43,534 nucleotides of DNA from a virus: IMG/VR virus record IMGVR_UViG_3300037042_002198, positions 1-43,534 of that record. One strand, written 5' to 3'. The notes under the pieces are model-generated. The model saw only the letters and a list, made by a program, of their open reading frames with translations. It had not been told where the DNA came from and did not search any database. Positions 1 to 43,534 of the stretch are shown here, piece by piece (position 1 is the stretch's first letter; the number at the start of each line of letters is the position of its first letter). Position numbers and translations under genes: made by a program.

Positions 1-964
1 CTCCTGTTTCACCTTGTGCTCCTTGTGCTCCTGTTGCACCAACTGCACCCTGTGCTCCTTGTGCTCCTGTTGCACCAACTGCACCCTGTGCACCTTGTGT
101 ACCTGTTGCACCTTGTGTACCTGTTGCTCCTTGTGCTCCTGTTATTCCCTGTGCTCCTGTTATTCCCTGTGCTCCTTGTGCTCCTGTTATTCCTTGTGCA
201 CCTTGTGTACCTGTTGCACCTTGTGTACCTGTTGCTCCTTGTGCTCCCTGTGCTCCTGTTGTTCCTTGTGCTCCTTGTGTACCTGTTGCACCTTGTGTAC
301 CTGTTGCACCTTGTGTACCTGTTGCACCTTGTGTACCTGTTGCTCCTTGTGCTCCTGTTATTCCCTGTGCTCCTGTTATTCCCTGTGCTCCTTGTGCACC
401 TGTTGCACCAACTGCACCTTGTGCTCCTGTTGTTCCCTGTGCTCCTGTTGTTCCTTGTGCTCCTGTTGTTCCTTGTGCTCCCTGTGCTCCTTGTATACCT
501 GTTGCACCTTGTGTACCTGTTGCTCCCTGTGCTCCTGTTATTCCCTGTGCTCCTGTTGTTCCTTGTGCTCCTTGTGCTCCTGTTGTTCCCTGTGCACCTT
601 GTGTACCTGCTGCACCTTGTGTACCTGCTGCACCTTGTGTACCTGTTGCTCCCTGTGCTCCTGTTATTCCCTGTGCTCCTGTTATTCCCTGTGCTCCTTG
701 TGCTCCTGTTGCACCAACTGCACCTTGTGCTCCTGTTGTTCCCTGTGCTCCTGTTGTTCCTTGTGCTCCCTGTGCTCCTGTTGCTCCTTGTGGACCTTGT
801 GATCCTATCACTATATTACATATAGCAAGATCAATTTTTTGTAATGCTGTTTGAACAGTGTCATTTGTAACAATGTTTGTACATATTAAATTTTGTGCTT
901 CATAAAAAACACAATTAGAATTTAACAAAATAGGGCAAGGAATTGCTGAACAAGTTACATTCAT
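1..964 (-). CDS. Collagen-like fiber/appendage protein (3' end outside window)
   Basis: The start is the ATG at 964-962; the frame is open to base 1, so the C-terminus is missing. I see an N-terminal Cys-rich module (about residues 1-53, with C5, C10, C18 and a CVFY motif), then from residue 54 to at least 321 an uninterrupted Gly-X-Y repeat (about 89 triplets: [18 protein letters not shown]). Such repeats form collagen-type triple helices in phage fibers. The head resembles those of the next gene upstream (95 aa) and of the tail-collar protein at 38485-39549, so it is probably an attachment module carrying a collagen stalk. It lies 22 bases after the 95-aa gene and is probably co-transcribed. 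Its role as a trimeric virion fiber is inferred from the family; the host receptor domain, if any, is outside the window. The array makes the gene prone to length change. Confidence 0.8.
2..805 (-). repeat. Gly-X-Y coding tandem repeat array (9/18-base units)
   Basis: About 800 bases consist of 9-base triplet-of-codon units arranged in 18-base and larger blocks. Units such as TCCCTGTGCTCCTGTTAT recur back to back, for example near 139-175, 355-390 and 655-690, and a block with CACCAACTGCACC recurs near 36, 72, 403 and 710. Gly is GGA or GGT throughout on the minus strand. The near-identity of distant blocks indicates recent duplication or slippage rather than amino-acid selection alone. Confidence 0.9.
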
Positions 965-986
965 AATAATAAAATAAAATAATATG

Positions 987-1274
987 TTATAGATTAATTA
1001 ATGCTTTCCAATCTGCAGCTCCTAGACCTATAGATTTAGCATAATAAAGAGTGGGAACAGCTGTATCTACATATAATTGTCCTATATATACAGCATTTAT
1101 AGTGGGGGGTAGTATTCCTGTTTTAGGAACTAAGTTGTCATTAATTTTTCCTAATATAACATCTAATGATTCCAAAGGGGAAACATCTATATTTGTTAAA
1201 TATATATCATCATATATAACACAAACAGCATTAGTGTATATAGCACAAGTTGGACAAATTGCAGCAGTTCTCAT
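987..1274 (-). CDS. Small Cys-module appendage protein, 95 aa
   Basis: The ORF runs from an ATG at 1274 to TAA. I do not recognise it as a named family. Its first ~50 residues (C7, C10, C18, then CVIYDD and a SLDVILGKI segment) match the pattern of the N-terminal module of the following collagen-like gene ([16 protein letters not shown]). The rest ([20 protein letters not shown], then [16 protein letters not shown]) looks like a short beta-rich tail-fiber end piece of the type giving the displayed label of gut phage fibers. The shared head suggests both proteins dock to the same virion site. A weak promoter and a hairpin lie in the 74 bases upstream. Function beyond 'probable fiber or fiber adaptor' cannot be given. 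Confidence 0.65.
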
Positions 1275-1281
1275 AATATTG

Positions 1282-1311
1282 TAAAATTAAGTTATTTAAA
1301 TGTATTGACAA
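1282..1311 (-). promoter_or_regulatory. Weak Bacteroidetes-type promoter candidate for the 95-aa gene
   Basis: On the minus strand, TTG (1311-1309), a 19-base spacer and TAATTTTA (1289-1282) resemble the Bacteroidetes -33 TTTG / -7 TAnnTTTG pair, with the final G replaced by A. The leader to the ATG at 1274 would be only a few bases. It is much weaker than the two other promoters in the window. Confidence 0.3.
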
Positions 1312-1329
1312 TGGATGTAAATTAAAATT

Positions 1330-1346
1330 TAGCTATAATATAGCTA
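1330..1346 (-). terminator. Weak AT-rich hairpin after the 1664-aa gene
   Basis: Inverted arms tagctata / tatagcta lie directly behind the TAG stop (1351-1349) of the 1664-aa gene, followed on the minus strand by a T-rich stretch (AATTTTAATTT). The stem has only two G-C pairs and the arms are almost contiguous, so termination would be leaky. Confidence 0.3.
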
Positions 1347-1348
1347 TA

Positions 1349-4300
1349 CTATCTACTAATTCTTGATTGAGATTGCATTTTAATACCAAGATCTTTAGCT
1401 AAGTCTGGAACAAACATAGGTAAGTATCCTGATAATTGATTTGATATAGGAAATTGTTTCATTAAATATTTGATTGGTTTAGCACTTTCCACCCATTCGT
1501 CATTCTGTAACACAAGTCCAAACATTTCTTCCATAAAATTTGATATAAGTTTTCCAAAGTTTGTAAGCAGTCCTATTGATGGAAATATACCACCACTTAT
1601 AATTGCTAATAAATTTGCAGGGTTGTAGAAATATGCAATCTCATCTCTAAGTTTATCAACAGCTCTCAACATAAACTTATATTGATTTTTAACTATTGGA
1701 TCTTCATCATCATCAGGAGCATTAGCTTTAAGTGCAAGAAAAAGACCAATTAATGATAAGAAGAACATTAGATCAAGCATTTGACTTTTAACATTTCTTC
1801 TTACAAGATCCATAAACTCAGACTCAGTCATATTAAGTGTCTTTTCTGTTTCTCTCTCATAGTCTGCTTTTTTCTTTTCCCACATCTCTCTCATGTATTC
1901 AACACCCTTTTCATTTCCTATAAGTGTGTTTCTCAATCTTTTTGCACTCTTAATAAGATCTAAAGAAAGCATACCATATACAGTTCTCATCCTACCCCAC
2001 TCATAAGCATCTGATGCAGAATTATATTTAAGATCACCATATCTAACATCTATAAGTCTAGGTATCCAACGTTTAAACATCATAAAAGAGCTTCCATAGA
2101 TGTTCATATCTATAAGTCTTCTACTCTCTTCTGTTGTATTACCAAGAGCATCCTTACTTAATTGTTGTATCTTTCTTCTAAGAGTAATAACACTTTCACT
2201 TTTTCTTTCAACACCTGGTATAACAAACTGATTATCAACTATTTCTCCTACCTTAAGAACACCTTTTTCTTCTGTAAGTTTTTTAACATCTTCTTCAAAC
2301 TTAGCTTCTCTAGCTTTTATTTGTTCTGTAGTTCCTTCGTAGAAGTTTACATACTCAGGAGTCTTTTTAAGAAACTCTCTAGCATTTACCACTTCACCAT
2401 TTTCCACTATAGAATTCTTTAAAAAAGAAAAGAAGTTAACTGTTTGAACATGTTTATCAGACTGTTTCATCATCCAGAGCAATGCATCTTGAATGTTTTC
2501 CTGGCTTAATGTATTTAATGAAAGTTTTTTAGCAAGTTCTCTATTATAATTTTCTGTTAATGGAAGAAAATATTCAAGAGCTCCTATTGCTTTCTTTTGA
2601 TAATCTTTGTTTCCAAGACCTATCATTTTACTATTTATCCAAGATTCTGTGGCTAAATAATCAGTTTTAGTGAAATACTTTCCTGAATTAATTATAGATT
2701 GAGCTGTACCACCAAATAAGTTTGATGTTGCAGAAAGAAGATTTAGTCCCATTACATTCATCTGAAACATCTTATTTAATACATCAATAGATTTATTCAA
2801 AGAAACAGTTCTTCCCTCTAGTCCTTCTGGAAATAGTTTAAATCCTATTTTTGCATTCACTTTTTCTCCAAGCTTACCGAATGTAGCAAGTGCCTGATCA
2901 AAATTATCATTCTGAAGATATTTCTGTCCATATACAATACCTTTCACCATGCTTTCTATAAGCTCAGCATTCTTACTATTATCTGGAGAAACATCTATTT
3001 TACCATTCTTATATTTTGTTCTAGAGAATATTGATGTAGCTATTGACTTTTTATTTCTTTCAACATTAACTAGTGCTAATGCTTGATATTCAATTTCAGA
3101 AAGATATTTAAACTTAATAGCCATCTCATTATATAAAGCCATGTTCTTGAAAAGATTTTCACTAGCCTCTTCCTGTAATTCTGTTATAAAATATTTAGGA
3201 ATAGTGTCAATTGGTCTTCCTGTGTGTGGATCTATTTTACCATATCCTACATCACCTTCAGATATTGATATAGATCTTAAAATCTGTTCTCCTACAGAAA
3301 TATTTCCACCCATTACAATCTTTTCAACAAGACTTTTTCTTATCCAAGGAAGGAATGTTCTATCTTCTCCTCTTCCTAAATATCCTATAGAGCGATAATA
3401 TTCATTTCTTTCTCTAATGTAATTATAAAAATCAAGAGCTGCCTGATTCTGTGGAGCATGTAACTCTTTCCATTCTGCTGTTTGCCATTTCTCTTTAGGA
3501 AACTTTTTAATAAGCTCATACTGATACCATCCAGCAGCAGTTGTTGTAGAGGTGTTGTACAACTTATCCACTTTATTTAGCTCATTATCCTTCTTTTGAT
3601 CATTCTCTTCAGACTGCTCTCTATCTTTATATTTTTCTATGATTCTTGTCTTTTCACTAGCAATCTCTTCTTTTAAGAAAGCATTGTATTCAGAAATGTT
3701 TATATTGTCCTTAACCCATTTAAAAAGATCTGGATCTTTACTATTTATTCTTTTCTGTAATTCCTTATAAAAGTCAGATTGAAATTCATCAATTAATTCA
3801 TTTGTTCCTTTCTTCTTAAGAATATTAAAATAGTTTTTGTTATTAAGTCCTTTACCTTTAGCCCATGCATTATATTTATCCTTAAGAGTTTGTAGTTTCT
3901 TACTCTGATCTACAGTGTCCTGAGCTGCAAACGTAATAGCTCTACTAGCTTTTCTAAATAAGATTTTTGCAGAGTTAAGTTGTATTGTTGTTGTTTCACT
4001 AAACCATCTAGCAAGACCACTGATTTTTTTCTCTTTTTGAATAACATCCTTCACATCTTCAGCCTTACCAATAAAATCTCTTACAAATGTTGTTTTTAAT
4101 GTATCTAATTTATTTTCTAATTTCCTAGCTATCTTCACTGTCTTATCAAGATCACTTTCTAATTCTGCATTTTTATTCTCCGAGAAAAGATCTGAAAGGT
4201 CAATATCTAATGTTGTATATGTATTAAGAGCTTTCTCAGCGTCTAATATTTCTTTTATAAAAGCATTTACATCATCTTCAGAAAAAGATTTTGGATCATT

Positions 4301-6343
4301 TCCTACCCAATTTTTCTCAAATCTTTCCATTAAATTCTCAATACTTGAGTTAAAAACTTTTGCTTGCTCCAATAAAGGTTTGAGGTTTTGCCTCATTTGT
4401 AATTGTCTGATAGCTGAAAATAAAGCATTTAATTGTTCAGCTTTATTCTTCTTTTCTGAAGGAAGAACAGTTTTTTCAGATAGTTTTTTATAATCAGCAT
4501 TTAGCCTTTTTAATAGAGCATCTACCTTATCATTTTCTGTTTTTTCTTCTTCTAGTCCTACAGGAACAAGATATGCATCTGTTATATCTTTAGGATCTAC
4601 AGCACCTATTTCTATTCCTAATAGTTTTGGAAGAATCCTTTGTTTAATATTTCCTTCAGAATAACTCACTTTAATAGGAATCATTCTTGTTTGGTCAAAC
4701 TGTTCCTCTTTAATACCATATGCATTAATCAACATTGTTTTATATTGATCCATTTGGTTTTTCCATGCAGCCACCTTGTACCAAGGAATATCTTCATAAG
4801 AATCAGATATAGCTATAAACTTCCAGTCAAGAAGATTTACTTTTCCTTTAGGAGTGATGGATATAAGATCTATTGTACCAGCTTTATTTGATTTAGGATC
4901 AAATATTTGCATCTCAGAAAGAAACACTGTTCCTTTATCAAATGATTTCAATCTTTTTAAAAGGTTTTCCTTAAGAGTTTCATATATATCTCTATCTGGA
5001 TCATTAGGATCCATTTGAGGAACATATCCTGAATCATCTAATATATCCTCATCAGCTCTCAATAGTCCATTCTCATCAACAAGAACACCACCTCTTCCAT
5101 CATTAAGTCCTCTTACCAAGTATTCAAAGTCAGCATGTCCTTTTGTTCCTTTTTCCATCTTAAGATCATCAACAGCTTTAGCTTCTTCGGTCTTAAGAAT
5201 CTCTCCACCATTAAATCTTCTTTTATACCAATCTTTAATTTCATCAGAGACCCTTCTAGCTATCTGTGTAATACCATCTAAGAAATAACGATCTTGTTTT
5301 TCTCCATCTATTAAGACTTCTTTCTTTGTAAGTCTAGAATCTATTTCTTTTATTTTATCAATAGCATCTTCTTGTTTGCTCTTTTGTAAAAACACTTTAC
5401 CCTCTTCAGCTCTAATATCTTCCACTGTACCTATTTCTTTTCCAGAGATAATGTCCATAGCAGCTCTATCAAAACCACTCTTCATAAACAATCCTTTAAA
5501 CCATTCCACCATAGAAGACCAAAAAGATTGTGTCTTAGCAAGAAGTTCTGGTTTCTCTGTACTTCCTTCATTTTGGTTAATGATTGTTTCCACTAATATC
5601 TTTGCTATAGCCTCTTCTTTAAGTTTTAAGATGTCTGGTTTACCATCCTTACCTTGATAGTTTGGATCAGATCCATAATCAGCTAACACTTGCTTATATA
5701 AAGCATAGTTGTTAATTTCCTTAAGAAGGGTTTTATAAAGACTTGGGTTTGTTTGTTTTATAATCTCAACAGCAAAGTGCATTGCTTCCTCAGAAAGACT
5801 CACACCTTCTGTTCCTTCAATCACTTGAATAAGATTTTGTATGATTAAAGCTGCACCATTTGCATCTTGCTTCTCACCATTTACAACAATGCTTTGCATT
5901 TGTTTAATGTCTACACCTATTCTCTTTACAAAATCCTTAACAAGAGCAAGTGTTTTAGGAGAAGATGTTGAACTTTCTGTTCCTTCCTTTTGAAAGAACT
6001 CACCACGTTGTTCCTCTGTATATCCACCTCTACGCATTTCTGCAAGTTGTTCCTTAGATAGGGGAAGGGTGATTTGTTTTGGTTCCTCAAGAGCAATCTG
6101 ATTAAACTTATCAAGATATTTTTGTGCAAGAGCATTAGAAGGATCAATTATAAAAGAACCTTTTTCAGATTCTTTTACAACTATTTCTTTATATTCTTTA
6201 TTAACAGAATCAATAGCTTTAGAAGCTTTGTTAGGATTTGTAAAATATCCTACATTATCTTCTATTGTAGCACCTTGATTAGATAACTTTTTAGTTACAT
6301 CATCTATTATATCTTTCTTAATATCTAATAAACATTTTGACAT
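1349..6343 (-). CDS. Giant virion-type protein with PD-(D/E)XK nuclease domain, 1664 aa
   Basis: Seen: residues ~395-600 carry the full RecB/Cas4-type nuclease signature: H403 (GHADFEYL), E477 (LSEMQIF), D492 (AGTIDLI), D506-W-K508 and Q530xxxY534. Upstream, residues ~180-290 look like a degenerate zincin-type domain (EEAMHF with H189, then KEEAIAKIL and FWSSMVEWFKGLF). Residues ~600-1000 are helical, Lys/Glu-rich and coiled-coil-like. A hydrophobic segment at ~1520-1540 is probably membrane-inserting. Known: RecB-type nucleases cut DNA ends. Inferred: following the RNA polymerase gene by one base, it is probably a co-packaged protein ejected into the host, where it may cut host DNA or process phage DNA. 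The start ATG at 6343 follows the upstream TAA (TAATATG). It ends with TAG. No close named homologue is recognised over the full length. Confidence 0.75.
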   Translation of the reverse strand: MSKCLLDIKKDIIDDVTKKLSNQGATIEDNVGYFTNPNKASKAIDSVNKEYKEIVVKESEKGSFIIDPSNALAQKYLDKFNQIALEEPKQITLPLSKEQLAEMRRGGYTEEQRGEFFQKEGTESSTSSPKTLALVKDFVKRIGVDIKQMQSIVVNGEKQDANGAALIIQNLIQVIEGTEGVSLSEEAMHFAVEIIKQTNPSLYKTLLKEINNYALYKQVLADYGSDPNYQGKDGKPDILKLKEEAIAKILVETIINQNEGSTEKPELLAKTQSFWSSMVEWFKGLFMKSGFDRAAMDIISGKEIGTVEDIRAEEGKVFLQKSKQEDAIDKIKEIDSRLTKKEVLIDGEKQDRYFLDGITQIARRVSDEIKDWYKRRFNGGEILKTEEAKAVDDLKMEKGTKGHADFEYLVRGLNDGRGGVLVDENGLLRADEDILDDSGYVPQMDPNDPDRDIYETLKENLLKRLKSFDKGTVFLSEMQIFDPKSNKAGTIDLISITPKGKVNLLDWKFIAISDSYEDIPWYKVAAWKNQMDQYKTMLINAYGIKEEQFDQTRMIPIKVSYSEGNIKQRILPKLLGIEIGAVDPKDITDAYLVPVGLEEEKTENDKVDALLKRLNADYKKLSEKTVLPSEKKNKAEQLNALFSAIRQLQMRQNLKPLLEQAKVFNSSIENLMERFEKNWVGNDPKSFSEDDVNAFIKEILDAEKALNTYTTLDIDLSDLFSENKNAELESDLDKTVKIARKLENKLDTLKTTFVRDFIGKAEDVKDVIQKEKKISGLARWFSETTTIQLNSAKILFRKASRAITFAAQDTVDQSKKLQTLKDKYNAWAKGKGLNNKNYFNILKKKGTNELIDEFQSDFYKELQKRINSKDPDLFKWVKDNINISEYNAFLKEEIASEKTRIIEKYKDREQSEENDQKKDNELNKVDKLYNTSTTTAAGWYQYELIKKFPKEKWQTAEWKELHAPQNQAALDFYNYIRERNEYYRSIGYLGRGEDRTFLPWIRKSLVEKIVMGGNISVGEQILRSISISEGDVGYGKIDPHTGRPIDTIPKYFITELQEEASENLFKNMALYNEMAIKFKYLSEIEYQALALVNVERNKKSIATSIFSRTKYKNGKIDVSPDNSKNAELIESMVKGIVYGQKYLQNDNFDQALATFGKLGEKVNAKIGFKLFPEGLEGRTVSLNKSIDVLNKMFQMNVMGLNLLSATSNLFGGTAQSIINSGKYFTKTDYLATESWINSKMIGLGNKDYQKKAIGALEYFLPLTENYNRELAKKLSLNTLSQENIQDALLWMMKQSDKHVQTVNFFSFLKNSIVENGEVVNAREFLKKTPEYVNFYEGTTEQIKAREAKFEEDVKKLTEEKGVLKVGEIVDNQFVIPGVERKSESVITLRRKIQQLSKDALGNTTEESRRLIDMNIYGSSFMMFKRWIPRLIDVRYGDLKYNSASDAYEWGRMRTVYGMLSLDLIKSAKRLRNTLIGNEKGVEYMREMWEKKKADYERETEKTLNMTESEFMDLVRRNVKSQMLDLMFFLSLIGLFLALKANAPDDDEDPIVKNQYKFMLRAVDKLRDEIAYFYNPANLLAIISGGIFPSIGLLTNFGKLISNFMEEMFGLVLQNDEWVESAKPIKYLMKQFPISNQLSGYLPMFVPDLAKDLGIKMQSQSRISR

Positions 6344-6344
6344 A

Positions 6345-9300
6345 TTATCCGCAATTATTTTGGTTATTGTTATCTATTGATGGTAATCCTTCTGGTGCAA
6401 TCTTGGTAAGAAGAGCATCATTAATATCTGTCTTTTTAGAATCAGCTAATACTTTTCTTATATTCTTTTCTTTAAATATTCTTTCCACTTCTTCTTTTAT
6501 TGCCTTTTGAGTGTCACTTATAGTTGATATTGAAAATCCTGTAGAAAGTTCAAATACATCATTTGTATCTTGTTCCATCATTAAATTAATATCTTCAAAT
6601 CCAGGAATAACTATCTTCTTACCATATCTTTCTGCAAATGTTCCACTAGCAATATTTGAATAAAATTTAGAAAATCCTTTCTTAACTCTTTCAGGGGTAA
6701 ATCTTTTATCAATAACTTTTTGTTTTCCATTTATCTCAACCACTTCATACTCTCCAGGTTCTAGATTAGATTTATAAATAATATCTTGTACTCCTTCTTT
6801 AACACTAGTAGATGGTTGAGTAGGTTGTAAAGGTACAACATTTTCTAATTCTTTTTCTATTGTTGCTATAATAGGATCTGCTACATCTAGAGGAACTATC
6901 TCTCCTCCATAAAAATCAACAATATCTTGATCTGGTATTTCATTAGACACTAATGTACCCTCTACATTTCTTACATTCTTTTGTGAACCATTGTTAAAAA
7001 TAGAAGGTCTTCCATCACCATAATATTCTGATGCATACATTCCATCACCATGTAAATTGATAAACTTATATACATATATAGGATTACCATCTCTATCATA
7101 GCTAGCTATTAATGGAGATCCATCAGCATATTTCACCTTTTGATATCCATAATAGTTTCTAAGAGATGTATCTCCTTTCTTAATCTTTTCAGCATAAGTT
7201 TGATTGGTAATTTCCATTCCATTAGCAACATCTATTTTTCCTTCCTCAACTTTTTTCTTATTAATAGAAATAGCTCTAGGCATTTTAATTACATCATAAT
7301 TTGAAACTTTAGCATCATATTTTGTATTAATGAATAATAAATGTCTTTTTTGTGAATTCACTCCAAGAGCTTGTATTGTTGGGAATGGACCAGGAACTCT
7401 TATTGCTACATTATTAATTTTTCCTATCACTTTAAATAATCCTTGGAATTTTCTAGGAAGATCATATTCTGATTCTGAACGATATTCTTCTGCAAACCTA
7501 GGTTCTATAATAGGAACAACATCATTATCTTGCCATTCATTTCTTTGGAACTCATTACTTGTAGCAAATGCTCTGATGTCATCATCCACTCTCAATCCTG
7601 CAATAATAGGAGTGATGTGTTTAGCATAATCTTCTACAGGAATAATATTCTTTATAGAAATAGGAGATTGATATGTTCCTTGTAAAATAGCAAGTCTTAC
7701 TATTCCTTTATATAACTCATTTGTATCAGGATTATCTCTAAGCTCTCTCATCATGCCTGTATACATATTCTCTGTATAAGCAATCTTATCATTCACTTTA
7801 AGTTTGATGGTTTGTGCACCACCAATTCTTCCTGAGCTATCCACTTCAAGATCTTCTAAGATTTGTACTCCTGGGTATTCTTTCTTAGCTTTTACAAGCA
7901 TTTGTGCTACAGATTCTTTATCATCAGTTAATTGTTCTTGAAGATTTGTAGCTATATCAGATCTCTTCTGTATAATATAATCTAAGAAAGAAGCTTTAAT
8001 TTTATTAGCTATTCTGTCAAACTTATCTTTACTTAAGAATTTATCTTGCTCGTATGCTTTCAACACATCATTTGTAACATCTGTAAACTGTAAAGTTTCT
8101 AATACAAGAGCTTCTCCCATAGCGTCCATACTACTATCAAGATATTCTGCCTCAACACCTATAAAGTTATTTTCTAATAGTTCTCCTACAGAAGAAATGA
8201 TGTTTTTCTCTTGTGCAGCTTCTGTTCTCCATTGTTTTAATTGTAAAGAATCTCCACTTTGAAACTTAGTGGTATCATAATTAGTAGCTTGTGTAAAACT
8301 AAAATTATATTCAGCCATCTTAGCATATTTCAAAAATTCATTGAATATTGCCATTTGTTCACGGTTCTTAGCATCACCAAGACTTCCTGTAGAATAATAG
8401 TTTTTAATATTAGCTTCTAATTCATCTTTGTTAAACCCAAGAGTACTAGCTTTTTCTGGAACTGTTGAAGGAAACATTGGTTCAACCTTAGAAATATATC
8501 TAGAATCAAATAAGGTTTTAATACCATTGTTATCAAGTAGTGTTAAATACTCATCAATGATGGGTTGGTTCATAAACATTACAAGCTGCTCCTTAGAAAC
8601 ACCCACTCTTCTTAAGAACATGAATGTACTTACAGCAAGATCACTTTTTATTATCTTAAGAATATAAGGATTTTTTGCCACATCCACGAAAGAAGTTGCG
8701 AATCCAGAGAGTCCATCAGATATAAATTTACCAACAGAATCAAGCCTACCAGAAAGGGAAATATAACTTTTACCATCTTTTTCAAGAGTATTATGATCCA
8801 ATAATATTTCTCCATTTCCATATTCTAATATTTTTCTATCTTCTGCAGAAACACTACTAAATCTAGCTGGATCAATATATGTTTTACTTTTTTGTGTAAG
8901 TGAATGTCCTGTAATATTAACAGCAGCAATACCTATCCATCTCTTAGCTGTAATAAAAGCATGTCTAAGAGAAGTCATATAGTTTCTATCAAGAAGCCTA
9001 TTCTTAATCTTGTTCTCATCATATCCTCTAAGTGTATCAAGTCTATTAGCTATTTCTTTAAGACCATCATCACTTACAGGAGATATTAATCTTTGGAAGT
9101 TCTCTGGCATTGTTACAAGGTTTTCCAAAGAATCATAATATTCATTCTCAAGAGCACGTCTGTAAGAATCTTCTACAAACTTCTCTTTAAGGAGTGCTTG
9201 TAAATCTTCATTACCAAGTTCTTCAAGCTTCTTCATAATGTCATCTAATACATCTATTTGTTCATCTAATGTATTAGCTTCTGCAAATAAAATATCTAAT

Positions 9301-12300
9301 TTATCTGCATATCTATCAACAAGATTTTTAGCATCATCTAGATCTTTCACTAATATTGTAGCTGCCTCAAAAAATTCAGCTTTGTTTATTTTCTTATTCT
9401 CAAGGGTTTCATCAAATACTCTACCATAGAAATCTTTTGTAGCTTCTTCTGTTCCTTTTAATTTTATAATTTTGATTTCACCATTCTTATCAATATATAT
9501 AGATTTAAGATACATGTTCAATTTATCTATATCAAAGTCACTTCCTGCTTTTGTAGTGATCTCTGAAGGAACAATCACTGTTTTACCCATGTATTGAGGA
9601 AGAAAACTTTTTACTTTAAATGCCTCAACTGAAGAAAGGGATTGTGTAGGAATACGGAAACCTATTCCAGATAGCAATTCTTTTCCTTCTTTTGTAGTGT
9701 TAAGAAACTTTATAAGCTCTTCATCAGTTTTAGATGCATGTTTACCAAGTTTACTTTTAAACCAATGAGGAAGCATTATTTCACAATAGCGTTTACCATC
9801 AGCATCTTCATAAAACTTAAGTGTGTCATCTGTAAGAACCACTTTCTTTTGTTCCTCTGGAGAAAGACCATCAAACTCTTGTTTTGTGATTTGCTTATAC
9901 CCATCTTCTGTTTTAATTGCTATCTTTCTTCCAGCTTTAGCATTTTCCCATAATGTAACAGGAGCCTGTACATAAGAACCACCATTCATTTTAGGAGATG
10001 TAATTTCTTTGTCTATAAAGGAATAAAGAATACTCTTAATCTGAAGATATGCAGGGGATGCTTCAAAAGGAATTATAAACTCTCCATTCTCATCAAGTTG
10101 TATTGAATCTTTAACATTATCAGAAAGCTCTCTTCTAAACATTTCATCTTGTAATGTTTTAGCAAGTCTTCTTTTATCTGGTATTTTATATGAACCACCA
10201 AGATCTTCAATACCAAGTCTTTTTAAGAACCTTTCATAACCATTTCTATGAAGATCATTTAATATTTCTCTATTTCTAGCCACCTCTTTTGCTATCTCTT
10301 CTCTTCTTTCAGGAGTTGCACCAATAGGTTCACCATTCTCATAAAGATCTAATGTAGAAAGTTTTGTAATCTGTGACCCTCTTGGTTGCATTCCAGATCC
10401 TTCATACGCATTTTCCACTTGAATACCATAAGCCTTCCAAGGAACTTCTATATTATTATTAAAAGCAGCATCGTTGAATTCACCATTCTTTTTATAAAGA
10501 TCATGCAAAGCCTCAGCTCCCACCTTTCTACCAGAAATCATAATGATGTATCCCTTTTTCTCTTTCATCATTTGTAAGTATAGTTTTTCAAGGTTTTTTC
10601 CTTTCACCATACTATAATATAAAGGCATTTGAGAAAACTTATCTAGTACAAGTTTTATTGTGTTACTACCATTAGTTACACCAGATACAATAGGTTTAAT
10701 CACCTCAATCTTGTAATTAGGTTCTTTAGTCTTTAGAAGAGCAACATCATGTTTCTCAAGAGCTTTACCTCTAGCATCATTTGAATATGTAAATACAGAT
10801 GCAGGAACATTTTGTCTTGTATAAGCCATTTGCCATTGATGCCAAGCTTCTTCAACACCTTTAATATTCCATTGACCATTCTTAATTTTTAATTCTCTAT
10901 ATGTACCATCCATCATTATAGAGGATGCATCACCTTCATTTGTTTTAGCAAAGGCATCTCTTATATCTGTAGGAACATTTTGCATATTAGCAATACTTCC
11001 TGCAACAATAACATCATTTACAGTCACTGTATCCATCCATGATTTAGCCTCATGATATCCAGGTTCTTCAGGTAGTAGTTGCACATCTCCTGCCTTATTC
11101 ATATCCTTATTGAGAAATGTGTTTAACTCAGGACTATCAATTGTTGTTCTTCTTGGAGAGAGGAATGATTTAAACCTCTTAGTTGCATCAAGAGTTCCAT
11201 CTTCCTTAATAGCAAATTGATAAGGATCTCCAAATATAATCTTGTGAAACTCTATGTTATTAATTATATAGTTTGCGTTTACAAAAGTTATAATGTTTGT
11301 AACATCATCTTTTGTAAGGTTATTCTTATCAAGTTTTTCCTGTGTAGCAAAATTAATGTCTAACATAGTATACCTGTAATACTGTATATCAGTCTTTTGG
11401 TCTTTATTACCAACAGTCACTTGATTATTCTGTGTTAAAAAATCTAAAGTTTTTGTAACAGTACCATCTATATACTCTTTTATAGAAGCATTTACATCAT
11501 CAATATTATCATCTATAAAACTCTCAATATCTGCTTGTGCATTATTTTGCTTAATCATTTTATTGATCTCAGATAATGTTTTTTCAGAAAGAATATCTTT
11601 AAAGAAACGAAGTTCATAAGGTTTTTTCTTTAAAGCTTCTAAATCAGCAGTTAGTTTCTTAACTTCTTCTTTTTGACGATCTGATTTATTAGTTACAGAT
11701 TTTAAAGTTTCTAGTTTAGATTCTATTTCAGCAATTTTACGTAAACCACCAACATTCTCTACTTGTATTCTATTATCAGCATCTAAAGCTAACGCAACAT
11801 CATCTGTTAAATATCCTCTGAATATCTCATTAATCTTCTTCCAACCATCTTTGCCTTGTTCAATATCCTCAAAGGCAACATGATTTCCCATATTCATCAT
11901 CCATTCTGTAGAACCATCTGCAGGAATCATGATGTAATATTGACCATTAATATTTTGATTAATCTCTTGTGTATATCTATCACCTTCTGTAAGAGATGTA
12001 GAACTAGTTCCTTTGTTATTATCTTTATTTTTTGTACCCTCAATATATCCCACTTTTAAGTTAAGCTCAGTTCTCTTTCCTTCTTTATCAAAGAATTGTC
12101 CTCCTTTCTTAAGAAGTAACGCTCCTCTTGAATAAAGATCATTAAGCTCTGGTCTAATTGTTAAAAGCTCTTCTAATGTACCCACTTCATTAAATTCATT
12201 CTCAAACACAGAAGGAACATTATTATCAGAAAATGAATTAGATTGTTTACCTTCAAGATTAATTCTTGTATTTTCTAAAGTAGGATGTGTTACATTTACA

Positions 12301-15300
12301 AGTAGTTCAGCAAGAGTGTTATATTGACCAGCAACATCTAATGTACTTTTCTTTATATTCATTATCTCTTTACTCTTCTGCAAATATGTTTTGATGTTAT
12401 TTACAGCATTAGTAAACTCTATTTGTTGTGGTCCTTTAAGTTTTTTCCAAGCATCTATAGGAAATATAACACCAAGTTTAGATAGAAAAGTTATCTTCTC
12501 TTGAGGATTATTTGTAGGTATTCCAGATAGATCAGTGATTGAATAAGTTCCTGTACTTTTATCAAGAGTAATGTAAGACCCTTCTTGTTTTGCAAGACTT
12601 ATCATGTTCTGTATCCAACCTCTTGTTGTTTTTTCTACAATTCCTGTAACCATGGCAGAACCTGAATACACTTGTCCTTGATCTATATATTGTACAATAG
12701 CATTAGGTTTTTGCTTAGTGTATGTTTGCATAAACTCAATGAAAAATCTCCAGTCTTCAAATTTAAACTTTGTAAAGTTAATGATCTTTTCCATTTTGTT
12801 TTCTGCATTAGTAGAATAAAATCCACCTAGTCTCTGGAACATAGATACATAGTTTGCATCTTCATTACCAAGCTTTACAACCTTATTAACAAGTTTTCCT
12901 ATTGATGTAGTATTTTTAAATGCATCAAGCATTGTACTAAATGCTCTTGTATAAGAAAGTAGAGAGAAAGTTTGAAACTTTTCATTTACCTTAGGTGTAG
13001 GAAGACTGAATAAATTACTATCTTCTTGGTTTGTTGGAACTCTATCAAGAAGTGTAGCTGTTGCAAACTTAATACCCCTAGGAGCACTCTTTTTATAATC
13101 TACAGAGAACGGTACTCTAACATAATCATTCTTGTTTGTTTCTGCTTCATTTATATTTACAAGATCATCCTCATTAAAGTCAACTTTCATAAGTGTCTTT
13201 AATTCTTGTTTTGTTTTAACTACAAGATCTTTCCAAGCTATATCACCCAACTCTTCTCTAAGACTAATATTATTAGAAGAAATTTGTTTTGCATAAAACT
13301 CGTCAATCATGTTGAATACATCATCACTTGTAAGAGTTCTAAGATTGTATAACGCAGACTTATCTATTGTTCCCATCTTACCACTTCCAAATATAATATT
13401 AGAAGAAATTGCCATCATATCTTTAACATAAGCATTTGTTTGCTCTTCTGTTAAATGTCCAGCAGCTCTATATTGAGGAGGCATTGATTTTGATTCAGTG
13501 GATAGTTGTCTATCTTTAAACTCACCTGTTTCAATTGCTTTAAATAATTCTGTCTTAAGAGAAGGTTTTGCTATAAAGGATTTTACAAAATCTAATATTC
13601 TTCTAAAGAAATTAAGAACAGCTTCTCCTAAAGATCTAGCAGGAAGTTTACCAAGTCTGAAATCAGAAAAATCATCTAATATTCTTTCCTTCACCATGTT
13701 ATCACTCACTGTAGGATCATCATAGTTAAACTTCTTATTAGTTTCTCTATCTAAAAATTGTCCAGGCTTATTTCTAAACTCAGCAATTAATGCTACTCTT
13801 TCATCTTTTGTTAGCATACCATTCCAAATACCTTCGCCTATCTCATGGTATTCTGTAGCTCTAAGTCCACCTTTAACAAATTTAGCTACACCTTTCTCAA
13901 ACACACCCCAAGCTTTCTCTTTGCTATTAATATTAATCATGTTCTCCAAAATCTCAAAAGGAATAAATGGAACATTCTTAGCATGCCATTCTTTAAATGC
14001 TTTAAGATCAGCTTCTGTCATTCTATTCTTCCTGTCCATAGCACCCACTTTTCTAAATCCAACATCATCTCTCTTTCCTATATTATTAGGATTGAATGAT
14101 CCTGGTTCTTTAGGAGCTTCAACTTGACCACCTTCTAAAGCACCTAGTTCTGCATCATATTTAAGATTTGTTATAAATTTCTCACTTTCTAAGTTCCATA
14201 ATCCTCCTGCTGGTGCAGTAATATCATCTCCTGTTAACTGAAATTCTCCTGTTTCTGAATCAGAATCATTAACAACTGTAGCCTCAATAAAATCACTTTG
14301 AATTAATATTTTATCACTTCCTTTTTGTGACCACAGATTTGGGTAATCTTTCAATAATTCTTCTTCTCTACTTTCCTTAAGTACCCAAACTTTATCTCCT
14401 TTTTTTAATCCAATTTTAATATCAAATCTTTTTACATCTTCTTGTCTTCTTCTTTTTATATCAGCTTCAATAAGTTGTCTATGTGTTTTGTTTTCAGGAT
14501 TATCAAGTTTTTTACCTTCAAAATAAACTCCATCAGCTTTTACTTCATAATTTGTATTACCTACTTTACCTATTGGTACATCAGCTTTAGCATCTGTAGA
14601 AACAGGAGTTGTAGTTAATTCAGGGCCTTTGGGAATAGCATTTCCTTGAGCATCAGTAAATAATTCTGTTGGTGTAAATACACCTTGTGTAACTATAGGA
14701 ATGTTTTTGCCAGCTTGAATAGCTGCAGAGTTTCCAACCAATTTAATTCTAGGTATTGATACAACATCTGGAGCAACTGGAGCAATTACATCTGTTTCTA
14801 ATTCCTTTTTAACAAAAGCAAGAATAGCACCGTTTGCTTCAAGAATTAATTCTTCTTCAGGAAGAACAGCTTCTCCTTTCTTAATTCTGTTATCATTTAA
14901 TTTCTTAATGATTTTATCTCTTGTAAATATGAATGTATCATCTGTTTTATCAAACTTAGGATTTTCTCCTTCCTTTATAGTGAATATAACATCACCAAAT
15001 GGTGTTGTAAATATATTATCTGTTTCACCATCATAGTCATACTTTCTCTCTGTTTTTACAGGAGCTGCTACAACTGTTTCAGCTTTTGCAGGTTTAGCTA
15101 TTATACCAACAGGAAGTTCTAGTCCTATTAATGTAGAATATTTCTGCTCATGTGTTGTAGGAACTGCAGGAGTGGGTTTTATAATTTTTGTAGAAAGAGG
15201 TGTATCTTCTACACTTCTTGAAGAACCATTAGGATATGTAGAAGATAGAAGATAGGTTTGATAGTTTTTCCATTCATTGTTAACTAATTCTCCATCCTTC

Positions 15301-18300
15301 ATATAATATTCTGTGAAAGGTTTGCTGAAGTTTTCAGCAGAGAGTGTTTTATTATTTACATTATAGAAAGAGTTTTCTAAAGCTTCTATTATTTCATCTT
15401 TTCTTTCAGATATATCAGGAATAGAATATGTTTTTCCTGCTAGAGAAATAGAATTTCCATCTTCAGAGATGTTTATTTGATTAGAACCAAGTTCTGTTTT
15501 TCCTTGTCTCCAATATAAAACATTTTGTAAAAACCTAGATAGTTTCTTATTTATAATAACTCTCTTTCCAGCTTTAGATTGCTCATTTATTTCTGTAGCC
15601 ATCTGTTTGATAACTTCATAAATCCCTTGTGCTTGTTTCTTTGTGAATTTTCTATTGTTTAAAAATTCAACATTATCGTTATGCACAAGCATAGGTCTAC
15701 CATTAGGAACATTGATTTGTCCTGTATGGTGTGCTATAATACCTGCTGTAGGAATTTTAATTAATGTTTGATCTGTAGCAAGTATTTTAGCTTCATTTTT
15801 TTCATCAATAAGAACACCTGCTACATGATTGTCTACATCTCCTTTTTTAGCAATACCTCTAGACACTTGAAATCCATAAGGTGTTGGTGATTCACTTGGC
15901 TCTATTTCAAATATTTTTGCTCTTTGTATTTTCCAAGCAGCAGCATATGCTTCAGCTTCCTCTTTTTGATCTTTTCTATATCTTGGTGTTACACCGTCTC
16001 TATAAAAAAGACTTGTTGTACGCATTGTTTGGAAAATAACATCACTCAAATTTTCCACTTGCACCCCAACCTCACCTATTTGATTACCATTCTTATCTAC
16101 AAAGAATAACTTATCACCCACTTGTTCTACAAACACTTGAGCAATAAAACCAGTATCAACATTATCTAAATCAGTGATTTCAGAAAGAGTTTTGTTATAT
16201 GATATTTCTATAAGTCCTTCTAGTCCATAAGCTTTTACAAGTTTAGAAGTGACAAGAATAGCTCTCATGTTCTTTCTATTCTTCATTCCTCCAACATTAT
16301 TTAAGAACTCTCTTTGGTTCCTAATATGTATTGCTGCTTGTTTTGGATCTAATACATTTCCATTTTCATCAACATTATATCCTTCAGCTTCAGACATTGA
16401 TGTTCCAGATATAAACAATATGCTGGCAGTTGGAATCTTTCCTTCAGGTGCAACTTTATCTTTAGCAGGATCATTTGTTCCTACAGTACCAGAATCAAGA
16501 ACTATTTCTCCTTGTTGTTTTAGAATATCTTCTTTATCTTTTTCTAGTTTTTCTTGGTCAGTTTTTATTCTTTCATATCCTGTAAGTTTAGTAAGCTCTA
16601 TGTTTTGAATATTACCAGCAAGATCTTCCACTTTTACTGTACCATCAAGATTAAGAGCTATTATCTTTACTTTAGAAAGATCAGCAAAATCTTGGTTTAA
16701 TTCATCAGCAGCATCTTTAGCTTTCTCTTCTGTAGAATAAAATGTAATATCTCCATTAGAAGCTGTAAGCTGCCACCTATCATCAGAAATCTTACTTACC
16801 TTAGCCAACTTTGTTTGAGGAACTTGATACTCTTTGTTTAACTCAAGAGTTTCTTTATCACCAGATCTATTAGTAAACTTATGTATAGGAGTTACAATCT
16901 CTGTTTCTTGTGTTTTTGTAGTGGTCTCAGTTTTTATTTCAGGAGCTTCTTCAGAAGCTATATCTTTTGCTTGTTCAAAGTATTTATTAAAACCAGTTTC
17001 TGAACTAAGATTGTCAAATATATCAGATGCTCTTTGTTTTAATAAATTATTTTTATTTATATCTATGCCATATTTGAATAGTTCAGAAACACTTTCATTT
17101 GGAACAACTTTATCTTTAGTTGCATTTCTGCTATTAAGTTCAAAGTTTAAAACATCTTCAAAAGTTTTTATATTAAAATCTTGACTGTTTATATTAAGAT
17201 TTATTTTTTCAGATAAAGTGCGTAAAGCTTTTACTTGATTTTTAATCTTCCTTTTATCTTCAGAAGAAGTATATTCAGTGATAGAATTAGATAATTGATT
17301 AGCTTGTTCTTCATATATTTTACTATATTCTTTTAATGATTCTTTTTTAGTAAGATCTCCAAGTAGATTATTATTAAGTAGAGGATTTATATTAGTAATA
17401 TTTTCTTCTATAGATACTAATCTATCTTTTACTTCTGGAGAAATATTAGCATAGCGAGCAAGATCTGTTTTCCAACTATTGAATGTATGATAGTTAAATG
17501 TTTCAATAGTTTCATCACCAGGTTTAGGATTTACTATATTTGTAAATGGATTGTTAAATGTATTATTTATAGAATCTACTGTTTTCTTAATACCATTTGC
17601 TTTATTTACTAAAGAATCAACATATGTATCAACTGTTTTTTTATTTGATGTATTAAAATTCATTCCAAAAGTCTTTTCAAAATCTTCTTTAGAAAGATCT
17701 TTTAACATATTCAATTGTTCAATTGTAACTTCATGCATTTCAGAAGAAATGCGTGAGTTTACAAAATTAAAGAACATATCATTCTTTAGATTTTTATACT
17801 TATATACATCTCCACTTTTTGCAGCTTCATCCATTTCTTTAGCAATTCCTGACGAGTTAAGTGTATCTATATATTTATCTTGTAATATTCCTGTTAAACC
17901 ATATTGATTTAATGAATTAATGCTTTGTTGTAACATAGCTTCTTTACCTTGTCCTTTAATAGACTGCACCTTGCCTAACAAGCCACCAGTTACAATAGCA
18001 GAAATAGCACCAACAATCATATTAGTTATACCCTCTGTAGTGTTAAATTGATCAGAAAGGCCTTTAGTAGTAGAGTTAATCACCTCATGTAAAGAATCCC
18101 AATTATTTACATTTTCTTTTCTCTTAGGATCTTTATACTTTCTAGTGTAATAGTCATATGTTCCTCTTTCAGCAGCATACTGTCCACCTTCTTCATACAC
18201 ACCTTCAGTGAAGATATTTGGTATTTTTGGTTTAATAGATTCCCAAACCTTTCCTGGAAGTCCCTTAGCAACTTTCTTTTCAAATACATCTAAAGATCCT

Positions 18301-19496
18301 TCAACAAGACCTATTTTACCAGAACCTTCTATTTGTTTAGTAAGACTACTTTTAAACCCTGTACTTGCAGATGTAAATGATTTAAATAAATTATCAAACT
18401 GAATAGCATTACTCACTGTAAGAATAGCCATATTTATACCAAATCTGGTATTCATAGCATTTGTAGCATAATTTTCTATTTCTTTAAGATTAGCTCCTTC
18501 AGGTTCTGCACCAAGATTCTCAAGTTTATAATGATTAACAAGCTCATCATACACTTGTCTATATCCATCTCTAGCTTCTACACCAGCTTCTGTTCTTGAA
18601 GCTCCGTATAAATTAAGTCCATATCTAAATCCATTAAGTGTTTTTATACCAGCAGCAGCCTCTCCTATATTCTTAATAGTGAGAAGTCTTGCCTCTGTTT
18701 TAGATAATGTTTTTGCAAGATTAAGAACTTCTTCAAGTCTATTTGTTCCTGTAAATATTTTATTTAACCATAAAGAAGCTTTACCAATTTGAGAAGCAAG
18801 AAGTGGAATTTCACCAAGTCCTCCTGTAACAAATCCTATAGCAGCATCTTGTACCAATGCTCCACTAATAGCACCTACTGTAAACCCTATATTTTTTATA
18901 ATACTATTACCCCAGAAATTAGCACTTCCTGCAAATCCAGGTATTATTGCTAAATAAGGATGTTCCTTTTCTCTTTTAGTAATATAGTTTGGAAAAGAAT
19001 CTTCATAATTCTTTATCCAATTATCTATAGAACCTTCATACCCATCAGGACCACCAGTGAGTGCTTTAGTACCACTCTTTAAACTAGCCACTGTATTAGG
19101 AATTGTAGCAAAACTTTGAGCAAAGGTTCCAACTGCTGTAGCTCCCATTTTAACTACACCATTAGCAAGTTGAGACATCCATCCTTGTTGTAAGCCATAA
19201 GTGTTTTCAAGATCTATACCTCTATTATACATACCATACCTCTTATTACTAAGAAGTTCACTTTTTGGAATCATCTGTACAGGACCATCCCATGAGTTAG
19301 AATCTCTAACACTTGTAAGCTTTGACATATCATCAAGACTTAATCCTGTTTTAGTAGAACCAGCTGATCCATAACTTTCAAACCCACCTAAATTAGGATT
19401 TACTGTTCTTGTTACAGGAGATCCAAGATCTGTACGAAGAGGTTCGTAGTTCCTATCAGAAACATTGTCTATAAGTTCTTTGTCAAAAATTGGCAT
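6345..19496 (-). CDS. Giant polyprotein with virion RNA polymerase core, 4383 aa
   Basis: Seen: residues 3281-3324 read RIPT, ~30 residues, then GSDFDIDKLN (D3320, D3322, D3324). This parallels the beta-prime core of RNA polymerases (RQPT ... NADFDGDQM), with Ile in place of the usual Gly. About 350 residues earlier, a segment around K2948 and ISGRKVGAE (~2989) sits where the beta-like double-psi barrel with catalytic lysines is expected. H1884-E-I-G-E is a zincin-like HExxE site, followed by KERILDDFSDF and FFRRILDFVKSFI. Hydrophobic stretches lie at ~120-150, ~195-230 and ~490-510. Known: crAss-like phages carry such an RNA polymerase in the virion to transcribe early genes. Inferred: this is that enzyme in a fused, possibly proteolytically matured polyprotein. 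ATG overlaps the upstream stop as TAATG; C-terminal residues are Asn-rich. Length is unusually large even for phage giants. Confidence 0.82.
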   Translation of the reverse strand: MPIFDKELIDNVSDRNYEPLRTDLGSPVTRTVNPNLGGFESYGSAGSTKTGLSLDDMSKLTSVRDSNSWDGPVQMIPKSELLSNKRYGMYNRGIDLENTYGLQQGWMSQLANGVVKMGATAVGTFAQSFATIPNTVASLKSGTKALTGGPDGYEGSIDNWIKNYEDSFPNYITKREKEHPYLAIIPGFAGSANFWGNSIIKNIGFTVGAISGALVQDAAIGFVTGGLGEIPLLASQIGKASLWLNKIFTGTNRLEEVLNLAKTLSKTEARLLTIKNIGEAAAGIKTLNGFRYGLNLYGASRTEAGVEARDGYRQVYDELVNHYKLENLGAEPEGANLKEIENYATNAMNTRFGINMAILTVSNAIQFDNLFKSFTSASTGFKSSLTKQIEGSGKIGLVEGSLDVFEKKVAKGLPGKVWESIKPKIPNIFTEGVYEEGGQYAAERGTYDYYTRKYKDPKRKENVNNWDSLHEVINSTTKGLSDQFNTTEGITNMIVGAISAIVTGGLLGKVQSIKGQGKEAMLQQSINSLNQYGLTGILQDKYIDTLNSSGIAKEMDEAAKSGDVYKYKNLKNDMFFNFVNSRISSEMHEVTIEQLNMLKDLSKEDFEKTFGMNFNTSNKKTVDTYVDSLVNKANGIKKTVDSINNTFNNPFTNIVNPKPGDETIETFNYHTFNSWKTDLARYANISPEVKDRLVSIEENITNINPLLNNNLLGDLTKKESLKEYSKIYEEQANQLSNSITEYTSSEDKRKIKNQVKALRTLSEKINLNINSQDFNIKTFEDVLNFELNSRNATKDKVVPNESVSELFKYGIDINKNNLLKQRASDIFDNLSSETGFNKYFEQAKDIASEEAPEIKTETTTKTQETEIVTPIHKFTNRSGDKETLELNKEYQVPQTKLAKVSKISDDRWQLTASNGDITFYSTEEKAKDAADELNQDFADLSKVKIIALNLDGTVKVEDLAGNIQNIELTKLTGYERIKTDQEKLEKDKEDILKQQGEIVLDSGTVGTNDPAKDKVAPEGKIPTASILFISGTSMSEAEGYNVDENGNVLDPKQAAIHIRNQREFLNNVGGMKNRKNMRAILVTSKLVKAYGLEGLIEISYNKTLSEITDLDNVDTGFIAQVFVEQVGDKLFFVDKNGNQIGEVGVQVENLSDVIFQTMRTTSLFYRDGVTPRYRKDQKEEAEAYAAAWKIQRAKIFEIEPSESPTPYGFQVSRGIAKKGDVDNHVAGVLIDEKNEAKILATDQTLIKIPTAGIIAHHTGQINVPNGRPMLVHNDNVEFLNNRKFTKKQAQGIYEVIKQMATEINEQSKAGKRVIINKKLSRFLQNVLYWRQGKTELGSNQINISEDGNSISLAGKTYSIPDISERKDEIIEALENSFYNVNNKTLSAENFSKPFTEYYMKDGELVNNEWKNYQTYLLSSTYPNGSSRSVEDTPLSTKIIKPTPAVPTTHEQKYSTLIGLELPVGIIAKPAKAETVVAAPVKTERKYDYDGETDNIFTTPFGDVIFTIKEGENPKFDKTDDTFIFTRDKIIKKLNDNRIKKGEAVLPEEELILEANGAILAFVKKELETDVIAPVAPDVVSIPRIKLVGNSAAIQAGKNIPIVTQGVFTPTELFTDAQGNAIPKGPELTTTPVSTDAKADVPIGKVGNTNYEVKADGVYFEGKKLDNPENKTHRQLIEADIKRRRQEDVKRFDIKIGLKKGDKVWVLKESREEELLKDYPNLWSQKGSDKILIQSDFIEATVVNDSDSETGEFQLTGDDITAPAGGLWNLESEKFITNLKYDAELGALEGGQVEAPKEPGSFNPNNIGKRDDVGFRKVGAMDRKNRMTEADLKAFKEWHAKNVPFIPFEILENMININSKEKAWGVFEKGVAKFVKGGLRATEYHEIGEGIWNGMLTKDERVALIAEFRNKPGQFLDRETNKKFNYDDPTVSDNMVKERILDDFSDFRLGKLPARSLGEAVLNFFRRILDFVKSFIAKPSLKTELFKAIETGEFKDRQLSTESKSMPPQYRAAGHLTEEQTNAYVKDMMAISSNIIFGSGKMGTIDKSALYNLRTLTSDDVFNMIDEFYAKQISSNNISLREELGDIAWKDLVVKTKQELKTLMKVDFNEDDLVNINEAETNKNDYVRVPFSVDYKKSAPRGIKFATATLLDRVPTNQEDSNLFSLPTPKVNEKFQTFSLLSYTRAFSTMLDAFKNTTSIGKLVNKVVKLGNEDANYVSMFQRLGGFYSTNAENKMEKIINFTKFKFEDWRFFIEFMQTYTKQKPNAIVQYIDQGQVYSGSAMVTGIVEKTTRGWIQNMISLAKQEGSYITLDKSTGTYSITDLSGIPTNNPQEKITFLSKLGVIFPIDAWKKLKGPQQIEFTNAVNNIKTYLQKSKEIMNIKKSTLDVAGQYNTLAELLVNVTHPTLENTRINLEGKQSNSFSDNNVPSVFENEFNEVGTLEELLTIRPELNDLYSRGALLLKKGGQFFDKEGKRTELNLKVGYIEGTKNKDNNKGTSSTSLTEGDRYTQEINQNINGQYYIMIPADGSTEWMMNMGNHVAFEDIEQGKDGWKKINEIFRGYLTDDVALALDADNRIQVENVGGLRKIAEIESKLETLKSVTNKSDRQKEEVKKLTADLEALKKKPYELRFFKDILSEKTLSEINKMIKQNNAQADIESFIDDNIDDVNASIKEYIDGTVTKTLDFLTQNNQVTVGNKDQKTDIQYYRYTMLDINFATQEKLDKNNLTKDDVTNIITFVNANYIINNIEFHKIIFGDPYQFAIKEDGTLDATKRFKSFLSPRRTTIDSPELNTFLNKDMNKAGDVQLLPEEPGYHEAKSWMDTVTVNDVIVAGSIANMQNVPTDIRDAFAKTNEGDASSIMMDGTYRELKIKNGQWNIKGVEEAWHQWQMAYTRQNVPASVFTYSNDARGKALEKHDVALLKTKEPNYKIEVIKPIVSGVTNGSNTIKLVLDKFSQMPLYYSMVKGKNLEKLYLQMMKEKKGYIIMISGRKVGAEALHDLYKKNGEFNDAAFNNNIEVPWKAYGIQVENAYEGSGMQPRGSQITKLSTLDLYENGEPIGATPERREEIAKEVARNREILNDLHRNGYERFLKRLGIEDLGGSYKIPDKRRLAKTLQDEMFRRELSDNVKDSIQLDENGEFIIPFEASPAYLQIKSILYSFIDKEITSPKMNGGSYVQAPVTLWENAKAGRKIAIKTEDGYKQITKQEFDGLSPEEQKKVVLTDDTLKFYEDADGKRYCEIMLPHWFKSKLGKHASKTDEELIKFLNTTKEGKELLSGIGFRIPTQSLSSVEAFKVKSFLPQYMGKTVIVPSEITTKAGSDFDIDKLNMYLKSIYIDKNGEIKIIKLKGTEEATKDFYGRVFDETLENKKINKAEFFEAATILVKDLDDAKNLVDRYADKLDILFAEANTLDEQIDVLDDIMKKLEELGNEDLQALLKEKFVEDSYRRALENEYYDSLENLVTMPENFQRLISPVSDDGLKEIANRLDTLRGYDENKIKNRLLDRNYMTSLRHAFITAKRWIGIAAVNITGHSLTQKSKTYIDPARFSSVSAEDRKILEYGNGEILLDHNTLEKDGKSYISLSGRLDSVGKFISDGLSGFATSFVDVAKNPYILKIIKSDLAVSTFMFLRRVGVSKEQLVMFMNQPIIDEYLTLLDNNGIKTLFDSRYISKVEPMFPSTVPEKASTLGFNKDELEANIKNYYSTGSLGDAKNREQMAIFNEFLKYAKMAEYNFSFTQATNYDTTKFQSGDSLQLKQWRTEAAQEKNIISSVGELLENNFIGVEAEYLDSSMDAMGEALVLETLQFTDVTNDVLKAYEQDKFLSKDKFDRIANKIKASFLDYIIQKRSDIATNLQEQLTDDKESVAQMLVKAKKEYPGVQILEDLEVDSSGRIGGAQTIKLKVNDKIAYTENMYTGMMRELRDNPDTNELYKGIVRLAILQGTYQSPISIKNIIPVEDYAKHITPIIAGLRVDDDIRAFATSNEFQRNEWQDNDVVPIIEPRFAEEYRSESEYDLPRKFQGLFKVIGKINNVAIRVPGPFPTIQALGVNSQKRHLLFINTKYDAKVSNYDVIKMPRAISINKKKVEEGKIDVANGMEITNQTYAEKIKKGDTSLRNYYGYQKVKYADGSPLIASYDRDGNPIYVYKFINLHGDGMYASEYYGDGRPSIFNNGSQKNVRNVEGTLVSNEIPDQDIVDFYGGEIVPLDVADPIIATIEKELENVVPLQPTQPSTSVKEGVQDIIYKSNLEPGEYEVVEINGKQKVIDKRFTPERVKKGFSKFYSNIASGTFAERYGKKIVIPGFEDINLMMEQDTNDVFELSTGFSISTISDTQKAIKEEVERIFKEKNIRKVLADSKKTDINDALLTKIAPEGLPSIDNNNQNNCG

Positions 19497-22177
19497 TAGT
19501 TATTCTTTTTTAAAAAATCATTAATAGTTTGTGTTCCTATATTTTCAAAAATTTTCTGAGCACCAGTAAGTGATACAAAACCTTTTTCATTTAAAACTCC
19601 CATAACCCATGGAGTATTTACATATGGTTGTACATACATTTTCACTTGAAAAACATCATTTGGACCACCATCATTACGATCATCACCCTCTACATCCACT
19701 CTTACATTATTTGCAAACTTTGTATTTCTCAAAAGAGGAATGTCAGATCCAGTGAATCTAGAACTCACTGCTCCTGTAGCATCTGTTAATGCTAATAAGT
19801 TTGTTGTTTTATTTGGAGAAGAACTAATTGTATATTTAATATCATCCCATGGATTAACAACTGCTACATCAGAAAAATGTCTTTGTAATTCACCAGCATT
19901 TATAGGAATTCTTTGAGTGAGTCCACCTCCACCATTTAATACAAGTTCTGCACTACCATCATATTTTTTAACGATTGTATACTTTGCGTTAGGATCTTTT
20001 TGAATTTTTTCTAAATCTGACTTACTAAAGTCCGAAGACTTATTTACATCTAGTCCACCATGTGATTCATATTGAATAAGTTTATTACCTATAAGACCAT
20101 TAACCATTTCTTTTGTATCAGCATTAGACATATTTAATGTACCTATCTTTGTTTGTCTTTCAGGCATATTTTTAGTTAAATAGTCAGATTCTGCAGTTAA
20201 CTTTTTCTTTACAAGATCTGATGCAATTGATGAATATTTTTGATTTATATTCACTGTATTATTATATATTACATTCTCTGTTGGTGTAAGTTGTTGACCA
20301 TAATACTTTTTAACATATGCTTTTGCAATAGGTTCATATTTACCTCCTCTATATTTATCTAGAAATCCTTTAGTATCAAATGTTGTAACACCTCCACCAA
20401 ATCCACCAGTTCCACCACTAAAAGAGGTTGTAGTTTTAAAACTTGTTGCTACATTTGAAACCAAAAATAATTCTTTAGGTGTATATAAAACTGAACCATT
20501 GCTAGTTGTTATAGGAGTTTCATTTGCTAAAGATTGATCAAGTTGTTCATCATATTGTTTAGAAGATTTACTAGCACCATCTCTTAAGTTTATAAGTCTG
20601 TATGATTCAACCTCTAAACTTTTTCTTTGTTCTAAATACTTTCTCATCTTATTATCATTATCATTAATAGATGTAGGATTTTCAGAATACTTTTTATATA
20701 AATCATTAAGATATTGTGATTTCTGAGTGGGTGTCATTTTATCTCCACCAGGAATATTAGGAGCATAACTACTATTTAACTCATCAATTTGTCCTGCTTG
20801 AATAAGGTTTCCTTTAGCATCTCTTTGTCCAATTATAGCTGTTATATCTCCATCTATCTTTGATAATGAAGGAACATCTACATCTGTAGGAAGAGCACCT
20901 GGATCTATAGCGGTGTATATTTTCTTTAATCTTTCTGCTTCTTTTTGTGATTGCTCAATAGTCCATTTCTGAACATCCCATTTATGAGAGATTTTCCATT
21001 CACTATGTTGTAAATTAGCATTCCAATATTTATATTGTATATCTTGTTTCTTCATATCCGCCTCAAAATATGGACTGTTTAATATCTCCATCTTCTTACT
21101 TTCATCTGCCATATCTTGAGCCATAGTGGTAAGATGTTTCTGAGTGTATAGTTTATATTTATAATCAGTGAGGTCAGTGATATTATTAATACCTGATAAG
21201 CTAGTGTTTAATTCTTTCTCAAGACTACCATCAGTAAGTTTTTTATTTATATTAGTTAACTTAGTTTGAAGTTCTGCTTTTTCAGCTATATTTAATTTAG
21301 AATTTGTTTTAAGTTCAAGAGCAATATCAACTGCAGCATCTGATAAAATCTTTTTATTAATATTATAAGTTTTAGTGATATCATTTTTAAATGTATCTTT
21401 TGTAGCTCCTCTATAATGATACCAACCATCAATTTTTAATTGTTGTTGATCATTTGGTGTAAGATTATTATAGAAGTTATTAAGTAGTTTCTCAGCAGAT
21501 CTTCCTTTAACTGATATACGTAACATTACATCATCAATCTTTTTTACTCCTTTTGAAGGATCTAAAGAAGCATTACCTTGCGTATCATAATAAAGAACAT
21601 TTCCTTCATAATTTCTTTTATATGGAATATCAATTGAACCATCTGCACCATGTACTTTCTCTGCTATATCTCTTAACTTTGCATCAATATCTGTATAATT
21701 AATATATTCCTCTGTAAAAACTGCTCCTGCATTAGGATCTTGAAACCAAGCGTTAGCTTCTGCATTAAACCATTTTTCATTTTGCACACCTGACTTTCCT
21801 TCTTTTTTAGCTTTTTCCATTATAGCTTGTTGTTTTCTTAACCATGCAGTAGAACCAACAGCAGTTTGTACAATCTTATCATTACCAATTTGCTTAACCA
21901 TCCCTCCAACAGAATTAACCAATTGAAAATTAGAAAAATCACCAGCAGCTACAGTGGTGAGATTACCTCCTAATTGATTAAGTTTAGATTTAAGATAGGC
22001 TTTATCCACATCTTTGTAAATATCCAATCCAGCCACTTGATCAATCTGTCCTTGAATTTTTTGCACACCTTTGTCGTACTGATCTTGTTTGATCATACCC
22101 ACCTTTACCATTTCTTCAACAGGGAGCTGTTGAATATATGGATTGAACTGCATTGGTTTATCTGTAAAACTTGCCAT
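19496..22177 (-). CDS. Virion-type cargo/structural protein, 893 aa
   Basis: I recognise the N-terminal pattern (QLPVEEMVKVGMIKQDQYD, then a long helical KIQGQIDQVAGLDIYKD stretch to about residue 75) as typical of a conserved late protein of crAss-like and related Bacteroidetes phages; no enzymatic motif is visible. The remainder is largely helical and Lys/Asn-rich, with a Gly-rich patch around residues 575-590 and a beta-rich C-terminal ~150 residues (PWDDIKYTIS, VRVDVEGDDR). It is the first gene after its own promoter and overlaps the RNA polymerase gene as TAATG, so the two are probably translated in step. Inferred role: capsid- or tail-internal cargo packaged beside the RNA polymerase. 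Family recall is from memory, not a search. Confidence 0.6.
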   Translation of the reverse strand: MASFTDKPMQFNPYIQQLPVEEMVKVGMIKQDQYDKGVQKIQGQIDQVAGLDIYKDVDKAYLKSKLNQLGGNLTTVAAGDFSNFQLVNSVGGMVKQIGNDKIVQTAVGSTAWLRKQQAIMEKAKKEGKSGVQNEKWFNAEANAWFQDPNAGAVFTEEYINYTDIDAKLRDIAEKVHGADGSIDIPYKRNYEGNVLYYDTQGNASLDPSKGVKKIDDVMLRISVKGRSAEKLLNNFYNNLTPNDQQQLKIDGWYHYRGATKDTFKNDITKTYNINKKILSDAAVDIALELKTNSKLNIAEKAELQTKLTNINKKLTDGSLEKELNTSLSGINNITDLTDYKYKLYTQKHLTTMAQDMADESKKMEILNSPYFEADMKKQDIQYKYWNANLQHSEWKISHKWDVQKWTIEQSQKEAERLKKIYTAIDPGALPTDVDVPSLSKIDGDITAIIGQRDAKGNLIQAGQIDELNSSYAPNIPGGDKMTPTQKSQYLNDLYKKYSENPTSINDNDNKMRKYLEQRKSLEVESYRLINLRDGASKSSKQYDEQLDQSLANETPITTSNGSVLYTPKELFLVSNVATSFKTTTSFSGGTGGFGGGVTTFDTKGFLDKYRGGKYEPIAKAYVKKYYGQQLTPTENVIYNNTVNINQKYSSIASDLVKKKLTAESDYLTKNMPERQTKIGTLNMSNADTKEMVNGLIGNKLIQYESHGGLDVNKSSDFSKSDLEKIQKDPNAKYTIVKKYDGSAELVLNGGGGLTQRIPINAGELQRHFSDVAVVNPWDDIKYTISSSPNKTTNLLALTDATGAVSSRFTGSDIPLLRNTKFANNVRVDVEGDDRNDGGPNDVFQVKMYVQPYVNTPWVMGVLNEKGFVSLTGAQKIFENIGTQTINDFLKKNN

Positions 22178-22192
22178 AGTATATTAAGTTAG

Positions 22193-22224
22193 CAAATGTA
22201 ATTAAAAATATTAATATTACCAAA
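22193..22224 (-). promoter_or_regulatory. Bacteroidetes-type promoter for the 893-aa/RNA polymerase block
   Basis: Minus strand: TTTG (22224-22221), 20-base spacer, TACATTTG (22200-22193), matching TTTG-N20-TAnnTTTG exactly. The predicted start lies near 22187, about ten bases before the ATG at 22177. The -33 TTTG is part of the 3' arm of the hairpin at 22216-22246. Confidence 0.7.
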
Positions 22225-22246
22225 CACTATAACTATATTTGGTAAT
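22216..22246 (-). terminator. Hairpin terminator after the 1165-aa gene
   Basis: Nine-base perfect inverted repeat attaccaaa (22216-22224) / tttggtaat (22238-22246) with a 13-base loop, followed on the minus strand by TATTAATATTTTT. The stem is AT-rich, so it is probably partial. It shares bases with the promoter of the next gene. Confidence 0.5.
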
Positions 22247-22264
22247 TTATTATAATTGAATTGG

Positions 22265-25200
22265 TTATAGATTTTTGATTGCTTTAACAATAGATCCGTT
22301 TCTTGCTTTTATTTTAGCTCCATTCTTAGCATCATTAGCTAATATATACCCTGTAATCTCTCCTTTATTATTATATTTAGGATACATAGGATTGCCATTC
22401 AAATCAGTCATAACTCCTTGTTGATTACCCCTTGTATTAGTAATAGGATTACCTGACGTATCAAATTGAACTATTCCATTCATATTTACCAATCTTCCTT
22501 GAGAATCATATCTATAGTTATATAGATTTTCCATTGTTTTTAGCTTTCTGTTTTCTAATTTATTCTGAGCTGTTTTAGCAGAAATTGAATTAAGGGCATT
22601 TCGAATGTTTTCTTTAGTTGTAGAATTAGCTGTTTCTTGTCTAACATATTGATTATCAAGAATTCCCATATTTTTTAATTGAGCATCATTTAATGTAGCT
22701 CTGTTTTTATCATACACTCCAGCTTTCATAGCTTGATTAGCTCTAAATTGTTCTGCTAAAACTTTAGACTTATTTTGTGATGCAGCTCCAAATATTGCAG
22801 CAGCAGCAGCAGGATTATCAATAGCCATTCTTTCTGCAGCTCTTGCCTGAGCAGTGATTTCATTTAATTGATCTTGATAGGATATATCATAAACATTATC
22901 TAATTCAGGATTATATTTTTGTGCAAATACAGGAGAAGGTCTATCTCCCATAGCAGACATTTCTCCTAACAATTGACTAGGATCAAGTTCTTCTGCATCA
23001 CTAGGTCTAAGATAGTTTAATGCTTGATTAGCATACATCTGCCAAGGGAAAGAAGGTTTTGTTGTTGTTGGTGTTGTTGTTTTTAGTTGTTTAGAATCTA
23101 ATATTGGAACATCAAGACCAATTCCTGTAGTGCGTATGGGGGGATTAAGAGGAAGATTTAGAAGCTTACCAACACCCTTATTCATATCATTAACACTTGC
23201 TATGTATTGCTTTATTCGATCTCCCATTATATCATCCTGTGTTCCTAATATTTCTTTTTGTGTCATTTTAGAAAAATCAGTGAATTTTTGTCTTTTTCCT
23301 AAATTACTCATAGGATGAGCTTTAATTATAGCTTCAGCTTTCTCTGGAAAATACTTATGGAATGTATCCTTAAGCTTTTTAATATCAGATGTGTTGTTTG
23401 TTTTTTCTGCTATAGCATATAATTTATTTATTTCCTTAACACGATCATCATTTGGAGATGTAGCAGTGGATGTAGGAATTTTTGTTAAAGGGAGTGAACT
23501 TACACCACCCTTAGTAAGAGCTTCTTCAGCAGCATATTCAGGAGTGTCATAATATGATGCATAAACTGGTTCTTTTGTTCCCACTTGTGCTATTGGTATA
23601 GATTTTCCAAATTTAGCTTGTTGTTCTTTCATAGCTTCTTTATCTATTGTAAATTTACCTTTAACAAGATCTGCTGCCACTAGTCCATTTTCTTCTGATA
23701 GTTCATTAATAGAACTTTGAATATTTGCTGCTATATCCTTATATTCAGAATATTTTTGAAGATTATTTGTAGCTCCATTTATATTTTCTTTATAAGAATT
23801 AAATGTTAGCTGATCAATTGGTGTATTTATTTCTAATTGATTAATTAGTTCTGTATTTTTATTTAATATTTTAGTTTGTTTATTTTCTTTTTTAATTAAA
23901 TTTGAAACATAGTTTTTAAACTTTTTACCTTTTGCATCTTTATCTCCAAGCATAGACAGTGCATAATTAGGAATCTTTAAATCACCATACACTATTAAAT
24001 TCTTTTCACCTGTTTCAGAATCTGTCATTTCTTGAGCAGGTTCACCTCTTTCCACTTCAACTTGAGCATCAGCTTGTTCTGTACCATATTCTGCATAATC
24101 TGTATAACTATCAGGTTCTCCTTTTCCATAGGTTACACCTATTCCTGTATGTCCATTACCATCTCCTTCTGTATGTGAGTTACCTCTAAACATTACAGTG
24201 GATCCCTCATCATAAGGATTATTAGAAACAGTTTCAACATCTCCACCCCATGTAGTTTTTAATTGTCCATTTAAAGCACTTGTTTGTCCACCATGTTTCA
24301 TAAATTGTTTTCCTGTAAACATTGCTCTTTCACTAGGAGGTGTATATTCTTTTAAATGTCCACCAGCACGTAACATATCAGCATCCTTTGGAGGTGCTAA
24401 TAATTGATCCATAGAATATTCACCAAACTTAGCAATTATTTGTGGGTTGTATTCTGGATTCATATATCCACCTTCTTCATAGTTAGAAATATCACCACCA
24501 TTTTTTATATATCCAGTAGATTGTAAATTTCTTCTTACATTACCACCAACATTACTCCACATATTATTTTGTGTATTTTCAATTGCTTTCTTTTTTTGTA
24601 GTTTTTCTGTATCTAACATTCCTCCAAAAATTCCTCCTGCAAGTCCTCCAATAGGACCAAAAATACCACCAATTGAACTACCAATATCACCACCTGCATT
24701 TCCTTCAAAATCTCCTCCACCCATCTTACTACCAATTGAACTACCATAAGGAGCTAAAAGAGACATAGCACCACCTTTACCACCTGATCCTTTAGGAAAA
24801 AGAGTACTCATAAAACCACTAAATCCTCCCTGTGCTTTTGGAACAAATCCACCAGCTCTATATTGTTTAACTATATCAGAATCACTTAAAGGTTCATATC
24901 CAAGATCATCATATAATGTATTAGGAGCATATGTGTTTTGTATTTCTGCTCCATATTGAGCAGTTAAAGGATTTGTACCAACACCATATGTAGGAAACAT
25001 TTGATCTGGAGATATTATATTATCTTCTGGTCTTACGTAGTTTCTTGTAATAGGTTGTACTTGCATATTATTTGCTTGTGACATAAGATCTGAAAGTTTT
25101 TCAGTTCTTTGTGCATCTCTTCTGTCATATTTTTCTTGTTTAAGATTTTTAAATCCTTTAACTATACCACCTATTACAGGAATACTACTTAAAAGACCCT

Positions 25201-25762
25201 TACCAACTTTTTGACCTCTTTCATATTTATAATTACCATTTGCATTACCACTTGGCCTTGTAGCAGCATCAAATATATTATTACCATCCTCATCTAATTC
25301 TCCATGCCATGTTCCTAAAGGATCAGGTGGTCCATTTTGTGCTTTAGGAACCTGTATTCCATGTTTTCCTTTACCAAACATACCCATAATTTGTTCCATT
25401 TGATCAGGAGACATTCCTTCACCACCACCTTCACCACCACCTTGACCACCACCACCTTGACCAGCAGCAGCTTGTTGTGCTTCTAGCATTTGTTGTTGAT
25501 AGGCCTCTTGCTGTCTCATATAATCATTTTTGCCTGTAAGGTTAAGATCCATATCATCATATGTTTCTCTAACATTAATAGGAGATAAATTATTAGAAAC
25601 ACCTCCACCTGTATAACTACCTACTGGAGACATGGCAGCACCTAATTGTGCTTTTTTAAAAGCTTTACCATGTACTTTCATAAATGCTTCTTCTGAAGGA
25701 AACTTAGAATAGAATTCTTTTTGGGTTTTACAACCAGATATTTTTAAAATTTCTGCTTTCAT
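22265..25762 (-). CDS. Large virion structural protein with Gly-rich and KAQ-G motifs, 1165 aa
   Basis: Seen: N-terminal helical segment (KEFYSKFPSEEAFMKVHGK, ~15-33), a Gln/Ala-rich helix (~85-100), a Gly-rich linker (~101-117), repeated short motifs of the form K/P-x-AQ-x-G (KKAQLG, VPKAQNG, VPKAQGG, PIAQVG), a Gly-rich ~330-380 region, and at ~527-585 a FRGNSHTEGDGNGHTG segment leading to VEVERGEPAQEM and NLIVYGDLKIPN. The last pattern (S-H...G...VEvE-x-GE) recurs in large structural proteins of gut phages. C-terminal ~250 residues are helical and Ala/Asn/Gln-rich. It lies one base after the 585-aa gene, which carries the same AQ-G motifs, so the two probably interact with the same partner. 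No catalytic site is evident. Probable tail- or capsid-internal structural protein. Confidence 0.6.
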   Translation of the reverse strand: MKAEILKISGCKTQKEFYSKFPSEEAFMKVHGKAFKKAQLGAAMSPVGSYTGGGVSNNLSPINVRETYDDMDLNLTGKNDYMRQQEAYQQQMLEAQQAAAGQGGGGQGGGEGGGEGMSPDQMEQIMGMFGKGKHGIQVPKAQNGPPDPLGTWHGELDEDGNNIFDAATRPSGNANGNYKYERGQKVGKGLLSSIPVIGGIVKGFKNLKQEKYDRRDAQRTEKLSDLMSQANNMQVQPITRNYVRPEDNIISPDQMFPTYGVGTNPLTAQYGAEIQNTYAPNTLYDDLGYEPLSDSDIVKQYRAGGFVPKAQGGFSGFMSTLFPKGSGGKGGAMSLLAPYGSSIGSKMGGGDFEGNAGGDIGSSIGGIFGPIGGLAGGIFGGMLDTEKLQKKKAIENTQNNMWSNVGGNVRRNLQSTGYIKNGGDISNYEEGGYMNPEYNPQIIAKFGEYSMDQLLAPPKDADMLRAGGHLKEYTPPSERAMFTGKQFMKHGGQTSALNGQLKTTWGGDVETVSNNPYDEGSTVMFRGNSHTEGDGNGHTGIGVTYGKGEPDSYTDYAEYGTEQADAQVEVERGEPAQEMTDSETGEKNLIVYGDLKIPNYALSMLGDKDAKGKKFKNYVSNLIKKENKQTKILNKNTELINQLEINTPIDQLTFNSYKENINGATNNLQKYSEYKDIAANIQSSINELSEENGLVAADLVKGKFTIDKEAMKEQQAKFGKSIPIAQVGTKEPVYASYYDTPEYAAEEALTKGGVSSLPLTKIPTSTATSPNDDRVKEINKLYAIAEKTNNTSDIKKLKDTFHKYFPEKAEAIIKAHPMSNLGKRQKFTDFSKMTQKEILGTQDDIMGDRIKQYIASVNDMNKGVGKLLNLPLNPPIRTTGIGLDVPILDSKQLKTTTPTTTKPSFPWQMYANQALNYLRPSDAEELDPSQLLGEMSAMGDRPSPVFAQKYNPELDNVYDISYQDQLNEITAQARAAERMAIDNPAAAAAIFGAASQNKSKVLAEQFRANQAMKAGVYDKNRATLNDAQLKNMGILDNQYVRQETANSTTKENIRNALNSISAKTAQNKLENRKLKTMENLYNYRYDSQGRLVNMNGIVQFDTSGNPITNTRGNQQGVMTDLNGNPMYPKYNNKGEITGYILANDAKNGAKIKARNGSIVKAIKNL

Positions 25763-25763
25763 A

Positions 25764-27521
25764 TTAATTGTATTTATTCAACCATCCGCCTGGTTGTGGT
25801 TTATTATAATTTGTAAAGTTAAGTAAATCATCTAGGTTTTGCAAACCTTTTTGTTCTTGTCTTACACCATTCTTAGCCATAGGATATTCTGTCACCTTTG
25901 TACCATCAAATTCATATTCTTCTTCTGGATACATCATTTGTGTATCACCAGTATCTGATATTCCTAATACAGGATAAGGTACACCTTGCATTGTTATTTG
26001 GTTAGAATCTATTTCTGTTATCTCTCCTGGATGAGCCCATTGTCCCATATCATCTTTAATGATTCCTCCACCTTCATCAAATTTATTCAACCATCCACCA
26101 TCCTGAGCACTAGGCATAGTCTTCTTAGCATAAGGACCTTCTGAGGGAGCAGGACTATTTGTACGTGCGTATGTGAATCCTACAGAACCAGGAATAGAAC
26201 CACCCATAGCAAAATCTTTTCCCCATCTCTTAAGTGGTGTAGGAATAGATTGTCCTTTCTCTACATAAGGATGTCTAATAGTTTTCTCCCATTCTTCTGC
26301 TTCTTGCCATGTTTTAAATGGACCACCAAGATGTTCTCCTGTTTTTCTAAATTCACCAACAGGATCTTTTAATGGTTTTCCATATTTAAATGTAGGAATT
26401 AAATATGCAGGTTCTCCATTTTCTCCACCTATAGAAGAAGCTAGTTCTGAACTAGGTATATTAGTTGGAATATTTGCATATCCTATTGGTAATTTCTTAC
26501 TATTTGGTTCAAGAAATGTAAGACCTTTCTGAGCTTTTGGAATACTACCACCCATAGTAAATTTAAGACCTTTGTTTTGAACATATTTTTTTAATGCTTC
26601 TTGATTATTTAATAAATCAAGATCAGGTTGATTTACTTTTCCTCTTTGGTTAGGCATATCTTCAGAATAAAATTGTCCATTATAATTACGACCTATTGTA
26701 GAATTAGCTGGACCATATACATATTGATAATCTCCTTTTGGAAATCTTGGTGCAATAAAAGGTAGAGTTATATTAGGGTGTTGTAATTCTGTTATTTGTG
26801 GATTATAGTTTTCATCTATTCCTATAGGTTGTACATTAAAGTTTTTATGTTTTATTTTACGTTCTGGTTTTGGTTTAGGTGTTGGTTCTAGTTTACGTTC
26901 TGGTTTATTCTCAACCCATATATCTCCCTCCATATGTCCTCTTGGATCAGATGTTGGTATAAATTTAGGAGGTGTTATTGGTTTAGGTTTTGTTTTTAAT
27001 ATATAAGATTGTATATTTTTTGGATCTTGTGGTTTTTTATATCTTCTTGCTTCAGGAATACCTTTCATTTGAAAATTTGAATTATCAAACTGACTTATGT
27101 TAAATGCAACACGTTCTATTGGTAAATTACCTTTCCAATATTCATTAAAATTTCTTATACCAACACCTTCTTCTGTAAAAAGTGGTTGATGAAATGTTAT
27201 AGGGAATCCTTTTGTAACACCATGTTTTTTTTGTAATTTTAAAAGATCTGAATATTCTTGCTCACCTTGATTATATTTTTTTGAACTATCTGCATTATAT
27301 TGTAACTGTCTTAAATAACGTCTTACATCTGCAGGATCATCTGTATATATAGGAGGAAGTGTTCCACCTTTCTGAAACTGTCCACCCCATGCAGGAGAAT
27401 AGTTTCTACCTTTGGTGTTATATCCCATTTCTACAAATCCTTCAGGTGGGGAAACAGAAGTATTGTTATAGTTTTGTTGAACTATATCACCATTGCTATA
27501 TTTTTCTAACCATTTGTTCAC
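25764..27521 (-). CDS. Virion-type protein with GGWLNK and KAQ-G repeats, 585 aa (GTG start)
   Basis: The start is GTG at 27521, overlapping the upstream TAG as TAGTG; the N-terminus then reads (M)NKWLEKYSNGD. This motif returns as GGWLNKFDEGG (~475) and as the extreme C-terminus GGWLNKYN. GGSIPKAQKG and PSAQDGG match motifs in the next gene. Residues ~490-550 form a compact unit (GQWAHPGEITEIDSNQITMQ, then YPVLGISDTG and YPEEEYEF) that I recall from several Bacteroidetes phage virion proteins. A Pro/Lys-rich linker lies at ~180-225 (KPKPITPPK, PTPKPKPERK). No enzyme motif is seen. The recurring short motifs suggest a scaffold or linker protein with several docking sites; this is inference. 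Confidence 0.55.
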   Translation of the reverse strand: MNKWLEKYSNGDIVQQNYNNTSVSPPEGFVEMGYNTKGRNYSPAWGGQFQKGGTLPPIYTDDPADVRRYLRQLQYNADSSKKYNQGEQEYSDLLKLQKKHGVTKGFPITFHQPLFTEEGVGIRNFNEYWKGNLPIERVAFNISQFDNSNFQMKGIPEARRYKKPQDPKNIQSYILKTKPKPITPPKFIPTSDPRGHMEGDIWVENKPERKLEPTPKPKPERKIKHKNFNVQPIGIDENYNPQITELQHPNITLPFIAPRFPKGDYQYVYGPANSTIGRNYNGQFYSEDMPNQRGKVNQPDLDLLNNQEALKKYVQNKGLKFTMGGSIPKAQKGLTFLEPNSKKLPIGYANIPTNIPSSELASSIGGENGEPAYLIPTFKYGKPLKDPVGEFRKTGEHLGGPFKTWQEAEEWEKTIRHPYVEKGQSIPTPLKRWGKDFAMGGSIPGSVGFTYARTNSPAPSEGPYAKKTMPSAQDGGWLNKFDEGGGIIKDDMGQWAHPGEITEIDSNQITMQGVPYPVLGISDTGDTQMMYPEEEYEFDGTKVTEYPMAKNGVRQEQKGLQNLDDLLNFTNYNKPQPGGWLNKYN

Positions 27522-28387
27522 TATAGATATGAAATTTGTGATGGGGCTGTAATAAATTGACTCACAAGATGAGCATCACTTCTATTATCTAAAATATGAC
27601 GTATCTTCAAATCTTTAGCTCTTAATGTATCTTTCTTAAATGATCTTTTTCCATAGTCCATATTTGATTGATTTACAACCTTGTCTATAGAAAGATTCTC
27701 ACAACTTGTTAAAAATAAAGGAATTGATTTGTTTTTAACAAGACTCCAAAATGTATTGTATTTATAAAAATTATCAGTTTTTGTATATGTAATTGTTTTA
27801 CTATCAATATTATATGTAGGATACTTCAAATACTCCTTTAGGTTGTGTAGAGGTTTTGGGACTAGTTCCAATATTCCTGTACTCTGTTGTCCATTATATA
27901 AAACAGCTTTATTAAACCATCTATCGTCTGTTTCTATTTTATCATTGTAATTAAACACACCATCAGGTTCTTTAAAATATTTATATGCTTTTGTGTAGTC
28001 TTTTACATTTTGTAAAATTTCATCATTGTATTGATATGAAAAAGGATATTCAATGATATAAGGATGTATATTTCCGTAAAAGGTGTTATATATTTCTACA
28101 TTATTTAAATGTGTCCATAGACATGCTGTATGTGTTATTTTGAAATTTTTCTCTGTTAACTCATTAGTGTATATAACTCCTATAGGAAATGTTTTTGTTA
28201 TTTTACATTTACCTGTAGATTTGATTATTATAACATTAACTGCAACATCTACATAATAACTCTTTCCAGATATTAAATCATTTAATGAAACATTTACATC
28301 TATAGTGTTTCCAAAATCATCAAATATATCAAACGGTCCTGATGAAGAGGAGGCTGAAGTAAATTTTATGGTGATAACTTTTAACAT
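27521..28387 (-). CDS. Virion-type protein with N-terminal GPF beta module, 288 aa
   Basis: Not recognised as a named protein. The first ~70 residues (ITIKFTSASSSSGPFDIFDD, later DLISGKSYYVDV, VIIIKSTGKCK) match the head of the 312-aa protein at 36984-37922 (ITLTLAGTDTGPFNLYSNLD, DLVAGYISGVV, IIKVVSDNPIC), so this is a reusable beta-sandwich module. The remainder (~90-288) is Tyr/Asn-rich and probably beta, with no catalytic motif. Overlaps of the TAATG type upstream and TAGTG downstream tie its translation to the muzzle-like gene and the 585-aa gene. Probable minor tail or tail-surface component. Confidence 0.5.
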   Translation of the reverse strand: MLKVITIKFTSASSSSGPFDIFDDFGNTIDVNVSLNDLISGKSYYVDVAVNVIIIKSTGKCKITKTFPIGVIYTNELTEKNFKITHTACLWTHLNNVEIYNTFYGNIHPYIIEYPFSYQYNDEILQNVKDYTKAYKYFKEPDGVFNYNDKIETDDRWFNKAVLYNGQQSTGILELVPKPLHNLKEYLKYPTYNIDSKTITYTKTDNFYKYNTFWSLVKNKSIPLFLTSCENLSIDKVVNQSNMDYGKRSFKKDTLRAKDLKIRHILDNRSDAHLVSQFITAPSQISYL

Positions 28388-31300
28388 TATAAAGCGGTTG
28401 TAGTGGTGGTGGTGGTTACATTTGGTATTTCTTCTGCTTCTCCTTCTAAATCACAATCTTGTTGTACACCCTCTCCTTCTAAATCACAATCTTTAACAAA
28501 TGGAGCAATAGTTGTTGTGCTAGTTGTTGTTGTTGAAGAGGTTGATGTTGTTGTAGTGGTTGTAGGTTCTAATGGAACACCTCCAATAATAGCATCAAAA
28601 TCAGCACAACAATCATTAAGTCCTGAATAGAAGAAATTATTTTCTGCTATATAGAAATTAGGAATATAACTATGGAAACTAGTCCATTTGTTAATATTTA
28701 AATTAAATGAAAGAGTCCATGATTTATTACAAAAATATTTATCATCTGTTACATATACTATTTCACGAAAAATTAAAGGTGGACGTGTTGTAGTATCAGT
28801 TGTAGTGATAGTAGGTGTTGTAGTGGTAGTGGTTGTAGTGATTGAATTCTGAGGATATATATTATTAATGTAAAACTCTCTAGTGATAGAATCATATTTT
28901 ACATCACTGTTTATAGGAATGTAGTCAATTTTAGTTATAATCACTCTATCATATTTGCTATCATATACACCATGTAAACCAAAACCATTAAAATGATTAT
29001 CTGTATCCACTCCTTTTATTACAACTCTTTCTCCATTCACTATTATTTGAACATCTGGAAAATATCTTAATATTTCAAATGCTAAATGATCTGTAAAAAA
29101 TCTATTCATTCCTGAACCAAACATAGAAAGATCTGTCACTTGATTACCAGATATTAAAAACACTTGTCCTCTTTTAGCATCAATTGTAATTTGTCCTTGA
29201 GGAATTTTTAATAAAAATTTATTCTGACTTCCTACATATCCAAGATCTGTTTCTGCAAAATCAATAGGAGGAGCACTTTTAAACAATGTGTCATTTCCTA
29301 TATACGCAGCTTGAGGATTGCTTGTATTAATTGTTAACATGGTGTTATAAAGAAGAGACTTGTTTTCAAATCTAGCTAACACTGCTCTATTTTGAATACC
29401 ATCTAATGATATAAGATTTCCATAATTTTGAGGAAAATCAAAAAATGATATAGCTCTATAAGTAAGCCATGTGTTTGATTTGTTTGTAGGATCGTTTTGT
29501 TGTCTATCTGAATAAACTGCTCTAAATGGATAGTTTGTAAAACAAAGTTGTGATTTCCAATCTACAGGAAGATGAGAAAAATAGTTTTCTTTATTCTGTT
29601 TAGAATATGTTATATTATAATAATATGTATTGTCTTGAACAATTGGAACAAAACTTTCTTGTACCCAATCATTAGGAATACTTTTAGTTACATGTGGCCA
29701 AAACTCTCCCTCTTTATTATTAAATGCTTGACGAAGATTTACATTATAAGAACTCTCTACATAGAAATTAGGAACACCATAAGCAAACAAATAGAAATAT
29801 CCATCATAGAAATTTCTTCCAGGATTAACCACTCCATTTGTACTACTTGTTTGTGAATTAGGACAATCAAAATTATGAGCTTTAAAAGCTATAAAATTAG
29901 TTAGAGTGTATGAAGATACATTTACAGGAGTTGCAAATTGTGATCTTGCAGAGTGCCAATATTTTGGATAGGCAACATTACCTATTTCATCATAAAATAC
30001 ATCTGAATCATCAGGAGCATTTACACGATTATCAATAAAGAATGGAAGTTTTGTTTTAAATCCAAATTTACAAATAAAAGTGTCTCCACCAAATATTGTA
30101 GATATTGTTGGTCCAGTGTATGATTCAATGTTTTTTTGAAACCCTGTATCTAATGTTTCATATGAATAGATTTGTCCCCATTGATTTACAATTGTATCTT
30201 TAATAGATGCATAATATGCAACTACTTTTATAGGTGTTTCTCTTTCAGGATTAAAACAATTTAATTTTTCACTAATTGTAAATCTTGATTCATCTGATAT
30301 AAAACTTTCTACACCATTTACTAAACTTGGTGTTTCATTAGGATAAGGTAATGCAGATATTGGAGAAAGAGTTGTTCCAACATCTGTTTTTATGTAAACA
30401 GAAGACTCTCTTTGAAAATTATTAATATTAAAATCATCTCCAACAGATTGTACTCCAGGAATAAGGTATTGTGCATTTGTAATATTTCTTTGTTTTATAC
30501 CAAGATTATTATTTATTACATCACTATATCCATAATTACCTATAGAATTAAATGAATATGCAAAGTTTATTCTATTTATACCATTTATCCAAATTTGTAA
30601 ATAAGTTTGATATGCTGCAAAAAATACACTAGCATTAAAAGGGAAAGGAGTTGCAGCTATATTACCAGAAGCTGTTATAGCATCTTGTTGAGCTTCTACA
30701 CTAAGTAGTTTATATTGAGCTTCTTTTTTAACTTTTACAAAATCAGCACTTCCTGCTCCATACATTACATTTTCAAGTTTGAGAACATCTCCCAAGAAAG
30801 GTTGTCCAAAAGAAGTTTCTGGAGAATTAAACACTTGTCTATATCCTTTATCTGGATAATTAAATCCATCTAATGGATTAGGTGAGCATAAATCATATCC
30901 AATATAACTAACTATTTCAATAGTGGCTACAGAACTACCATAATTATTAAATGTAGGTAAAACTAATGAATCTAAATAATAAGAAAGTCCTAAATATTGA
31001 CCAAGAGTGTTATATCCACTCATATAAACATTCTTGTTTGGATTAAGACATGCTGTACATGCACCATCTGTAGGATTGGCTAAACAAAAAGCCACCCAAG
31101 TTAAATATGGAGAAGGTGGATTTCCATGAGGTAATGTCCAACTAGGATATGTAAGTGCAGATTGAAAATTTGTAAATGTTGAATTACCTACAATATTTGC
31201 AGGTGTCCATTTAAAATTTCCTCCTTGTGCAGTAACTTTGTAACGTATATAAGTGTTACAAACTATAAACGCATCTCCTGATATAATTTTAGGACTAGGA

Positions 31301-33354
31301 TAGTCTAATGAACACTGTGTCACTGATGTATTAGCAGCTATTTGTAATTGTTCAACTTTCGATGTATCACAATCAATATATGTAATTATAGAAGCTGTAA
31401 GAGTGGTGATGGTAAATGATCTACAAATATTTCCCTCACCACTAGTAAGTGTTAAATTTGTTGTAAAAGAATTTGACTTATTTAATATAAAAGGATCTGG
31501 TCTAACATCATTGTATGGATAGTTTGGATAGAAATAAGATGTTTTATCTTTTTCATATTTACCAACATTTCTTAATATACCTTTAGCAATAATTGATTTA
31601 TTTGTACCTCTATTTCCTCTTATTATTTTAAAAGAAGCAATATTATCTTTTTGATCTTGTGTAAGATTGGAGTTTGAAATTAATGTTATTAAATTTGTAA
31701 TATCAATATTAACACCTATTGGAAAAACAGCATTAGAAATTTGCATTTCTACATTATATTTTCCAGAAACTATTATAGGAATAGCACTTTCAAATACAGG
31801 ACTAATTAATACATCAGGAAATTTATGATGTCTTATAGGTTGTTCAGAAAGATCTCCCCACAATTCTTGATTACAAGGATAGACATCTTTTGATTCCCAA
31901 TATGCAAATTCACCATATTGATACACTCCTTTATATGTAAGATCGTTAGGTACATAATTTGGATTAGTGCCAATAACACTTCCTGTATTATATATTTTCC
32001 AATATGGACTATATCCTGTTGTTCCTATATAATATTCAGGATTTCCTATAAAATCAGGATTTGTTGTAGGTACTGCAGGAAAATTTTCATTTTGATTCAT
32101 AGCCCTTCCTGGAATATGAAAACCATCAGTTTGTTTACCGTTCTTTAAAAGAAACACTATCTCAAACGCATACACCTCATCTCTAAGATAACCTCTTAAA
32201 TTAGTGGCATTTAATTCATCAGCATAATCTTCTGTAGCAGGAATTTTATATGTTTGCCATTGAAGCTGAATTTGATTAGCAATTTGTTGATAATTAATTC
32301 TATCTATAGAGGTTAATTGATCCCATATTAATATATCCTGAACAGCTGTTACATCTTGTGCTATATCATAATAAGGAAACTTTTCAAATATATCTGCAAT
32401 TGCTAATCTAATTAATGTAACATTTTGACCAGTGTATGTAATTTGATTACTAGAATCACTAATAAAAAATGTTCCTACTAATTCTACAGAAGAAATATCA
32501 TTTATTGTTTTAATTACAGCTAAATTATAATATTGAAAATACCCTGAAACATCAAGGTTTGCAATATCTATAACTATAGATCTATTTACAGGATAATTAA
32601 AATTTAATGTGACTATTTGTGTATTAGCTATAGGGGTGGGATTTGTGACAGAATAATAAGAAGTGTATCCATCACCAATTGCATTGCAATATTGTATTGC
32701 AAACTGATATGTACCAGCTATTAAATCACCTCCATTAACTACATCATTAATGGATAATTCAGGAATTTGAAAATTTGGTTGTATTTTTAATTGATTACAA
32801 TCTAATTCTTTTGTAAATGTAGGATCGCAAAGATCTGAATTAGGAGTGAGAATATAGGGAATATCCTCTATGTTTAAATATCTTCTTGAATTAAAACCAT
32901 CTGTCCAATATATTTCTGTACTACAATTTGTAATTTTATGCACCACCTTGTGTATAGGATGGTTAATTTTAAAATTTAAACATTTAGCATTAACAAGAGT
33001 GTGATATAAACAATCATTATTATCCATATATCCAATCTCACTATCTTCTGTATCAGAGTTACATAAGAAAAATATATGTTTACTTTGCTCATTAATAAAA
33101 TGAGTTCCTATTAATCTATATTCTTTTGGAAAATTTAAACAAAGCTCATTACCAGGTTCATTTTGATAACTAATTGAATTAGCATCAAAGTTTTCTATAC
33201 TAGCATTTAACGCATAAGTGAGTGTACCTTTAGCAATTTGTGCTATAGAATTATCTAAATTAATTCCACCACTACTAGCAACATTATATTCCTGGGTAAT
33301 GTTACGTTCATCTCCATCAATTATTTTTTTGATTTTTTCTAATTCGTCTGCCAT
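28387..33354 (-). CDS. Large tail muzzle/nozzle-like structural protein, 1655 aa
   Basis: Seen: head with SSGGINLDNSIAQIAKGTLT and YALNA, a pattern typical of very large beta-rich tail proteins of crAss-like phages; no enzymatic motif; Tyr/Asn-rich, beta-dominated sequence throughout. Near residues 1540-1570, KSWTLSFNL and SFHSYIPNFY are a conserved unit I recall from the same family. The end is modular: poly-Thr linkers at ~1503-1520 and ~1598-1618, then a duplicated DCDLEGE segment and a terminal VTTTTTTTAL. Known by analogy: in crAss-like and T7-like podoviruses, this position after the ring/adaptor proteins is filled by the tail nozzle or muzzle. The assignment rests on order, size and pattern recall, not on alignment. 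The ATG at 33354 lies 12 bases after the adaptor gene. Confidence 0.6.
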   Translation of the reverse strand: MADELEKIKKIIDGDERNITQEYNVASSGGINLDNSIAQIAKGTLTYALNASIENFDANSISYQNEPGNELCLNFPKEYRLIGTHFINEQSKHIFFLCNSDTEDSEIGYMDNNDCLYHTLVNAKCLNFKINHPIHKVVHKITNCSTEIYWTDGFNSRRYLNIEDIPYILTPNSDLCDPTFTKELDCNQLKIQPNFQIPELSINDVVNGGDLIAGTYQFAIQYCNAIGDGYTSYYSVTNPTPIANTQIVTLNFNYPVNRSIVIDIANLDVSGYFQYYNLAVIKTINDISSVELVGTFFISDSSNQITYTGQNVTLIRLAIADIFEKFPYYDIAQDVTAVQDILIWDQLTSIDRINYQQIANQIQLQWQTYKIPATEDYADELNATNLRGYLRDEVYAFEIVFLLKNGKQTDGFHIPGRAMNQNENFPAVPTTNPDFIGNPEYYIGTTGYSPYWKIYNTGSVIGTNPNYVPNDLTYKGVYQYGEFAYWESKDVYPCNQELWGDLSEQPIRHHKFPDVLISPVFESAIPIIVSGKYNVEMQISNAVFPIGVNIDITNLITLISNSNLTQDQKDNIASFKIIRGNRGTNKSIIAKGILRNVGKYEKDKTSYFYPNYPYNDVRPDPFILNKSNSFTTNLTLTSGEGNICRSFTITTLTASIITYIDCDTSKVEQLQIAANTSVTQCSLDYPSPKIISGDAFIVCNTYIRYKVTAQGGNFKWTPANIVGNSTFTNFQSALTYPSWTLPHGNPPSPYLTWVAFCLANPTDGACTACLNPNKNVYMSGYNTLGQYLGLSYYLDSLVLPTFNNYGSSVATIEIVSYIGYDLCSPNPLDGFNYPDKGYRQVFNSPETSFGQPFLGDVLKLENVMYGAGSADFVKVKKEAQYKLLSVEAQQDAITASGNIAATPFPFNASVFFAAYQTYLQIWINGINRINFAYSFNSIGNYGYSDVINNNLGIKQRNITNAQYLIPGVQSVGDDFNINNFQRESSVYIKTDVGTTLSPISALPYPNETPSLVNGVESFISDESRFTISEKLNCFNPERETPIKVVAYYASIKDTIVNQWGQIYSYETLDTGFQKNIESYTGPTISTIFGGDTFICKFGFKTKLPFFIDNRVNAPDDSDVFYDEIGNVAYPKYWHSARSQFATPVNVSSYTLTNFIAFKAHNFDCPNSQTSSTNGVVNPGRNFYDGYFYLFAYGVPNFYVESSYNVNLRQAFNNKEGEFWPHVTKSIPNDWVQESFVPIVQDNTYYYNITYSKQNKENYFSHLPVDWKSQLCFTNYPFRAVYSDRQQNDPTNKSNTWLTYRAISFFDFPQNYGNLISLDGIQNRAVLARFENKSLLYNTMLTINTSNPQAAYIGNDTLFKSAPPIDFAETDLGYVGSQNKFLLKIPQGQITIDAKRGQVFLISGNQVTDLSMFGSGMNRFFTDHLAFEILRYFPDVQIIVNGERVVIKGVDTDNHFNGFGLHGVYDSKYDRVIITKIDYIPINSDVKYDSITREFYINNIYPQNSITTTTTTTTPTITTTDTTTRPPLIFREIVYVTDDKYFCNKSWTLSFNLNINKWTSFHSYIPNFYIAENNFFYSGLNDCCADFDAIIGGVPLEPTTTTTTSTSSTTTTSTTTIAPFVKDCDLEGEGVQQDCDLEGEAEEIPNVTTTTTTTAL
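28439..28493 (-). repeat. 22-base direct repeat duplicating DCDLEGE
   Basis: The same 22 bases occur at 28439-28460 and 28472-28493, 33 bases (11 codons) apart and in frame, so the C-terminal end of the muzzle-like protein contains two DCDLEGE copies between its last two poly-Thr tracts. It looks like a recent in-frame duplication. Confidence 0.85.
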
Positions 33355-33366
33355 GCTATATATTAA

Positions 33367-34329
33367 TTAATTACGTCTTCTACCACTCCTATTAGAACGA
33401 TTAGGAAGTTCGTACATATTAAATCTATTAAGATCATTTTTAATCCTTCTTTGTTTTTCCCAAGGAGTTTGTTTTTTGATCTCTATATCTGCCATAATAA
33501 AGGCTTCTTCAGAAAGTTGTTTGTAGTAAGCTAATTTTTGACTAATTTGTTGAAAGGTTTCATCAGTGAGTTGATTAGAGAGCATTTCAAATACTTTATA
33601 TTTAATAAATGCTTCAACATATTCTCTTATACGAAAGTTATCAGGAATTAACTGATTTCCAATATCATCATATTCTGTAGCATAAAAAATCATATGTACA
33701 GTGCCACATCTAAAATTAGTAACAAATTTATTATCTCTAATATCAAACGAATCAATACTAGAAGATCCTGGTGTAAATTGATGTGATGAAAAAGCTTGTT
33801 GTGAATTTTGCCAATCGTTGGTATAATTTACATCACAATGTTTTCTTACAGATATATTACCAGGTTTAAGTAGATATTGATGTTCATATTGTACAGCAAC
33901 AGAATTATTTGTTTTATATACAGCTTGAATCAAATCAGGCATACATGTACATGCATCAGGAGGACAACCACTATTACAAGGTGTACCTCCTATTGTAACA
34001 GGACTTATTTGAATAGTTGATTGTGTTGCTGCTTGAGAATAAAAAGAATTGGCAGATTGATATGGAAAGCCATTCACTGCTGTACACATCCACGCTTCTC
34101 TTACAGCATAAAAGTTATCTGGAAGACGACAGTCAAAGTCATCAATGTTTAAAATTTCTTCACTAATAATATATGTTGTTCTTCCTAATTTTTTTAAGCA
34201 TTTATCTAAATAAGTGGGAAATAAAAGATCATCGATAGCACCTGTATCAAAATAAGATTTTAATTCTTCTTTAACAGTGGAATATACTGGTTCAGGACTT
34301 ATAAAGGCATATTTATAATAATAACTCAT
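33367..34329 (-). CDS. Head-tail adaptor/ring protein, 320 aa
   Basis: The protein begins MSYYYKYAF and contains VKEELKSYFDTGAIDD (~20-35), LPDNFYAVREAW (~75-85) and, at ~235-260, LIPDNFRIREYVEAFIKYK followed by VFEML. Such 'PD..x..EA...YI.YK.FE' helices are typical of the podovirus adaptor/ring proteins (T7 gp11 class) and of ring proteins in crAss-like phages. A Cys-rich insert (CNSGCPPDACTC, ~120-132) may bind metal or form a loop. The basic C-terminus (SNRSGRRRN) could contact DNA. It lies between the HU/IHF-like gene and the muzzle-like gene, where a second ring protein is expected. Its precise ring level is not determinable from sequence alone. Confidence 0.62.
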   Translation of the reverse strand: MSYYYKYAFISPEPVYSTVKEELKSYFDTGAIDDLLFPTYLDKCLKKLGRTTYIISEEILNIDDFDCRLPDNFYAVREAWMCTAVNGFPYQSANSFYSQAATQSTIQISPVTIGGTPCNSGCPPDACTCMPDLIQAVYKTNNSVAVQYEHQYLLKPGNISVRKHCDVNYTNDWQNSQQAFSSHQFTPGSSSIDSFDIRDNKFVTNFRCGTVHMIFYATEYDDIGNQLIPDNFRIREYVEAFIKYKVFEMLSNQLTDETFQQISQKLAYYKQLSEEAFIMADIEIKKQTPWEKQRRIKNDLNRFNMYELPNRSNRSGRRRN

Positions 34330-34348
34330 TTTTATATATTTATAAAAT

Positions 34349-34825
34349 TTAAAATTTCCATTGACAATAAATATGTTGATATTTTTCGTCAGTTTTTAAA
34401 TAATGGGAGAGAAGTCGTGATGTGGTTCTTGAAGGTTTAAAATACCACAAATTTGTATTTTTAAATCTTGCTGTTTTTTTAAACCAAGTCCATCCAAAAA
34501 AATAACCTTCTGTGTGATAATTAAAGTTGTATATAATTTTTCCTTTCTGTTTAGTTTTCTGCCAGTCGATGGGTAAGTTAATAAACTCTTTTCCCTCAAT
34601 CACTTTTGTCTTATTTCTTTTCTTTTTGTTTATAGAAAACTCTCCAAACCCATAAGGAAGTTTTGCTTTTTCTCCACTTTCTAAAATATATTCTCTAAAT
34701 AAATCAATATATAGATATACAATATTTTTCCATTCATCAAATGATAATTTTGTAGATGTATTTTTTTTACAAAAATTAATATAATTTTCCTTACTGGCAG
34801 ATCTCCAATCTATTTTAATTCTCAT
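34349..34825 (-). CDS. HU/IHF-fold-like protein with insertion, 158 aa
   Basis: I chose the internal ATG at 34825 (MRIKIDWRSAS), one base after the upstream stop; an ATG at 34873 would add 16 hydrophobic residues overlapping the previous gene by 47 bases. Seen: helical start, then YILESGEKAKLPYGFGEFSI (~46-65), like the HU/IHF 'L..G..V.l.gFG.F.v' strand, followed by Lys/Arg-rich KKKRNK, an insert of ~50 residues with a conserved-looking HTEGYFFGWTWFKKTARFKN, and FKPSRTTSRLLSHYL (~129-143), matching the HU ending 'FKPGKaLk..v'. Known: HU/IHF proteins bend DNA; crAss-like phages encode HU/IHF-like genes within the tail-connector block. Inferred: a divergent member, possibly recruited as a virion or packaging factor. 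Confidence 0.6.
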   Translation of the reverse strand: MRIKIDWRSASKENYINFCKKNTSTKLSFDEWKNIVYLYIDLFREYILESGEKAKLPYGFGEFSINKKKRNKTKVIEGKEFINLPIDWQKTKQKGKIIYNFNYHTEGYFFGWTWFKKTARFKNTNLWYFKPSRTTSRLLSHYLKTDEKYQHIYCQWKF

Positions 34826-34826
34826 A

Positions 34827-35555
34827 TTAATTTGTAGGTTTTGAATTAGGAGCTTGACTATCAACTCCATCATCTGTCATATCAGTTTTTACTCTAAAAT
34901 ATGTAGATAGTAACTTTTGAGAAGTGAGTTCTAACACTTGTTTTTCTAAATATCCAGGAAGAGCAAATTCCTTATCTAAAGGATTTATACATAATTGTTC
35001 AATAGTAATTTGAGGAGTTCCACAATCACATTCTGAATATAAAACCTCGTTAGGAACATCTTCTTCAAAAAGTGCAACAAGTCTTAATGCTTGTAATAAT
35101 GGATTACTTACATATAAATAATCATTGGATATCCAAAAATACTCTTCCTTTTTAATATAAGGAAGTTTTAATAGATTTATATATCTGTTAACAGTTATCT
35201 CTTTTATTTTCTTTCCTTTTCCTCCCATAGCATTTATAGAATAAACACCTTGAATAACATATTGATAATTTCCTTCAGAAATTCTTGGAAGTTTATGTTT
35301 TGTTCTTGCTATTGTACATTCATCAACATAATTACAACATTCTGATATAGGAACTTCTACCATTTCTAAACATGGAATGGTAGTGAATAAAGTGTCAGTT
35401 GCCCAAAGTTTTCTTAGATTTGTTTCTCTTTTAATTAACATTAAAGAATTGTTTCTTATTTCAGAAAAAATTACTCTATCTGTTATTAAATTATCGCTAG
35501 AAAGTAACTTGTGCATACTTCTAACATCACTGACTAATTTTCTTCCTGTTGCCAT
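34827..35555 (-). CDS. Ring/connector protein, 242 aa
   Basis: Seen: N-terminal helices ending NLRKLWATDTLF (~45-56), a Cys-containing VPISECCNYVDECTIARTKH segment (~68-87), an EITVNRY...EEYFWISNDYLYV unit (~115-150), and a C-terminal PGYLEKQVLELTSQKL helix. I recall this order (PCLEM-E, ECC, KLP, WI.NdYLY) from ring proteins of crAss-like phages sitting under the portal, but could not align it. It starts as TAATG with the phosphoesterase stop and is followed by the HU/IHF-like gene. Its C-terminal helix resembles that of the 243-aa protein at 41803-42534 (ELELYLEDELLDLTVQNL), so the two may be related connector components. Confidence 0.58.
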   Translation of the reverse strand: MATGRKLVSDVRSMHKLLSSDNLITDRVIFSEIRNNSLMLIKRETNLRKLWATDTLFTTIPCLEMVEVPISECCNYVDECTIARTKHKLPRISEGNYQYVIQGVYSINAMGGKGKKIKEITVNRYINLLKLPYIKKEEYFWISNDYLYVSNPLLQALRLVALFEEDVPNEVLYSECDCGTPQITIEQLCINPLDKEFALPGYLEKQVLELTSQKLLSTYFRVKTDMTDDGVDSQAPNSKPTN

Positions 35556-36805
35556 TATAAATACTGTTTAAATATATTTGTCATTCCCTCTTCCTTATCT
35601 ATAAGAAAAGCAGTAACTTCTCCTTTAGAACATGTATGTCCATTTTTATCGTCCCAAAGACTTTTACTATTTGAAAATGCTGAAATTTGATAAAATTTAA
35701 TTCCATGAAAATCATGAGACACTTCATGGTGTTTATCTCCTGTAAATATATAAAAATTGGAATGTGAAGACCAATCTTCTCTATATTCTATTGGAAACAT
35801 TGCTGCAAGTTTTGAAGGTTTAATAGCATCGCCATGATTAAACATCATAGCAGAATTACCATAACTTATATATTTTCTATATTTAGGAGATAAATCAAAT
35901 ATAATTCTTGTTGTTTCTCTAAAATATGTTTGTAACCAATTCACCATATGCCATCCAACATATTCATCATGATTACCTGGTACATATACTACATTAACAT
36001 TTTTAGCATATTGTAATAACATTGTAATCATTAACACTTCATGGTTACATATGTATTCAAATGATTGTTGATATGTATGTGTATTAGTTTGAGGAGTGCC
36101 TTTAGTGGTCATTCCTGTAAACTCACTATTAAACTCATCAGAACCAATTATATATGTTATGTTTTCTAAGTTATTTGAAAGAACAGCTTGATTAACAATC
36201 ATTTCCACTTTATAAAGAATGTTAGATAATCTTTCATCTACATCATTGTTCCCTTCTATATCATATTTATTTAAATGAGAATCTTGTTTATTAATAATTA
36301 AAGAAGCATCATCTTTACGAAAATCAACTATTGGACTCATAATCTCTTGAGAGACAGGCTGGTATGATGCTAAAAATTCAACAAATGATTCTTGAAATAG
36401 TTGTTCTTCTTTTTTCTTTGCTAACCAAGCTTTCACTTGCCAATGTGGTGTAGAACTATTTCCCCAATAATTTTGAACATATTTAGTTATTTCCCATACA
36501 CTTGTATCAATTCCACACTTTTCAATTAGTTCATCAATACTTTTAATTTCATCCTTGCTGTTAATAATAATTTCTCCAACTCCTTTTATAAGATCTTCTT
36601 CAAACTTTACAACTTGTTTTTCTAATTCACTAATGTACACTCCAGCTTCAGCATCATTTTGTACAGTTTCTCTATTTTTTAATTCATTTAATAGTTCATC
36701 AATTTCACTTTCTGTAACACCAAGTTTTTCAGCATAAAACTTTTTACTTCTTTTCCATACTAATAGTTTTTCAAGTTGTTGTAACAATTGTTGATTTTCT
36801 GACAT
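35555..36805 (-). CDS. Calcineurin-like metallophosphoesterase with N-terminal HTH-like region, 416 aa
   Basis: Seen: metal-binding motifs of the metallophosphoesterase fold in order: D175xH177, GSD223, GNHDE (277-281), NHGD (323-326) and TGDKHHE (355-361). Residues ~16-45 (YAEKLGVTESEIDELLNEL) look like a helix-turn-helix; a helical, acidic linker and an ITKYVQNYWG / PHWQVKAWLAK segment (~106-131) lead to the catalytic part. Known: the fold includes Mre11/SbcD-type DNA nucleases, phosphatases and cyclic-nucleotide phosphodiesterases. The GNHDE motif with a DNA-binding-like head favours a nuclease or phosphodiesterase acting on DNA ends; this is inference. It is the first gene behind a good promoter (36834-36865) and heads the connector/tail block, so it is expressed late. 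Confidence 0.78.
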   Translation of the reverse strand: MSENQQLLQQLEKLLVWKRSKKFYAEKLGVTESEIDELLNELKNRETVQNDAEAGVYISELEKQVVKFEEDLIKGVGEIIINSKDEIKSIDELIEKCGIDTSVWEITKYVQNYWGNSSTPHWQVKAWLAKKKEEQLFQESFVEFLASYQPVSQEIMSPIVDFRKDDASLIINKQDSHLNKYDIEGNNDVDERLSNILYKVEMIVNQAVLSNNLENITYIIGSDEFNSEFTGMTTKGTPQTNTHTYQQSFEYICNHEVLMITMLLQYAKNVNVVYVPGNHDEYVGWHMVNWLQTYFRETTRIIFDLSPKYRKYISYGNSAMMFNHGDAIKPSKLAAMFPIEYREDWSSHSNFYIFTGDKHHEVSHDFHGIKFYQISAFSNSKSLWDDKNGHTCSKGEVTAFLIDKEEGMTNIFKQYL

Positions 36806-36833
36806 ATATAGTTTAGTTTAGTTAAAATTAGTA

Positions 36834-36865
36834 CAAAGATAGATATTTGTTTTATATTTACCAAA
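36834..36865 (-). promoter_or_regulatory. Bacteroidetes-type promoter of the connector/tail operon
   Basis: Minus strand: TTTG (36865-36862), 20-base spacer, TATCTTTG (36841-36834), a full match to TTTG-N20-TAnnTTTG. The start would fall near 36827, leaving a leader of about 22 bases to the ATG at 36805. No Shine-Dalgarno is seen; the leader is A/T-only. The remaining sequence of the 36806-36983 gap holds the terminator below and nothing else I can support. Confidence 0.8.
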
Positions 36866-36918
36866 TTAATTTAACTTATTTAATTATATTGTTTAATCAA
36901 TGTAATTAGAGATTATAT

Positions 36919-36947
36919 AAAAACTCCCCAAGTAAAAACTTAGGGAG
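36919..36947 (-). terminator. Intrinsic terminator after the fiber cassette
   Basis: On the minus strand CTCCCTAAGT / ACTTGGGGAG forms a ten-base-pair stem with one U-G wobble and a TTTT loop, followed by TTTTTATAT. It lies about 37 bases behind the TAA of the 312-aa gene, between it and the next promoter. Confidence 0.85.
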
Positions 36948-36983
36948 ATGCTCTGTAAACCAACAAACAGAACTTTTAATCTA

Positions 36984-37922
36984 TTATGGAGGAAAAACGG
37001 TGGTAGTGGTGGTTGTTGTTGTACTACTTGTTGATGGAGGACATGTTAACAATGTATCAGCTCCTATAACTCCTGTAGCGATATCTATAGTATAAATATG
37101 AAATGTGTTTGGATTTAATATATAGTTAAATCCAGTGAGTGGTGTATTAAGTAAGGAGTCTGTATAAACAGTTGTTCCTGTTTCAATTCCTGCACCAAAA
37201 ACTGTATAAACAGTAATAGGTGTTGTTATACATATATTATCACATTCTGTAGGACAATCAATTGTAACGCCCACTAAATATTCTGTAAATAAAGTAGAAG
37301 TGTATATTTCACAGTCATTAGGTATTTCTACAGTGACAAGTGTTCCATCTATTGTTAATGTATCAGCATCTACATAATTTCCATATCCATCTATTGTAAT
37401 AGTAATTCCTCTTTTCCAACTTTGTACTATAGGAGACATTGGTGTATTTCCAAAAGAAGAAGCAGTGGATGATCCAGCTCCTACAATTATAGGATTTAAC
37501 CAATCAACATAATCACCATCATCTGTATCACCTGCACATTCTGTTCCACTTGTCCATCCTTCCACTGTAGCACTACTTACAATAACATTTGTAGAATAAA
37601 TAGGATTGGATAATGTAAATTCAAAAAGACCGCTTGTGTAATTATCAAATCTTAAAATAGATGTAGCAGGATTAGCTATAGTTGTTGTAGTGGTGGTGGT
37701 TAAAGTTAGTGGAATATCTATATCATTTGTACAAATAGGATTATCAGATACCACTTTAATTATTGTAGTACCATCAGGAACAACTCCTGATATATAACCT
37801 GCAACTAAGTCAATTTTAGCCACTCCTGTTTCAAATGCTGATGTATATCCATCTAAATTAGAATATAGATTAAATGGGCCTGTATCAGTTCCAGCAAGAG
37901 TTAATGTTATTAATATTGTCAT
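36984..37922 (-). CDS. Modular poly-Thr appendage protein, 312 aa
   Basis: Seen: N-terminal GPF beta module (~1-70) shared with the 288-aa protein; poly-Thr linker (~76-83); a central beta-rich part with paired Cys (C121, later CPTECDNICI); a module near 230-285 (VYTVFGAGIETGTTVYTDS, then FHIYTIDIATG) of a type I recall from gut phage fibers; and a C-terminal STTTTTTTTVFPP tail. There is no enzyme motif. It is the last gene of the fiber cassette, 20 bases behind the 173-aa gene and followed by a strong terminator. Inferred: a surface appendage or fiber-accessory protein built of exchangeable modules. Partner and target are unknown. Confidence 0.6.
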   Translation of the reverse strand: MTILITLTLAGTDTGPFNLYSNLDGYTSAFETGVAKIDLVAGYISGVVPDGTTIIKVVSDNPICTNDIDIPLTLTTTTTTTIANPATSILRFDNYTSGLFEFTLSNPIYSTNVIVSSATVEGWTSGTECAGDTDDGDYVDWLNPIIVGAGSSTASSFGNTPMSPIVQSWKRGITITIDGYGNYVDADTLTIDGTLVTVEIPNDCEIYTSTLFTEYLVGVTIDCPTECDNICITTPITVYTVFGAGIETGTTVYTDSLLNTPLTGFNYILNPNTFHIYTIDIATGVIGADTLLTCPPSTSSTTTTTTTTVFPP

Positions 37923-37942
37923 TTGGTTTATTTTTTATAATT

Positions 37943-38464
37943 TTATCCAGGGATAGTGGTGGTGGTTGTAGTGGTACTTGTATCTTCTACAGGATGACAT
38001 CCTGCTCCAATAGGATAGGCTAAAATGTCTTCTGGATTATAAAGAAGAGAACCTTCACAAACACATATCTGTATAGCTTGATCTCCTAATATTTGAAAAT
38101 CACTATATGCTGCACCATAACAATCTACATAACTATATAATTGAGGAAAAGATGTAGTGTTGATTAAAAGATATGTTACACAAGGATTACAAGTGAAAGG
38201 AAGAATTGTGGTGGTTGTAGTGGTGGTGGTAGAACATTGTGCCACTACCTCACATATATAACTTTCACATAGAAATGTATCTATTTTTTGAATAACCACT
38301 GTAAGTGTATCACATGTGTTTATTCCAGAACAAGGAAGATTTGCTCCTGAATATACAATATTGTCAGTGGTTATTTTTGTTACACCACATGGATAGTTTG
38401 AAGTACATCCTTTAGGATAAACTACTTTGGTTGAATAACACAGTGTTCCAGAATTACAAGACAT
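37943..38464 (-). CDS. Cys-rich poly-Thr modular appendage protein, 173 aa
   Basis: Seen: N-terminal Cys-rich half (CTSNYPCGVTKITTDNIVYS, then LPCSGINTCDTLTVVIQKI) matching the pattern of the N-terminal docking module in the collar and collagen-like proteins; poly-Thr linker at ~80-87; a second Cys-rich module (CNPCVTYLLINTT, YVDCYGAAYSDF, AIQICVCEGS); then a terminal DTSTTTTTTTIPG. The second module resembles small Ig-like units that recur behind poly-Thr linkers in Bacteroidetes phage genomes, as far as I remember. It is flanked by 20-base gaps on both sides. No function beyond virion surface or fiber accessory can be supported. Confidence 0.6.
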   Translation of the reverse strand: MSCNSGTLCYSTKVVYPKGCTSNYPCGVTKITTDNIVYSGANLPCSGINTCDTLTVVIQKIDTFLCESYICEVVAQCSTTTTTTTTILPFTCNPCVTYLLINTTSFPQLYSYVDCYGAAYSDFQILGDQAIQICVCEGSLLYNPEDILAYPIGAGCHPVEDTSTTTTTTTIPG

Positions 38465-38484
38465 TTATAATTAATTTATTTAAA

Positions 38485-39549
38485 CTAAGGAATATACATT
38501 ATATAATTACAAGCTAATACAGGTTGAATATTAGAATGTGAAAGACCTGTTCCTGTAGAAGAGTTACTAATAGTAATTCCTGTAGTAGAAGTTGATGTAT
38601 CTGGATTTAGATACCAAAAGGAACCTGTTCCTGCAGCAAAAGAAGAACTTCCTCCACCAACGTAACCAGTGATAACATGTTTATGTCCAGGATCAGTGAT
38701 AGTGGCAATATGTGTATGTGCAGGTATTTGATTTGTTGTAAGCGTTACTGTGTTGGTTCCATATATTTGATTTAATGTATAGTTTATGTTACCAGGGAAT
38801 GCAGGATCTACATTTGGATTAAATGCACCACCACCAGTGACAGTGGTTACACCAACAGGTGTTCTTCCTCTTTTATCAGGAGTGCCATTAGCTCCATTAC
38901 ATAAATATATATGTTCCCAACCAAGTCCAGTAATTCCAATTCCAGCTGCATCAAAGTTTGCTAAAGTTCCATAATATTCCACCACTGTATAAGGAACCAT
39001 TTTTTTATATTGTTCTGGAATACTAGGAATAGGAGTTATACAAGCATCAACAAGTGTGCATAAATCAGCAAGTTTTACATAATTAGTATCAACATCAAGA
39101 GCAAGTGCTGTTAATGCTACATCTATTAAACAAAGTTTTGTTATTACAGCTTGTAAAATAGCATGTGTTCCAGAAGTTGATATAACACCAGTTAAACAAC
39201 CCACTGTATAAGGAGCTTCAATAACTGCAATTTCTGCAACAATAATATCAATTTGTTCTTGAAGATCACAAGTTGCTTTTATAAGAGCATTGAATAAATC
39301 AACTATTGTTATATCTCCACAATCAGGAAGATATTGTTGAACTAATGTACATATTATAGCAGGATCAATATCTGGTTTAATTCCTGTTCCATTTAATGTA
39401 GATGTAAGAAATTCAATTAATGCTTGTTCAACATATGATAGAGAATCTCCAGTTTGAATACCAAGAACAGGAACATTAACTCCTGTATATTTAACACATT
39501 GATCAGAAACAATTTCTGAACATCCATTATAACAATTTGAACAAGACAT
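38485..39549 (-). CDS. Tail fiber with phage tail-collar domain, 354 aa
   Basis: Seen: N-terminal Cys module (CSNCYNGCSEIVSDQCVKYT, ~3-22), a helical/trimer-type stalk (~60-175), then a tail-collar domain at ~205-354: GWEHIYLCNG, DKRGRTPVG, TVTLTTNQIPAHTH, GHKH and a C-terminal SNIQPVLACNYIMYIP. The NG...DLRG/DKRGR, IPAHTH and NIQP..A.NYI motifs are diagnostic of the T4 gp12-type collar/short-tail-fiber family, in which His residues coordinate iron along the trimer axis. Known: such proteins mediate host binding. The head module suggests attachment to the same site as the collagen-like protein at the other end of the window. It ends with TAG. Confidence 0.82.
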   Translation of the reverse strand: MSCSNCYNGCSEIVSDQCVKYTGVNVPVLGIQTGDSLSYVEQALIEFLTSTLNGTGIKPDIDPAIICTLVQQYLPDCGDITIVDLFNALIKATCDLQEQIDIIVAEIAVIEAPYTVGCLTGVISTSGTHAILQAVITKLCLIDVALTALALDVDTNYVKLADLCTLVDACITPIPSIPEQYKKMVPYTVVEYYGTLANFDAAGIGITGLGWEHIYLCNGANGTPDKRGRTPVGVTTVTGGGAFNPNVDPAFPGNINYTLNQIYGTNTVTLTTNQIPAHTHIATITDPGHKHVITGYVGGGSSSFAAGTGSFWYLNPDTSTSTTGITISNSSTGTGLSHSNIQPVLACNYIMYIP

Positions 39550-39561
39550 TTATTTTTATTT

Positions 39562-39840
39562 TTATTTGTGTATTAATAGTTTTACTCTACTTGCAATCAT
39601 TTCTAATGAAATATTAGTGTCACAATAATTACCATAATCTATATTACAAACTCTATATAATAAAATTCTTTTATAGTTTATAAGATCAAAAGTCACTTCA
39701 CTTTTTATAGAACGATTTAAAGAAAATACTGTATTATTATATAGATTATTTGCAAGTTCTGCCAACTTACAATTAATATCTGCAAGTAAAGCAGGAATAC
39801 TAGAACAATCTACACAATTTGTAAGTTTGGGTAATAACAT
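39562..39840 (-). CDS. Conserved small phage protein, 92 aa
   Basis: Not a named family. Seen: N-terminal CVDCSS and a DINCKLAELANNLYNN helix, then LINYKRILLYRVCNIDYGNY and an IASRVKLL end. I recall closely similar small proteins next to fiber genes in Bacteroidetes phages, always with 'DCKL', 'YKRIL' and 'IASRVKLL'. Cys spacing could bind metal or form disulfides. Its first 41 bases overlap the 50-aa zinc-ribbon gene, so translation is likely coupled, and it precedes the collar fiber by 12 bases. Possibly an assembly factor or adaptor for fibers; this is inference from position. Confidence 0.6.
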   Translation of the reverse strand: MLLPKLTNCVDCSSIPALLADINCKLAELANNLYNNTVFSLNRSIKSEVTFDLINYKRILLYRVCNIDYGNYCDTNISLEMIASRVKLLIHK

Positions 39841-39952
39841 CTTTTATTCGTTTTGTGCCTTTAGTTAATGCAGCATTACACGCTGCACAAAGACCATTAA
39901 TTAATTGACAGCCACAACCAAATTTTGCTCCACAATTACGACAGTTTGCCAT
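39800..39952 (-). CDS. Zinc-ribbon-like miniprotein, 50 aa
   Basis: An ATG at 39952 one base after the 187-aa gene's stop opens a 50-codon frame to TAG (39802-39800). It encodes C4-x2-C7 (CRNC), C13-G-C15 (GCGC) and C22-x2-C25 (CAAC), then a basic tail (TKGTKRIKD). Six Cys in the first 25 residues in CxxC pairs point to a zinc ribbon or knuckle. It overlaps the 92-aa gene by 41 bases in another frame. It is shorter than most ORF cut-offs and would be missed by them. The compact packing (gap of one base upstream) and Cys pattern support a real gene; its function is unknown. Confidence 0.7.
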   Translation of the reverse strand: MANCRNCGAKFGCGCQLINGLCAACNAALTKGTKRIKDVITQTYKLCRLF

Positions 39953-39953
39953 T

Positions 39954-40517
39954 TTAAGAAAAGTTAATTATATAATTATTTCCAAAACATTGACAACCAT
40001 TTCTCATAAAATTATTTAACATTTTACTTGCTTGGTTATAAAGTTTATTTGATTCAATTATTGCACAGTTATTAGCTGCAGCAATTGCTCCTTGTATAAA
40101 GAAATATATACTGGTTAAATCCACCTTAGATTGAGTTTTAATAGCTCTATCACATTCCATCATATCTAATTGCATAAATGCACTATCAAACTTTTCTTGA
40201 AGTTGTTCTACACGAATAATTGTTTTCTCTACATAATTTATATATGAAGGAGTGACAGAATATCTTAAATAGTAAACACCATCGGGAAGAGGTAATAGAG
40301 GATCACCAAAACTAGTTATACCAAGTGTTAAAGATGTAAAAACATTAAAATCATTAGGTATAAATGGAAGAGTAACTTTTCCAAAACCTGGAATAGTTAT
40401 TTCAATAGTGGGAGAAGAAACAATAGGAGAAACAGGATATGTAGAAATATCAGCAATACCTAATGTTAATACATTGTATGTAGGAATTACTAATATATCT
40501 AAATTTAAAGCTGCCAT
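39954..40517 (-). CDS. Structural-type protein, 187 aa
   Basis: No family name can be given. Seen: a beta-rich first half (LDILVIPTYNVLTLGIADIS, TIEITIPGFGKVTLPFIP, LPDGVYYLRYSVTP) and, from ~110, helices with VEQLQEKFDSAFMQLDMMEC, YFFIQGAIAAANNCAI and a final NGCQCFGN. The layout (beta domain carrying a helical, Cys-ended tail) fits a fiber base or decoration protein. It is the first gene of the fiber cassette, directly behind a hairpin terminator and with no convincing promoter, so it is probably reached by read-through from the 388-aa gene. Confidence 0.55.
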   Translation of the reverse strand: MAALNLDILVIPTYNVLTLGIADISTYPVSPIVSSPTIEITIPGFGKVTLPFIPNDFNVFTSLTLGITSFGDPLLPLPDGVYYLRYSVTPSYINYVEKTIIRVEQLQEKFDSAFMQLDMMECDRAIKTQSKVDLTSIYFFIQGAIAAANNCAIIESNKLYNQASKMLNNFMRNGCQCFGNNYIINFS

Positions 40518-40532
40518 GTTATTTAAAATAAA

Positions 40533-40577
40533 TATGCCAGAGGATTTTGAGATTTAATCCTCTTTCCCTCTGGCATA
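40533..40577 (-). terminator. Hairpin terminator after the 388-aa gene, with competing inner stem
   Basis: Perfect 11-base arms tatgccagagg (40533-40543) / cctctggcata (40567-40577) enclose a 23-base loop and are followed on the minus strand by TTTATTTT. A second perfect stem, agaggatt (40539-40546) / aatcctct (40556-40563), overlaps the first, so only one can form at a time. The 92-base gap (40518-40609) holds nothing else I can support. Confidence 0.75.
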
Positions 40578-40609
40578 GGTTATATGATATTATTTATACC
40601 TCTTTCCAA

Positions 40610-41776
40610 TTAAGGAATCAAAGTGGTAGTTGTTGATGTACTTGGCCACACAGTTGTTGTGGTTGATGTAGTTGTTACACATGTATTATCAAAACTTATT
40701 GTACCTAAAGCAGCGTTTAGTATAGCACTAACAGTAGTTTCAGCACCAGATCCTTCTTCAACAGCAATTATTACCATTGAATCTTCCATGATGTAATCAC
40801 CCCACTGATATGCAGATCTATCATACTCATTAAATTTAATATAAAAAGTATCATATGTAGTACCAGAACTAACCCAACTTTCAAAGTTTTCATTATATCC
40901 AACCATTCTGTATAAATGTTTCAAATATCCAGCTTGATAAGAATAAAAGTTTTTCTCTAATTGAGCAATCTCTGCAGATGTACCTGTAGCATAAGATGCA
41001 CGTTGTATAATTACAGCATCAGCAACAGTGTTACAATTATCAGCAACAATAAAGTCAGCTGTAGTAGCAGGTCCACTGTATACAAATGTACGGAAATACA
41101 TTCTGTCATATTCAAAAGGAAATGCTGCAACATCACAAGGTTGACCATAAGCAGTTAAAGGCTTACCAGTTATACGCAAGATGGCACTAGCATCATTACC
41201 AATTCTTTGAAATTGATAAAAAGTGTTAAATGAAATATTGTCAGGGTTATTACCTGGAGCCTGAAGTTCTAATTGATAAATAAATTGATCAATTAAAGCA
41301 GGAACATCTACATCAGTACATGGATCACCACCACAATCACAACAAGGTGCTTGAACAGTTACACTACGAGTGAAACCATTAAAATACAATGTGTCAATGT
41401 AAGAAGAGTGTGCACGTAAAGTTAATGTTACAACATCACCACATTGTACAGTCCAGTTATCAACGTCTGTCACTTGAGTGGCAGGTGTAGGACAACCTTT
41501 AACTTTATAAGCTTCTGTTACATTTGAACTACATCCAGATCCAGAAGGACATCCTTTAATCTTATCAGATCTTTTAGATCCTTGAAGATAAGTATTCACT
41601 CGTCCTTGTGCTACGTAAAAATAAGGAGATGCTGCAATATTACCTGCAGTTGCAACAGTGTAATCGCTTCTGAAGAATCCTACTTCTCCAGCAATAAGAT
41701 CTTGCGTAGAACCGCTATTGGCAATTGAAGTACCAACAGGAACCACGAAGAGGGTTGTTAATGAAAAATCGGCCAT
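40610..41776 (-). CDS. Abundant-type virion structural protein with Thr-rich tail, 388 aa
   Basis: Seen: the N-terminal ~60 residues (TTLFVVPVGTSIANSGSTQD, then GEVGFFRSDYTVATAG and SPYFYVAQGRV) resemble major structural proteins; Cys-rich loops at ~75-100 and ~147-158 (CCDCGGDPCTD) could bind metal; the rest is beta-rich and Ala/Thr/Ser-rich; it ends in a TTTSTTTTVWPSTSTTTTLI tail with a final P. Base and codon use are less A/T-extreme than in the neighbouring genes, as in highly expressed genes, and it has its own strong terminator. It is not a crAss-type major capsid protein by pattern or length. Candidate roles are head fiber, capsid decoration or a major tail/appendage protein; I cannot choose between them. 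Confidence 0.55.
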   Translation of the reverse strand: MADFSLTTLFVVPVGTSIANSGSTQDLIAGEVGFFRSDYTVATAGNIAASPYFYVAQGRVNTYLQGSKRSDKIKGCPSGSGCSSNVTEAYKVKGCPTPATQVTDVDNWTVQCGDVVTLTLRAHSSYIDTLYFNGFTRSVTVQAPCCDCGGDPCTDVDVPALIDQFIYQLELQAPGNNPDNISFNTFYQFQRIGNDASAILRITGKPLTAYGQPCDVAAFPFEYDRMYFRTFVYSGPATTADFIVADNCNTVADAVIIQRASYATGTSAEIAQLEKNFYSYQAGYLKHLYRMVGYNENFESWVSSGTTYDTFYIKFNEYDRSAYQWGDYIMEDSMVIIAVEEGSGAETTVSAILNAALGTISFDNTCVTTTSTTTTVWPSTSTTTTLIP

Positions 41777-41802
41777 TTTGTTATATATTTAAATGTTAAA
41801 AA

Positions 41803-42534
41803 TTATTCGTTTGTTTGAATTCTATATGCTGCACTTTGAACAGCACTTGAATTTTCTGTATACATTGCTAGATTTTGAACTGTTAAATCAAGAAGTTCAT
41901 CTTCTAAATATAATTCTAATTCACAATCTTGATCAAAAGATGGCTGACCATCTAGCATTATATATCCATCTTTATTAATGTATTGAGGATATCTCATATA
42001 CATTATATTAATTGTTTTTGGTATAAATGTACCATCAGTGAATATACTTATTTCATCAGAAGAAATAAAATTAAATGTTTCTTGATATTCAAAAGAAGGT
42101 TTGTAGTGTGTATTATTTAATATAAATTGAAGATCACTATGTTTAGCAAGATCTCTATTAATCCAAATTTTTCTATCTTTACATCTTCCTTTATCAGCTA
42201 TTACATAACTATCTACATAGAACATGTATTTAGGAACTAATTGATGAACATTTGCATGCCATTGATTTAATTCTACGTTTAATAATGTTAAATCTAATGG
42301 TTGATTATTATAATTAATTACTAAACTTTGTAAGTCTTCATATCGCTTTTTAAATGCGTCCATACCAAGACCAGAATTTGTACTTTGACCATCAACCTTT
42401 TGCTTTATAAGTTTAATCTGAGCTTCATTTAAAGCTAGAATTTTATCTTCTAGTTGAATCTGTTGATGTTCATTGCTTGATAGTTTATTTAGTTTCTGAT
42501 CTATTTTATATAATAAACTATCTACAGGTATCAT
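41803..42534 (-). CDS. Connector-type structural protein, 243 aa
   Basis: Not a named family. Seen: helical, Gln/Lys-rich N-terminus (~1-60, coiled-coil-like), a mixed central part (KYMFYVDSYVIAD, KDRKIWINRDL, INIMYMRYPQYIN) and a C-terminal acidic helix (DCELELYLEDELLDLTVQNL), then an Ala/Ser-rich end. The last helix parallels that of the 242-aa ring-like protein at 34827. Head-completion and adaptor proteins of tailed phages commonly end this way. The gene lies 23 bases after the 322-aa gene and 26 before the 388-aa one. Probable head-completion or ring component, from position and composition only. Confidence 0.5.
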   Translation of the reverse strand: MIPVDSLLYKIDQKLNKLSSNEHQQIQLEDKILALNEAQIKLIKQKVDGQSTNSGLGMDAFKKRYEDLQSLVINYNNQPLDLTLLNVELNQWHANVHQLVPKYMFYVDSYVIADKGRCKDRKIWINRDLAKHSDLQFILNNTHYKPSFEYQETFNFISSDEISIFTDGTFIPKTINIMYMRYPQYINKDGYIMLDGQPSFDQDCELELYLEDELLDLTVQNLAMYTENSSAVQSAAYRIQTNE

Positions 42535-42557
42535 GTTATTATTTTAAAACTATCTCC

Positions 42558-43526
42558 TTACATAGCAGCTAGTTTCTTAGTTTTTAATTTTTGTTCAAGA
42601 GTGATTAGTTCATCTTGGTTATCTTCATCAGCTAGAAACTTTACTAAATCTTCTTCATCTTTAGCAACTTCAAAATCTCCTTCATAAACTCTACCATTAG
42701 GTTTTTGTCTATATACTGAATGTGTAATTGATTGTTTTACAAGATCTTTGATGTGTAATATGTTTTCTTTCATATCAGCAAATCTACCAAACACTTCAAC
42801 AGGATTTAATCCTTGGTATTTACCATTTTTAAATTCAGTTTGTTTAAGAGCATTATCAACTAAATTGTATACTACTTCTTCTTTACTATTATCTGTTACA
42901 GGCAGTCCTAATAATCTTGCCACTTTTCTTTTCTTCTCAGGAGACATTGAATCAAACTTAACAATTGCTTTATTAATAAGTTGTTTCTTTTTAAAGATCA
43001 CCTTATTTTCAATCTCATCATCTGCTACATAAAATTGTGAATCTGCTGGGTATTCACCTCTCTCCCATGCTTGATAGCTAGAAGCAATTGTAGGATGGAC
43101 ACGTAACCAGGAAAAAGCTAATTCTTGTAAAGGATTTCCTAAATCAAAATAATTATCACCATCCATTAGTTTTACAGATTGTACATGTAATACATCTTCT
43201 GTTGATGTTGAAAGTCCATAGTTCCAAAATGTAGAACGAGGTCCTAAGTTTACATCTCCTAAAGCAGATTCTAGTTTTGTTTTAAGTTCTGATACACGTT
43301 CTATTTCTAGTTCTTTTTCAGTGGGATCTTGAATTCTTTTAATATAAGCAGCATTCACATCAAGACCTGTTCTATATTGACCATCTAATTCCTTGTAAGG
43401 ATATTTAAATACCCCTGTTCCAGGAATTCTTGTCATACCTTTTTGTGCAAGACCAGCATCCATTGTTTGCAATTGCGAATTACTATACTCTTTCCTAATT
43501 GTAGAGATTTTTCCTATTCTAGCCAT
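42558..43526 (-). CDS. Conserved-type late protein, 322 aa, function unknown
   Basis: I do not recognise a family. Seen: an ATG at 43526 with MARIGKISTIRKEYSNSQLQ; a mixed first part with GTGVFKYPYKELDGQYRTGL and FWNYGLSTSTEDVLHV; a segment with LAFSWLRVHPTIASSYQAWE (~138-157); and a Lys/Glu-rich, helical C-terminal half (KKKQLINKAIVKFDSM, SPEKKRKVARLLGLPV). The C-terminal charged helices could be DNA- or scaffold-related. It is upstream of, and presumably co-transcribed with, the connector-type gene. Only eight bases of its leader are visible, so its promoter and true operon start are outside the window. Candidates include a capsid-assembly or portal-associated protein; no role is claimed. 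Confidence 0.5.
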   Translation of the reverse strand: MARIGKISTIRKEYSNSQLQTMDAGLAQKGMTRIPGTGVFKYPYKELDGQYRTGLDVNAAYIKRIQDPTEKELEIERVSELKTKLESALGDVNLGPRSTFWNYGLSTSTEDVLHVQSVKLMDGDNYFDLGNPLQELAFSWLRVHPTIASSYQAWERGEYPADSQFYVADDEIENKVIFKKKQLINKAIVKFDSMSPEKKRKVARLLGLPVTDNSKEEVVYNLVDNALKQTEFKNGKYQGLNPVEVFGRFADMKENILHIKDLVKQSITHSVYRQKPNGRVYEGDFEVAKDEEDLVKFLADEDNQDELITLEQKLKTKKLAAM

Positions 43527-43534
43527 ATGTAGTT

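Follow-up and report, generated by a model that had tools for sequence, protein, structure and literature searches.

The structure and activity of gp66 of Cellulophaga phage phi14:2 (Crassvirales, Steigviridae; PDB 6VR4) have been published (PMC7886860; review PMC10136315). In crAss001, the genes are ordered muzzle-cargo-polymerase (PMC10172136). In P23-45, gp96 has a DFDGD motif and forms a fusion with a tape measure protein (PMC10770324). Chitinophaga sp. YR573 has been listed as crAss-related (review PMC10136315).

The window analyzed here is the whole stretch of viral DNA, 43,534 bases in length, in which the polymerase open reading frame (ORF) lies within a block of minus-strand genes (Table 1). 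The ORF starts with ATG and encodes 4383 aa, with zero internal stops. Its C-terminal half almost certainly contains the catalytic core of a single-chain, two-barrel, DNA-dependent virion RNA polymerase of the phi14:2 gp66 family, preceded by a gp67-like cargo module at the N terminus. Direct support comes from homology to gp66, whose structure is solved, from conservation at the active site, from the predicted fold, and from a crAss-like gene neighborhood. Packaging, ejection with the DNA, early-gene transcription, and enzymatic activity of the 4383-aa protein we infer by analogy with phi14:2 and crAss001. The enzyme type was already known; the window adds an environmental branch to a characterized polymerase family.

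Table 1. Features of the polymerase locus, with positions in the window.
Feature	Position	Strand	Basis
Giant virion protein, cargo module fused to two-barrel RNA polymerase	6345..19496	-	One uninterrupted ORF and domain homologies
N-terminal cargo module, residues ~52-946	16659..19343	-	Profile matches to gp67 and Lbo-JY46 protein
RNA polymerase catalytic region, residues 2720-3900	7797..11339	-	hmmsearch, AlphaFold2, Foldseek
Strand-rich beta-like segment, probable first double-psi barrel, residues 2934-3038	10383..10697	-	DSSP strands in model and invariant lysines
RIPT, residues 3281-3284	9645..9656	-	Read in translation; RIP conserved
DFDID metal-binding motif of beta'-like barrel, residues 3320-3324	9525..9539	-	Sequence, relatives, profile
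Probable bridge helix, residues 3504-3535	8892..8987	-	32-residue helix in model and invariance
1664-aa RNA polymerase-associated virion protein	1349..6343	-	blastp homologue of crAss001 gp49 and cr108_1 protein
Four virion/cargo genes (893, 1165, 585, 288 aa) between muzzle and polymerase	19496..28387	-	Collinear with Chitinophaga and Lbo-JY46 loci
crAss muzzle (tail tip) protein	28387..33354	-	Pfam crAss_MUZ PF25731, E = 3.5e-35

Annotated phages were searched with the polymerase region using tblastn, resulting in 142 records in total. These included phi14:2 gp66, annotated as 'Catalytic RNA polymerase subunit' (E = 3e-18), the crAss001 'putative RNA polymerase' (E = 1e-15), cr108_1 (E = 3e-25), and Flavobacterium phage Fpv1 (E = 3e-8). 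Scans with Pfam and PHROGs and a single-sequence search of the PDB gave no polymerase match; a match in the PDB required a profile of 37 members, taken from a 37-sequence alignment of the region. Following hmmsearch with this profile against all PDB sequences, the sole match was 6vr4_A (phi14:2 gp66; E = 2.9e-67), with profile positions 9-994 aligned to chain residues 855-1804 and DFDID placed on DFDID. The same 37-sequence alignment was used as input for AlphaFold2, and the catalytic region was modeled with a pLDDT of 83.7 and a pTM of 0.83. In a Foldseek search of the PDB with this model, 6vr4_A ranked first (E = 3.1e-32, probability 1.00), followed by weak matches only, to the RNAi polymerase RDR2, P23-45 gp96, bacterial beta', and the AR9/phiKZ polymerases. 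In the Foldseek viral library, 55 matches were obtained at E ≤ 0.001, mostly crAss-like. Comparison with 6VR4 gave a whole-core TM-score of 0.62 (on query) and an rmsd of 9.7, so that the domain arrangement matches only roughly. The single chain of 6VR4 has two double-psi beta barrels, and the match points to both in the predicted model as well. The earlier note had called this region a virion RNA polymerase core and had named gp66 of the crAss-like phage phi14:2 for structural comparison; sequence, profile, predicted fold, and gene neighborhood all back the assignment to a crAss-like virion RNA polymerase, with both phage polymerase homology and a fold match to 6VR4 found.

Cellular enzymes carry Gly at the fourth position of the catalytic motif. 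P23-45 gp96 does so too (PMC10770324). The Ile in DFDID had been noted as an oddity that might define a clade, and one reading would be a functionally distinct or clade-defining active site. IMG/VR was scanned with the residues encoded by 9000-11000, resulting in 72 loci, and DFDID was present in 71/71 loci reaching the motif, a slightly biased count, as the motif is included in one of the six peptides used as queries; no such bias affects the homology searches of annotated phages. A distinct active site of this kind is nevertheless very unlikely, since the active enzyme phi14:2 gp66 itself carries DFDID, as read directly from the phage genome, and since Ile and Val both occur within Steigviridae and within Intestiviridae. 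DFDID was found in phi14:2 gp66 and DAC15 (Steigviridae) and in Rudgehvirus (Intestiviridae); DFDVD in crAss001 and cr128_1 (Steigviridae), CrAssphage LMMB (Intestiviridae), cr55_1, cr7_1, and cr6_1 (Suoliviridae), and Dulem virus 41; and DYDID in Flavobacterium phage Fpv1. Because Ile and Val co-occur in one family, Ile is not a clade marker, and this proposal was rejected. Judged from their sequences, Ile or Val is the rule among the crAss-like enzymes inspected, which corrects the notion that Ile in DxDxD is unusual in crAss-like virion polymerases.

Two further features at or near this motif were observed in other phages. In the polymerase of cr6_1 (L078), an in-frame TAG comes just after the conserved R-I-P-T; it would fit the recoding of amber to Gln that has been published for other crAss-like phages. 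In cr108_1 (L075:13346-13664), the catalytic DxDxD codons are split by a group I intron (80 bits to Rfam RF00028) that is preceded by G-S-D and followed by (Y)-D-I-D-K; for Zeta phages, interruptions inside the DxDxD motif have been published (PMC7886860).

Upstream of the motif, the beta-like segment proposed in the earlier note was recovered as a strand-rich part of the model, whereas its candidate catalytic residue K2948 had to be discarded: Lys occurs at this position in just 4/37 aligned sequences, most having Asp. By contrast, K2934, K2953, and K2991 are Lys in 37/37, and an alignment that includes phi14:2, crAss001, Dulem virus 41, and Fpv1 likewise shows all three as invariant. Downstream, residues 3504-3535 are the probable bridge helix by analogy with two-barrel polymerases; G3522 and A3525 are invariant among the relatives. 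The beta-like barrel would come first and the beta'-like barrel second, followed by the bridge helix, and D3320, D3322, and D3324 of the beta'-like barrel would bind the catalytic Mg2+. An even smaller probability than to a distinct Ile site is given to a degenerate core, retained in the virion cargo protein as a structural remnant of a polymerase. Some relatives may do without the catalytic part, as Leptolyngbya phage Lbo-JY46 has the cargo module and no detectable polymerase in the corresponding genes; in the relatives of the window, however, all metal-binding Asp residues and the three Lys residues are invariant even at 23-27% identity, and the reading frame is unbroken.

The motif D-x-D-x-D occurs once in the 4383-aa protein, as DFDID, and ~1.2 occurrences per protein would arise from shuffling at the same composition; at this chance level the motif alone is not evidence for a polymerase. 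R-x-P-T followed 25-50 residues on by D-[FY]-D-x-D was obtained in 0/2000 shuffles. RIPT at 3281-3284 and DFDID from D3320 had both been read earlier, and the reading holds in the translated ORF: R-I-P at 3281-3283 and D3320, F3321, D3322, I3323, D3324, and K3325 are invariant in 37/37 aligned relatives. That an unrelated structural protein carries the motif by chance, for which the expected count and the empty Pfam, PHROGs, and single-sequence PDB searches could speak, is ruled out for practical purposes by the profile and fold matches to 6VR4 and by the total conservation of the motif.

The polymerase core forms one part of a modular protein. Residues ~52-946 are related to part of phi14:2 gp67 (profile E = 7.4e-10; hhalign probability 96.7) and to a 1552-aa protein of Lbo-JY46 (profile E = 1.5e-76), residues ~1560-2440 to cr108_1, residues 2720-3673 to gp66, and the C-terminus to a cr108_1 protein. 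On these sequence relationships, the 4383-aa protein joins a gp67-like cargo module to a gp66-like core; its giant size thus reflects gene fusion, variants of which are seen across crAss-like phages. By analogy with phi14:2 and crAss001, the protein would be capsid cargo that is ejected with the DNA, would cross the tail partly unfolded, and would refold in the host (PMC10172136, PMC10136315). On the same analogy, it may then transcribe early genes before the host polymerase takes over. A polymerase of the gp66 family would be found in virions, and its transcription of early genes would resist rifampicin; in the window, the neighboring genes encode virion proteins.

The order muzzle-cargo-polymerase in the window is that of crAss001. 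For the adjoining 1664-aa protein, blastp gave cr108_22608 (E = 1.5e-29) and crAss001 gp49 (E = 7e-4). Inside the structural block, at 35555-36805, a DNA repair exonuclease-like gene was found (PHROG 704, E = 3.7e-45), the Lbo-JY46 counterpart of which is 25% identical. In the window, an Rfam scan matched no family and no tRNA was found.

The nearest large contig (G001; 113,975 bases) shows ~85% DNA identity to the window over parts of the polymerase region. It encodes Crass_capsid, a P22-like portal, terminase, and a DNA polymerase, which together with the muzzle in the window indicates a crAss-like genome. In related genomes, the terminase was not found with the Pfam Terminase_6N model and was found with PHROGs. 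The contig also carries a ribonucleotide reductase gene with an intein and similarity to HNH endonucleases (L085:6876-9665). In a terminase tree, the terminase groups with those of Chitinophaga YR573, Spirosoma oryzae, Lbo-JY46, and the Epsilon phages (100/100 support), apart from Steigviridae and Suoliviridae and not inside a named Crassvirales family; the tree has long branches, its rooting is not shown, and of the named families it samples Steigviridae, Suoliviridae, and, with one sequence on a very long branch, Intestiviridae. The window comes from an environmental lineage of crAss-like phages that lies close to Chitinophaga sp. YR573, to the Epsilon phages, and to a Leptolyngbya phage. 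The collinear Chitinophaga YR573 element suggests a Bacteroidota host, with the Leptolyngbya relative calling for caution. In Spirosoma oryzae DSM 28354 (L146, L150), a terminase relative and the region with the polymerase motif appear to share one contig, possibly a second crAss-like element in a Bacteroidota isolate.

The cyanobacterial phage Lbo-JY46 has a crAss-like terminase (39%), capsid, muzzle-region relatives, and the N-terminal cargo module (L086:2355-15261, L109). In its giant proteins at these loci, no DxDxD core and no polymerase similarity were found. The 2748-aa protein in the polymerase position starts, by eye, with an acetyltransferase-like stretch. Stretches of 49 kb in Lbo-JY46 and of 49.5 kb in the Epsilon phages phi17:2 and csAssE-Sib were searched with the profile, and no polymerase was found. 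As an HHpred match has been published for crAssE-Sib (PMC11054128), a polymerase may be present there. We tentatively consider, as a possibility somewhat short of even, that the window represents an unnamed crAss-like lineage of family rank from the environment, in which the virion polymerase stays fused and active, while it was lost or replaced in the terminase sister groups (Epsilon phages and the Leptolyngbya cyanophage). In that case, an ancestral crAss-like virion would have contained the polymerase as a part that can be lost; the related loci make such loss testable in the Epsilon and Leptolyngbya phage lineages.

Among known systems, P23-45 gp96 and the RNAi polymerases RDR2/QDE-1 have the two-barrel fold class and DxDxD in common with the window core, gp96 and RDR2 being weak fold matches to the model (E 0.02-0.1). 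Polymerases of the same family are crAss001 gp50/gp49 and the CrAssphage LMMB 'RNAP catalytic subunit/RNAP subunit fusion protein', the latter also fused; both differ from the window by DFDVD and by belonging to a named Crassvirales family. The phi14:2 gp66 core is alike over ~950 residues, including DFDID, the preceding R-I-P, and the invariant lysines, and phi14:2 has the same gene order, with the polymerase adjoining an RNAP-associated protein. Identity to gp66 is ~24%, and gp67 (1797 aa, cargo-like) and gp66 (2180 aa) are encoded by separate genes, whereas the window encodes one chain. In the Chitinophaga sp. YR573 element, which lies in an isolate chromosome (contig 3692732-3764263; L126, L149), the genome is collinear and the polymerase core is 38% identical to that of the window; capsid, portal, and terminase are 61%, 51%, and 40% identical to those of G001, the nearest full genome. 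There, the RNAP-associated protein (33.7% identity over 1595 columns) is also fused to the polymerase, resulting in a protein of 5485 aa, while in the window it is encoded by a separate gene.
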